Source of the DNA: Branchiostoma floridae
Taxonomy: Eukaryota; Chordata; Leptocardii; Amphioxiformes; Branchiostomatidae
Direction: 5' to 3'
DNA: 64,000 nucleotides
Assembly: GCF_000003815.2 (NCBI RefSeq)
Contig: NC_049988.1
Coordinates: 16,269,778 to 16,333,777 of the forward strand
The translations under genes were made by a program, and so were the position numbers. Numbering within the stretch: position 1 is the stretch's first letter; the number at the start of each line of letters is the position of its first letter. Below, in pieces: positions 1 through 64,000 of this stretch. The notes under the pieces were generated by a model that ran no database searches, had not been told where the DNA came from, and saw nothing but the letters and a program-made list of their open reading frames with translations.

Positions 1-152
1 TAGTCCTCCTTAGGGCAGTGCTGACTAGTTCTACTTCCCAATGCAGCTAAACATTGAAAGGGATGCGGTACCGGTCCTAAAGCATCGGTAAGAAATTACA
101 TATTTGTGTTGGTGAAAGGAGTTAAAACTTTTATTATCGTCTTTCATCACAG

Positions 153-1071
153 AATCCACGATGAGAGCAAACTGTACGAGCTGAGCCAGGGCGGGTACTC
201 GGGTAACGCTGGGGACACCATGACCATCGGTCTCCTGTACGGCAACGACCGACAAAAGTTCTCCACCATCGACAGAGACAACGACGCCAACAGGATAAAG
301 AACTGTGCCGCAGACTTCGGCCAGGTAACACTTAGCCAGCATTCCGTAATGTTCTATGTTCTAACTCGATTTGTTCTAACGATATCTTCATGTATCTGTC
401 CATTCATATGTCGATTCATCTTTGTTAGTTTACGTTTATGAAGGTTAGACATCCAATCAGGGCTAGCCCTTGGCAATAGCCCATGGCTAGTTGGGCAACC
501 CTGGCTGTTTGTAAACAGCTGAACAAATAAATAAAAATAAATAATAGACATCCATGTAAACAATATTTACCTAGGTAATTCAATCTCTGCAACTGGATAA
601 GAAACGGAGATTTACTTCCAGACGTTTCGAGAGACATCCATCACTCTTCTTCAACGTCACTAGAATAAACTGGCAGAACAATTCAATACAACTACAGCTA
701 ATTAGAAAAAATGGCTGATCTGTATGATTTACATTTGAGTCACATTTGCATAAGATCCTCAAAAGTTTGTTCTAGTTAGCTGTACTTGTATTGAATTGAT
801 GTGACGTCGGAACCACGTCACCACAGCAGCGGATCATAGGTGCCAGATAACCTGTGTCACCCCCAGTCGAAATGAATTTTCAGCATTTCTCTCCATTTTT
901 CAGGGTGGTTGGTGGTACGGATCTTGCAGCCACACCGACCTGAACGGAGAGTACCTCGGCAACTGTGGCTTCTACTGTGCCTACGGCAAGGGTGTGTACT
1001 GGTCCAAGTGGAAGGGCTGGGAGTATTCTCTGAAGGAAACGGCCATGAAAATCAGGCCAAAAGATTTCTAA
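153..1071 (+). CDS. Fibrinogen-related domain protein, C-terminal part (two last exons)
   Basis: Partial gene entering from the left edge; coding exons at 153-324 and 904-1071 (stop TAA 1069-1071). The acceptor AG is at 151-152 and the donor GT at 325; the second exon joins in phase 0. The two exons encode the C-terminal half of a fibrinogen C-terminal globe: GGYSGNAGD, then FSTIDRDND (the calcium-site region of the family), then CAADFGQ-GGWWYGSC, LNGEYL, GVYWSKWKGWEYSLKET and the terminal MKIRP. These are the hallmark motifs of ficolin/tenascin/angiopoietin-type domains, which bind carbohydrates, acetyl groups or receptors outside the cell. An extra cysteine pair (NCGFYC) lies in the loop after LNGEYLG. 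The N-terminal exons, and so the wider architecture, are outside the window, so ficolin, tenascin and FREP-like identities cannot be separated. Confidence 0.9.
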
Positions 1072-1851
1072 GTAGGACATGGACGTGCAAGCGTGTGTGT
1101 AATAGCGTGAAAAGGGTTAAACCTTTGTGCGAGAGGAAGAGCGTTGACTGGTATGCGATCTATCGAATGTATGTTTTGTTCTACATTGTTTGTTTTTACA
1201 AATGAGGTGATAGAATCACTGCCAGACAGCCGTCTGCGAAGCCTGGCCCTAATAGGGTGCGATGATGTTAATGAGACATTCCTTGGCATCTTGTTTATGC
1301 AAAGATTAGATATGATAGCACTAGTGTTCTTTGTAGCATCAGTAACGCTTTTACGTATCTATGTGGTAACTGGCATCGCAAAACAATCGACAATCCAATG
1401 AACACGTTAAAGAGCTTATTAACTTTAACAGAGTATGTACTACTACAAAAACATAAACTAAATTGGTAGTTTCGTCAATAAAAAACAGAAAGACAAACAA
1501 AGCCGTAAATAAATTCAAATTAAAGTTCTAACTTTCTTTAACTTTCATCTTCTTAAACTGAGCTCTCTGTTTTGGCTCAATGCAACAAAAAAGAAGTGTG
1601 TATGGAATGTGGCGACCTCAATGTACTGTATTCAAGAGGTGTTGTTTGTTGGCTACAGTGAATGTACCAAATGTTCATGTACTTTTTTTACTGAAGCTGT
1701 GTATAGAACATGATACATTTGATGTCAAGTTAAGAAAAAGATGGAACTGAACAGAACTGAGTTGATGATTCGATGATCTACACATCGGCGACCGGCCATA
1801 TTTAGCAACACTCAGTTGTACTTACATGTGCTATCCACGATATTCAATAAA
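1072..1851 (+). other. Likely 3' UTR of the fibrinogen-domain gene
   Basis: AT-rich non-coding sequence after the stop codon, with AATAAA polyadenylation signals at 1477-1482 and 1846-1851. Which one is used cannot be decided from the sequence. No other gene is visible here. Confidence 0.5.
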
Positions 1852-1871
1852 TTTTTGTTTTTCTTTTGGAA

Positions 1872-3100
1872 TGGAATGTGAGTGATTGTTTATTGAAAAA
1901 AAAAGTCATAGCTAGAGAGGCAATGGCGTTTACATCAGTAGAATAGTACTGCTTGAAATACTCAGTCTGCCGGAAGAGCGCCGAATCTGGAGACAGCTCT
2001 GTCCCCCCAAACGGACCTGGAAGTCAGGGGACTTGGGAGGTAGGTAGGTAGCTGACTGCACACAGAAGGCAAAGAACAGAGAAGGATGGAGGATGCTGGT
2101 GCTAGAGGCAACCATGGTCCCCGACTCATAGATGAGGATGTATATTAGTTATTCTGAATTATATTAGAATATACACATCCCCCTCATACTTCAATAGGAT
2201 CACTTTATTTGTGGTCTGTTGTCAAAGTCTTGATTCAATATTTTACCATTCATATAACACGTTATTTGCAACAAACAAACAAACAAGCAAACAAACGCAA
2301 TAACGTGTGGAGTACTCCCACTTTACGCAAGTAGGTTGTTCCTCAGCACTTCGTCATGATCATGGTAACATTTCTTTACCTTGAACCACAGTCAGTGGAT
2401 ACCCTTTATTGGGTAATAATAAGGCTGTCCTAAACGCAGAATGTTCACGCTACTACTCATGAACATTAAGGCATATAATAACACAACATGAAAGCAAAAT
2501 CCAATAACACACGTTTACATCAGCAGTTCAAAGTAGGTGATCCACCATTTCGGGAAATGCATGGCTGTGTAGGTTGGGTGTGGTGGGGGCCAAATGTTCG
2601 ACGAATTGTCCGTTTCTGATCTTTTCTGACAGTACTACCGTGTCCCTTTCCACTGACAAAACGTTCCCACCATAACACCATAAGTAAGACGATGCATTAG
2701 GATTTGATAGGACCTGAACTTACCGTTGTCTTTTCAAGTTTCAACATAGACTTTTTGAAATGCCGCCATTTCTGTGTCATCTTTCTGTCAAACTGAGTGG
2801 CCCTCTAGCGGCTGTAGCTAAAACTACACAAGGTATGCTCGGAGTCATTTTGCTTCAACAAGGTAAAACAGAGACAATGGTATACTGCCGCGGGCTTATT
2901 TAAGTTCCTTGTTGTTGGAAAAAATAAGTTGTCTAAAGGATTTCCGTTGTCCTGTGCAGAAAATGCGCTAAAATACGAGAAAACTACGTACCTCGCATGT
3001 TTGCTTGTACCCCCGAACGTTGAATCTAAACTCATGAACGCTTGGTCAGTATCACTCAGTAGCTTACAGCTGATTGGCTAGAATTCCACTAAGTGATTTC
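1872..3100. other. Intergenic region between the FReD gene and eEF1B
   Basis: About 1.2 kb with no supportable coding exon. It is AT-rich with short simple runs (AAAC near 2275, GGTA near 2039). The 3' part, from about 3050, is presumably promoter of the downstream elongation factor gene. I see nothing else in it. Confidence 0.5.
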
Positions 3101-3124
3101 GTCACCGCACACGTTCGGTTCAGT

Positions 3125-3213
3125 CCTTTCACTCGTGGGTCGGTCCGATTCCAGGCGAATTTCTCCCCAGCTCCTAGATTTTTGGTCTAAAAACGCCAGA
3201 AAAACACTCCAAG
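3125..3213 (+). promoter_or_regulatory. Possible 5' UTR with a 5'TOP-like start for eEF1B
   Basis: A C followed by a pyrimidine run (CCTTTC, 3125-3130) lies 84-89 bases before the initiator ATG at 3214. Translation-machinery genes usually begin transcripts with such 5' terminal oligopyrimidine tracts. No TATA box is seen at the expected distance. The start site itself is an inference. Confidence 0.3.
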
Positions 3214-6200
3214 ATGGGATTTGGTAACATCAAATCAAAGGACGGTCAGAAGCAGCTGAATGACTTCCTTGCAGACCGCAGTTACATCGAAGGGTGGGTA
3301 GAAATGGGATTTTTTTCTGACGTTTCTTTTCCGGCCATGGCATGTGTGCCGGGGTGGGAGGGGGGCATGCCACATGTGCAGATTTTATATTTGCTTTACT
3401 TGCGTAATGCACTACATTAGTTTGTGCATGTTCGGTGGTATTTAGGTAAAGTAACAGACTTACAATTATTGATAAATGACATGAAATAAAATATGAAAAT
3501 AGGAATATAGTGGTCTTTTTTTAAAAATTGGAAGGCTCGTGCAATTGCCAAGAAAATCCTGGATGTAGCCTCAAAAAGTGCGATAATGTACTGATAGTGA
3601 TACGATCTTGGGGGTTGGATAGAACTTTCTTGAATGGCCGGCGCCCATCTATATCAAAATTCTTAATCATGATTTGAGACGGTGACCATATAAATTATAA
3701 AATTATATCGCTTACAGATGATATCTATTCATTGATGGATCAATTCAGCATACTAATTATAATTTGAATCCTCTAATCATGGTTCACAGATGTACGCTAT
3801 AATTAGTATAAATCCAACACGGCACAGATCTCGTCTAATGAAAAGCTGTAAAACTGAAACTGTATAGCTTTAATGAATTGTCTTTTCAATCAAGAATTAA
3901 AGAGTGCAGTAAGTCCAATATATTTAGATAGTCTTTATTGATTGACATATTGATATTTCTTGCCACAGGTATGTCCCCTCCCAGGCCGATGTGGTGGTGT
4001 TTGAGGCCATGTCAGGAGCGCCCTCTGCTGACCTGTGCCATGCACTGCGCTGGTTCAACCACATGTCATCCTACAAGAAGCCGGAGATGCAGAGGTGAGT
4101 AAATACTAATCTCCAAACCGATCCTACGATGGCATAAGATAGTACCAACCAAACTGGCCAAGGAGTGTAGTCAGCCAAGAGGTGTCCATTTGTCCGGGAG
4201 CAAAACACACTCCTAAGACGGCTTTACTCCTCTGCCAGCTTTTGATACTATCTTATGCTACCATAGGATTTGCTTGGATATTAGAGGTGAGGATGCAATA
4301 CAGTGTTCTAGCCAGCCTGAATTTTTTTCCGTCCCCAGGATTTTGAATGGAAATCCTGTGGATCTTAGGGGTTCTGTAAAAGTTTGAAATCTAGACCCTC
4401 TGAAACACTATTTCCTACTCTCCAAGCAGAGGTTAAACTCAGGCTGTTTTTAGACGTTTTTTTTTAGGTGTTTTTATTGGGCTGCCTATTTAGTACCGTT
4501 TTCTTGTTGTCTTGCTGCCAAATGAGGAGTACAGCCGGGCCAAAGGAAGTCATCAGCCAGCAGTAGCCAAACACACTCCTATTCCTAGGCCGGCTTTTAC
4601 TCTTCTACCAGCTTTTGATACTATCTTATGCTACCGTAGGATCTGCTTGGAGATTAACTGTAGGGACTAGGGGTGGGTAACCATACTGGTACAAAACCGT
4701 TTTTTTCTTATATTGGACCAGTCCGGAAAAAACGGACCTAAAAAATTGATGGACTGGATGTTGGACCTTTTACCAAGTTTTTCAGTCAATCCTATGGAGG
4801 CAGTTAGCCTTGTAGGATTTTAAAATGCCAGTGGGAGTTGAATACTCCACTAAACATTTCTTTATAGCAAAATGGACCATTGTTTTTAGTACCGTCCATT
4901 CACAAGTTCTCACATACTGAATCAGGTCCAGGTTCTGAATTTTCTGTACTGGTACCCACCCCTAGTAGGGACATAAAGGTTGATGGATGTTATATTGATG
5001 CCAAACTGCCCCCTTGTGTTTCATAGCTGGCCTGGAGTGAAGCAGCCGCTCGGGAACTATGGACCGAAGGGCGGGGCACCTGCTGCTGCCGGGGACGATG
5101 ATGATGATGATGACGACGATGATGATATCGATCTGTTCGGGTCCGATGATGAGGTGAGAAAATGAGTGAATGAATTAATGAATAACACTCGGGTTTTTCT
5201 AGAAAAAAAATTGCAAGAGGGCGTCACCAAGTGGGGGAGATTGTTTTCTGACTACCTGGGTGTGGACTTTTTGATAATTCTAAGTTAAAATGAAGCATTC
5301 TATGGCTTCCAGGAGCCAAAATTACTATCAGACAGGTCACGGTTGAAGACTGTGGCCACATGTGATACCTGGTCAATCAAATTTTATGCTTGTCAGAGGA
5401 TCTGCTCCCCAGGGTACGGGGGCATGATGGCGCAGCACCCCTGTTCCCTTGTTGTAAAAAAATCCCTAACTTTCAGTAGTTATTCATTCATTCAAACTTT
5501 TTTTCCTTCTCTCAGAAATTCAGTCCTTATTCCTGTTGTGTTGTACATTGTTAATGTTATTTTGTGTTTTGTATAAGGGAGATGGGTAATGAATGAGTAC
5601 GGTAGTCTTCATTGTCATGTGTAGACTGACTGACAGTAGACTAGAAGTAGTAGTCGCGGTATAAGGAAGATGTGTTATACCTTTGAAATTTTTTACGTCT
5701 CCAGCGTTAAAGTTTTCTGTTTCTTCTCAGGCCGAAACTGCTGCAGCAGAAAAGCTGAAGGAAGAACGTCTGGCCGCCTACGCAGCCAAGAAATCCAAAA
5801 GTAAGAGATACCGATCTATACATGTACTTTCTTAACTTCACTCAGGTTAAGATGAGTACTTAGCTTTGGTAAGGGATATTTTCAAGAACAGGACTGGAGA
5901 TAAAGCTGGACACACCACTACAGGAGGACTAGTTGGGCAGCCCTGGCTGTGAATCAGGCTTTTGGCTAGGATTTTATTATGGGGAGTCCAAATTTCTTAG
6001 TGACTGAAATTCACCACGCAGTGAATGCTACACACAAGAGCATTGTAGGGTGGTCAGGGGGCATTGACGTTCTGTACTAAGGTTCGGGGTTTGAGAGAAT
6101 TTTAAGTTAAAATTGTGCATTCTGAGGTAATACGAGGGGCAAATTATTGTCAGAGAGGTCACAGTCTTCAACATGTCATCCCTGGTCATGCCTGTCAGAG

Positions 6201-8301
6201 GATCTGCTCCTCAGTGTAATGGCCTCTTCAGTGCGTCTAGTGCGTCCAATTTCTTATTATATTTAGAACTATTTATTTGACGCCTTGATGCATGTTAAAA
6301 ATTAAAGTTTGCCCATACATCTACGGATGCGTAGGGTGGCGCCCATCTCCACTTCGAAGCCCTTTGGCCACACATTTGTGCAAGTCACTACAGCAGGGGG
6401 CTGGTCCGCTGGTAGTGATGTGTGTTTTACTTCCATACTCTTCCCCATTAGTGCTGAGTGCTAAGCAGAGAAAGCAGCATGTACCATTTTTAGAGTCTTT
6501 GGTATGACTCGGCCGGGGATCGAACTCACGACCTACCGAATGCAAGGCGAACACTCTACCCACTCGGCCATTGCACCGGTCATGCATTGATGCATGCCTG
6601 GCTAAAAACCTGTTGTGCATGCTGAACAGCCAAACCAATGAATGCATGTCTTATGCAGAATGTTTTTGCCTCCTCCCAGAGCCCTTGCACCTTCAACAAG
6701 ATTTTAAATCAAAATCCAGGGGATGGAAAAAATTTCAGGCTGGCTAGAACAGTGGGTCAGAGATATTTTCAAGTATGGGAGATACAGCTGGACGCACCAC
6801 TACCAGTGGACTAGTTGGGCAGCCCTGTCTGTGCATGCTGATTGCTGAACAGCAAAAAAAAAAAAAAAAAAATTCACGGGTCTTAGTGGCAAGTGTGCAG
6901 ATGTTCACACACTGGCAGCACCAAATCCGTAGGTGTTTTTTTGCACCTTTAGACAGATTAGCCGTAAGGCTCGGTGGGCGTCACTCCACCGTCATGGGGG
7001 CAGGGGCATGGTGAGTATCGAACTCAGGACCTTATGATTCTGATTCCAACGCTCTAGTCTTTGTGCCACACAGACACCCCTGAACAGCAAAATAAAGTAA
7101 AAAATGTTTTTGCCTCCTCCCAGAGCCCGCCCTCATTGCCAAGTCCATGATCATTCTGGATGTGAAGCCGTGGGACGACGAGACGGACATGACAGAAGTG
7201 GAGAAATCTGTCCGCTCCATCGCAACAGACGGTCTGGTGTGGGGAACATGTGAGTTTTTGTTAAAAGTTTCTGTTGATGAAATGTAACCACAATTTTCCT
7301 GGAGTCCTGTCTAATGCAAGATATACATTTATGTCAGACCTGTGCCGCGATAACGTTCTATACAGGTGTTCTGGACCGGTCGATGATTTTCCGTATCACA
7401 GAGGCTTCCATCGATTAAATAGAACACACTCCATGCACTCCACAAGGCCTGGAGTTCTTTTGTATCTAATTTTTCTCGAATTGATGTTCTTGAAGAAAAC
7501 AATTTTATCTTTTTTATGAGTAGTTTGGCAATTAAATCAGTATTTTCTGACCTGGGTATGACATAAATAAAAGAAAACATGGTGTATTGTATATGGATGC
7601 AGTAGAGCTTGATAATTGTATTGCCCTGAAGCAAAGTTTGAACTATAAATTCGAACACAAACAAATGGTAGAAGCTACTGGTAGTTAGAGATCTAGAAAG
7701 TGATTTTAATATTCTGTTAATATTTACGCTGTTTGTTGTCTTTGCCACCATAGCCAACCCTTTGTTATACTTATAGCCACTGGGTATGTTTGTCAGCCCT
7801 GGATGTATGTCTTACAAGTTACAACTGATCCGATGAAATGGAATATAAAGTAAACAATTGCCTGTTTTTTGGTCCCCAGCTAAGTTGGTTCCTCTGGCAT
7901 ATGGCATCAAGAAGCTACAGATCAGCTGTGTCGTGGAGGATGATAAGGTGAATTTCTAAAACTATATTATGATATAATATATGATATACTATAATATGAT
8001 TATATGTATGTCACATTATATAATTTCATACCATGATTGTATAGTGTAAGCGTTTGCCATTGAACAGTAGCAGCAGTTGCTATGATCAAGAATCTTGAAA
8101 TTGTTTATATTATGGGTATTATCTAACTATGGTACTGTATGTGCTCAACATTATGGATGTACAAATGTAGACATCTCTGTTTTCATCTTGTTAATTGTTA
8201 TGGTTTCCTTACAGGTTGGGACAGATTTCTTGGAAGAGAGCATCACGGCCTTCGAAGACTATGTCCAGTCGGTCGATGTGGCTGCTTTCAACAAGATATA
8301 G
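3214..8301 (+). CDS. EEF1B2: Translation elongation factor 1-beta (eEF1B alpha, GTP exchange subunit)
   Basis: Complete seven-exon gene: 3214-3293, 3969-4094, 5027-5153, 5731-5800, 7124-7249, 7880-7947, 8215-8301, giving 684 nt or 227 aa, close to the usual length of about 225 aa. The protein is the nucleotide exchange factor that reloads eEF1A with GTP in the cytosol. The N-terminal GST-C-like half starts [11 protein letters not shown] and has [13 protein letters not shown] and [12 protein letters not shown] run of eleven aspartates leads to the family's acidic motif [10 protein letters not shown], followed by a charged helix ([17 protein letters not shown]). The catalytic C-terminal domain shows [44 protein letters not shown] and the invariant end AFNKI. 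All junctions are GT-AG with matching phases. The Met at 3214 is chosen because MGFG is the conserved start. Confidence 0.97.
4110..4279. repeat. Inverted-repeat element with TCTCCAAGCAGA-like ends (eEF1B intron 2)
   Basis: Imperfect hairpin. The left arm begins AATCTCCAAACCGATCCTA and the right arm ends TAGGATTTGCTTGGAT; inner arms carry GGCATAAGATAGTA and TACTATCTTATG. It is a non-autonomous element of the same family as those at 8362, 21431 and 27541. A truncated copy ends near 4654. Confidence 0.6.
4668..4964. mobile_element. hAT-type MITE, 297 bp, with 8-bp target duplication
   Basis: Terminal inverted repeats TAGGGGTGGGTA...TACCCACCCCTA are bounded by an exact 8-bp direct repeat GTAGGGAC at 4660-4667 and 4965-4972. 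An 8-bp duplication and a (C/T)AGGGG terminus are typical of hAT elements. There is no transposase ORF, so it is non-autonomous. It lies in eEF1B intron 2. The interior contains the paired GGTCCAGG/TGGACC blocks found in the other three copies in this window. Confidence 0.85.
6293..6580 (-). mobile_element. tRNA-derived SINE, copy 1 (minus strand)
   Basis: Read on the minus strand from 6580, the head has an A-box-like TGGCCGAGTGGGTAGAG and a B-box-like GAGTTCGATCC, separated as in a tRNA promoter. A shared body follows (TTCTCTGCTTAGCACTCAG ... GAGATGGGCGCCACC) and the tail is AT-rich. The same order appears at 17686 and 30808. It lies in eEF1B intron 4. Confidence 0.65.
6880..7078 (-). mobile_element. 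Second tRNA-like SINE (minus strand)
   Basis: On the minus strand, GTGTGGCACAAAGACTAGAG followed by a B-box-like GAGTTCGATACTC resembles a degenerate tRNA head. A body of about 130 bp follows. It differs from the SINE at 6293. It lies just upstream of eEF1B exon 5. Confidence 0.4.
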
Positions 8302-8864
8302 TCTTCCTCTGCCCTCTCTGCACACTCGCAATAGCTGAACAATCAGCTGTCCCCTGCACCTAATCTCCAAGCAGATTCCTGGTGGCATAAGGTGCTATCA
8401 AAGCTACCCAAGAAGTATAGCTGGCCAGAGGAGGTCAGCCATCTACCGGTGCCCGTCTGACTCCTTTTGGCCGGCTTTACTCCTTGGCCAGCTGTGATAC
8501 TATCTTACGGCACTGTAAGATCTGCTTGGAGATTTCCCTGTGCCAATTTGAACTTGGCTTGAACAGCTTTATGACCTTTGTTGATCACCTATCTAACCTA
8601 CCTAGACCTTTGACACTTTAAAGCCATTTGGGGCGATAGGGTAGACAACCTACAACTTCGTCCTAGTCAAAAGATCTACGAAGTCAGTGACCAAATTTAA
8701 ATTAGAGTCTTTGGTCTGAAAGACTGATACACAACTCTGGAAAAACTGAAAAACATGTTGACATGATGAAAGTGAAGCTGTAACAGTCATTTTAGGGAGG
8801 CCGCTGTGTACCATCTTCAGCTATGTCTGTTCCCAACCCTCTGTGCAAAATAAAATGAAATAAA
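8302..8864 (+). other. Probable 3' UTR of eEF1B carrying a hairpin element
   Basis: The sequence after the TAG has AATAAA at 8849-8854 and 8859-8864, the likely polyadenylation signals. A TCTCCAAGCAGA-type inverted-repeat element (8362-8534) sits inside it, so the mature transcript would carry a long stem if the distal signals are used. Confidence 0.45.
8362..8534. repeat. TCTCCAAGCAGA-type inverted-repeat element
   Basis: The arms are AATCTCCAAGCAGAT (left) and ATCTGCTTGGAGATT (right), with further complementary blocks (GGCATAAG, GATACTATCTTA, CCAGC) inside. It is a non-autonomous foldback or MITE in the 3' region of eEF1B. Confidence 0.65.
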
Positions 8865-9894
8865 ACTGAAAAATGAAGTAGATGACTCTTTCTTCCCAGG
8901 TACCTGAACAATTTGACATTTAAAGTCTACCTGCTGTGTTCAATGATGACACAAACATGACTGTGAACAGTTACCAGAATGTTTATTAAACTCTAGGTGC
9001 AGAAAACCCATATTTTCAAGAGAATCTGAAATCCAAGTTGGTGCTGATTCACCATTCTTACAATATTTTCATCTTTTTCCAGTGCTACATTTTAATCTTT
9101 GTGTTAAGGTATTAAAATAAGACGTGATATGAATTATTTATACCCGTGTTTGAGTATAAGTCTATTTGTGTGCAGTACTGGAACATGACATTGGTGTACT
9201 GGTATTTTAGACCTGTACCTCGATATTTTTCATGGCATTGTACACCATGTAGGAAAATAACTCTGTTACACTAATACTTGATACACCAATTGCACTTCAC
9301 TTTTGCCATAAACTACATTCGTCACCTTGCTAGCTAAACGTTACATGACATGTTAACACACTTTTAAGTTTAAAAACATTTCTCTTTACATTTCTTGGTA
9401 AACATCTCTTCTATTGCACATTGCTTCTGTTAAATATTTCTTTTGTCACATTACTTGTTCCTAGGGTATGTACATAAAACCTGTCCCTGAGACCATTTTA
9501 GGTACACAGCTTTCAATTGTTTGTTTTTCTCCAAGCAGAGGTTTCCGTCAGAGGGATAATAGTGGAAGGAGACAGCCTTAAGAACCATTGCCACTACTAT
9601 CTGCCTGAGCAAAAACTCTGCTTGGAGAATACTTACCTACATATAGTATTACTTACACATCTCTGCTATTGCTTTCATTACACATTCAATATGAATTAGT
9701 ATGATCTTCAAAGCAAATCTCTTGCACAATGCTAGATATTTCTTATGTTACATAGGTCATATTACATCCCCATTTATTTCACACCAGTTTTCTTAGGTAA
9801 TATCAGAAATTATCACAAATCTTCTTACCTGATCACGTTTGTCACAATCACAATACTTTACCTCAAGGGATTGGAGTATTGTTTCTACATGTAT

Positions 9895-10190
9895 CATTGT
9901 GTGTTTCTGTACGTGTATATATTGTATCTGTGTGTGTGTGTTTGATACATGTAATACATATTGTCTGTGTATGTATGCGTATATATATATGTATTGTCTG
10001 TGTTTGACTTTCAGCACTTGAGTGTATGCATTAGTGTGTGTGTACATGTGAGATTGTAGGTTTGTTTGTTTATCTGTATGTATTGTCTGTATGTGTGTGT
10101 GTCTGTATATGCATATGTTTCTGTTTGTATGCCCATGTGTGCACCTCTATCTGTGTGTATGTGCTTGTAAGTCAGTGTTTATGTCATGTT
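9895..10190. repeat. TG/TATG-rich low-complexity tract
   Basis: Long interrupted run of TGTG, TATATA and TGTATG words on the plus strand. The short open frames over it are low-complexity artefacts. Confidence 0.7.
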
Positions 10191-11126
10191 ACCGAATCAC
10201 TAATTCTAAACCCATTACATAAAATCTTTAAGAAATAATTGTTCTGTTGAAACTATATACGTATAAACCTCAGAAGACGAAGCACAACGTTTTTTTTTCA
10301 TTCCAACACACAGTGCAACACATGTACAGCTTCACTACAGGGCTACCCCTACTCTCCACAAGTGCTTTCTTTTACGTGCAGAGTTTTGAGCCACCAGCAT
10401 AACCTAATCTTCTTTACATCTTTTTACTGTACTATTATATTTAGGTTTAAACTTTGATGGAAATTTATTAATAGCCAACTGTTTTCATCTTGATGGCTAA
10501 CTGAAGGCCAACATGGTATTACTCTTAACATCTGTACATATTTTTTACATACAAGGTTGTTTGTCGAATATTGCGCATGAGTATGCACATATGATTATGA
10601 CGAAGGTGCTGTCTGCAATGTTTGTGCCTTTCCCAAGGGCACAAGATCAGCAGCATGATAGGATTCGAACCCAAAACCTGTTGGTTTTGTGCCAAACACT
10701 TTGCAGTAATGCCACACGACTCCACCTTAAAGTTATTGACATGACTCAAAATTTTAGATCAACACTTGAAGATACATCATATCTTTTACAATGTTTGTTT
10801 TTCTTCTTAGCTGCCAAAGTATTTTGAAAAGGCTATTTGTGAACCGAAAAGCGTTGATTAATTGATTGTCTGAATGATCACGGAAGCTCATCTAGATCTG
10901 TGTTGGTAGTAATCATAGTACAATGCTAAACTTTGTTCCAACACAAAAGGTTAACACAGAGCAAATTTTCAACGACCACTGTCACCTTCAGGATCAATAT
11001 TGATGACCAATCACTTCAGAACGTAAACTTGTGAGAGTTCCTGACGTGATCATATTAGCACCTGATCTTGCAGATATGTGTGTTATGTCGTTAGCAATAG
11101 GTCAGACGTGCCAGAACCAGCACAAC

Positions 11127-11330
11127 TACTGTAAATGCAGGAACTTTTGTGGTGGATTAGTGTTCGCGGTGGCTGCTTTGCCGCGAACTTAAAACCACCA
11201 CAAACATTTTTCTGTGGTAGTAAGTGACTACAGTGCATGTTGCTACTGCGAACTTAAAACCACCGCGAAAATTCCTTTCTCCCACTAATGCGAAATTAAA
11301 TCCCAACAAACTTAAATGCATTTACTGTAT
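11127..11330. repeat. Foldback element with TACTGTAAATGCA termini
   Basis: Ends TACTGTAAATGCA and TGCATTTACTGTA are inverted. Subterminal GTTCGCGGTGG and CCACCGCGAA and repeated GCGAACTTAAAACCACC blocks form internal stems. No ORF, so a MITE is likely; a TA target would suit a mariner-type element, but that is not demonstrated. Confidence 0.55.
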
Positions 11331-12783
11331 TGACTTTGCGTTATATTGAGTATCAACACAAATTTACTTTCATGCTAATGTTAACGTCAGGGTCTATGTA
11401 TATAAAGTGCTAGTGGAGGGCTTTATATACAAAGTTTACTGCGGTACCATGGTCAATGTTGACTGATGGAGGTCAACTATGATTCAGTAGAGTCTGCTAG
11501 ATGTATAGACTTTTTTGTGTGGTAAAGGTAAGGGAGGTATGATGCATCCTCTCCTTTCTGTCATAAGTCCTCTGCATGATCCAGTTCTCTATTTGGACAA
11601 TTCCTTCCTGGCATAGTCCTATGTTCCAACAGCCATAGGGCATGGGGTAGGTTTAGGGTTTGGATTAGGGTTATGGTACGGAATGCAAATTGCTAAGGTT
11701 AGGAGATGTCCAAAAATAGGGTTGTTGGACCATATAAGGCTGTAACAATTTCTTCAATAGTCGAAGAATTTGTCAACCTGAACACTAATTTTCCTATCAA
11801 CTGCGGCATGAAGGCCTGTGCTATGTACAGTATATCATACATACATATGTACACATACATACTGTACAAAAAAAAAAAAGAGTATAGAACAGGGAGTATA
11901 TACAGGCTTAATGTACCAAGGCATTTACCCTGGGCTTTCAGATAATATGACACACAGTGGGGGGACCACGCTTTAGGGTAAGCAACCCTTTCCAGTAGCA
12001 TGGCAACTTGGGTAAGATGAAATTCGAACTCCCAACCTTCTGGTGTCGAAGTAGAAATGCTAACCTCTGGATCCATCTGGTACATATACATATACATTAA
12101 TATGTACATGTATCTTCATCTATACTAAGAAACTGACTTGTGTGCAGAGTGTATGCAGCATTACCACATCTTAAGAGTGTACATGTACATGTACACGTAT
12201 TTACAATGGCATCCCCATCAATACTTTAAGGTCTAGTTATCCTTCATCTCTATCTAACACTAGTTCACCTTTATATGTGGGGTAACCTATATTCGTTGTT
12301 TTTAAAAACAGGGTTTAGGGACATCAGTTTACTGGATGGTGGTTTGAAATTGTAATATGATATTTTCAATATGTTGGAGGCTTGTAATCCCCAAATACCC
12401 ATTTTTTTAAAGTACAACACGACTGATACAGGATACCTCGCGGATACAGGTGAACTGACAATGCAAAAATATACTTCACAACTCCACTCCGAGTTGGTGA
12501 CATGTTCTCATCTGCCATGTTTAGACCTTGCTGGTCATAATCGCAGGTTGAATGCGCGCCATCTTGTGGTTTCTGTTGGGCTTGCAGGAGGATCGCCGCA
12601 GTAGTATGGAGTTACTTGTGCTGGGCATGACAAGAGGGCGTCTGGAATGGTAGAAGAGGCCTAAATTAAAAAATGACCTGTCAAAAACACTGAGAGGCTA
12701 AAAAAATTGACAGACCTCTCAAATATCTAATAAAAAAATGAGCACTAAATGTTCCATATTGTCTGCCATCATTCAATAATGTA

Positions 12784-12856
12784 CCATCCATCCATCCATC
12801 CATCCACACACACCCAAAACCCATCCACCCATCCATCCATCCATCCATCCATCGAT
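12784..12856. repeat. ATCC tetranucleotide microsatellite
   Basis: Tandem CATC/ATCC units interrupted once by CACACACCCAAAACC, just downstream of the GPCR stop codon (beyond its 3' end). Confidence 0.85.
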
Positions 12857-12876
12857 CAATCAATCAATCAAAAATA

Positions 12877-15800
12877 TTAATGAAACAAGAAAATGGCAAT
12901 GCGCCTGCCCTGTACTGCCTGAACGTTTTCAGAAATACGTGGCGGACGTGACGTACCGACAAATTGCACGTACGGCATACCCTTAACGTAAGGTAAATCT
13001 TGTAAACAAAAATCCACGTACTCCTTTGAGCTACTGGCGGCGGAGGACACGGACATCGGCGTCAGGTCCAGGTCGATCTTGTTGTGGTTGGCCGGCACCG
13101 CTGCCCGCTGATGGCCGCTCCTGCCCGCCACGCTAGCCGGGGCCCCAAGCTCCAGCGGCCTGCTAGCAGACGGGGGCACGCCGGTGCCCGCCTCGCGGTT
13201 GGAGCCCACGCGGCTAGATCTGAGAAAAAAAAGCAACGCCCATATTGTAACGCCAAATATAGCCTGGTATCAAGCCGTAATATAGCTCCCGAGTCTCTTC
13301 TCAGCTCCTCTTCTCAATTACGACGAGGAGAGAAGAGACTCGGGAGCTATATTACGGCTGGATACCAGGCTAAAATAGCAATTACCCATCCTTAACTTGC
13401 AATTTAAGTTTGGTTATTCTCTTTTCTGTTGTGTTTATCGGTTTATTTCATATCTAGTTGATTCTGTGTACGACGTACCAGTCATATTACTAATTTTCAT
13501 AGAACAACCCCCTGGGAAATAGCATTTTTTCTGTGTTGCCATCATTATCATTTTGTGTTGGACCTTGATTTATCATTGTTTACGTATACAACCAATCAAT
13601 TATATTTGATTTGACTTTCTGTAGTAATATTTTCTTGTTTTGCTGTCTTATAAGCCCATATGGGCTGGGCGACTTGCCGTTGCCAGACACGTTAAACAAA
13701 CATTCATTCATTCGTTCATTCATACTCAAGCAACTGGATCTGAGTTAAAATCACGCGAAGCGTAAACCGACGTGTGACGTCAGCGAAGGATAAAAGGTGT
13801 CCGGCAGTTGGTATCGGCCCCCGTCTCTGTTAGTAAGGGATAACTGACCTGAAGAAACAAGGGAACTCCTTCTTCAAGTTCTTTCTGAACGCCTCTCCCA
13901 AGAAGACGTAGAGAATCGGGTTCAGAGCGGACTGAAGGTACGTCAAGGTCACCGCGAAGATCTTGAAGGAGTGCATCGCAAAATTGCGCGGGAATCCCTT
14001 TGGGTCCAGAACCTGCCAAATGAACAGAAAATTATTGTTATTATTGTTGTTGATATTAGTAATATGATTTCTATCATTTATTACCATCTTACCATTGTCA
14101 GTAATTATCATTATGTTATCATTGTTTCCATTATCGTTTTCGTTATCGTCATTTCTATTATTATTTTGTAACTTTAGGGAGGCGACTCGAAGAGGTGTCT
14201 TTCACCTGTTTTGCTTCCCCAAGCAATTTTCTATTTAGTTCAACAATTTTCTGTTTATTAAAACAAATTTCAAATAAAATCAACAAACAAACATAAATCA
14301 AAAACAATAACAACTATCATTGTAGATAAGTTTCAATTTTAATATTCAATTACAGGTCCATGATCATGTACATCTTAGGTCTAGCTTTCCCAAATTAAAA
14401 GGTACAATCAACTATACATCCATCCAAACAGCTACATATACGCCGCATCAATGTTGATAGACCTGACATTTTATCCGCAGACATACGCCCCCCCCCCCCC
14501 CGTAATAGAGAACGTAGTGCCTTGATTCACACGAAACTGTAGTGCAGATGGTTTGGATAGTGGCAACCGTTTCAACAATAACCAGCGCTACATTTACGTT
14601 TACGTGGGTGTTGATTGGTACCTGTGTTCATGACAGGAGCTTTTGGAGTGCCGAAAGATAATGAATAAGTGAATTTAGGCAGAACGGGTTAATTCGCCAT
14701 GTTTGGTTATGAGTTGGGCTCAATGATGATCTCAAATTATCTGCATGCGGAACTTGCCAACACAACCTGTAACTAGAAAAGCAAGATTTTCTCGGAAATG
14801 CAGAATGTTTTCCCCGTAGCTTTTTGTCAAGCTACTCTATCGCACATAATATTATTTGCTTTTTTTTTTGGACCAGGTCATTGACACAATCATAATTTAC
14901 TATTAGGCTCGCTCTATAGTATTACGTGCAAAATATTACTTTATTTACAACAACAGCTAATATGATAAAAATATCCAATCTAAGCTCTGATTAGATTTGA
15001 ATTTGCGACCTGTGGCGAGTGCTAGCACTTACCAGTTCAATCTACTTCTTAAAATGCAAAGACCTTTCCGTTAACAAGTAATGGCCATGTTGATTTGATT
15101 ATGTGGATAATATCCGCGCGCGCATCAATTTTTGACCGTTTCGAAAAATAAAACAAAGATTAAAAAGTTTTCAATCACACTGTAAATCATACAAAGCGGC
15201 TGCAAAATATATGCCGTAGAATGAAAAAATGATATCGGAAAACGTTTACTAATGTCATAGAATGACAAAAATGGAGGATCTATTGTTCGGTATACCATAC
15301 TCTGTACTTAGTTTAGTCCTTTGTTCAACCTTCCCGACCACTTATAATTAGATTTCATGACGAAGGCAATTTTTTTAGGGCCAAACCTTTTTTATTCACA
15401 CGCTCGCAGCAGTTTTGGGGTTCGCAGAGGATGTCATTTATATAGCCGTATAATATGTTTATGTTTATGTTTAGTATGGATGTGCTGCCCCTACGGCCGG
15501 TGAGGCTATGGGACCGTTGAGGTGAGGTGAGATAATATGTTTATTGCAAGTTCTTGCCCGAGGGCTAATTGCTGGTACAAACAACATATTTAACAAGGAA
15601 AATACAAAGGTGCTAGGAACTACATTCTATGACTATGTTGTGCTACTGAAGTGTACATGATACTGGTTGTTGTGTTTGACTTATTCTTTTTAGGCGGTGG
15701 ATACAAATTTACCCACTTCTTTTATAATGCGTGGGTTCTTTGATTTTAATAATATAATTGATTTATATAAACAAATCAACATGGCCTATATGATATATGA

Positions 15801-18800
15801 CAAACCTGCCAGAGGACGATCAGGTGGTTGGGCAGCCAGCAGATGGCGAACATCAGCGCCATGGCAACGATCATCAGGCACACCTGAGGTGGGGACAGGA
15901 CATAAAAAAAAACATTCTCAGTCTCAAGGAAGCCCATCTGTGCTGGTGATAATCATGGTAGAATGTTTAACTTTTTTCCCAACACTAAGATATGCATAAA
16001 TTAAATTTTCAATAACCACTGACGCCTTCTTCAGATCGATAATAACGTCTGAACGTTAACTCAGATTTTTTTTAAAACTCGGAGTTGAAAATTAACCCGG
16101 AACCTGGCGACAAGTAGACGTCATGACATACCCTGAAAACAACTACTGGTACCCATCCGGTATGTGGTATACACCGGGACAAAATTGTGGCTTCGGAGCC
16201 AGACGGGGGCTACACCAAGCAGTAGCCTAGGCCGCACTGCACTACTATTAAAAAAAGTTTTGTTTGTTTGAACCTTTATTTATTCATGAAAAAAGTGCTC
16301 TTCGCTCCAATCTAAGGTCGGCCATCTTACCTTTCGTTTCTTCCGGAGGGCCTTCTGTCGGAACTGGAAGGGCAGTTGCTCAATCCCAGGGTACACCGCG
16401 TTGCTGCCCCAGAGCTGCTGGATAACCCGCATGCAGCTCCATGAGGCCACCGCTAGGGGGAGCACGTAGGTCAGGACCATGATGCTGATCCAGTAGGCCA
16501 TTTGTCCGTACAGGCTGTCCCAGCGCTGATTGGACATCACAAAATGTCGTCATGAGAAGTTGAACTTTGAATTTTATAGAGACATCACGAGACATTTCTA
16601 CTCAAGTGAGATTTAGGCTTTTCCATAATGGCATCTAAAAGTCACGTGCCTTGTGCCCATGTTAGAAATATTGACTTGAAACGTTTCTATACGCACAGCC
16701 TATTATAGTCACTTTATCGAGTTTCTGGTACAGTCTGTCATTAAAGCGACGTAAATGTAAAAGCATAAGCAATAGCAAATAAGCACACAAACAAAACAAA
16801 TGATATATAAAGCTATGACAGTCCATAAAGTATGCAGATTTTAGGAATGGCATTTAAATAAGCACAACAGAAAACAAACAAACAAGCAAACACAAAAATG
16901 TAAATAAAGCCATACTTCCATGCAGTAGGTGTTTTTGGTGTGCCATTCTACGTAAGTGAGGTCAAAGTTCACGGCTAGAGGTGACGAAACCAGGAGGGCC
17001 ACTGAAGGTGAAACATTCGGCTCAAGGTCAAAAAATGAAGGTCACTTTCACGTTCAAGCATAACGCTGATAGTCAATAACAAATAGTATGATGTAACATA
17101 ATGAACAATAAACTACCGTAACGATACTTCGCTTGATCCGTCGCTGTTACTGTCTTACACGTCGTTATAAAAAAAATGTACAATTGTGCAACAGTACAAA
17201 TTTTACTTTAATTTTCAATTCAAGCTTCCAAATGATTTACGTGCCTAGTTCACAACACATACAGCATTCGGATCTGCTAGAAATTCAAACACAGATTTTT
17301 GTCAAGCCAACAACCCCAAACACTAGGCCGCCCGTCCATTTTCTTAAAAAGAAAGCCTTACACGAGATGCCAGATACATGTACTCAATCAAGTGGGTAGA
17401 ATGTGGAAACGGCCAGGCGTTTTAGACAGCAACCAGTGACTTTCTTCAGGGTTTTTGAGGGTTGAGTGGGGGGTTAAATTAGTTACAATGTTGCATTATT
17501 GGTACTCTCCAAGCAGACTGGTAGTGCAATGACGATAGCATAAGCGTCACTTGTCGGAAGCAGGTATACAGGGAGTAAGCTGTTGATAACGGCAAGTATG
17601 TTACGTGACACAGGGTCGGAAATGTCACCAGCAACCTCTGCTTAGGAGAGTACATTATTGGAAGCTTTGAGTCTTTCCAATACCCCGTGGCCCCAATGGC
17701 GGAGCGGGTAGGGTGTTCGCCTTGCATGCGGTTGGTCGTGAGTTCTCTGCTTAGCCGCTCAGCACTAACGAGGCAGAGTATGGGAGTTGAACACACATCA
17801 CTACCAGCGGACCAGACTGCTAGCTCAAATGTGTGGCTACAGAAATGGAGATGGGCGCCACCCCTATGTATCTGTTACAGATGTACGGGCAACTTTAACG
17901 TTTTAAGATTCTGAGAGTTTTGTTGAAAGCTGTGTTGAAGCTCCAAACATGGTAATTCTAAATTTTAGATTCTCGTCCAGTCACTGATAAAAGGCAGTGG
18001 ATGGTGTCTGAATCGTCTGCCCGTAAGCAAGTAAGTTACTTGCGTATGTAAAAATAGCACCGCAATTTAAATTGATAGACCTCCGGAGATTCAATTTCTA
18101 CCGAGGCCTGTCACAAAAGGATTATTCATAAGCAGCATATTGCAAGTATTGTCAGAAAAAAAAAACGTATTCACAGAATCGAAATGATATTATTATTTTT
18201 ATTAGATCGGCCGACTAATTTCTCTTTGCAGCCATTGGTAGTAGAATTGTGAAGAGCTTGCATTATGATCCAATATGGTCCCTGAAACAACCAAAGGGGT
18301 GAGTAGACCAGAAAGAAACAACATCCCGACTCCCGGGATTCGAACCCGCGCCGAACCCGGGCAGCCGGATCTCAATTCCAACGTGCAACCCACGACGCCA
18401 AAAGCAGAGCTTGGTCATTTTGGCAGCGCCTGAACTCTACTGTTAAGGTGGGGTCACACATGCATATACATTCAAGTCCGTTTGAAGTGCGTATGAATCT
18501 CTTAGTCTCTACCAGGCTCCACAGGTCGCGGGAAAAATAATAGAAACTGGACAAACGTAAACAGGTAACATGTCAGACGAGTTAGCTGGGTCGCTAACCA
18601 TACTTCTCGGCCAGCTAACTCATCTGGCACGTCATGTATCTATATTTGTCCAATTTGTACTATTTTTCCCGCGACCTGTGGAGTCTGGTAGAGACTAAGA
18701 GCTTCATACGCACCTCAAACGGACTTGAATATATACGCATGTGTGAACCCACCTTAACATCCCCATGGTTTCTCTATATCAGTTTTATTTGATCTGCCAG

Positions 18801-21800
18801 TGTTTTGTGCGTAGCCGCGGAAACATAATCATCAGTCTATCAGCAAAGGCTCATTTAGCGAAGACCCTGCAGCAATGTCGGAACTGAAAGCCGAGGCATC
18901 AATGAAATCATCGGAATCGTACCCAGAGGCGGTAAGTTACCGATACACGTGTCTTGCCCAGCTCCTTCCCGCCTTTGATGTGCGAACTCATTGCGAGTAC
19001 GGTTTCGCAATGTAATATAGTTTATTGCCCTTTGTGAAGCTGCTGACGGCCAGGTTGTGCTGAATAGGTTCAGAGATGCTTGTTCAGAGAGATGCTTGAA
19101 ACGAGGAGAATGGGGAAATTTTTCGAGAAAATTCCAGGAAAGATGCTCTCTATGATAAATACCAAAATGAATGAAGACAAATTCCAGGTTGTCGCCCCTT
19201 AATGGCCACTATTATAGCCCTTTGTCTAAACCCTTCATGTCATGATTGTTGACAAGTGGCACGAAGTGACAGCGTGATAACACCCGTGGAGTGGGGAGTG
19301 TCGTCCGGGTAACATTAATTGGGAGCACATGTAGAGGGATGGGGTAAGAGCACAGGTGGTAAGGGAAGACGGGGATTCGACCTGGAGAAGCCGACAGAGA
19401 AAGACGTGTCTACCAGAGCTCCGAATAAAGTCTTCTATCCGCAAACATCATGCCTCTGTTCTGATTCTACTGACTCACTCCCTGGCCACCGTGACACAAG
19501 CACGCTTTCTACAGAAAACTCTTCTGATGCGTTGCCTCGCTTACCGCAATACTAGTGTCCACTTTTCTAGCCTTTTGTGCACACCCTTCAGATCATTTTT
19601 GCTGACAAGCACGCTTTCTACAGAAATCACTTCTCCAAGATTTGATATGCGTTGATGAATCAAATCAACCAGTCGTTGTGAGACAAGCTCCATATACATG
19701 TTCGCGTGATGAAGTTAAACGTTCATAGTTTCCAAGAAACGGTGACGTGTGCGGCTGAATATTGTCATGGAGAGGTAGAGGAAATTGGGTCTGAGTGGAA
19801 TATTGGTCTACAAGCTGCCAAGCAGATGTTGGAGTAGAAGAAGTTAATGTTTTCTGAGTGAGTAAAGTGAAAGTGAAACTCAAAGCGTGTCTGACCTTTC
19901 TGACGTTCAATGTCACTTTTGAGAACAGCGCTTAGGCTGAGGGAATTGATCACTGCACGAAATGACTTCGCATCTTGGTGGATACGTACTGTACAGGCAG
20001 ATCTACCGTTAGTATAACGAGTTAAGGCCCCTTCACACGAGAGCAAGAATGAGCCGGAATGCCGTCAGAATGAAAATTCTTTTCTATTCCTGGGAATCCG
20101 TACTGTATTCTAGAAATTCTCATTGCATTTCAGATATTTGTGCCAGTTCTTTTGGCTGGCCCAAAAGTTTTTAACATGCGAAAAACTTTCGAAGTGGAGA
20201 AATATCGAACGGCATTCAAAGTGTATTCTAAGTGTATTTTAACTATTCTAACTACAATATGACCACATTCTACGGCATTCCAACATTATTCGAACCATTC
20301 TTATCTCATTCGATGGAGAACCGAAACGGCAAGCCACCTCGAATCCTGCCAGAATGTGGCCAAAAGAAAATCTGGGATTTCTAGAATACACTACGAATTC
20401 CCAGGAACAGACAAGAATTTTCATTCTGACGGAATTTTGGCTCATTCCTTCTCGTGTGAAGGGGATATTTGGAATTCCCACCCGAATGCCCCCAAATGGG
20501 GCACGACTTTTGCAAATACTCCATTCCGGGCTTTTGCCCAAATGATCTCACAGTCTGTGTCCAGATCTGGTCTGTGGGGGACAATCAGATCATCCCTGTT
20601 TGCCTGAAATACACCACCTCCTGCGCCAGTTTGTCAGTCTGTATGTATGGGCAACTTTAGCTTTAACCCACCCCTAGAAACAAGAGTTGGAATGATTTTA
20701 CTACTACCATCGCCTACCGTGGACCCAACATCTGGAACAATCTACCACCAGACATACGCACAGCCCCAACTCTAGCTTCCTTTAAGAGACTCTTAAAGTA
20801 AAGGAAATGACCGAAATGATTGGACTCGAATCAAGTCTCTCGCTATTATGTATTTTGCACCATGTATGTAAAATTGTGTATATAGACTCACAAGACTCAT
20901 TAGGACTTCTAATGACGTAAACTGTATCTCTGTTATTAGTGTTATATACGTTCTTCCCTCATGACCTCAATGAAAAGCGGCCTGCAGGCCGATTCGAGCT
21001 TCTCATGAATCAACAAAGGTTGAAACAAACTACTGACCGGTCCAGATGGCGGTGCTGATGACGAGGGCGGAGCGCGGAGTCCGGTAGTTGATGGAGGTGA
21101 TGGGATGGACGATGGCGAAGTACCGGTCCACGCTGAGTGACGTCATGGAGAAACAGGATGCCTCTACGGTCACCTAGGGAACCGAACAAACAACAAACAA
21201 ACAAATAAATAAATCAAACATCGATTACGTGATCGTATTGAAACAAGGAGGTTGAATAGATTTTAACTTTCTTTCTGACTTCACCTAGGGAACCGAACAA
21301 ACAAACAAACAAACAAATAAATAAATAAATCAAACGTCGATTATGTGATATCACTGAAGCAAGGAGGTTGAATAGATTTTAACTATCTTTCTGACTCAGT
21401 TTTGTATTGTCAGACTGTACATGAACAAGATAGTCTCCAAGCAGACCCTACGGTGCCTTAGAAATAGTATCAAAGCTGGCCAGGGACTTGCCCGTTTGAC
21501 TCCCTTAGCCGGCTATCTCCCTTTGGCCGCCTATACTCCTTTGCCAGCTTTGATACTATTTCTAAGGCACCGTAGGGTCTGCTTGGAGACTAGAACAAGA
21601 AACAGTCATGCCTTCAAATACCAGAGTTACCAACGTAGGATTGATGTGTTCAAAATCCGTGCTTTCCCAGAACTATCGTAGAGTGGATTGTTGTCACCAA
21701 GCACAGTGGGGACATTTTCTCTGGATAGCTTTAAAGAACGGTTGCAGATAGATGTGCAAATGTTGGGTGCGACGGATCGTTCAGTGTAATATAACCAGCT

Positions 21801-24469
21801 GCTGTCGCACCGCGTGCCTGCGAAGCTGGTGTGTTACGCCGAAGTGACTTAATAGATACAGATACATGTTGGGTCACTTCGGCCGAAATCTAAAAAAAAG
21901 GGGGGGGGGGGATCCCTATCTACCGATCGTTTTTTTCAGGACAGGAGTCGGAAACATAAGTTTTGTATTCCAGGCGCAGCTGACCTGCATGAAGTAGAAG
22001 ACGAACTTGCACATGCTCCTGCCCAGAGTCCAGCTGGTGGTAGCAAACATGTAGGCCGTGAAGGGCGAGCAGAACACGAGAAACGAGAGGTCCGCCACCG
22101 CCAGGTTCACGATGTAGTGGTTCGTCGGCGTCTTCATCTCGTTATATCTAAGGGAGCGACAAGACATCGAAGACCTCAAATCTCTCTGAAATTTTTTTTA
22201 AAACTCCTGGAAGGAGAGTAACCTCCTGACGGAGTATTGTGGTTGGGGTTGTTCTGCTGTTTGTACCGGCTATATAGATATAGATATAAAAGCTGGTGTG
22301 TTACGGCGAAGGGTGGTCATACCGACTATAGAGATACAGATACAGAAGCCGGTGTGTTATGGCGAAGGGTGGTTACACCGGCTATATGGATGCAGATATA
22401 AAAGCTGGTGTGTTACGGCGAAGGGTGGTTACACCGGCTATATAGATACAGATACAGAAGATGGTCTGTTACGCCGAAGGGCGGTTACACCGGCTATATA
22501 GATACAGATACAGAAGCTGGAGTGTTACGCCGAAGAGCGGTTATACCGGCTATATAGATACAGATACAGAAGCTGGTGTGTTACGCCGAAGGGCGGTTAC
22601 ACCGGCTACATAGATACAGATACAGAAGCTGGTGTGTTACGGCGAAGGGTGGTTATACGGGCTATATAGATACAGATACAGAAGCTGGTGTGTTACGGCG
22701 AAGGGCGGTTACACTGGCTACATAGATACAGATGCAGAAGCCGGTGTGTTACGGCGAAGGGTGGTTATACCGGCTATATAGATACAGATGCAGAAGCTGG
22801 TGTGTTACGGCGAAGGGTGGTTATACCGGCTATATAGATACAGATGCAGAAGCCGGTGTGTTACGGCGAAGGGTGGTTATACCGGCTATATGGATGCAGA
22901 TATAAAAGCTGGTGTGTTACGGCGAAGGGTGGTTATACCGGCTATATGGATGCAGATATAAAAGCTGGTGTGTTACGGCGAAGGGTGGTTATACCGGCTA
23001 TATAGATACAGATGCAGAAGCCGGTGTGTTACGGCGAAGGGTGGTTATACCGGCTATATGGATGCAGATATAAAAGCTGGTGTGTTACGGCGAAGGGTGG
23101 TTATACCGGCTATATAGATACAGATGCAGAAGCCGGTGTGTTACGGCGAAGGGTGGTTATACCGGCTATATGGATGCAGATATAAAAGCCGGTGTGTTAC
23201 GGCGAAGGGTGGTTATACCGGCTATATGGATGCAGATATAAAAGCTGGTGTGTTACGGCGAAGGGTGGTTATACCGGCTATATAGATACAGATGCAGAAG
23301 CCGGTGTGTTACGGCGAAGGGTGGTTATACCGGCTATATGGATGCAGATATAAAAGCTGGTGTGTTACGGCGAAGGGTGGTTATACCGGCTATATAGATA
23401 CAGATGCAGAAGCCGGTGTGTTACGGCGAAGGGTGGTTATACCGGCTATATGGATGCAGGTATAAAAGCCGGTGTGTTACGGCGAAGGGTGGTTACACCG
23501 GCTATATATAGATGTAAATATGAAAGCTGGTGTGTTACGGCGAAGGTTGGTTACACCGGCTATACAGATTTGTTCGTGCAGAATCTGTCAGGTTTTATGC
23601 TATATCATATGATAAACAAGACGACCGTACTTGGTGATGATGTAGATGACCAGTGTGTTGACGGACACTCCCACGGCACCGATGATAGCGAACAGCGCGG
23701 GCACCACCCAGGCTTCCGGGCCCAGATAGGCGTCCACAGGAGCCACTTCATACTCCGTGGTGAAGTTTCCTGTCAAGGAATGAAATATAACGTAGGTTGT
23801 AAACAATGATAAATCAAGGTCCAACCAAAATGATGATGATGGCAAGACAGGACAATGCTATTTCCTAGGGGGTTGTTCTACACAAACAGTAATATGAATG
23901 GTACGACGTACACAGAATCAACTCATTATGAAATAAACCGGTAAACACAACAGTAAAGAGAATAACCAAACTTAAATTGTTGAAGAGATTCATTAGTCAC
24001 ATATGTACACAGTTAATAGAATTTTCATTAATCATTGATTGATTGAATGAATGAATGAATGAATGAATGAATGGATGGATGAATGGATGCATGCATGCAT
24101 GAATGAATGAATGAGTGACCGACCGAACGAACGAATGAATGAATCAATCAATCAATACAAAGATAGATAGATAGATATATCGATAAGCATATCATTCAAT
24201 AGATGGATAGATCTATCGATATCATGCTGAAATTGTGTAGTGTAGTGAAGTGACCTGTCAATCAATCAATCAATCAAACAATAAATCAATCGGTCGATTC
24301 ATTCATCAATAGATCGATTGTCAATCTCTGCAAAGAGGCCAGGCAGTACGGAAGAAGAAGAAAGCAAAAACTCTGCCACACCTGTTCTGTTGTTCCAGCT
24401 GGTGTCCAGAAAACCGTCGGACCACAGGTCCAGGTCTGGCGGGAGGATGTCTGCATCTTCCAGCTCCAT
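12877..24469 (-). CDS. Rhodopsin-class neuropeptide GPCR, kisspeptin/GPR54-like
   Basis: Complete nine-exon gene, coding order 24469-24382, 23769-23631, 22147-21985, 21173-21038, 17001-16916, 16525-16331, 15883-15806, 14012-13849, 13219-12877; 1392 nt, 463 aa, all GT-AG with consistent phases. The extracellular N-terminus has sequons at N27 and N31. TM1 spans about 50-75 with N67. TM2 has LAVADL (D95), and W115 lies in ECL1. C122 probably pairs with C202 in ECL2. TM3 ends in SVDRY with DRY at 146-148. TM5 and a basic ICL3 (RKKRK) are in exon 6. TM6 has CWLP (284-287), and TM7 has NPILY (326-330) followed by helix 8 and C347, a possible palmitoylation site. The C-tail is about 113 residues and Ser/Pro-rich. 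The QVTVEASC...SVDRY stretch and RTPRSALV after DRY resemble kisspeptin receptors; galanin, spexin or allatostatin-A receptors are the alternatives. It is a plasma-membrane peptide receptor; ligand and G-protein choice are not visible. Confidence 0.9.
13260..13372. repeat. Short near-perfect hairpin MITE bounded by TA
   Basis: Two arms of about 48 nt are inverted: TAGCCTGGTAT...GCCGTAATATAGCTC on the left and GAGCTATATTACGGC...ATACCAGGCTA on the right. It lies in the last GPCR intron, 41 bp upstream of exon 9. One arm of the same family recurs near 28970-29010. Confidence 0.75.
13401..13584. repeat. Intronic repeat, partner of an inverted copy at 23798-23979
   Basis: This block (AATTTAAGTTTGGTTATTCT ... 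AACAACCCCCTGGGAAATAG ... GATTTATCATTGTTTAC) recurs in reverse complement at 23798-23979. The two copies lie in the last and first introns of the same GPCR gene. Confidence 0.75.
14785..15430. repeat. Degenerate foldback element related to that at 50405-51614
   Basis: It contains ATTTTCTCGGAAATGCAG, GGCCATGTTGATTTGATTA, and later an inverted-type block GAAGGCAATTTTTTTAGGGCC...GAGGATGTCAT. All match the arms of the larger foldback in PLA2-2 intron 2. It lies in a GPCR intron (exon 7-8). Confidence 0.5.
17686..17906 (+). mobile_element. tRNA-derived SINE, copy 2
   Basis: The head CCAATGGCGGAGCGGGTAGG and GGTCGTGAGTT (degraded B box) is followed by the same body as the copy at 6293 (TTCTCTGCTTAG, ACACATCACTACCAGCGGAC, GAGATGGGCGCCACC) and the tail GGGCAACTTTAACGTTTTAA. 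It lies in a GPCR intron, antisense to the gene. Confidence 0.65.
18318..18402 (-). mobile_element. tRNA-like SINE head (minus strand)
   Basis: On the minus strand a tRNA-shaped stretch has GGCGTCGTGGGTTGCACG, then GAGATCCGGCTGCCCGGG, then a perfect B box GGTTCGAATCCCGGG. No clean acceptor stem closes, so it reads as a SINE head rather than a functional tRNA gene. Confidence 0.4.
18447..18753. mobile_element. Foldback element with TTAA flanks, about 307 bp
   Basis: Arms of more than 90 nt are inverted (GGTGGGGTCACACATGC... and ...GCATGTGTGAACCCACC) and both ends abut TTAA (18443-18446, 18754-18757). TTAA duplications are known for piggyBac and Kolobok elements. The inner arm segment AGTCTCTACCAGG...CAGGTCGCGGG resembles the ends of the element at 53646-54328. 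Confidence 0.7.
20025..20464. mobile_element. Foldback element with AAGGGG...CCCCTT ends
   Basis: Left arm GGCCCCTTCACACGAGAGC...GAATGAGCC...GTCAGAATGAAAATTCTT; right arm in reverse complement ends GGCTCATTCCTTCTCGTGTG, AAGGGG. It is a non-autonomous inverted-repeat element in a GPCR intron. A clear target duplication was not identified. Confidence 0.65.
20676..20801 (+). mobile_element. Non-LTR retrotransposon ORF2 C-terminal fragment
   Basis: A 41-codon open segment ending in TAA reads RNKSWNDF...RGPNIWNNLPPDIRTAP and then LASFKRLLK. The WN-LP-x-x-x-R-x-A-x-x-x-x-x-FKRxLK pattern is the usual C-terminus of LINE reverse transcriptase proteins. A LINE-like 3' UTR follows (GCGGCCTGCAGGCCGATTCG). 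It is 5'-truncated and dead, antisense to the GPCR. Confidence 0.75.
21431..21592. repeat. Near-perfect TCTCCAAGCAGA hairpin element
   Basis: Arms of about 50 nt are almost identical in reverse complement: TAGTCTCCAAGCAGACCCTA...GATAGTATTTC-type sequence on one side and GGGTCTGCTTGGAGACTA on the other. It is the best-preserved member of this family here, so probably the youngest. Confidence 0.75.
21593..21870 (+). mobile_element. LINE 3' end fragment (family whose tail forms the 56-bp minisatellite)
   Basis: The degenerate coding stretch RNSHAFKYQSY, RRIDVFK, then SLDSFKERLQIDVQ resembles a non-LTR reverse transcriptase C-terminus. It is followed by CAGCTGCTGTCGCACCGCGT and one copy of the GCTGGTGTGTTACGCCGAAG unit. 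The same block, inverted, occurs at 27000-27425 and 35825-36130. It lies next to the minisatellite in GPCR intron 2. Confidence 0.65.
22260..23575. repeat. 56-bp minisatellite array, about 23 units, GPCR intron 2
   Basis: Tandem units of 56 bp (starts 22292, 22348, 22404 and onward), each with G(C/T)(T/C)GGTGTGTTACGGCGAAG followed by GGTTATACCGGCTATAT. Two variants differ in the last 16 bases: type A ends AGATACAGATGCAGAA and type B ends GGATGCAGATATAAAA. Because 56 is not divisible by three, the long open frames over it rotate and are not real proteins. Confidence 0.95.
23798..23979. repeat. Inverted partner of the 13401-13584 repeat, GPCR intron 1
   Basis: Reverse complement of the block at 13401-13584 (shared GTAAACAATGATAAATC, CTATTTCCTAGGGGGTTGTT, AGAATAACCAAACTTAAATT). 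It ends about 29 bp upstream of the coding exon 2 boundary on the minus strand. Confidence 0.75.
24030..24310. repeat. Mixed tetranucleotide microsatellites (GAAT, GATA, AATC)
   Basis: Runs of GAAT/GATG (24044-24120), GATA (24160-24178) and AATC (24255-24290) in the first GPCR intron. Low complexity, no coding potential. Confidence 0.8.
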
Positions 24470-24510
24470 CGTGTCCTGCTGCAGCCGTCAGGCCGCTCCA
24501 ACTGCGCGCG

Positions 24511-25085
24511 CTTTCTGTCATCGGAAAATTACAAGAACCTTACGTTACAAACAGATCAGATGTTACAGACACACAAGAGGAGGGAGTCACGTAGAAATAA
24601 CCTGATCAAATTTAGCAGCAGAGTAGAGCCTCACTAGTTTCAAGAATCCACTAGCCTTCAAATCAAGAAGACCTTCACAAACAAAATCATGATCTGACCG
24701 TGCTTTCTGTCATCAGAAAATTACAAGAAGCTAACGTTACAATCAGATCAGATGTTACAGACACACCAGAGGAGGGAGTCACGTAGAAATACCCTGATCA
24801 AATTTAGCAACAGAGGAGAGCCTCAAACCGAACGCTTTCAAAAATTCACTGGTTTTCAAGAAGATCTTCAGAGACAAAATCGTGATCTGACCGTGCCTTC
24901 TGTCATCGGAAAATTACAAGAAGCTAACGTTACAATCAGATCAGATTTTACAGACACACAAGAGGAGGGAGTCACGTAGAAATACCCTGATCAAATTTAG
25001 CAGCAGAGGAGAGCCTCAAATAGAACGCTTTCAAGAATCCACCAGTCTTCAAGAAGGACATCAGGGACAAAATGGTGACGGCTTC
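24511..25085 (-). repeat. Three tandem ~192-bp units upstream of the GPCR start codon
   Basis: Units starting at 24511, 24703 and 24896 each contain (C/T)TTCTGTCATC(G/A)GAAAATTACAAGAA, CAGATCAGAT, GAGGAGGGAGTCACGTAGAA and CAAATTTAGCA. They lie immediately 5' of the receptor ATG, so they are 5' UTR, 5' intron or promoter sequence. On the minus strand each unit also offers an AG acceptor (GATGACAG) and a GT donor after GATCAGG, so repeated untranslated exons are possible but unproven. Confidence 0.8.
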
Positions 25086-25152
25086 AGATCTGACCGCTAT
25101 ATAGGCGCCTTTTGGAGGGCCGTCAGCCAGGCAGCTTCAAACAATGTCGGGA
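25023..25152 (-). promoter_or_regulatory. TATA-containing cassette, candidate GPCR promoter (proximal copy)
   Basis: Contains CTATATAG (25097-25104) in a GC-rich context, GGCGCCTATATAGCGGTC on the minus strand, upstream of the tandem units and of the receptor ATG. The whole cassette is duplicated at 26524-26657. The motif is palindromic, so orientation is assigned only from the gene position. Confidence 0.4.
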
Positions 25153-26523
25153 ATTGCCAAGTAATTGCGGCGGGTCGTTCAAAGTACGTGTAATAAACAA
25201 GCTATATTCGCGTGTCTGCACAGAAGGCAATCAAAACCAAAAAAAAAAAAAACACTTGATGTTTTCTTACTGTCTTGGATCAAGGGTACTGTTACAAAAC
25301 TCTTCAGTTCAGTGAACTCAACTCATTTAGCACACGTCAGATAGAAACCAAAATTTGGTATTTTATTTATCCAAGCTATGATATGATATTTTGATATCTT
25401 CAAACTCTCAAAACAGGGACGATAATCTGAGACGTCTTATACATACAGGGTTGTAGCCAGCCTGAAATCATTTTCAGTCCTCTTGATTTTGAATGGGAAT
25501 CCTATCGAGCACCGAAGGCATGGCGTAACGTTGCGCGTCATTTCTAGGGGGTCTGGGTCCCAGAAAATGTTTTAATCAAGACCCTCTGAAACAATATTTC
25601 CTGCATTTTGAGGTGCAGATTTTGCTTGTAGACTAAGCTGTTCAATGACATTTGTTTTGGTGAAGAAGAACACATGGGTTTCAGTTTTTAATATCTTTAC
25701 ATATCAATTTCTGCCTGTCCCAGGGGACGGAATGGGGAAGACTTTTTTCAGTCCCCAGGTGCAAAATTCCTTCAAAGGACTGAAGGACAGTTGCTGGCTA
25801 CAACCCTGTATACATATACTTAGATTTCATACTGAAGGCAACCTTTTTGCCAAATGTTTTTTATTCGCACGCTCGCACCAGTTTTGCAGGGCTCATAGGG
25901 GATGTCATCCAAATAATCAAATCAGCATGGCCCTAAAATGAAAAGTAAAAAAAAAACATGACAAAATTCAAGACGTCTTAACACACGCCTGAAGACGTGG
26001 CGGCGACATCCTGTGGTTGCAGTTCATGTAGGACAAGTAGCACAGTTTTCTTTCAAGCTCGCGTACTGCCCTACTGCAGGGACCGCGTGACGACTAAGTC
26101 ACATGTAGTTCTTTCATTAACCTCAATACAGGGCACTGCAAATGGATGATTCAATTTTTCTAGAACTGTCGGATTAGTGTACGTCCTTGAGTTGCTTGTG
26201 TTATCGCATTTACATGTAAAGAAGAAATTGATTGAGTCAACCAGTCTTAAAATCTAGGTGCGAAAAATTTAGTTCCGTCAAAAAAATGGATTATCTGTTT
26301 GAAAAGTATCTTCTTTTCGAAAGACGATCTTTACTCTCGTCTCTCGTGTCTTTGAAGTTTTGATACATCAAAGTTGCTCGTGTTGTCACGTTTAATGGGA
26401 ATAGAATGAATTTATCTAGTCAACCAGTCGTAAAATCTAGCGCGGAGTTGCAAAATTTAGTTCCGTCACAAAAAGTTGATTATCTGACGTTTGAAAAGTA
26501 TCTTCCTTTCGGAAGACGATCAC
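25153..26523. other. Region between the two promoter-like cassettes
   Basis: No coding exon is supported. It includes a remnant of the 50405-type foldback (25825-25935, GAAGGCAAC...GGATGTCATCC) and two divergent copies of a CAACCAGTCxTAAAATCTAG ... TTAGTTCCGTCA stretch (about 26238-26300 and 26420-26490). Confidence 0.45.
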
Positions 26524-26657
26524 ATCGAACGCTTTCAAGAATCCACCAGTCTTCAAGAAGACCATCAAGGACAAAATGGTGACGGCTTCAGATCTGACCG
26601 CTATATAGGCGCCTTTTGGAGGGCCGTCAGCCAGGCAGCTTCAAACAATGTCGGGAC
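26524..26657 (-). promoter_or_regulatory. Distal duplicate of the TATA-containing cassette
   Basis: About 130 bp nearly identical to 25023-25152, including CTATATAG at 26601-26608 and CAGCCAGGCAGCTTCAAACA. It could be an alternative upstream promoter of the GPCR or simply a duplicate; the sequence does not decide. Confidence 0.4.
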
Positions 26658-26999
26658 TCTCGAGTCTTTGATGTGTTGATACATCAAAGTTCAAACAACT
26701 TTGGTCTCCTCACGTGTGGTGGCTTTGTGACGTTAACGTGCAGGAAGGCGCGTTATCAACTACGTTTCCCCTGCTCCTAAACTAACCTCTATTGACGTCT
26801 ACTGTATGTAATCGCTGACGCATTCAGTTTCTTGAAACGATGTTTAGAAACGGACCATTTTCATGTACAAGTTTATTTTGATACATCATCCAGATAAAAC
26901 CTGCGTGAAGTCTTTTTGTGAATTTCTTAACGCCATAGTCCTAGCCGTGTCATGCGCAGATACAGTTAATGCTGAACAGTCCCAGCCACCGGGTGCCTA

Positions 27000-27425
27000 T
27001 ATCTGCATCTGCATCTGCATCTGTATCTGTATCTGTATCTGTATATCTGTATCTGTATATCTGTATCTGTATCTGTATCTGTATCTGTATCTGTATCTGT
27101 ATCTGTATCTGTATCTGTATCTGTATATCTGTATATCTGTATCTGTATCTGTATATCTGTATCTGTATCTATATAGCCGGTATAACCGCCCTTCGGTGCA
27201 GCACACCAGCTTAAACAGGTACGCGGCGCGGCAGCAGCTGGTTATATCATACCGAACGACCCATCACACCTAACTTTTGCACATCTATCTGCAAGCGCTA
27301 GCGTTCTTTAAAACTATTCGGCGAATATGCCCCTACTGTGCTTGGTGATAACAAGTTTCACTCTACGATAGTTCTGGGAAAATACAAATTTTTTAACACA
27401 CCAATCTTAGGTTGATAACTAATGG
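27000..27425 (-). mobile_element. LINE 3' end with expanded TACAGA tail (minus strand)
   Basis: Read on the minus strand: a degenerate coding end (27425-27260), CAGCTGCTGCCGCGCCGCGT, one 56-bp-type unit, then (TACAGA)n of about 170 bp (27000-27172). It has the same order as 21593-21870 and 35825-36130, showing the hexamer is the element's natural 3' tail. Confidence 0.65.
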
Positions 27426-27540
27426 TACTTGAAGGCATGACTATTTCTTTTTTTTTTGAGCTGGTATTAGATACTTATCAGTCGATACGTTCACCAGTTT
27501 ATCAGTTATTTTGTACATTATGCAAAGTGTCTCAAAATGA

Positions 27541-27712
27541 TAATCTCCAATCAGATCCTACGGTAGCATAAGATATTATCAAAAGCTGGCAGAGGAGTGA
27601 AGCCGGCTTAGGAATGTGTTTCGTTACAAGGCAAATGGACACCTCTTGGCTGACTACACTCTTTGGCCAGTTTGGTACTATCTTATGCCATCGTAGGATC
27701 TACTTGGAGGTT
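27541..27712. repeat. TCTCCAAGCAGA-type inverted-repeat element
   Basis: Ends TAATCTCCAATCAGATCCTA and TAGGATCTACTTGGAGGTTA are inverted, with inner GCATAAGATATTATC / GGTACTATCTTATGC. It is of the same family as the elements at 4110, 8362 and 21431. Confidence 0.6.
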
Positions 27713-28375
27713 ATCAAAATGATTCCACTGACCTCACGTGGCAAAACTGTATATGGACCGCTAAACAACAAGAAAACAATTATGACAGGGCAGTAAGTCT
27801 AATTTAACACAACAATCGCGATCGCCCAGGTCGTGATCGGGGGTTATCAGATTAGAGAAACCGGAAAAGCGACGCCCACATTACGTCGACTGAGTTGTAA
27901 TTCAGACAAGATTGCCCGGCATCGCTACATCTTTGTTGCGGTGCAACACGCAGTCATGTGGGCGGTGTGTTGCAGGCTTCGTTTTTATCATAGAGGCATA
28001 GCGAGCAACTTCATCGACCTCGACCCAAGCAGAGCGAGTAATTTTGTTTCACACTTAATGGTAGCCGACCCGCTCCAATTCAATTTTAAGCGTTGTAGGT
28101 AAATCAATTATGGATGTCGTTAAATGAATCATGGCCCCCTTTAATTCTGCGTAGTTATTTGTTGTCCTGAAATCAACGTTAAGCGTGATTGTCTCACGAT
28201 TTGTAACGATCGTGACGTTGACAGCCAGATCGCCCAAATCAGTTTATTTGCAAGTCCATTTGTAGGCTAATTGCATGCAACTGGTAGAAACAAGATAGGG
28301 GGTATACTCGTACATGTAACAATGAACAGTGATAAATGTTATTGTACAAAGAGACTACTCTAATGCTGGTGTTGA

Positions 28376-28745
28376 CTATATCTTGATACAATATAAGTTG
28401 GGTTTGGCGTCTTTTTTGGAAGCAGAGGAAAAGAGTCCTACTTTTTCTACAATTTGTGGGTTTTGCGATTTTAAGAGGAAAGAGGCTTTCTGTTCGTCCG
28501 TAAATGTGGGAAAGCTGGGGAATATAAGTGTGATTTCTTTAAACAATGTGGTTCTTTTGGTGTGATTAAATGAACACTTGGAAAGAAAATGTGTTTCGTC
28601 TTCCACTGCTTTAGATGCACAGAGTTTACAAATTCTTTCGCGGACTGGAAATCTCTTGTATCGACCTATTTCTATTTAGAGGGGATGAGCGCTAATTCTA
28701 ACTTTACGATATTGCAGAGCGTAGCTCAAAATAGTCACAATAGAG
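28376..28745 (-). mobile_element. Degenerate non-LTR reverse transcriptase C-terminal fragment
   Basis: On the minus strand the frame reads KVRISAHPL, an in-frame stop, IEIGRYKR...RICKLC, VEDETHFLSKCSFN and KRTTLFKEI, ending at a stop at 28376. The order (RxSxHxLxIExGRY, CxxC, EDExHFxxxC, RxxLF) matches the C-terminal zinc-knuckle-like region of the LINE at 38122-40636. One stop codon shows it is a pseudogene. Confidence 0.75.
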
Positions 28746-29944
28746 CGTTTGGTTATGTATGTCGGCATTCACAGACTATTTTTGCCAAACTATCCAGGAC
28801 GTACAATGGATCAGTCCAATGTAATCGTTTCCCAAACCGTCCGCAATATAGTCAATTGTAACGGTGGGGTTCTAGCACCGCCTATCGGTACCGTCCTTGC
28901 CAAACGGCTCTGAGCTTTTGGCGACATCGGTAGCGTGCTGGGTTTGTGTGGCATGGTATTTGCGAAGACAGAAGAGACTCAGGAGCTATAATACGGCTGG
29001 ATACCATGCTAGGGTTTGTGATCTGGCGGCCCGGGTTCGAAACCCCTTGGGGAGTCAGGATATTTGTATACATTGTTTCTTTCTGTTCTACTCGTCCCTC
29101 TTGCTGTTTCACAATTTACCGTTTACCGTTGATAGCCCTCCTGAATCTATCGTTAAGTGACTGTTGAGCGTTACCAGGATAATTCATGCAAACCCACTTA
29201 TATGCCATCCAATGGTTTCGCTCGTTGCAAAAATTGTAAGGCCCCTTTTCCACTAGACGGCGATAGCGCTGCGCTCCCACTGCGACCTAAATAGGTTATG
29301 TCTAACCTTCGCTTTTACATTGGGGGTATCATACAAAACGTAAAAGTGTGACTAAAAAGACAACAAAACACAGAAAGTGTAAAAACATTTGTTTCTTTTC
29401 TATACAATTCGTTGAGGGATACGTCAAATTTTAGGTCGCAGACAGAGCGCGGCGGGTGCATAACTAGGATGTAGATTCTCACAGTAACGCATATCACATA
29501 CCATTCACGGCTGGCAAAACCTCAAAATTGTGCATTTCTAGGGCCTTATGTTTTTCATTTTCGCTCAGACGAGAGCTCCAATTACTAGTAAGTGACTCAC
29601 TAACAGGCATACGTATGACCGTGACATTGACAATAAACATCATGGAAAGCTCCTAAAATTACTCATTAGAATCGTGTATCGGTTGAGATTGGCGCACAAG
29701 CTGTTCACTTCTAAACTACCAACTCAGCTACTCGAAAAACACTCGGAGTAACGTCGTTGATTGATAAATGCATTGGAGGAGCTTGTTAGAAACGACTTGG
29801 GTATCTAGGATAAAAGTATGTATTTTTGCTGCACGCTAAATAGGGTTCATCGGCCGGGAGGCAACGGGAAATTGTAAATTACATCCCACTGTCTCTAAGA
29901 AATTGGCATTATTAACCACTTAATGTAGCGTATGTGACACTACA

Positions 29945-30235
29945 GTTAGCTGGTGTGTTACGCCGAAGGGCGGTTATACCGGCTATATAGATACAGATAC
30001 AGACGCTGGTGTGTTACGCCGAAGGGCGGTTATACCGGCTAATAGTATATAGATACAGATACAGACGCTGGTGTGTTACGCAGAAGGGTGGTTATACCGG
30101 CTATATAGATGCAGATACAGAAGCTGGTGTGTTACGCCGAAGGGCGGTTATACCGGCTATATAATTACAGATACAGAAGCTGGTGTGTTACGCCGAAGGG
30201 CGGTTATACCGGCTATAGATATAGATACAGATACA
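29945..30235. repeat. Second array of the 56-bp minisatellite, about five units
   Basis: Five units of GCTGGTGTGTTACGC(C/A)GAAG...GGTTATACCGGCTATA, separated by TAGATACAGATACAGA spacers of slightly variable length. No LINE coding block flanks it directly, so it may have spread as a tail or a gene-conversion tract. Confidence 0.9.
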
Positions 30236-30807
30236 GTACAGACCTAGTTGGGACCATAACGTTGATCTAAGTTGTTGTTAACACCATGTACATAAACTGG
30301 TATTGTGAGAACCTGCTCATGGATACACTGTACAGTTGTACCGCCGATTCACAGTACTGGTGCAGTACCGCAAAATCATTAAATATGTTAGCTACATGTC
30401 CAAAATACGAGAGCACCAATGCACTGTGCATGTGTATCAATGAATTGTACGGGGATAGACTTGAACTCAAGTATATGCCTTGCCATTTTTGTCATTTAAA
30501 AGGTGTTGTTTCTATACGACAAAGTTGAAAATCCAGCACTGGAAAAAGATGAACATACTGTATCGGCGTTGAAATCAGCTATATGTACTTGATCTGAAAC
30601 CCTTTCGAAAGCAAACAGAATCTATGGCACGGATCCATATAATAGGAAAGAACCTCGCGGTAAGGAGCATTGAGAATCAGTATCTTGCCAAGGTAATTAG
30701 ACAGGCGTATAAAGCTTGTACTTAACTTTGAGTTGGTATCATATGGTGCATATTTCGCTACACTGTGCGTCGGGTTTGCCTATTTTAAGAATGCCTAGCG
30801 CAATGCC

Positions 30808-30985
30808 TGGCGTCAACCGGTGCAATGGCCGACTGGGTAGATGTTCGCCTTGTAGGTCGTACTTGAGAGTTCGATCCCCGGCCGAGTCATACCAAACACG
30901 TTAGAAATGGTACATACTGATTTCTCTGCTTAGCGCTCAGCATTCGGGAAAAAAACTAAACCAATAGTTTAACGTTTTCCGTCCT
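30808..30985 (+). mobile_element. tRNA-derived SINE, copy 3
   Basis: The head CGGTGCAATGGCCGACTGGG (A-box region) and GAGTTCGATCCCCGGCCGAG (perfect B box) are followed by TTCTCTGCTTAGCGCTCAGC; the body is truncated before the GGGCGCC block and ends in GTTTAACGTTTTCC. Same family as the copies at 6293 and 17686. Confidence 0.65.
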
Positions 30986-31497
30986 ATGCACACACAAATG
31001 CTAGCATGCTGAGAATTGCTGGTGAATGAAAATGGTTAACAGGTCTTTTTCATCAACAGGAAACGGTGTTATACACCGTCCATTGGGGGTGGGTACCTGT
31101 ACGAAAAATTCAGGTCCAGGTCCGGTCCAAAGGATCAGGTCCAGGTCCAGACCTGAACCTGGACCTGATTCAGTATGTGAGAATTGGTGAATTGACAATA
31201 CTCAGAACAATGGTCCATTCAGCTACAAAGAAATCTGTTTGGTTGAGTATTTGAGTACCATTGGCGTTTTAAAATCCTACAAGGCTAACTGCAACTGTAC
31301 GATTGACAGTAAAACTTGGTAGAGATTACAATAAACTGTACTCTACTTCATTCTTGTTATTTTCTTCAACCTGTAATCCCCCAAAATGTGAATATCTGTC
31401 TCTATAATCTTTTCATTTCCTAATATACGGTCACCGAATTTTTACATGTCCAGTTTTTCTGGACCGGTCCAATAAGAAAAACCGGTTTTGTACCGGT

Positions 31498-33949
31498 GTG
31501 ACAGCGTTCTCGCCCCCCCGTGAAATCGACCCCCCGGGGGCAAAATCACTAGTGTTTTCGCCCCCCCCGGGGCAGGATCACTAGCGATTTCGCCCCCCCA
31601 TCTCGCCCCCCTCTGGTGATTTCGCCCCCCTCCCGGGGCGAAATCGCTAGTGATATCGCCCCCCCACCGGGGCGAAATCGCTAGAGATATCGCTCTCCCC
31701 TCCAGGGGCGAAATCGGTAGTAATACCGCCCCCTCCACTCACAGCGAAGTTCAACTCTAGTGTTTTCGCCCTCCTTACCCTCTTGGGGCGAAATCGCTAG
31801 GGATTTCCAGTGATTTGCATCCTTCTAGTGATTTGCATCTCCAATAAACCTATAAGTTACATTACTTTTGCTTCGTACAAATCACATCATACCTCCATGA
31901 AATATTTTTAGCTCTTGCAGATTTATAGTGTCATCTAGTCTCATTCATAATGCAAATGAAGCTGTAATTGACACGTTTAAGTTAACACGTGTGCAGATAC
32001 TTTCGTTTAGCTGCATTTTATGATGACATTTTGTCCTGAATTAAGAAAATGACTTGCGCATTTGCACAATCTATACATAGTGGTGCACAATTAATTTGCA
32101 CATTGCACTTTAGAATTTTTGTACTTTGACATTAATTATGCAAATCAGAATCTCATTTTCACAATCATTATCTGATATGTTTCACCTTCCATAACCTTTA
32201 AATTACATAGATTACGTGTATTAAAGTCACAACATGGAAACACTAGAATTACATATTCGTCTCCTGAATCATGCACATTATGTGCTAATTTGCATTTTTG
32301 CATGTCATTTCGTAAAGCCCATGCCACTTATCCCTTATATCATGGTATGTGAAGGTAAAAAGAAAAAAGGGAAGTTCTGTTTCAGTGACACAAGCAGATT
32401 ACATACATGTATCTGTAATTAGCACATGTTGTTATCTATGAAAAATAATTAGTTATGAAATATATTTGAGAATGAAATCATTTCGTCAGCCAACAATGAC
32501 GTCCAACAAGTATAGGATCCATTATGCTATTTTGGTCGACAGACTAACCAACAAACACAGGTACAGAACCATTGTGCAAAATATTCTGTATACCATACGT
32601 TCTATTCCGCATCATTTTTACAAGATGATAAGTATAAAAGTTACTGTACAAGTATTATATAAGTTTTACAAATAATCTTAAAGATAATGGATACAAACAT
32701 TTAATGCTAGGTTCGCTCCGAGAATGATGCAAATATCCTCAATTTGGGCTCAAAGAGGAAAGTGTTAACCCCATACGCTACGTTCAATATCTTTACTTCA
32801 TGTCTGAGACCCTAATCACCACACTGCACTGTGCAGTTTTGCTCGCATCTACGACTGCATTGTTCCTATTGTTACCTTCGCCAAGAAGTTTCACTTTATA
32901 TTTTGGGTAGCGTTTCGAATTCTGTGTGTATTTGTGGAAAAGCGCCATCACTCAAAACCGCCTGCATTTTGTGCCTCCTAGCGGCTTGTTATTGCAGCGG
33001 AACTTCCGATATGGATATCTCGAGTTATGGACGTGCTGTTGTCATGCTTTTTAATTTTTAGCGTTAGATAGCACATGGGGCCGACAGCAAGTGGTGTATG
33101 TTTGGGTCCCCTAGCAGCTTGTTACCTTTGCACAGGAAGGCTATATTTTTTTAACTGCAGGGCTGGTTTAGTGTGAGACTGTCAAAACTGTTAGTTTTGA
33201 ACAGCACAATTTGTTTCAACTCATAGACAGGTGTGTATACCTCTGTGCTGATTGGCAAATATTTACCAGTTTTGTTATAACTCAGCAACAGGTGTGTTGA
33301 TATGCATATGTTAATATACGTTCGTGATGTTAATAAAAGTCACCACAAATTCACAACAAAAATGTATCTGTTCTATTTCAATGCAAAGTGTGCTTGCACC
33401 CAACCAGGTAGGATCGGCTTCACAGGTACTGTATCTCATCTTAACATACTAAGGTGACATACCAGGTAACACACTATATACGTTACATCCAAGTACCATA
33501 TTGTTCCAGGTAGCTCGATTAATATGCAGTAACAAGCTGCAAGTTAAGTATCTTAAGGCTATGTAAAAAAGTAGGTAAATATATACAAAAGTATATATAC
33601 ATATATCTATAAGTATATATATATATATATATATACCTATATATATATACAAAAGTATATATATTTCCCTTGTAAACCCTATATATATAAGTATATATAT
33701 ACAAAAGTATATATATACAAAAGTATATATATATATATACAAAAGTAGGTAACAAGACAGTGCTAATCATTATCACAGCAATAGGATTAAGATTCAACCG
33801 AACACTCTAGAAAACGGGAAGGATATCCCTAGGGGGGGCGAAAACGCTGGGATTGGGGGGGGGGGCGAAAACACCAGAGGGGGGCGAAAACGCTAGCGAT
33901 CTCGCCCCCCGGGGGGGCGAGATCGCGGGGGGGGCGAGATCGCTGTCAC
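31498..33949. mobile_element. Large foldback element built from palindromic CG-rich units (2.45 kb)
   Basis: Termini GTGACAGCG...CGCTGTCAC are inverted and flanked by exact 6-bp direct repeats ACCGGT (31492-31497, 33950-33955) inside a hAT MITE. Each end carries an array of G/C runs around CGAAATCGCTAG(C/T)GATTTCG-like palindromes (31500-31810 and 33830-33945). The 2-kb middle is AT-rich, includes a TATA microsatellite (33590-33745), and has no transposase ORF that I recognise. It is probably non-autonomous. Confidence 0.8.
33590..33745. repeat. TATATAC/AAAGTATATA microsatellite
   Basis: Runs of GTATATATATAC and CAAAAGTATATATA within the foldback interior. The short open frames over it are low-complexity artefacts. 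Confidence 0.85.
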
Positions 33950-33999
33950 ACCGGTACACCGTACCAGTACACACCCCTACCGACCATCATTCATCGAAG

Positions 34000-35824
34000 A
34001 CAAACGTCTGCATCGGAGCAGCGAAAAAGCGATAGGTTATTGGCGGGCAAAATGTGATTGCCCTCGGTAAAATTGGAGCCCAGATTCAGTATCTAGGTTT
34101 TCTAACCCAATAACATACAGCCTAATGCACTGCACAACAAATAACGAAGACGAAAAAGTAGTGGTATTTTACAAGGTTATCAAATCTCCTTTTTGCTACT
34201 GATGGCTAATGGAAAAACTCTTAGCTGAAGCAAAATATTTCAGGAAACCATACAATTTTTCAGAAAAATCCAGCGCCGAATGAATCTGGTTACAAACTGT
34301 ATTGATATCATTACATGTACATGTATATACGAAAGAGAGGCGAACAGATACCTCGTAAGAAACCGTACCTACCGTACACAGCTGCGCCTGTAATTTTCTC
34401 AGAAGGCAACACGAGTTTTCCCGGGAAGAAGACAGTGAGGAAATTACAGAAGACAGCTCCTGAGCTTCTCTTTTTATAGCAACAGCTTCTTATTAGCGTA
34501 TTTCAGGCGTTGTCAGGCAGCTAATTTGGACCATTCCATTTCAAACATTGCCTGGAAGTGGGGGTACGGGTGGCCGGTTAGTGAAATGAGTTTCTTTACT
34601 AGGATTCAATGAAAGGGAGACCAACAAGGACCAAGGTGTTGAACTTAAATTGTGTTATGGCATAGAGAAGAAAGATTTGCTACAAATGCAACCCGAGCAA
34701 CGAGATGAAAAAATGTTCGGTCCACCCCTTCGTTATTTTGTTTGGAATGACCCAACGCCGTGTTATAATTTCATTCCTTTTCACATCTGTGGCAACAAAT
34801 ATGTTTCCTTGGTAGCGACATATATAGGTGGACTTCAAAGATGAAATGTATCGTACACAAGGAAAAAACATAACACTCTTGACTGATAGAGCTATTGACA
34901 CTCAGAATAGATTTCTTTAGTATGTCAGCTTCATTGCTATAGTCCGCTCCCTTGTTACGTTCCAAACCGGGGCCTGGTCGGGATGTTTACGGGAACGATA
35001 AATAAAAGTGTTTATGAGGAAATATACAAAAACCATGCACATAAGCTTTTTACGTTTTGTGTGTTTTGTTGTTTGCTTTTTGTTCCAGCAAACAACCTGA
35101 CTAGGTCTCGGTTTGGAAACGCATAATACCTCCCTCACATTAGGCGAAAATCGAACGTGCTACCACCTGATATGATCTTAATAAGAACGATATTGGCTTC
35201 ATATTTCTTGAAAAGCAATCTTGATACGGCCTTAATAGGATCGACATTTGCTTCACATTTCTTGAATGACACTCTTACGGAACATCCAGCGTGCCTCCAA
35301 GGTGTTTCCTTTGATGTCCAGGAAGATGATAGAGATGACGGGCCTAACATCCTGTTTCCCCTCAGGCTGCGCGGTCTGTTTGTTTGATTTGATTACAGGA
35401 GCAATATTTGAAAGACTTTGTAGTCTTCCTTCCCTTGATGAACATGGATCTGTTACGACCAGGACCTCGTGTAAAATGAGCGTGTATCTCACTGCGCTGT
35501 GCCAAATACACATTTCTCACGCGGCGGCCATGAATCTGATAAATCTAAAACGAGTTCAATGTTTGATGAAAGCACGTTACCAAATGACGTTATCAAAATT
35601 ATATTTTTTAACGAAATTCGAAGGAATTTTTCGGTTATTAGGTAACACATAACACAAGAAATACGTTTTTCTTCAAAATTCTACAACTTTAGAAAGTAAT
35701 GAGTTTTTAAGTTCCAATTCTTTAGTATTCTTTTTTAGTAAAAAACATACATTGTTTTCCTGCCAAAAAAGGCTACCTATGAGGTCTTGCAATTGTGTAA
35801 TACGTATATGTTGATTGGCCACAT
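34000..35824. other. Gene-free stretch with scattered repeat remnants
   Basis: No coding exon is supported. A loose inverted pair (TTCCAAACCGGGGCC near 34960 and GGTCTCGGTTTGGAA near 35105) suggests another degenerate foldback related to that at 36859. Otherwise I see nothing specific. Confidence 0.4.
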
Positions 35825-36130
35825 CATCTGCATCTGTATCTGTATCTGTATTTAAAAAGCCGTTATAACCGTCCTTCGGCGTAACACACCAGCTTCGCAG
35901 ACACGCGGCGCGGCAGCAGCTGGTTATATTATACTGAACGATCCGTCACAACTTACTTTTGCACATCTATCTGCAAGCGTTCTTTGAAACTATCCACAGA
36001 AGGTGCCACTACTGTGCTTGGTAATAACGAATTCCACTGTACGATAATTCTGAAAAAAAAAGCAACGAATTTTTGAACACATCAATCCTAGGTTGGTAAT
36101 TCTACTACTTAAAGGCATGGCTGTTTCTTG
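35825..36130 (-). mobile_element. LINE 3' end of the minisatellite family (minus strand)
   Basis: A short (TACAGA)n-type tail at 35825-35855, one 56-bp unit remnant (CGTCCTTCGGCGTAACACAC), GACACGCGGCGCGGCAGCAG, then the degenerate coding end up to about 36130. It is collinear with 27000-27425. Confidence 0.6.
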
Positions 36131-36674
36131 CTGCATTTTGGGCGTTAGATCAACCTAGTACATACATGTACATCACCAAGTACCTTACAGACATGTCTTT
36201 AATCACACGACACCACTTTCTTCCCAAACTAACCTTTAGATGTTCTGTGTGCGTGATAGCAGGGTATCAAAGGGAAGCCATCGTCATAGCTAAATGTCAA
36301 TAATAATGAGGAATAATCACAAATAATCTCGGCTCTTTTGTGGTGTTTGATTTAGTACGTCAGAGCCTAGTTTTTATTGTATTGAAGTTTGTTTGCTTCG
36401 AATTGCTCGTACGTAATGCATACCCGGCGAACCACCTTATATTTTATGTGAAATAAAAATTCCAGCCCTCTATGGCATTCTTAATGTCTGCTATTTCTCA
36501 GTAAGCTCGCTTGTCCATGGTATTTTTCCTTTATGTTCATTTCATCTTATTACGTTACATCTTATTTCACCTTATTAGCGTAACAATATTACGTAATATG
36601 CACTAATGGAAATCTGAATAAAACAAACAAATAAACAAACAAACGAGTGGTATTGATTGAATTAGAATATCTTG

Positions 36675-36828
36675 GTCTGACTACTGCCCTGTGCCAGGTA
36701 TGCAGGGGTCGACGTGCCTATCCACGACGGGGTTATAAAGCCCCTAACATACCCTTTCGCTGGCTAATTTCCATGGAAATATTCCTTAGTTCAGACCCCT
36801 GCAGACACAGGGCAGTAGTGACAGGGCA
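36675..36828. repeat. Small foldback with CTGACTACTGCCCTGTG arms
   Basis: TGACTACTGCCCTGTG (left) and CACAGGGCAGTAGTGACA (right) flank GTCGACGTGCCTATCCACGA. The inner block recurs alone at 37310-37375 (GTCGACGTGCTCACACACGA). Confidence 0.55.
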
Positions 36829-36858
36829 TACTTTTTACAGGGAGGAACGGCTCTTCCT

Positions 36859-37085
36859 TCCCCTTTCAGGCTTAAGTTACATTTCCAAACCGAGGCCCGC
36901 CGGGCAGCTTTTCGGGGCGAAAGGAATAATATAAAAGACATCAAAATACATACACAAAATGTCAAAATAAGATTCATGTACATGATAGGTGTTTGTTTTT
37001 TCCAGGTATGCATTTCAATTTTTCGTTTCTCAAAACATCCCGGCCGGGCCACGGTTCGGAAATGTGACCTAAGCCTAAAACGGGA
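36859..37085. repeat. Foldback with CCCCTTTCAGGCTTAAG arms
   Basis: Left arm CCCCTTTCAGGCTTAAGTTA...ACCGAGGCCCG and right arm CGGGCCACGGTTCGGAAATG...CTAAGCCTAAAACGGGG are inverted over about 40 nt. No ORF. Confidence 0.55.
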
Positions 37086-37609
37086 CCACCATTTTAGGCC
37101 CCTTTCAGACCTAAAAGACGGGTGCACCCAAACTGAGGTGCACTACGCACCCAGGATTGAACCAGGGTCTCCGAGTTACCCGCTACATGTACTGTCTTTC
37201 AAACCACGAGCATTATCAGAAATAGTAGTCGTAGTTTTCAGATGTCATATCTTATCTTATCTTATCTTATCTTACAGCACAATATATTCATCATCATCAT
37301 CATCATCGGTCGACGTGCTCACACACGACGGGGTTATACTGCCCCTAACAGGGTGATATACCCTTTCGCTGGCTAATTTTTTTTCTATTTTGCTCTTGGA
37401 CAGACGAGGACAATGTGGCGCTGCACTCAAGTTTTGTAACTTATATTAACAGTGCCACATACACGGTACAGACAGAAGGTAAAGATAGTCTTTTATCTCC
37501 CCGACCGAAGTCAGGTACCCATTTTTACACCTGGGTGGCTAATTACAAGACCAGGTCTCCCTACAGAAGCTAGGTACTCATTTTTCACCTTAGGAAAGGG
37601 AGGAAAGCC

Positions 37610-37705
37610 TTTTCCCAAGGGCACAAGATCGGTGACACGGCGGGATTTGAACTCGAGACCTCTCGGTCCTGAGCCAAACACGCTACCCCTGCACCACACG
37701 GTCTC
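37610..37705 (-). mobile_element. tRNA-like SINE fragment (minus strand)
   Basis: On the minus strand a tRNA-like GTGTGGTGCAGGGGTAGCG (A-box region) is followed by a B-box-like GAGTTCAAATCCCGCC, continuing into GATCTTGTGCCCTTGGG. A similar GGGCACAAGATC...GATTCGAACC fragment is at 10635-10730. Confidence 0.45.
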
Positions 37706-37731
37706 ACACATCTCAGAATATCTAAATCTTA

Positions 37732-38030
37732 CAATATCTTAGAGAGTAAAAAAAGTTTTATGTTCAATACATTACAATAAACCTTTATGTCACAATATCT
37801 TAGAGAGTAAAAAAAGTTTTATGTTCAATACATTACAATAAACCTTTATGTTACAATATCTTAGAGAGTAAAAAGTTTTATGTTCAATACATTACAATAA
37901 ACCTTTATGTCACAATATCTTAGAGAGTAACAAACTTTTATGTTCATTACATTACAATTAACCTTTTTGTCATATCTTAGACAGAAACAAACTTTTATGT
38001 TCAATACATTACAACAAACCTTTATGTTCA
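37732..38030. repeat. ~60-bp tandem repeat, five units
   Basis: Units of 58-61 bp with ATATCTTAGAGAGTAA, TTTTATGTTCAATACATTA and CAATAAACCTTTATGT. The first three are nearly identical; the last two have diverged. It lies directly upstream of the LINE fragment at 38122. Confidence 0.9.
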
Positions 38031-38451
38031 ACACACGCCGAACTGTCGCCAGAATTTTGGCTTTCATTGTGTCCTTCGGATTTTTTCAGATCGCGCGAAC
38101 AGATTTTTTTTTCTCCGACACTTGAGGGACCGAAAGTTGAGACCAAATTTCTGTGAGAGCTGTTTGATTCGTTCTCCCTTTGCCAGCAGGCGCATGTACA
38201 ATACTGTATTTACTGGTGATCATGACTGGATTAATCATGTTAAAGACATTCTCAATTACCATGGCTTTGGACATATATGGGTGAAACCTGAGTCGTATAA
38301 ACTAGATTACATTGCCGACCAACTTCGCTACCGTCTACAAGATACATTTATACAGGAGTGGTTTGCTCGCATAAAAAGCAATTCAAAACTGTCTTTTCTT
38401 AACAAATCGAAAAAGTGTTATGAACAAGAGACATACCTTTATGATATATAT

Positions 38452-40283
38452 GTCACAGGGGAGATTGGAATCCAGGGGGATTCGGAATCCTCCTAGGGGA
38501 GATTGGAATTCCAATCTCCCCTAGGGGAGATCAGAATTCCAATCTCCCCTAGGAGGATTCTGAATCTCCCTAGGGGAGATTGGAATTCTAATCTCCCCTA
38601 GGGGAAATTGGAATTCCAATCTCCCCTAGGAGGATTCTGAATCCCCCTAGGCCACACCAATTTAATTGCTTGGTTCACGGATTTTTTCATAAAAAATATG
38701 GAGCGAAAGGGCGAAAAAAAATAAAAATGAAAATTGTGAAATGGTTGGGTTAAAGATAAGGGCTAATGCAAAACATAAAGAATAAAAAGTTTTCAGCTTG
38801 AAAAAAGCACAAAAACACTATTACTGTACAGTAACAGCACCTGTTCGTTGAAAATTACAAAAGTAGTGTCAGTTTATATGTTTGTCCCATTCTGAATGAA
38901 TGAAAAATATAACTGCAATAATAATACCCACATTTCAAGGAGCTAATAATATAAAGGCCAATTTGCTACACCAGAAAGTTGTTGAATGGATTCATTAATG
39001 GTGAAAATTTGTTGAATGGTAATTTTTATTTTTATTTTGATTCATCAAAAAATAGGAGCGAGCGAATCCTTGAACCAAGCAATTAAATTGGTGTGGCCCT
39101 AGGGGAGATTGGAATTCTAATCTCCCCTAGGGGAGATTGGAATTCTAATCTCCCCTAGGGGAAATTGGAATTCTTCTGTATTTCCAGTCTCCCCTAGGGG
39201 CATTCCAGATTCCCTAGGGGACATTGAAATTCTTCTGTCATTCTACTGCAATTCCAATCTCCCCTAGGAGAATCCAGAATTCTCCTAGCTAAGGAGAGAT
39301 TGGAATTCTACCAGAACTATACTCAAGGATGTTACACTATTGTCACTTTTACAATTATACTGAAGGATACCAAACTTGTGTCACTTCTACAACGTTAACT
39401 ACACTTAAGTCTGACTATTGAAAAGTACTGATCTGAATAGGTGTGAAACTGTAACATCTTGAAACTGTGATTGATATTTTGGCATTTTGGCACTTTCTGA
39501 TCACTTTTCAGTTGTTATTGTTCTTCCAAAGTTGCAAAATGATTCTATGTCAATGTTAACTACACTGAAGTCTGACTGTTGAAATGTACTCAATAGCTGT
39601 TAATTTTGCCAAATTTTGAACTGCAGGCTTTGATTGGAATATGACCTCTAAAGTATGGAGTCACTAACTTATAATGGCATATGCAAATGTGCTGATTTAC
39701 ATATTGGTGACATGTGCATACCATTATATAATTATGAGTTAGTGACTCAAATGATTCAGTCTACTTTCCAAAACAATTTCATCCATTCTGATTATTGGTA
39801 ACATCAAAGATTGTCCTGGTAGAATTCTGGATTCTCCTCTATTACTAAATGTTTGAAAATATGATGTTTAATGAGCTATAGTATAGGATAATGTGCTATT
39901 GTACACTATAGAGAAGTATTCTTAACCTTAGATTGTCAGCAAAAATGATAAGTGTTAGATATAAAGCATAAGATATGGTGATTTATTCTTAGAAATAATT
40001 ATAAATCCTCTGTTGCATTGTTTGAAACTTTGAATCCATTCATGGTAGATTCAAAGATTATCCTGGTAGAATTCCAATCTCTCCTAGGGGAGATTGGAAT
40101 CCCAGTAGAACTCCAGAAGGATTCTAATCTCCCCTAGGGGAGATTGGAATTCCAATCTCCCCTAGGAGGATTCCAGATTCTCCTAGGGGAGATTGGAATT
40201 CTGATCTCCCCTAGGGGAGATTGGAATTCCAATCTCCCCTAGGAGGATTCCGAATCCTCCTGGATTCCAATCTCCCCTGTGAC
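38452..40283. mobile_element. Large foldback element built from GGGGAGATTGGAATTCC palindromes (1.83 kb)
   Basis: Inverted termini GTCACAGGGGAGATTGGAAT / ATTCCAATCTCCCCTGTGAC are flanked by exact 6-bp repeats ATATAT (38446-38451, 40284-40289). Subterminal arrays (38456-38645, 39099-39300, 40070-40275) repeat a ~29-bp palindromic unit with centres GAATTC and CCTAGG. The middle (39310-40060) is AT-rich with no ORF. It carries its own nested MITE at 38650-39098. Confidence 0.85.
38650..39098. mobile_element. MITE with GGCCACACC ends and 3-bp duplication, nested in the foldback
   Basis: Termini GGCCACACCAATTTAATTGC and GCAATTAAATTGGTGTGGCC are perfect inverted repeats, flanked by CTA on both sides (38647-38649, 39099-39101). 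Removing it with one CTA gives back the array junction CCCCTAGGGG. A 3-bp target duplication with GG...CC ends fits PIF/Harbinger-type MITEs. Confidence 0.8.
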
Positions 40284-41411
40284 ATATATAACTTTGAAAT
40301 TCGTAAAGCGATAACCCAGTTAAGAATCAGCAGTCATAAATTGAACATAGAAACAGGCAGGTATCATAATGTAGCACCTGACCAAAGGTTTTGCCCATTC
40401 TGTCCAAAGCAAATTGAAGATGAATTTCACTTTGTCATGATGTGCAGTAGGTACAATGTTTCACGTAATGAGTTATTCACATTCCTCGAATCAAATACAA
40501 CAGATTTTAAGAGACTCAATGATACAGACAGATTTGATTATATATTCAGATGTAATAACTCCCACAATGCTAAAATAGGCAAATATATAAAAGACTGCTT
40601 TATCATAAGAAAAAATGCCGAAACTCATAATTAGCCCCACTCGATTGTAATACAATATCAATGATTTAGGCTAGCTCTTATTGTTCTAGAAATTAGGATG
40701 CCAATTATTTTATTCTATATTCATAATCTGCATATGTACTAAGGTTGATACTCGTTTTAGTAATAAGGATGATAAGTTTGTTTCTTCTTTTTTTTTGCCA
40801 TACATTGTACCGTGTACGATCGTTGCGCAATAAAGTTCTTCTTCATGTATTGTGAACGTGAAACTCCAGATCACTCGAAAAACAACGCGTGGTGGTGACA
40901 GTTAGCTACGTAGAAAACCAGGAAGCCAGAGGCGTCTGGTGCATCTGATCTCACAGCAGACAGCAGAAGCAAAAAGCACAGATTAAAGAAGCAGGAAGAA
41001 GTTCTCCGATTGGTTGCTGACGTCATTTCCTTTCTTCCGGAACGTCAGAGCTCAATCGAATCAGACATCTGAAGAAGGTCAACGAATTTCACCGAAAATT
41101 TATGGTGATTTTATTTCTTTGTGTTGTAACAAGGCTTAAACTTTACAACTATGGATTCTACAGACACAGATGAGCTTTCATTCGAAGTTCTTCTTTATTT
41201 TATCCCACCGCTGTGCAACCTGACTGTCATGTCTGTTTTATTGTCAGGCACTATGGCCAATGAGGACGAACGTTAACAATTTGACAGTACATTTACAAAA
41301 AAACAAACAATAATCAAGTACTTAAAATTAAAATACAGGATTCGCACTGTACGTGGTCTGTGTACGACGTGACAATAGTTATTCCAGAACTTGATTATGG
41401 AAACAACATAT

Positions 41412-42592
41412 AACATGTAAACATCTAACATCTAACTAACATCTAAACATCTAATATCTAACTAACATCTAAACATCTAATATCTAACTAACATCTAACA
41501 TCTAATATCCAACTAACATCTAAACATCTAATATCCAACTAACATCTAAACATCTAACATCTAACTAACATCTAAACATCTAACATCTAACTAACATCTA
41601 ACATCTAATATCCAACTAACATCTAAACATCTAATATCCAACTAACATCTAAACATCTAACATCTAACATCTAACTAACATCTAACATCTAACTAACATC
41701 TAACATCTAACTAACATGTAACATCTAATTAACATCTAACATCTAACTAACATCTAAACTTCTAATATCTAACTAACATCTAAACATTTAGTATGTAACT
41801 AACATCTAAACATCTACACATCTAATATCTAACTAACATCTAACATCTAAACATCTAACAGGCATCTAACATCTAACTAACATCTAAACATCTAATATCT
41901 AACTAACATCTAAACATCTAATATCCAACTAACATCTAAACATATAACATATAACATATAACTAACATCTAAACATATAACATCTAACTAACATCTAACA
42001 TCTAACTAACATCTAAACATCTAATATCTAACTAACATCTAAACATTTAGTATGTAACTAACATCTAAACATCTAATATCTAACTAACATCTAACATCTA
42101 ACATCTAACTAACATCTAAACATCTAATATCTAAGTAACATCTAAACATGTAATATGTAGCTAACATCTAAACATCTAATATCTATCTAACATCTAACTA
42201 ACATCTAAACATCTAATATCTAACTAACATCTAAACATTTGATATGTAACTAACATCTAAACATCTAAATATCTAATATCTAACTAACATCTAACATCTA
42301 ACCATCTAATAATAACTGGCATCTAACATCTAACTAACATCTAAACATCTAATATCTAACTAACATCTAAACATCTAATATCCAACTAATATCTAAACAT
42401 TTAATATGTAGCTAACATATAAACATCTAATATCTAACTAACATCTAACATCTAACTAACATCTAACATCTAACTAACATCTAAACATCTAATATCTAAC
42501 TAATATCTAAACATTTGATATGTAACTAACATATAAACATCTAAATATCTAATATCTAACTAACATCTAACTAACATCTAAACATCTAACCG
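41412..42592. repeat. ACATCTAA satellite array, about 1.2 kb
   Basis: Tandem short words (ACATCTAA, CTAACATCTA, TATCTAACTA) in irregular higher-order combinations of roughly 20-30 bp, strongly C-poor and almost G-free on the plus strand. No coding potential and no flanking Cas-like genes. Confidence 0.95.
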
Positions 42593-42652
42593 AAAATGAT
42601 GTTTCGTTGGCCTCAAAGTTTTTTAAAACTATTAATAAGATAATGTCAATAC

Positions 42653-43019
42653 TAGGGCTGGCAGATACGGTCCAGGTCGAGAGCATCAGGTTCCGGTTTG
42701 TGAATGGCTGATTCTGTTCGGTGGAGTATCCTATCTTCACGTGAACGACGCTAACTGTATCTGTTAAAGTAGACCAAATTTGACTGTAGAAACTTAGTAA
42801 AAGTAACTGTCAACTCTCATCTACTTTGTTCTTGTTATTTTCAGGAACCAATAAGCCTCAAAACACGTAAACGCCTGCCACCATAGTGCAGATATAATCT
42901 GTTCATTTTCTAATCGGTCCAACATCCAGTCACTGAATTTTGTCGGGTCCGGTTCTTACGGACCTGTCCAACAAAACGACTTGTTTTGTACGGGTACACC
43001 GTACCGGTACCCACCCCTT
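42653..43019. mobile_element. hAT-type MITE, 367 bp, exact 8-bp duplication
   Basis: Left end TAGGGCTGGCAGATACGGTC, right end ACCGGTACCCACCCCTT, flanked by exact GTCAATAC at 42645-42652 and 43020-43027. Internal GGTCC/GGACC blocks match the copies at 4668, 31084 and 50706. Confidence 0.85.
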
Positions 43020-43379
43020 GTCAATACACAACGAATACGGACTGGAATATACGCAATTGTGCGACTGAACCCTAAGGACCCGGTCACATAGGTCGTGCTA
43101 TCATCTATCGTACGATTCTGGTGCCATAGGATTTTCAAGCAGGCCGTGACAGAACCAACCACCGACGTCGACATGGATCCAAAACAGCATTTTGTGTACC
43201 AAGACAGTTGAATTTTGCAGGAGACGTACATTTTTGTCCTCCAAATTGCCCAAAGTTAGCGTTTTTCTGACCATCGTACGACCTATCTGACCAAGCCCTA
43301 CCTATCAACTTTAAAGCTAAACTTTCATGCGCTAAAGGAACGCCTCGGAGTCCATGTTAACCTTTGAATTAATGTGCCC

Positions 43380-44300
43380 TTCTGATGTCTTCCGTTCACT
43401 TGAAAAGACAGAATTCATCTCTCCGAAACTTGAAACCAAATGTATTTGACAGCTGATTTGTTCTTCCTATGCAACTTTTTTTGCCGGAAGGCGCACGCTT
43501 TGTGAAACGTGTAACTTCATCTACATCACAGGAGAGCAGTAGTGCGTTGACCGTGAGTCGGTATATTTGTAGTAATTGCTACGATAATTGGCCAAAATGT
43601 CAGACAAGTTTCCTATCAACAGTAGGCATCACTGTTCGTAGGCTTTTGAATATATATCATGTAACATGTTTATACATTCAATTTACTAACTGTGTACATG
43701 GCTAATGAATATCTTCAACGGTCTTCAATTCGCTTGAAAATGTAGAATTTGTTTCTCCGAAACTTGACACCAAATGTCTTTGAAAGCTCTTTGATTCGTT
43801 CTTCCAATGCATTTTTTTTTGCCGGAAGGCGCACGCTTTGTGAAACGTGTAACTCTATCTACATCACTGGAAAAACAACGCGTGGCGGTGACATTTAGTG
43901 CTAAAGGCGGAAAGTCGGGGGCGTCGGGCTCATTACAGGTGGACTCTCACTGCACTTGGGGCTCTGGTACGGCACTGCGGGGTTCGTTCACTGCGGCACT
44001 GTTTTGTTATTTTCGCGATATTTAATAATTTAGATATTGCGTAATACGTAAAAGTATGACTTAGATGACGACAAAATACATAAAGCCGAAGAAAATTCGT
44101 TTTTATCTGTGAAATTCGTTGAGTCAACCCCGCAGTGCCGCACCGGTGCCCAAAGTGCAAGCAGTAGTGCGGTGAACATGAGTCGATATATCGGAAGTAA
44201 TTGCTACGATAATTGGCCAAAATGTCAGATAAGATTTCCTATCCAGAATAGTCATGGTTATTCGTAGGCTTTTAACGATACAGTATGTAACGTGTTTGAC
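43380..44300. repeat. Partial duplication with a foldback inserted in one copy
   Basis: GCCGGAAGGCGCACGCTTTG appears at about 43484 and 43822, and TTGCTACGATAATTGGCCAA at about 43575 and 44201, so a block is duplicated. The second copy is interrupted by a foldback (43944-44160) with CACTGCACTTGGG...GCACTGCGGGGTTCG arms. Related sequence occurs at 38080-38200 and 40860-40905. Confidence 0.55.
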
Positions 44301-44555
44301 TCTTAACCCACAATATTTGACTCTAGCGTAACGCGTCAGCTTATTGGAAGTTTTTAGTCTCAGCAATCATTCCGTCCTGTTGCACATGTTGTCAATCAAC
44401 ATCGGCTTTAGCATAACAGTAGGATGTTTGTTTCTAAGATTAGAGGACCTGGGTTCAAGTCTCAGGATATCTGATTCGACGTCATGTCCTTGGCAAAGGC
44501 AGTTATCACGAATTTCCTCCCGTTACCCCGGTGAAAATGAGTACCTAGCTTCGAT

Positions 44556-44805
44556 TAAGGTGCCCTCTCTCCCTGCACTTGCGTCACGCTTGCGTCACTG
44601 TGGGGTTCGAAAGATACTCAACGAAATTCAGAGAAAAAGAACAAAATTTCCTACTTTTTGTGAATTTTGTCGTCTTATAAGCACTTTTGTGTATTGCGCA
44701 ATATCTAAATAATAAAAAATCGGAGAAAAATAACAAAACAGTGACGCATTGAACGAACCCCGCAGTGACGCAAGCTTGGCGCAACTGCAGTGAGATACCA
44801 CCTTT
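44556..44805. mobile_element. Foldback MITE with AAGGTG...CACCTT ends
   Basis: Left arm AAGGTGCCCTCTC...GCACTTGCGTCACG...CACTGTGGGGTTCG; right arm CGAACCCCGCAGTGACGC...GAGATACCACCTT. The interior GAATTTTGTCGTC / GTGTATTGCGCAATATC resembles 43944-44160 and loosely 29245-29460, defining a small family. Confidence 0.65.
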
Positions 44806-45094
44806 AGAGCCGTCCCTCGGATAGGACGTTAAATGGATGTCCTGTGTTTGAGGAGAGCCACACTTGGAGCACGGGAAAGAACCCACCACACTTGTCGAAA
44901 GGAGGCCCTTCCCGTTCTGAGAGGATCAATAGAATCTGTCCGGATATTGGTGGTGTACAAACTTGGTGTGTTACGCCATGAGGCGGTTTACTGGGTTTGC
45001 AACACGGACAAAATGCTGTTCAGCAATTGATCAAACAAACTCAATGCAAGCATGACGACATGTTTCCAACATCGAATTTTTGTGTGGAAATGTT

Positions 45095-45098
45095 CACA

Positions 45099-45134
<36 letters not shown>

Positions 45135-45181
45135 CACGCACACACACACACACACGCGCGAGCGCGCGCGCGCGCGCGCTC
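45095..45181. repeat. CACG/CA/CG alternating purine-pyrimidine tract
   Basis: About 87 bp of CGCA, CA and CG repeats, alternating purine-pyrimidine with a single break (CGAGCG). Sequence of this kind can adopt left-handed Z-DNA. Confidence 0.9.
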
Positions 45182-45479
45182 TAGAAATAGATTCATGCCA
45201 TTTGGAACAGAATCGCTAGGGGGCGACGTTAAACGTATCGATCCTACAAACAGTACGGCGATGCAATATTTAGTTTAACTCTGTAAGCGCATTTATGTAA
45301 GGATCTCCGTGGTTTTAGCAGCGATAATGTGAATAGAATTTGGGGAAATATGGTCCTGTCACAAACGTCTTTGTTGAATACTGGAAGTAACAACCAAGGG
45401 GACTTGAATGAAGCGGTCTTAAGATCACAATTCAAAAACAACTACGCTTCAAGTGCGGCTCTAGTCACTCTTCAAGCAG

Positions 45480-45640
45480 AGTTTCGGCTCCGGCTGTTTT
45501 TTACGTGTTTTAGGCGTTTTATCTGGCTTTCTATTTTGGCTGGAAGACAAAGAAAAGGGTACAAAAGAGAAAGCCACCGGTAAACACTCCAAACAACAAC
45601 CGGAGCCGAACGTCTGCTTAGCTTGACGCTTGGAGAGCAG
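45480..45640. repeat. Inverted-repeat element with CTCCAAGCAGA-like ends (second subfamily)
   Basis: Left CTTCAAGCAGAGTTTCGGCT, right CGTCTGCTTAG...GCTTGGAG, with inner CTTTCTATTTTGGC / GTACAAAAGAGAAAGCC. Related fragments at about 4424-4500, 60190-60360 and 61245-61330 share GGCTGTTTTT, GTTTTAGGCGTTTT and TTTCTATTTTGTACCG. Confidence 0.5.
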
Positions 45641-46038
45641 TTCTTTTTTCGTACGGCTGTTCTTCTTTGTCACACCTGCCAACAGAACAACGAACCTATA
45701 TGTCCTTTGCCCCTATGACGTAGCATGAGGCGTGATTGTTCCCGAATGTATCCTAGTACATATGTTTGTATACATGTAAGTATCTATCGGACCCATAGGT
45801 GGCGACCACAAAGCTACTCGTGGGTTGTGATATTGGCCGATAAAAACTCATCACGGATTTTTTTGTATCTTATATATAGACTGCTTTGGAAGAGTATTGC
45901 CTAAGGCAAAAGGCTTGGTTGAATGCGCCTGTCTTGCTCTAGCATTACCGGTTTTTCCACTCCTCGTTTCAAAATGGCACCGTGTTTGAGCGACTAAAAA
46001 TTCCTTCGTCGGGAGCTAACTGACTGAAGAATGCAGTC

Positions 46039-48254
46039 ATGGCGAGCGTACGGACCTTAGCCATAGCAACAGTGGTTTGCCTGGGTGTTGTGATAGGTAA
46101 GTACAAGTATAGTCCATACAGTATATGTAAAACGTTATATCCAAGGTTCAACTCATGTAGGACAAATACTTTTGTCAATCGTTTGTACCACTTGACAACA
46201 CGTATACGTATATGTGTTTCTTAAATTGAATGTAAAGGGTATATTCAAATATTTGAATAATATTTCAATACTATATGGTAATAGACACTTTTGTGGTAAT
46301 TTGAAAAGTTTTAATTTCTCGGACATAAATGCGAGATATAAAACAGAATAGAATTGCTTCATTTCTGTAGAATTAAAACGAAAAAACAGTGTCATACAGG
46401 CTGTAATGTGAGACTTTGTTAACATTGTCTTGATATCTTTCTGTTTCGGATTCACTATAACACGATGTTCGGATGATTTCTGCATGTGCCACGGTTGTTC
46501 TAAACGTTGTACAGACAATGTTCAGTTTGATTGATTGGCAAATGAGGTCACACCGCGCGCCATTGTCGTGTGTCTGGTGTGTGTGTGACGTGGGTATCAT
46601 GGTATCGTGGTTACCAATCCCGTTCCTTTATCTCGGGGTCGGGGTTCGAACCCAGGATTACATGAAGGAGAATGTTGAGTGAATGAAAAAACGCTTCAGA
46701 ACGACAACGCACTCTACACGTGTATACATCGTTGATCCGGATCATGAATGAATGATTTATTGTACATTTATGCTTCGAAGTGCTAGGTACAGATCAGAGA
46801 CAGTAGATAGTTGCAGAACATTAAATGTGTCCAAACAATTCAGATATTTAGGTGTTCAGTACAATAATGAGAAGACCTACATGTGTATAACAATGTTTTC
46901 ATGATGTGGCGGTATTATGGCACCAGGTGGAATTATGAGAGTTGATTGTAGATAAGAACATGCAGATATCATTTATTTATTTAATATCTATTTGTTTGGC
47001 TGACACTATAGGTAGCCAACTGAAGGTCGCTCAACTAGCCATTGGCATTGCTATTATAAAGGCCTGACCTTGGGAGAAAAATTTAAAATATACTAAATAA
47101 CGGACGTATCAATTACAATCATAATACACACAGCATTTACACAAAGCAGGGTAAATAATACATAAATGTCATAAATATCATCATCAAATAACATCTATCT
47201 TTGTCCACAGTCTCCTCTGAAGACACAGAGAGACATGAACGCAACAGATCGCGGAGGAACATCTTCCAGACGATGATGATGCTATCTTGTATCACCGAGA
47301 AGTCGTCGTTCGACTACTCGGACTACGGCTGCTATTGCGGGCCGGGAGGGCAGGGCAAGCCGGTGGACATCCTCGACCAGTGAGTGGGAATTCTAACACA
47401 CAGTGATGTTATTTCTTCTTAAATTCTGCTCTGTCTTTCTTTCTCTCCCCGCTTTCTCTATGTGGATAACACACACACACACAGAGACAAACGAACATAC
47501 ACGTTCACAGATGCACTCTCTCTCACACACATTCTCATATCTCTTCTCTCTCGATCTCGCTTTCTCCTTCAGATATGATTTTGATGCTTGTGTAGAGTTT
47601 TGATTATTATTGTATACTGTGTGCATGGCCGTAAATTATAATACGGAAATAAATGTGTGTTTTTTTCACGTTGATTTGTAAATATTTCTGTGTTTTTCAA
47701 TGAAAAGATGCTGCAAAGTCCACGACGAATGTTACGGGACTGCTGAGAAAAACTGTTTCCCGCTGTTTGAGTACATCGGCGTCTACGAGTATGAATGTAA
47801 AGATAGAAAAATATCATGTGGTGAGTTAACTCTTTGTTCCTGATACGGTATCACAGTAGCATACTTTAAATTAGTATCTATTAGGTAGGTATGTGTATGT
47901 ATGTGTAATGCTTAGCTATGATGCATGTATGTATGTGAAGTTTGTCATCACTGACTTCTCTGTCTCTATATGTGTGCAATGAGGTCCTTGGTGTGTGTAT
48001 GTGAGTGTGTATGTATGTATGTATGTATGTATGTATGTATGAACGCATGTGTTTCTGTGCGAGTAGGGTGAAGTTTGCCATCTCTGACTGCACTGTTTTT
48101 ATTTTATTCTAACACAGCTATTGAAGATAAAACGAAGCTGTCGTGTCGCGAGTTCCTGTGTGAGTGCGACCGGAAGGTGAACTTGTGCCTGACCAAGAAC
48201 GAGAAGGAGTACAACTCGGCATACTTCAACATGGACCAGGCAAAGTGTAAATGA
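46039..48254 (+). CDS. Secreted phospholipase A2, cluster gene 1
   Basis: Four coding exons: 46039-46096, 47211-47379, 47708-47820, 48118-48254; 477 nt, 158 aa, phases 1-2-1. It begins with a hydrophobic signal peptide (about 1-20). A dibasic RSRR at 32-35 is a plausible propeptide cleavage site before [11 protein letters not shown]. The calcium-binding loop is YGCYCGPGG (58-66), the catalytic motif CCKVHDECY has His81-Asp82, and CECD places the second catalytic Asp at 131. Many cysteines fit the disulfide-rich sPLA2 fold. The enzyme hydrolyses the sn-2 ester of phospholipids outside the cell, calcium-dependently. It is the most divergent of the four: it lacks the WQF N-terminal motif and has a longer Lys-rich C-terminus. 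The ATG at 46031 is out of frame and short, so 46039 is chosen. An alternative role in immunity rather than digestion cannot be excluded. Confidence 0.93.
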
Positions 48255-49130
48255 TAACGTCACCAACGTGACGTCATTGAGCGTCCGCCATGTTGGCGGG
48301 TCAAAGGTTACTAAGTTTCTACCAAATTCCCTGCCAAGAGGGACAAATAAGGAAGCTTATAATTCCAACTACGCATGTGTGGTGAAATGTATTGTGGGTA
48401 CTGTGTCAAAGGTGAAGGCCCCAGAAACATAAACAAAACACGTATTGTATTGTTTGTTTATAAAAAAAATGTCAGGGGTCATCAACTTTGATACTTTACC
48501 CACAATGCACCTCGCTGCGCATGAGTAGTTGGTACCACGAGCACCCTTATTGCAGGAACAGGCCAAAATTTGGTAGACAACTGGCTGCTGGCTGGGAGAT
48601 TCCATTCTGATTCTTTGAGTTCTAAGAGTTTTAAGTTCTAGAGTTATATCTTTAGTTGAAAGATATTTGCTTTACTTGTAACGTTAGAGGCAAGACAACT
48701 TTCAAAAAAATACTAGTGGTTGTAAGTGGTACTGTGTATACTGCAGAATTCGTACGTAAATGGTTCTACTAATCGTAATATGTAATCTGAACCTGAGCTC
48801 AGTATCAATGTCGATATCTTCCAGTGCTATACTGGACTTTTCGATGGAGTTAAAAATCCGCCTTTTTCTTTTTTCTGGCTTGCTTATTCATCAATGTTCT
48901 AGGCCCCTGGGTTCCCCTTCAATAGTATATGGCATTGCATAATTTAATGTTTGTATTGTGTAATTTGAAGAATAACATGACGAGGTCATACTGCTTATCT
49001 TTTAACTCTATCTACCAATGGAAAGCAGTTCGCAACAACAATCTGTACCATGTACTATGTATCGGCCGTCTGTCTGTGCAATGACAAATTAAAATATGTT
49101 TGAACATGTATTTCTAACTTCTGCAATAAA
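48255..49130 (+). other. Probable 3' UTR of PLA2-1 with a hairpin
   Basis: No exon. AATAAA lies at 49125-49130. An inverted repeat at 48365-48532 (CCAACTACGCATG...ATTGTGGGTACTGTGTCAAAG against CTTTGATACTTTACCCACAA...GCATGAGTAGTTGG) would form a long stem in the transcript if this signal is used. Confidence 0.5.
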
Positions 49131-49339
49131 TGCTATTTTGTTACATCTTACATTTGTGTTATAGAACATATGGTGTTGTATTTGTTTGTATTTATGTAAA
49201 CTCTAAATATCTATTAGATCTTTTCGGACAGTGCGCATGGTAGTCTCAATTTACCATTGTCACATTTCATTCTTTGTACTCGAGAAAATGGAAAATTTTG
49301 TCGACTGATCAAAGGCTAAGATATCTTGGACTATTAACG

Positions 49340-49561
49340 TACTCAGAAGATAAGCCGATGACGTGGGAATGTGTCCATCGGTAAGCTCGTGGGAAAGAGT
49401 GTAGATTGTGCACACAACGACTTTCGTCACTGCTTATAACACAGGAAAAATTGTCCACGATTTATACGGACAGTAAAAGCCCAAGATTTCTTTCACTGGA
49501 GAACAGACGTTTGTGCGAGGAAACAGAAGATCCTGTTATGTTCTTAAGAATCTTCTTCAAG
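49340..49561 (+). promoter_or_regulatory. Conserved upstream region of PLA2-2 with a CRE-like TGACGT
   Basis: AAGCCGATGACGTGGGAAT (TGACGT at 49359-49364), AAGCTCGTGGGAAA, GTGCACACAACGACTTTCGT and TTGTCCACGATTTATACGGA recur in the same order upstream of PLA2-3 (53090-53279). The shared block spans the presumed promoter and 5' UTR. Part of it is open in frame with the signal peptide, so a longer N-terminus is conceivable but not favoured. Confidence 0.5.
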
Positions 49562-52382
49562 ATGTTGGTCTGGACTGGTCTGGCGGTGTGCCTAACAGTA
49601 TACATGGCGCTGGTGACACCAGGTATTTATTCGTCTGACACTTATACAATGTGAAATGCACTATGCCGCCATATTTGCTATTATGTTAGATTAGTATACT
49701 GATGTAGATAGTTTGTAGTTGTTAGTAATACATGTTGTTTGCCATACATTGTACCTGTTACAATCGTTGTGCAATAAACTTGACTTGATTTAACGCATAC
49801 CTGACTGAAATCAGAAGAAAAATTCTATTTGTTTCAGAATAAGTCCCAGTTGAACGTTTATGTAAATGGTTTTCGTGGCTATCTGGTCACTTTTTGGTGG
49901 TATTTTGACAAGAAGGACCCCCTGTCCATTGTTTTCATTTTCTTTGTGTACGTCATTTGAGTGATCCTCACTGATAAGTTTGTGAATTTTTTTACGATGC
50001 TATGAAACTATCCAAGGCCTAAAAGATAAAAAAACTACTGATAATTGACCGTCTTTATAACTATCATATGATCTACTTTTCGTATCTTAAAAAGTGTTTT
50101 TCTTTTCTCGTTGTGTGTCATAATAGGGACGTACGCTAAGCCCCCTGGGAATCTAGCAGATTCCACAAGCAACCATCTGCCCACCGGAGAGAACCGGGCT
50201 TTTTGGCAGTTCGGCGACATGATTAGTTGCGCCACCCAGCGGAGTCCGTCAGATTACGACGGGTATGGCTGCTTCTGCGGATACGGGGGTGGTGGAATTC
50301 CCATGGATGACGTCGACAGGTAAGCGCCAAAAAAATTTAGTGATCAGTTATTGTTTCTTCAAACAGTAGATGCTACATACGTACAAAGAACAAAAAGGGA
50401 ATGACATTTCCGAGAAAATGCAGGATGTTTCCTTCCCCCTAAAACCAGGATTGCTTCTAAGGCCACGTTGATTTGATTATATGGATGACATCCGCGCTCG
50501 CACCAATTTTCGGCCATTTCAAAAAAAAAAAAGTTTTCGACCACACATTAAATTGTGCAAAGCAGCTGTAGAATGAGCACAAATATTCCGTAGATTGAAA
50601 AAAAAGTATCAGAAAACAGATAACTAATGCCATAGAATGCCAAAATAAATCTAAAGTCAAAGAATAAGATGTGAAAGGACAGAAAGAAGAAAAATCTATT
50701 GTTGGTTGGGGGAGGTACTAGTACAGAAAATTCAGGTCCAGAGGATCATTTCTAGGTCCGGACATGAACCTGGACCTGATTGTCTGTGGAAACTTGAGAA
50801 CTGGCAATACTCAAAACATTGGTAATTGGTCAATTTTGCTACAAAGGAATCTGTTTGGTGGATTATTGGACCACTGCATTTTAAAATCCCATCTCCATGT
50901 TATAAAGGCTAACTGTCTCTGTACCTTTGACTGTAGAAACTTGGTGCAATTGACTATAAACTCTACTTGACTTCGCTCTTGTTGTCTTCTTGGCCCCCCG
51001 GTTAGACCCCAAATGGCTGCCGACATGCATAGTGTGTCCATTTTGTAATTGGCGAAACCTGTTCCTCTGTTGTTGTTTTTCAGGTCTGTTTTATTCGGAT
51101 TGGTCCAAGAAGAAAAAAATGTTTTGCACCCGTATGATGTACTGGTCCCTACACCTAACTGTTGGTATACCGTACTATGTGTGTTTAGTCCTATGTTCAA
51201 CCTTCCTAGCCACTTTGATTTCATACTGAAGGCAACTTTTTTTTTTTGGCCAAACTTTTTTTTTATTCGCTCGCTCGCATCAGTTTTGGAGTTCCCGGAG
51301 GATGTCATCCATATAATCAAATCAACATGGCCTAAGGCGTCGCGAAAAAAATTACATAATTTTGTGCAACTTTATCCACGAGGTGGCCTATATCCATCTC
51401 ACTTGTAATTAAAAATATGGGATTTAGGAATATCACGTCGACATATATACGGTGGTTTCAACTTGAAATATTTTCAAAACATGATACTTTGTAGCCACAG
51501 TCTGTCGAATATAGATTACTCATGTGGATGAAGTTGTACAAATCGTTTTTTGGCAACGCCTTAGTGGCGAGCCTGGTTTTTGGGGAGGGAGAGATCCTGG
51601 ATTTTCTCGGAAATGTGGCCTTTCTAGTTCTAGTCATTTGTTTACCCACACAGCTTTCTTCTCCTTTTGAATATTATATATTTGGAAATGTGCATTCGTG
51701 TCTGCCTCAGGTGCTGTGAGGAGCACGACAGCTGCTATGGTTTGGTGATGGAGGAATGTGGGAGTATGTACCCGTACCTGTTCTTGTACAGCAGCACCTG
51801 CGAAGAGAGGAGGATAACTTGCCGTGAGTGGGATAAATATTTTGTTCACAACTGCATCTTTATGTTTACTTTCATGGAAGGGCAACATTGCGGTTGCGAT
51901 TTTTCTTCTTCTTCCTCTTCCCGCTTCAAACAAATAATGCCAATGACCTGTACCAGACGTCTGTCACCATGGTTACTGGAGTTGCGGCACACACCCTGTG
52001 ATGTTCCATTACATAATGTAGCAACTTGAGAAAGCCCGAGTGGCTGGTCATTGTGATGACAAAATGTGTAATGAGTAAGGATAAACAGATTAGTAGTTTG
52101 TTTGGCTAGACCATGTGAAGGTAAACACTACGTACATGTATTTACTTGCAATTGTTACATTAAGTTTAATGTTGCATAAAAAAAACATATACAGGTGCAT
52201 ATAGAACTCATTGTCATAAAAAAAGTGCGATGATTTTTTTCTGTCTTGCAACTGTAGATCCTCCTTGGTGGTCGTGGTCCCAATGCCCCATGATGCTTTG
52301 CGAGTGTGACAAGATGGCGGCCTACTGCTTCGCCGGGCATCACTACAACCCGGACAACTATGGGAGATGCGATGCACCATAG
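49562..52382 (+). CDS. Secreted phospholipase A2, cluster gene 2 (group IB-like)
   Basis: Exons 49562-49622, 50127-50319, 51711-51823, 52258-52382; 492 nt, 163 aa, phases 1-2-1. A signal peptide covers about residues 1-21. A short propeptide ends at ENR, followed by AFWQFGDMISC, which looks like the mature start of pancreatic-type (group IB) enzymes. The calcium loop is [11 protein letters not shown] (67-77), the active site CCEEHDSCY (His90, Asp91), and CECDK gives Asp140. It is a calcium-dependent secreted lipase, with no visible inactivating change. An in-frame upstream ATG at 49538 would add eight residues; 49562 is chosen for the better signal peptide. AATAAA at 52398 and 52416. Intron 1 holds a LINE tail and intron 2 a foldback with a hAT MITE inside. 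Confidence 0.94.
49680..49800 (+). mobile_element. LINE 3' tail in PLA2-2 intron 1
   Basis: GCCATACATTGTACCTGTTA...TCGTTGTGCAATAAACTTGA matches the 3' tail of the LINE at 38122-40636 (GCCATACATTGTACCGTGTA...TTGCGCAATAAAG). The corresponding stretch is missing from PLA2-3 intron 1, so it inserted after the duplication. Confidence 0.65.
50405..51614. mobile_element. Foldback element in PLA2-2 intron 2
   Basis: Left arm CATTTCCGAGAAAATGCAGG ... GGCCACGTTGATTTGATTAT ... GGATGACATCCGCGC; right arm GAGGATGTCATCCATATAAT ... AACATGGCC ... CTGGATTTTCTCGGAAATG. It is disrupted by the hAT MITE at 50706-51157. Related fragments at 14785-15430 and 25825-25935. Confidence 0.65.
50706..51157. mobile_element. 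hAT-type MITE nested in the foldback
   Basis: Left TTGGGGGAGGTACTAGTAC, right GTACTGGTCCCTACACCTA, flanks ATTGTTGG (50698-50705) and ACTGTTGG (51158-51165), a 7/8 match. The interior CAGGTCCAG and GGACCTGATT match the other three family members. Confidence 0.75.
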
Positions 52383-52961
52383 GCTTTGCGCCTGCTTAAT
52401 AAAGTTAACCTACTGAATAAAGTGGAGTCAAAATCCTCGAGTTTTTGGATTTCTGTTCTTTTTTTGTTGCTTTGTCTTCGTCACCGCTTTCATATATCTT
52501 ACTCGACCTAGCTTCTACGGTTGTGAGTGTTTGGTGCCTCACAACGCGAGTAAAACAAACAATCTCTTTTTAAGTCATTTCTAGTCAAACTCTGGGGCGC
52601 AATTGGCTCTTACAGTCCCCCAAAACCGCTGAGGGGGGGGGGGGGCAACCTACACGCCACACTCTTCCTTTCAAAAGTTAGCTGCCACTCAATAATTATG
52701 ACCATAACATATCCAGAACACGAGATACTGGGTATCAAACCAGGGCGTTCCACCGCAAAACATGCCGCTAGGAGACCTTTAATCCATACTAGGTATTATA
52801 AAGACCTTCCAACATAAATTGATGAAGGTTAAACATACAGGTACTAAGTTATGCCAAGTAGCGGTTACTCAAACAACTCGGTCAAACAGTTGTTTGTTTG
52901 TTTAAATAAAATCCACTATCTTTCGTCAGTGACACTGTTATCTTGTTCACCAACAGCCACA

Positions 52962-52963
<2 letters not shown>

Positions 52964-53024
<61 letters not shown>

Positions 53025-53045
53025 CCACACACACACACACACACC
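52964..53045. repeat. (CA)n microsatellite
   Basis: About 80 bp of CA dinucleotides broken once by AGCCA, upstream of PLA2-3. Confidence 0.95.
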
Positions 53046-53089
53046 AATGGTGGTTAAAAAATAACCTTCATGACATTTCATAGAGGTAA

Positions 53090-53279
53090 CAAGCCGATGA
53101 CGTAGGAATCATCAGCCCATCGGTATGTCAAAGCTCGTGGGAAAAAGTATAGTTTGTGCACACAACGACTTTGGTCACAGGAAAATTTGTCCACGATTTA
53201 TACGGACAGTACCCTGAAGCGACTGCGAAAAGCCCAAGATTTCTTCTGGGCGGAACAGAAGATGCTTTCAGTTCTTAAG
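53090..53279 (+). promoter_or_regulatory. Conserved upstream region of PLA2-3 with a CRE-like TGACGT
   Basis: Collinear with 49340-49561: AAGCCGATGACGTAGGAAT (TGACGT at 53098-53103), AGCTCGTGGGAAA, TTGTGCACACAACGACTTTG, TTGTCCACGATTTATACGGA. Conservation across the duplication suggests shared regulation, but recent common origin alone could explain it. Confidence 0.5.
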
Positions 53280-56200
53280 ATGTTGTCCTGGAATCGTCTG
53301 GTGGTGTGCCTAACCGTATACATGGCGCTGGTGACCCCAGGTATTTATTCGTCTGAAACGTATACCTAACTGATTAGAAGAAATCTCTTTTTGTTGTTAT
53401 CGGTCTCAGAATAAGCTGTACTTAAACCTATATTCGAATGGAATAGTTTTCGTGGCTATCTGGCCATGGTCATTGTGGCCACTTTTTTGGTGGTAGATTA
53501 ATTTCCCCATGAAGTATTTTGACAAGAATGACCACCTGTCCGCTGTGATAATTTTCTTTTTTTCTTACGTAGTAGTCACTACAGATAAGTTTATTCGAAT
53601 TTAGTTCAAACCATTATAATGCATTCAAGGCGTGAAAGATAAAACTAGTCTCTATCAGACTCCGGATCGCTGGAAAACCGTAGAAATGGAACAAATAGAG
53701 GAGTAAGCCGGCCAGAGGAGTGTATCCGACCAGGGAACAGTACGCGATATCGTGTNNNNNNNNNNNNNNNNNNNNNNNNNNNNNNNNNNNNNNNNNNNNN
53801 NNNNNNNNNNNNNNNNNNNNNNNNNNNNNNNNNNNNNNNNNNNNNNNNNNNNNNNNNNNNNNNNNNNNNNNNNNNNNNNNNNNNNNNNNNNNNNNNNNNN
53901 NNNNNNNNNNNNNNNNNNNNNNNNNNNNNNNNNNNNNNNNNNNNNNNNNNNNNNNNNNNNNNNNNNNNNNNNNNNNNNNNNNNNNNNNNNNNNNNNNNNN
54001 NNNNNNNNNNNNNNNNNNNNNNNNNNNNNNNNNNNNNNNNNNNNNNNNNNNNNNNNNNNNNNNNNNNNNNNNNNNNNNNNNNNNNNNNNNNNNNNNNNNN
54101 NNNNNNNNNNNNNNNNNNNNNNNNNNNNNNNNNNNNNNNNNNNNNNNNNNNNNNNNNNNNNNNNNNNNNNNNNNNNNNNNNNNNNNNNNNCGTTTCAAGA
54201 TAGCGAGGCCTCACAGACTCCGCAGGTCGCGTACTGTTCCCTGGCCGGCTACACTCCTCTGGCCGGCTAACTCCTCTATTTGTTCCATTTCTACGGTTTT
54301 CCAGCGACCCGGAGTCTACTAGAGACTAAGATAAAACGATAAAGCTGTGTCTCTTGATCATCTTTACTTTTCGTATCTTTAAACATGTCTTCTCAGCCCT
54401 GATTGTGTGTCATATTGTCCGTCATAACATAACAGGGACCAATGCAAAGCCCCGTGGGACTCTCACGGGTTCCGCAATTAAATATTCGACCGACAGAGAG
54501 AACCGTGGTCTGTGGCAGTTTGGTTCTATGATTAGCTGCGCCACCCAGCGGAGTCCTTTAGATTACACCGATTATGGTTGTTTCTGCGGATACGGGGGTG
54601 GTGGAACGCCCATGGATGGCGTAGACAGGTAAACACCAAATGTTTTGAGAGGGAGAGAGAGGGATGGAGGGAGAGGGAGAGAGATAGAGAAAGAGATAGA
54701 GAGATAGACTGATGGAGAGAGAGACTGAGAGAGAAACTGAGAGAGAGAGATAGACTGATGGAGAGAGAGACTGAGAGAGAGACTGAGAGAGAGAGAGACA
54801 GAGAGAGAGACTGAGAGAGAGAGACTGAGAGAGAGACTGAGAGAGAGAGACTGAGAGAGAGACTGATGGAGAGAGAGAGACAGAGAGAGACTAAGAGAGA
54901 CTGAGAGAGAGAGACTGAGAGAGAGAGACTGAGAGAGAGACTGATGGAGAGAGAGAGAGACAGAGAGAGACTGATGGAGAGAGACTGATGGAGAGAGAGA
55001 GAGACTGATGGAGAGCGAGACTGAGAGAGAGACAGAGAGAGAGACTGAGAGAGAGACTGAGAGAGAGAGAGAGACTGAGAGACAGAGAGAGAGACTGAGA
55101 GAGAGACTGAGAGAGAGAGAGAGACTGAGAGAGAGAGAGAGACAGAGAGATACTGAGAGAGAGAGACTGAGAGAGACTAAGAGAGAGACTGAGAGAGAGA
55201 CTGAGAGAGAGAGACTGAGAGAGAGACTGATGGAGAGAGAGAGAGAGACTGATGGAGAGAGAGAGACTGAGAGAGAGACTGAGAGAGAGAGAGAGAGACT
55301 GAGAGAGAGACTGATGGAGAGAGAGAGGGAATGAGAGAGAGAGAGAGAGAGAGAGAGGGAAAGAGAGAGAGGGGGAGAGAGAGAGGGAAGGATTAAGGTG
55401 ACATGGCAATAAAAAACCAACGTCTAGTTCTTTGAAATATTACACTTGTAAAAAAAGAACTTTTATAATAGTTATTAATAATCTTGTAACCACCCGTCGA
55501 CTGCATATCCCTAAATACAACTTGATGAGTATAATGGATATAGGTTACCCCGGGTATAAAGGTGAACTAGTATTAAGGCACAATCTTGTCTACCTAAGGT
55601 GCTGTCAAATGCACGATAGCTGCTATGACATGGTGATGAAGAAATGTTGGAGTATCTACCCGTACCTGGCCCCGTATAGCAGCACCTGTAAAAACAGGAG
55701 GATAACGTGCCGTAAGTAAGACACGTTTGTTTTTCTTCTCAAGTGCAATGTCATTTCCCTTTAAAAAAGAAATCTTACTCAGTTATGTACAGAGTAGATC
55801 CCCTCACCTTAGACATATGAGTAGCACTAAAAAAACTTACATTCCTCGTGGGATTTGACAAACTGATCATTGCTAAATTTATACAACTCTACATATTCAC
55901 CACTACTGAGAAGCGAGAGGAAACCGAACTTCTATATCTATATAAAAGCTATACTCGATTAGATACATTTACATGGCATGCGCAGTCCACGTTTTGTCTC
56001 TGTTGTGACCTGTACTTGACTCGGTTGGGCAAAAATGTACAATAAAGGCCTTCATTCTTTTATGTAGGAGATAACAAGTATGTACGTGTACATATAGAAC
56101 TCATTGTCATAAAAAATGATTTTTCTCTCATGCAACAACAGACCATCCTTGGTGGTCGTGGTCCCAATGCCCCATGATGCTTTGCGAGTGTGACAGAATG

Positions 56201-56284
56201 GCGGCCTACTGTTTCACCTGGCATGACTACAACCCGGACAACTATGGGAGATGCGAACAACCATCGGCCTCGCCTACTCAATAA
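53280..56284 (+). CDS. Secreted phospholipase A2, cluster gene 3 (group IB-like)
   Basis: Exons 53280-53340, 54436-54628, 55599-55711, 56142-56284; 510 nt, 169 aa, phases 1-2-1. It is the closest paralogue of gene 2: same signal peptide end ([12 protein letters not shown]), a propeptide ending RENR, then [11 protein letters not shown]. The calcium loop is [11 protein letters not shown] (67-77), the active site CCQMHDSCY (His90, Asp91), and CECDR gives Asp140. At the position of gene 2's TAG this copy reads TCG, extending the protein by six residues to a TAA at 56282-56284. An in-frame ATG at 53262 is an alternative start. Intron 1 contains an assembly gap inside a foldback element, and intron 2 a long GA-rich array; no exon appears lost in the gap, because phases and motifs join cleanly. 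Confidence 0.93.
53646..54328. mobile_element. Foldback element with 9-bp duplication, centre unresolved
   Basis: Arms TAGTCTCTATCAGACTCCGG...CAGGGAACAGTACGCGA and GCGTACTGTTCCCTGG...GGAGTCTACTAGAGACTA are inverted over at least 100 nt. Flanks AGATAAAAC occur at 53637-53645 and 54329-54337. A 9-bp duplication with long arms fits Mutator-like elements. The matching intron of PLA2-2 has the empty site (AAAAGATAAAAAAAC, near 50020). Confidence 0.8.
53756..54190. other. Assembly gap (435 N)
   Basis: Run of undetermined bases located in the loop or inner arms of the foldback element at 53646-54328. Long hairpins are a common cause of such gaps. Confidence 0.99.
54643..55392. repeat. GA-rich polypurine array, about 750 bp, PLA2-3 intron 2
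   Basis: Imperfect GAGAGAGACTGAGAGAGAGA and GACTGATGGAGAGA units start about 15 bp after the exon 2 donor. The almost pure purine strand yields long Ser/Leu or Arg/Glu open frames, which are not genes. Confidence 0.95.
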
Positions 56285-57577
56285 GACCTACTGAAAAAGT
56301 AGAGTCAAGATCCTTGACCTTTTGGATTTCTGTTCTCCATTTTCTTTGCCCATGGCCGATGGACTTCAGTGCTATCATTTAACCTAGCCCGCTACAGTTG
56401 TACGTTTTATATAGAAGCTCATAACGTGAATGAAATGAATAAAAGTAAATAGAAAGAAGTATAATAGTATGATAGATAATACATAAATAGAATTACGGTA
56501 ATCAGAGTAATATCATGATAATTACAACAAATGGAAAAAAAAGTTAAGTTCATAGAGCAAATATGGGTACCCCAGTACAAGGTGGAGTATGTTCTTCCAA
56601 TGATGTTATATAGGAGGTTTTCTGTATAACCTCCTTGGTTCTATCCCGTTGTACATTTTCATCCAATTACCAAGTAAAGAAAATAAAGGAACCAAGAAAA
56701 GGAAACAATGAAGATGCACACATTACATATCTATGATATCTTATGCAATACGTTATTCACATTCATGGCCTGTCTAAATACAACAGCTTTCAACAAATAC
56801 GATACCAGAAGTAGATTTGACTAATATATCTTTACATCTGACAGCTCTCATAATGCTAAGTTTAATACATAGAAATACTGTTTGTGATTGTTTGAATATT
56901 TAGCTATACTATACTATCTAGTCAGTACAATAACAAGGCGTATTCTGTATCCCTATATGTCATCATACTATATATATTATAATAAGCTTCGTCTTCTTTC
57001 TTCTCCATTATTTGGGTCAACCTGTAACAACAGTAACACCTACCCGAGCCTAAGTCAGTTCTACGAAAAGTTGCAAAATATCCGGACAACAAACATGGCG
57101 GTGCAATTATGAACGTCCTGCCTATTGTTTAATTGCTATAATTGTTGCGTTGGCGGCCAGTTCCCTTTCTTCTCCATATTTGGGTAAACTATAGCTAGCT
57201 CCTAAAGAAACAAACAGTAACAAAAACGTGGGCAGTAAAGAATGCGTTCGACGTTGTCGTTACCATGGTGATTTCAGCCTCAGGCATGTTCTAATTAACC
57301 AGCCAAGCGAATTACGAGTGTAATGAATAGTACTGATCCCGTCGTGCCAGTTCTTGAGGATCTATAGACAACGCAACTATTAGCGATAAACATCATTTTA
57401 CAGTGAAGGTGTGTTGGACAGGGAAGTACTGTACCACATACAGGACGACACATCAGAAATTTCCGAATCATCTAACATATTTACCAAAACCGTACGGACA
57501 ACTCGTTGTTCATACACAGCTATACCGGAGTTCCTGACTACTACTTCTGGGACATTCTGTGCGGGAATTTTCCAGCC
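56285..57577. other. Spacer between PLA2-3 and PLA2-4
   Basis: No exon is supported. A decayed LINE tail may lie at about 56740-56860 (ATACGTTATTCACATTCATG..., compare GAGTTATTCACATTCCTCGA at 40470). The block at 57040-57165 ending ATTGTTGCGTTGGCGG recurs at 58780-58880. Confidence 0.45.
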
Positions 57578-59578
57578 ATGTTTATTTTAAACAAGACAAC
57601 TGCAGTGATAGCACTTACGCTATCACTTATCGCAGGTAAGTCTAAGTCTTTCAGTGATAACGCTAAGTTCACCTTTATTCGCGGGGCAACCTACATCGAC
57701 GGTTTTTAAAAACGGTATTTAACGATATTACGTTAACAGACGATGGTATGAAATGGCATCATTTGAAATTAAAGATAGTGTAAATTGGATCCACCATCCG
57801 TCGACTTGATAACCCTAAACACCCTGTTCTTAAAAACAACGGAAATAAAGGTGGATACAGGTGAACTAGCGTTACATGATGTACTGTCTGTTTTAGAGCT
57901 ATTTCGGTGAGGGACACAGTGCGTAAAGTAGGCCGGAAAGGAATCATTACATGTGGGTTGAACACATAGTTTAAACTTTTCCTCATCACCGTCGACGCTA
58001 GGCTGTTTCTTTTCTAAATTTTAGTGGTGTTCAACGCCATTTAGTACTAGTATATTTAAAGAGTAGAGCTTCAGCGCTTGTGGTTATTGCCTAAGTATGG
58101 ACGTCGAGATACTTTTGGGCCGTTTAAGACGTAAAACTACAGGAATGTGGAATACTGGAAGGTGACTAAGAAGGAATGAATGAATTTTATTGCACGAAAA
58201 TTGCACACGATACAAATTATGTATGGCAACAAATATTGAGTACAAAAATGATAAGATATAGGGAGGGCAAGATCTCGCGTCAATGGGACGTTTTTGTGTT
58301 TTTTTGGGTTGCGTACAACAAGGGATATTCCCAAGGGGAAGTAGTCTTTCACCCGTAAGACATAATATTTCCATACACATAATACCCGTCAGGCATGGCA
58401 GTTACAGGTGTCGATATCCAGGTCAAAGGTTACACAAAGCAAAACATTCGGTTCACCTTCCGCCATCTTGAATTTGTGGGTCAAATGACATTTGGACATG
58501 CACTGTACTATAAATGTATTACTCTGAGAGAACGTTTGACAGACAGAACTGTCTGAAAGAACGCTATCTTCTCCCTGCCGCTCAACCATGTAACACCCAC
58601 CCAAAGAGGCAGTTCAGTGAAATGTTGCGAAATACCGGGCAGTAACACCCACTCATGCTTAAGGCAGTTCTACGAAATGTTGCGAAATATCCGGACAGTA
58701 ACACCCACCCAAGCTTAAGGCAGTTCTGTGAAATGTTGCGAAATATCCGGGCAGTAACACCCACCCAAGCTTAAGGCAGTTCTGTGAAATGTTGCGAAAT
58801 ATCCGGACAACATGGCGGGAGCAATGATTGACTTCCTGCCTTGTTCAGTAACTGCTTTAATTGTTGCGTTGGCGGTTTCCCTCTCCACAGAATTGAACAT
58901 TTCATTTCCGATGTATAAACTTTCCCGAGAAAGATAATCTGAGACCCATCTGAGTGTGATTTTTGAGAAATTTCGGACGATTCGGTACTTGGGCATTACG
59001 GACTTCAGTCAATGAGGACGGTAGGACACCAGGTTCAGGACAGTCAGTCGAAGGGCCATGGGCGAGGTCACCAAAAATGGATATTTGGTATTCTACTCCA
59101 TGAATCCATACGAAGTAAAAAGACTCCAGTGGTTCTCCCCATGCACTGCGACTCCGTGAACGAGAGCACGGCATTTTAATGATTGCAGAAGCTTCAGATT
59201 CAAATCTCCAGGGTAGAGGTATACATTTCAATGCGCATAAAGAAGCGCACATCCACTTTATCAAATGTTTGAATAACTTATTTCTTGGATACCTTTTTCA
59301 GTACTTGCTTCAATGGCTGAGGGTCACAAAAAGCACAAGGGCAAGATGCAGTCTCGCAACGCCTACCACCTGGGACGGCTGCTCTACTGCACCACCCGGC
59401 GGAACCCGTTAGATTACAACGGGTACGGCTGCTGGTGCGGGTTTGGAGGCGGTGGTGAGCCCATGGACGACGTCGATAGGTGGGTTTGTGTTAGATTGGC
59501 GGTTCCTTTTGTAAGAGACAAAGGTACAAAGGAGAGAGACAGGGAGATGAGGAGGAGGAGGAGGAGGAGGAGGAGGAG

Positions 59579-59623
<45 letters not shown>

Positions 59624-60659
59624 GAGAGAGAGAGAGAGGAGGAAGTAGGTAATATGTCTCTGTGAATGCATGTGTATTTGAGAGAGAGAAAGAGAGAGAG
59701 AGAAAGAGAGATTATGTCTTTCAATTACTGGCTTTTCAAATTTTGGTCTTCCTGTCTTTACAGGTGCTGCAAGGCGCATGACGAGTGTTACGTGGAAGTG
59801 GAGAAGAGTTGCGGTTCCCTGTTCGTGTACATCGGAAGCTATGGGTACCGCTGTAAGCGTCGCGAGATCACGTGTAGTAAGTATCAACGGACATCTATAT
59901 TTTTTTAAAGATTCTTTTCTCTCTTCAGTTGTAAATGACAAACTTTGAAAGATTGTTTTGATATTAAGTATAGCTTTAGTATGTGTATGTATTTGTTATA
60001 TAGTAAAAGCAATGAGAAAATACTGTCATATTTTGTTGTCGGAGAAATGTTGTCATGAAGCTGTACATGTAAATGTCACAATGTATGTAAGTTTTATTAC
60101 TTTTCAATAAAGCTTTGAAAAAAAAAGTATCAACAGACATCTGCACCAGAAACACACGGATGAGACAGATCAAGGGGGTTATAACTACTCTATAGGTTCG
60201 GCAGTTACGGCTGTTTTTGATTTTTTTTTGGTTTTGGCTTTCTATTTTGTACTGTTTTCTTTGTCTCATCAAGTGCTGGCAAACGTTTCGCTGCGAGGCA
60301 TAAAGAAAACGGTACAAAATAGAAAGTCTAAAAACATGTCAAAAACAGCCTGAACAGAAGTTATAATCTCATTGGACAGATGTATACGTAGCTACCGATT
60401 TCATTCTTTAGTTCAGAAAAGTATTTCAACCAAAACACCTATTAAGCCCATTTACCTTTGATATATTGCAATTGTCATAACTACCAGGACCTGACATGTA
60501 TTTGTTTCTATTTCAGCTTCGAATTCCTCCTGGTTTTGGTCTCAAAACAGCACCAACAAGTGCAAGAAGGCGCTCTGTAACTGTGACAAGGTGTTTGCCG
60601 AGTGCTGTGCGAGGTACCCGTACAACAACGAGAACTACGGGAAGTGCGATAGCAATTAG
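57578..60659 (+). CDS. Secreted phospholipase A2, cluster gene 4
   Basis: Exons 57578-57635, 59302-59479, 59764-59876, 60517-60659; 492 nt, 163 aa, phases 1-2-1, with the 113-bp third exon shared by all four genes. The signal peptide is MFILNKTTAVIALTLSLIA, followed by a Lys/His-rich pro-segment and LGRLLYC instead of the WQF start of genes 2 and 3. The calcium loop is YGCWCGFGGGG (61-71), the active site CCKAHDECY (His84, Asp85), and CNCDK gives Asp140. Sequons lie at N119 and N127. All catalytic residues are present, so a functional secreted lipase is expected. Exon 1 was chosen because it gives a signal peptide in the required phase; it lies 1.7 kb upstream, so this is the least certain join. 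AATAAA at 60729-60734. Confidence 0.9.
58591..58810. repeat. 56-bp tandem repeat, four units, PLA2-4 intron 1
   Basis: Units starting TAACACCCAC at 58591, 58643, 58699 and 58755 (spacing 52, 56, 56), each with AAGGCAGTTCTGTGAAATGT and TGCGAAATATCCGG. The unit is unrelated in sequence to the 56-bp minisatellite at 22260. The array continues into the ATTGTTGCGTTGGCGG block shared with 57040-57165. Confidence 0.85.
59545..59712. repeat. (GGA)n/(GA)n tract, PLA2-4 intron 2
   Basis: AGG repeats followed by GA repeats, and a second GA run at about 59680-59712, in the same intron that holds the GA array in PLA2-3. Confidence 0.9.
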
Positions 60660-61040
60660 GACTTATTTAGCCCATTAGCTAACATACCTTTGCAACGTAG
60701 CTAAGTCTTCGTAGATGTACAAACAGCAAATAAAATATTCAAGTTACATACGCAAGTAACTCTATATGATCTATATGTGTTGTTTTCTGAAAGTTGAATC
60801 TCTGTGGCAATGCTAAGATAATCAATATGCCTTTCTAACATGTTTTTTTTAAAAATTCAATTAACACTTTAGAATCTGGTGTCCTCGAACAAAAATTGTA
60901 ACAACCGCTATTCCAATGTCCAATTTCAATGAATTTGAATTCGGTATTCGACATTACCGCGCGCAATTGAAATGCGTTCGAAATAGTTTTTGATATTTGT
61001 GATTTTTGAATCAACCCTCAGCAATTGTCAGATGAGCAAT
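60660..61040. other. Convergent intergenic spacer, PLA2-4 and sulfotransferase
   Basis: About 380 bp separates the two stop codons. It holds the PLA2-4 polyadenylation signal and no visible gene. Confidence 0.6.
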
Positions 61041-61046
61041 TTTATT
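61040..61046 (-). terminator. AATAAA overlapping the sulfotransferase stop codon
   Basis: On the minus strand the last codon and stop read GAATAAAA, so AATAAA (61046-61041) contains the TAA stop. If used, the 3' UTR would be only about 10-30 nt. A more distal signal was not obvious in the short spacer. Confidence 0.4.
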
Positions 61047-63940
61047 CAAAGTCGAAGTGAAGTCCTGTTCCGTCCAGTTTTGCCTGGCATTTTTGGTCGA
61101 ACGACTTGTTTTGTTCATCGGTAAACATAGACTTCCAGTCACCGACAAGCCCTGCAATACATAGAAAATCCAATTAGAAATACAATCTATTACAATTCAT
61201 GTCCATGCGTATGCAATGATACTGATATGTTGATACTGATTACTCTCCAAGCAAAGATTAGACTACAGCTGTTTTTGACGTACGTTTTAGGTGTTTTCAT
61301 CGGATTTTCTATTTTGTACCGTTTTCTTTATGTCTCGCGACCAACTCGATAAAAACGTCATATAATTAAGTAACTCACAACAACTCGAAATATTTCACGG
61401 AGGCATGCGATCCTAGATTTCTTGTTTGTATCGGGAACCTCTTGACATTATAATGATTATTCAGCTAAACGTTTCACCAGTCCTAGCATTGAGCTTAATG
61501 TTTCGTTATTCTAAATATTCAGTTTAATGAATCACTGGCCTGATTAAATCTCGCTTATAGCAGCCCGCCCAACATCATCCGCGGGGAGGGGCCAGTTACG
61601 GCCCTCGACAGCGGAGTTTGCGTACACAGACTAATGAATCGCCAGCTAAAGTCAGTTCACCTTTCCTAGCGATCACAGCCCTGTCGTAAAAACGCGAGTT
61701 TTCCAAAGTGCCCTTCATGCTGGAGAAGGTGCACGCATGCGCGATAGTCTCGATGGAAGCGTCATCCAGTTTGACCTGAAGGAACGCCGACACTGTCTTC
61801 ACGGCTTTGGGAAGGTCCTGGGACAAACGGATGGACATATATATTACGCAATTATGTTGTTTTACTTGATACGGTTTTAATTATAAATTTGATGTTGTGA
61901 CTTTTCCTTTTACCACCAAACACCCATCATCACGAGTATAGTTCTGCATGTCTAGATACAAGTAAGTCTAGATAAGTTAGAATATACTGGTTGTTAGTAC
62001 AGCCTACGATCTTTCAACATATACATGCACCAAACTAGAGTTATATTCATATCAGGTGACAAAGCCCCTTCCATATGGCATGTACCTTTTTCATGTCTTC
62101 GTACTTTAAGAACAAGAAGTGGGGGTCGTCACGTCTCTGCCACCAGCCAAGAACATGTTTGAAGTAGCAGCCGTAAGTATCTAAGAACAAAACAACTTCT
62201 TAGCTATAGGTCAAGAAATGCACTTTTCTGTTATTCAACCGAGTTTACTGCGCATCCCAATGAAATGAAAAATGAAAAAGACCAAAATAAAGTACGCGCC
62301 CCTTTCACCAATTTTGAACACATTATGTACAGGATGAATAGTGTGTCTTTTTCCAGAGTAATTTGGTCTAAATCAGTCTAAATTCATTTCTAAAATGTTA
62401 TTGTTTTTGCCGCCGGTATCTGTAATTTGTCTCCACAAGCATATGAATCAAATGTGCCGCGAGGAAGGTGACTGAAATAAAGCAAGGGTTGTGAAAGAGT
62501 GTCTCTTTATCCCCACTTACGTTTTCCAGCTAAGAACAGCTGAGAATACTCGTCCCACGAGGGAAGAGGTTTCCGTCCGTCCATAGACCGACGCTTCTGC
62601 TCGAAGTGGAAGTAAGAGACCGCTGTGTCCTTTGGGTTCCTCATGAGAACGATGATCTTGACCTAAAACAGAAAAGTAAAGAAAACGGGTAATTTGAGGG
62701 AAGGGGTCTGCGTTATGAAGAGCTGTGCCTAGCTTTAAATTCATCTAGACAATGTAGGTATATGACTTTTGGTTTGTATTAACGTAAGTATTGTCGGTCC
62801 ATACAAACCAACAGAGATTAGATAGATAGGCCAAAAATCCCTGACCGAAAATTTCCCTGTCCGTAACTTTGATACAAGAGACGGTGGGCCATATAAACTT
62901 CCTGGCACTTTTCACCAATTGCTGACGTCACAAATCCGTAAGGCCACATGATTTAGGGGATTGGTCCCGGAAGAAGATTACAGTTGGAGAGTGGAAAATT
63001 TGATACGTTGTTTTAATTTCTGTTGGAAGTTTAAGTTCTCTACTATATAGACGTCCTTAACGTACTTTATTTTGAGGATGAGCGATCCCAGGCGGGGCGG
63101 TGTCCGGGGCGAGGTGGGTGAGGATGACGCGGGGTGAGGCACATTCCTGCAGCATCACGTGACGGGGGCGTGGCTCGTGAGAATATTGGAACTCCAACTT
63201 CCCCATGGCAACCATGTCGTCAGATGAAGAGGCGTTAATCTTGCCACTGGTTACCAGGATCTTGTGTACGATTTCCAGAATCCAGTTGGTTCCTACAAAG
63301 AAGACGTGTAGGTTGCAGACTCGCAGATGTTTCAAGACCTTTTAAGATTACCGATTTTATTTAGGCGTAGGTCCCAATTGGAAAAAGGGGTCCTGTCGCC
63401 TCCCGGGGTATTTTGGGGTATGGCCGAGCACCGGTTTGAACTTAAATAATACTTAAAATGCACCCGGGACCCAGTAACAAAACGACGCCATGGTCTACCC
63501 GTGGGGAACACCGAGGGGTATTCCCGGTATCCGACAGTCCACAGTGACTAATGTGTGGCTTCGCAGCCCGACCGGGGCTACATCCCTGACGGGCGCCGGT
63601 GCACTTAGGACCTAAGCCTGATATGAGACAGATACAGATCTCTTCCTCAAACCCTTTCTTTATCCCATAAAATCAAATGACTCATTTTCAGCGATGAAAG
63701 ACAGTTTCAAAGATTCTTATACGTTTAGATACATACTTTTTTCATACATGGAGTGTAAGTACAGTGTATTGATCTCACACCTGCTTTTGGAAAAGCCACC
63801 ATGACGATGTCGTCATCCCGTATGTCAAACTCAGCCATGGCTTCCATATTCTCCCTCCTAACGTGAGGCGGATATCTGATACCGTTGATGACGTTGGTGT
63901 AGTCATCAGAGTCCATGAAATCTGCGCTCTCCTCTGCCAT
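61042..63940 (-). CDS. Cytosolic sulfotransferase (SULT family)
   Basis: Complete six-exon gene, coding order 63940-63781, 63292-63066, 62662-62521, 62180-62086, 61817-61661, 61151-61042; 891 nt, 296 aa, the usual SULT length. It transfers sulfonate from PAPS to hydroxyl or amino groups of small molecules in the cytosol. The 5'-phosphosulfate loop is FPKAGTNW (50-57), a variant of the common YPKSGTTW. The catalytic base is probably His113 in RVILTHL. The 3'-phosphate motif is RNPKDTAVSYFHF from Arg137, with Ser145. HVLGWWQRR and FLKYEDMKK follow, and the cofactor-closing motif RKGLVGDWK is at 259-267. All introns are GT-AG with matching phases. Substrate cannot be read from sequence, so SULT1/SULT2-type assignment is left open. 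The initiator at 63940 is the only Met in frame before the first conserved block. Confidence 0.95.
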
Positions 63941-64000
63941 CTAGAGTTCAAGGTCAAGTTACTAAATTAAATGGAATAGGCTGCTCCAAAAATTGAAGAC

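Follow-up and report, generated by a model that had tools for sequence, protein, structure and literature searches.

The two large foldbacks of the window (the whole 64,000-nt stretch of Branchiostoma floridae DNA that was analysed) appear to belong to the Ginger superfamily as internally deleted copies without coding capacity, the left one (el1) being Ginger1-like and the right one (el2) a Ginger2 element. We put at about 0.87 the probability that both are non-autonomous elements which Ginger-type transposases, DDE enzymes resembling retroviral integrases, move by cut-and-paste. The termini and target preference of each element are observed directly, as are the 4-bp duplication and the coding partner of el2. 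Its target, its 4-bp duplication and a coding copy with matching ends identify el2 as derived by deletion from a Ginger2 transposon; since el1 has yielded no coding partner, its assignment is based on termini and target. A sequence-only reading had proposed a single undescribed transposon group with palindromic 6-bp duplications. That group is now removed and the look of its duplications explained: for the most part they appear to combine a known palindromic target site with the terminal base of the element. As Ginger elements, el1 and el2 fall into groups already described, and only the tentative half-site asymmetry considered in the last section would be new.

Structure of the two foldbacks

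The foldbacks were confirmed where the sequence-only reading had put them, with the forms ACCGGT-GTGACAG...CTGTCAC-ACCGGT (31492-33955) and ATATAT-GTCACAG...CTGTGAC-ATATAT (38446-40289), and both are real DNA transposons with 660 (el1) and 65 (el2) matching ends in the same genome; for el1 the backward control pattern gave 0. Their similar termini, likewise noticed earlier, do mark inverted-repeat pairs and many genomic copies, while the motif GTSACAG alone is uninformative (16 matches in the window against 15.4 expected). A T precedes GTGACAG at all 100 listed el1 ends (the first 100 of 543), and GTCACAG at 64 of the 65 el2 ends, and this base is thus as constant as the element itself. With the boundaries corrected el1 starts with TGTGACAG and el2 with TGTCACAG, both consistent with the TGTNR ends reported for Ginger1 and Ginger2 alike (PMC2836005). 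The terminal arms of el1 measure 71 bp at 84.5% identity, within the terminal inverted repeat (TIR) range of 40-270 bp given for Ginger1 and close to the 77 bp of Ginger1-1_BF (PMC2836005). Those of el2 are 163-170 bp long and about 94% identical (93.9% at 163 bp), within the range of about 50-180 bp for Ginger2/Tdd, and the 163-bp TIR is comparable to the 161 bp of Ginger2-1_BF from Branchiostoma floridae (PMC2836005).

Table 1. Coordinates in the window of el1, el2 and associated features.
Feature	Position	Strand	Remarks
el1, Ginger1-like non-coding foldback, 2,454 bp	31497..33950	.	TGTGACAG...CTGTCACA; terminal repeats and genomic copies
el1 site, left CCGG (4-bp, Ginger1-type)	31493..31496	.	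outer A at 31492 is a target base
el1 site, right CCGG	33951..33954	.	
el1 left subterminal array, C/G-run and CTAG-centred units, period about 32-34 bp	31498..31800	.	TRF
el1 right subterminal array	33815..33949	.	palindrome count
Open frame broken by el2	37981..38451	+	resumes at 40290 with the target counted once
el2 target duplication, left TATA (4-bp; target ATATAT = RTATAY)	38447..38450	.	
el2, Ginger2 non-coding foldback, 1,834 bp	38451..40284	.	TGTCACAG...CTGTGACA; broken by nested element
el2 left palindrome array, 28-bp units, CTAG and AATT centres	38452..38651	.	TRF, palindrome count
Nested MITE-like element in el2	38652..39096	.	TIR CCACACCAATTT, direct repeat CCCTAGG each side
el2 middle palindrome array	39097..39310	.	
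el2 right palindrome array	40065..40283	.	
el2 target duplication, right TATA	40285..40288	.	

The subterminal palindrome arrays that had been described for both elements are present in both, and in el2 perfect palindromes exceed the shuffle means, whereas the units of el1 are imperfect. Counting perfect palindromes with a half-length of at least 6, the left, middle and right arrays of el2 hold 4, 2 and 4 against shuffle means of 0.20, 0.09 and 0.19; the largest shuffle reached 2 for each, a maximum that the middle array merely equals. The left array of el1, within which TRF reported rows at 31526-31715 and 31616-31738, has 0 (shuffle mean 0.13), and the right array has 1 (shuffle mean 0.04, largest shuffle 1). 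The CTAG-centred arrays are subterminal repeats within or adjoining the TIRs, and could be transposase-binding sites or slippage products. At an amphioxus opsin gene palindromic repeats are described at an exon end and truncated and complete Ginger2-1 copies flank the gene (PMC5802833), so that palindromes near Ginger2 were, on that account, seen earlier. The MITE-like element nested in el2 is separate from the Ginger element. The open frame that el2 interrupts was judged by eye and we take it to be LINE-like; a Pfam search of the tabulated half of this frame gave no significant family.

Target sites and the coding relative of el2

End tallies were taken from the 100 listed el1 ends, the first of 543, and from all 65 el2 ends, in both cases excluding ends with G ten bases out. 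The palindromic target preference suggested earlier holds, with a CCGG core at 81 of the 100 el1 ends and a TATA core at 43 of the 65 el2 ends. Ginger1 is reported to have a 4-bp target site duplication (TSD) at CCGG (75%) or CCGT/ACGG (24%), and Ginger2 a 4-bp TSD within an RTATAY target (PMC2836005). The el1 core is thus centred on the main Ginger1 site, but its second type is CAGG (16 of 100 listed ends; CCTG 0) instead of CCGT/ACGG, found at none of the 100. In el2 a purine stands outside the core at 63 of 65 ends, in agreement with RTATAY, and CATA/TATG cores make up a further 14 of the 65. The two orientations of these cores are nearly balanced (CATA 8, TATG 6; GATA 2, TATC 2), which is the symmetry expected of a true duplication.

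Paired ends do not support the 6-bp duplications that had been read from the window, since the same 6-mer stands on both sides in just 5 of 36 el1 pairs (4/17, 1/18 and 0/1 in three samples) and 6 of 20 el2 pairs. Neither do empty sites settle the length of the duplication, because nested palindromes of 0, 2, 4 and 6 bp all leave the same empty site; it is therefore decided only by pairs with non-canonical cores. In el2, 14 of the 20 pairs have the same core 4-mer on both sides (shuffle p 0.0007), and among the 10 informative pairs four non-canonical cores are duplicated (CATA three times, GATA once) while six are unequal, these 6 of 20 unequal cores being a departure from Ginger2/Tdd. The core is identical in 25 of 36 el1 pairs (12/17, 12/18 and 1/1), but as every one of these has CCGG on both sides they are uninformative on duplication. 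No el1 pair at a CAGG/CCTG site is duplicated (0 of 10; 4 and 6 from two samples), and the sole other unequal pair (L012) reads CCGG/GGGG.

The 20 el2 pairs are those counted out of 22, L037/L038 being dropped for a damaged left end and L055/L056 for want of a clear end. The 17 el1 pairs comprise 16 of 20 fetched loci and the window copy (the right-end pattern was absent from L014, L015, L025 and L027). The extra el1 pair came from 10 ends chosen for having no listed partner, 2 of which gave a partner, one recurring among the 18 pairs and being counted once. Single el1 ends (L089, L090 and L092, unaligned; L081, degenerate) lie outside all pair counts.

The question of a DDE-type reading frame, raised with the earlier proposal, has a positive answer for el2. 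A copy of 6,118 bp (L093; Ginger2-1_BF is 6,110 bp, PMC2836005) has the same ends as el2 and TATA on both sides. Its subterminal DNA is 88% identical to el2 over 723 columns, and its own two ends, aligned with each other without gaps, agree at 95 of the first 100 bases and drift beyond. It encodes 584 amino acids with H2C2 and DDE integrase domains; Pfam gave rve at E 1.3e-7 and Integrase_H2C2 at E 1.7e-5, both with bit scores slightly below the curated cutoffs. The match to PFV integrase has an E value of 1.3e-14, and the DDE residues are D94-D153-E190. A second copy of the protein lies at C5:27284226-27286181, in two stretches at 99% (query 1-306 and 436-584), and an el2-type end 2.4 kb from it is 99% identical to that of the first copy over 106 bases. 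Among the collected loci the only tblastn match of the Ginger2 protein was the 6,118-bp copy; L114 and L115, where el2-type ends are paired at a distance of 4.1-4.3 kb, had none. Set beside Ginger2/Tdd, el2 thus shares the ends, the target, the TSD and a coding copy with both domains, but differs in being reduced by deletion to 1.8 kb and in containing palindrome arrays and another element inserted within it.

For el1 no integrase-coding copy with its ends was found in the following searches, and in this respect it so far differs from Ginger1. The Ginger1 integrase is Gypsy-like and combines YPYY, H2C2, DDE and GPY/F, whereas Ginger2 lacks GPY/F and YPYY. The window copy has no reading frame of at least 150 aa, and none of at least 170 aa occurs in 16 fetched two-ended copies, some of them broken by runs of N. 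No el1 locus matched the Ginger2 protein in tblastn, a search in which several el1 loci carry runs of N and a Ginger1 integrase, at the published 24% identity, could be missed. None of the 77 matches of a genome search with that protein lay, by eye, near the listed el1 ends, which are on C1-C4. Both elements can nevertheless be assigned to described families in place of the single new group, el2 by protein and el1 by termini and target only.

It is suggested that a Ginger-type enzyme, probably the protein of the coding partner, recognises the TGTCACAG termini of el2 and joins the element into RTATAY sites, where a 4-nt stagger at joining would produce the 4-bp duplication, usually TATA. In el1 we would see a Ginger1-like relative with TGTGACAG termini, presumably moved by a Ginger1 enzyme into targets that are mostly NCCGGN, usually with A outside. 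A 4-bp site can mimic a palindromic 6-bp duplication, since both targets are palindromic and the terminal T...A of the element is often the same as the target base next to it.

Alternative readings of the insertions

The alternative that deserves most weight, although we consider it unlikely, is that el1 inserts bluntly and without target duplication in the manner of Spy (PHIS) elements, with a terminus GGTGTGACAG and targets NCC|GGN or NCA|GGN. Apparent el1 duplications would then arise because half of the preferred target is reproduced in the terminus. The inner triplet is in fact GGT at 99 of the 100 listed el1 ends while the outer one is variable, CAGG outnumbers CCTG by 16 to 0 among these ends (two-sided p 3e-5, computed on ends), and in one sample 6 of 18 pairs were at CAGG/CCTG sites with zero duplicated. 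Spy elements are reported to lack TSDs and to have the target AAATTT (PMC4482050). The likeness to el1 lies in a palindromic 6-bp target and a duplication that is not demonstrable, but the targets of el1 and el2 are of CCGG and TATA types, for which Spy itself was rejected. The TGTNR ends and CCGG preference of el1 indicate Ginger1, and in el2, whose termini are nearly identical, the core is duplicated. A model without duplication in either element was ruled out for el2 by its CATA and GATA duplicates. A Tc1/mariner-like TA duplication with longer TIRs was likewise rejected, as host-repeat relatives free of el1 keep six bases that the TA model would remove.

The remaining readings are far less probable. 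One undescribed group with true palindromic 6-bp duplications is suggested by the identical palindromic 6-mers that flank each window copy; this we regard as extremely improbable, as it is refuted by the larger sample and the coding relative of el2 encodes an integrase like that reported for Ginger2, and the two elements match two described groups (Ginger1 and Ginger2 as reported in PMC2836005). Hardly more credible is an IS3EU or GingerRoot origin, which would fit an integrase-related transposase group and near-palindromic targets. It is very doubtful that el1 and el2 are Crypton-like derivatives, in which the palindromic 6-mer would be a crossover core between the arms CTGTSAC and GTSACAG. 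Tyrosine recombinases do cross over between inverted arms around a core, and the element ends have such an arm-core-arm layout, but the deviations of the core lack the expected whole-core pattern and the coding copy of el2 has a DDE integrase. Polintons, which are large elements with a polymerase and an integrase, were rejected because el1 and el2 are just 2.5 and 1.8 kb long and their TSD is not 6 bp. The 6-bp TSD is reported for Polintons and also for IS3EU, with termini that are always TA..TA, and GingerRoot, mostly TA..TA and occasionally TG..CA (PMC10045372); fungal IS3EU ends are given as TAYGG..CCRTA (PMC12730594). Both el1 and el2, in contrast, have TGT..ACA ends and no 6-bp TSD, and IS3EU was rejected on termini and TSD.

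Half-site asymmetry

Within the Ginger reading, unequal 4-bp cores differ in their outer half in 16 of 17 cases. It is possible, and we offer it tentatively, that Ginger-type elements carry along two bases of the old target site. Cleavage of the non-transferred strand would fall two bases beyond the end of the element, and the 5'-GG or 5'-TA overhang that it leaves could anneal within the 4-nt gap opened at the next palindromic target. The inner half of the apparent duplication would then come from the donor and the outer half alone would report the new target, a true duplication being seen only if the mismatch were resolved to the target. Carrying along could account for the outer-half bias, the lack of duplicated CAGG in el1 and a self-perpetuating target choice. 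A literature search limited to openly licensed papers found no account of the pattern, which is weak evidence, and a word search of one Ginger paper found 'imperfect', 'mismatch' and 'overhang' absent. If general to Ginger families, the asymmetry would be a sequence trace of non-transferred-strand processing by cellular integrase-like transposases. In both el1 and el2 pairs, the base beyond the 4-bp core on one side varies independently of that on the other.

Affinity of the two foldbacks with Ginger elements

The two large foldbacks of the window, el1 with GTGACAG-type ends and el2 with GTCACAG-type ends, are deletion derivatives of Ginger elements from two groups already described, and ordinary in kind, el1 being placed by its termini and target only. 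Bao et al. 2010 (PMC2836005) characterise Ginger1 by TGTNR ends together with TIRs of 40-270 bp and by a duplication of 4 bp that is CCGG (75%) or CCGT/ACGG (24%); their Ginger2 combines TGTNR ends with a 4-bp duplication and the target RTATAY. Both occur in B. floridae according to the same text, which lists Ginger1-1_BF (4,068 bp, TIR 77) and Ginger2-1_BF (6,110 bp, TIR 161). Set against these definitions, el2 agrees with Ginger2 in all five features tested; el1 is like Ginger1 in termini, TIR length and main target but differs in its second target type, CAGG instead of CCGT/ACGG. The proposal of the sequence-only reading that both belong to one undescribed group is therefore abandoned. IS3EU always has TA..TA termini and usually a 6-bp TSD (PMC10045372, PMC12730594), and Spy lacks TSDs and has the target AAATTT (PMC4482050).

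Positions of the elements and of the coding copy's transposase frame (terminal T and A counted as element)
Feature	Sequence	Position	Strand	Length
el1	window	31497-33950		
el2	window	38451-40284		
Transposase ORF	L093	2406-4157	(-)	584 aa

A coding copy with el2-type ends, L093 on contig C16, is 6,118 bp long with its ends 6.1 kb apart, is flanked by TATA on each side and includes a run of 264 N. Its subterminal part is 88% identical to el2 over 723 alignment columns. The ORF contains D94, D153 and E190 and matches rve at 32.2 bits (cutoff 32.6), Integrase_H2C2 at 25.3 bits (cutoff 25.5) and the PFV integrase at E 1.3e-14. At its C-terminal end the protein closes with a cysteine-rich stretch, CACKGSCISNKCRCKKAGIPC, that looks similar to the CXC/tesmin motif; in Pfam it matches only CSRNP_N, and weakly. 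A second genomic copy of the protein has two stretches at 99%, ending 2.4 kb from an el2-type terminus (C5:27288584); no other end was found within the 601 bases examined. The protein also has many weaker matches, at roughly 26-35% identity and for the most part within long open frames; on frame length alone, these were read as integrases of LTR retrotransposons. A coding partner for el1 was looked for and not found.

Target sites and their duplication

That insertion took place is proved by empty sites. The el1 host is a repeat with further window copies at 42780-43018 and 50762-51157 (66-69% identical) that align without gaps over the el1 junction, and a third copy, with its end at 4684, extends one base beyond it. 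Since these copies without el1 span the junction ungapped, ACCGGT-like bases were present before el1 arrived. The hAT-like MITE at 4660-4972 (8-bp repeats GTAGGGAC, TIR TAGGGGTGGGTA) is related to this host repeat, and by eye several el1 copies elsewhere (L011, L012, L020 and L028) also sit in its end. In turn, el2 interrupts an open frame whose reading frame is kept on the far side if the target is counted once. Because the palindromes are nested, duplications of 0, 2, 4 and 6 bp are indistinguishable from the empty sites.

In the genome (513 Mb, 431 contigs) the pattern CCGGTGTGACAGCGWTCTCGCCCC has 660 matches, and its backwards-read form has none. Patterns extended outwards gave 65 el2 ends and 543 el1 ends; the el1 end counts that follow refer to the first 100 of these 543, on C1-C4. 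GGT adjoins GTGACAG at 99 of the 100. The four flanking bases, or core, were CCGG 81, CAGG 16, GTGG 2 and CAAG 1 in el1, with A57 G17 T16 C10 outside, and TATA 43, CATA 8, TATG 6, TTTA 2, GATA 2, TATC 2 and others 2 in el2, with a purine outside at 63 of 65 ends. Palindromic 6-mers occurred at 41/100 el1 and 25/65 el2 ends: the palindromic part of the target is the core. End spacing among these el1 ends makes a 1.1-1.2-kb form common, and copies among L009-L028 comprise a 2.4-kb form and shorter ones without el1 positions about 310-1690.

The palindromic 6-bp duplications (ACCGGT, ATATAT) claimed for the window copies did not survive the larger sample named as their check, because the 6-mers on the two sides were identical in only 5/36 el1 and 6/20 el2 pairs (both ends of one copy). 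Few copies have outer A and T, and the two in the window are by chance of this kind. For el2, cores were equal in 14/20 pairs, above shuffling of right ends among copies (p 0.0007), and a non-canonical core was duplicated in four (CATA in three, GATA in one); end counts of CATA and TATG (8 vs 6) and of GATA and TATC (2 vs 2) are consistent with a 4-base duplication. Equal cores in el1 (25/36 pairs) were all CCGG, and hence uninformative. None of 10 el1 pairs had a duplicated core at CAGG/CCTG sites, and the 16 CAGG ends had no counterpart in CCTG, the expected far-end reading of a duplicated CAGG. The difference from el2 in pairs duplicated at non-canonical sites (0/10 vs 4/10) is not significant (Fisher p 0.087).

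Half-site asymmetry of unequal cores

Cores were unequal in 17 of the 56 pairs, and the deviating base lay in the outer half, away from the element, in 16 of the 17, with L012 the one inner case (one-sided p 1.4e-4 under equal likelihood of halves, in a tally that pools the two families and was made after the pattern was seen). Mutation after insertion, as a source of unequal cores, does not predict this bias. A two-base 5' overhang of the donor site might instead travel with the element and fill the inner half of the gap at the new site. For el1, blunt insertion of an element with the terminus GGTGTGACAG fits equally well.

Palindrome arrays and other repeats

Of the subterminal palindrome arrays described for both foldbacks, those of el2 are real and those of el1 less pronounced. 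PMC5802833 mentions both palindromic repeats and copies of Ginger2-1 in the neighbourhood of an amphioxus opsin gene. Within the el2 array lies a MITE-like element (38645-39103, TIR CCACACCAATTTAATTGCTTGG) flanked by 7-bp direct repeats, CCCTAGG. TIR pairs of hAT-like form with 8-bp direct repeats were seen at 25438-25816 (TATACATA / CAGGGTTGTAGC) and 21423-21600 (GAACAAGA / TAGTCTCCAAGC), and a 56-bp tandem unit is common to two window arrays, at 22264-23569 (23 copies) and 29948-30231 (5 copies).
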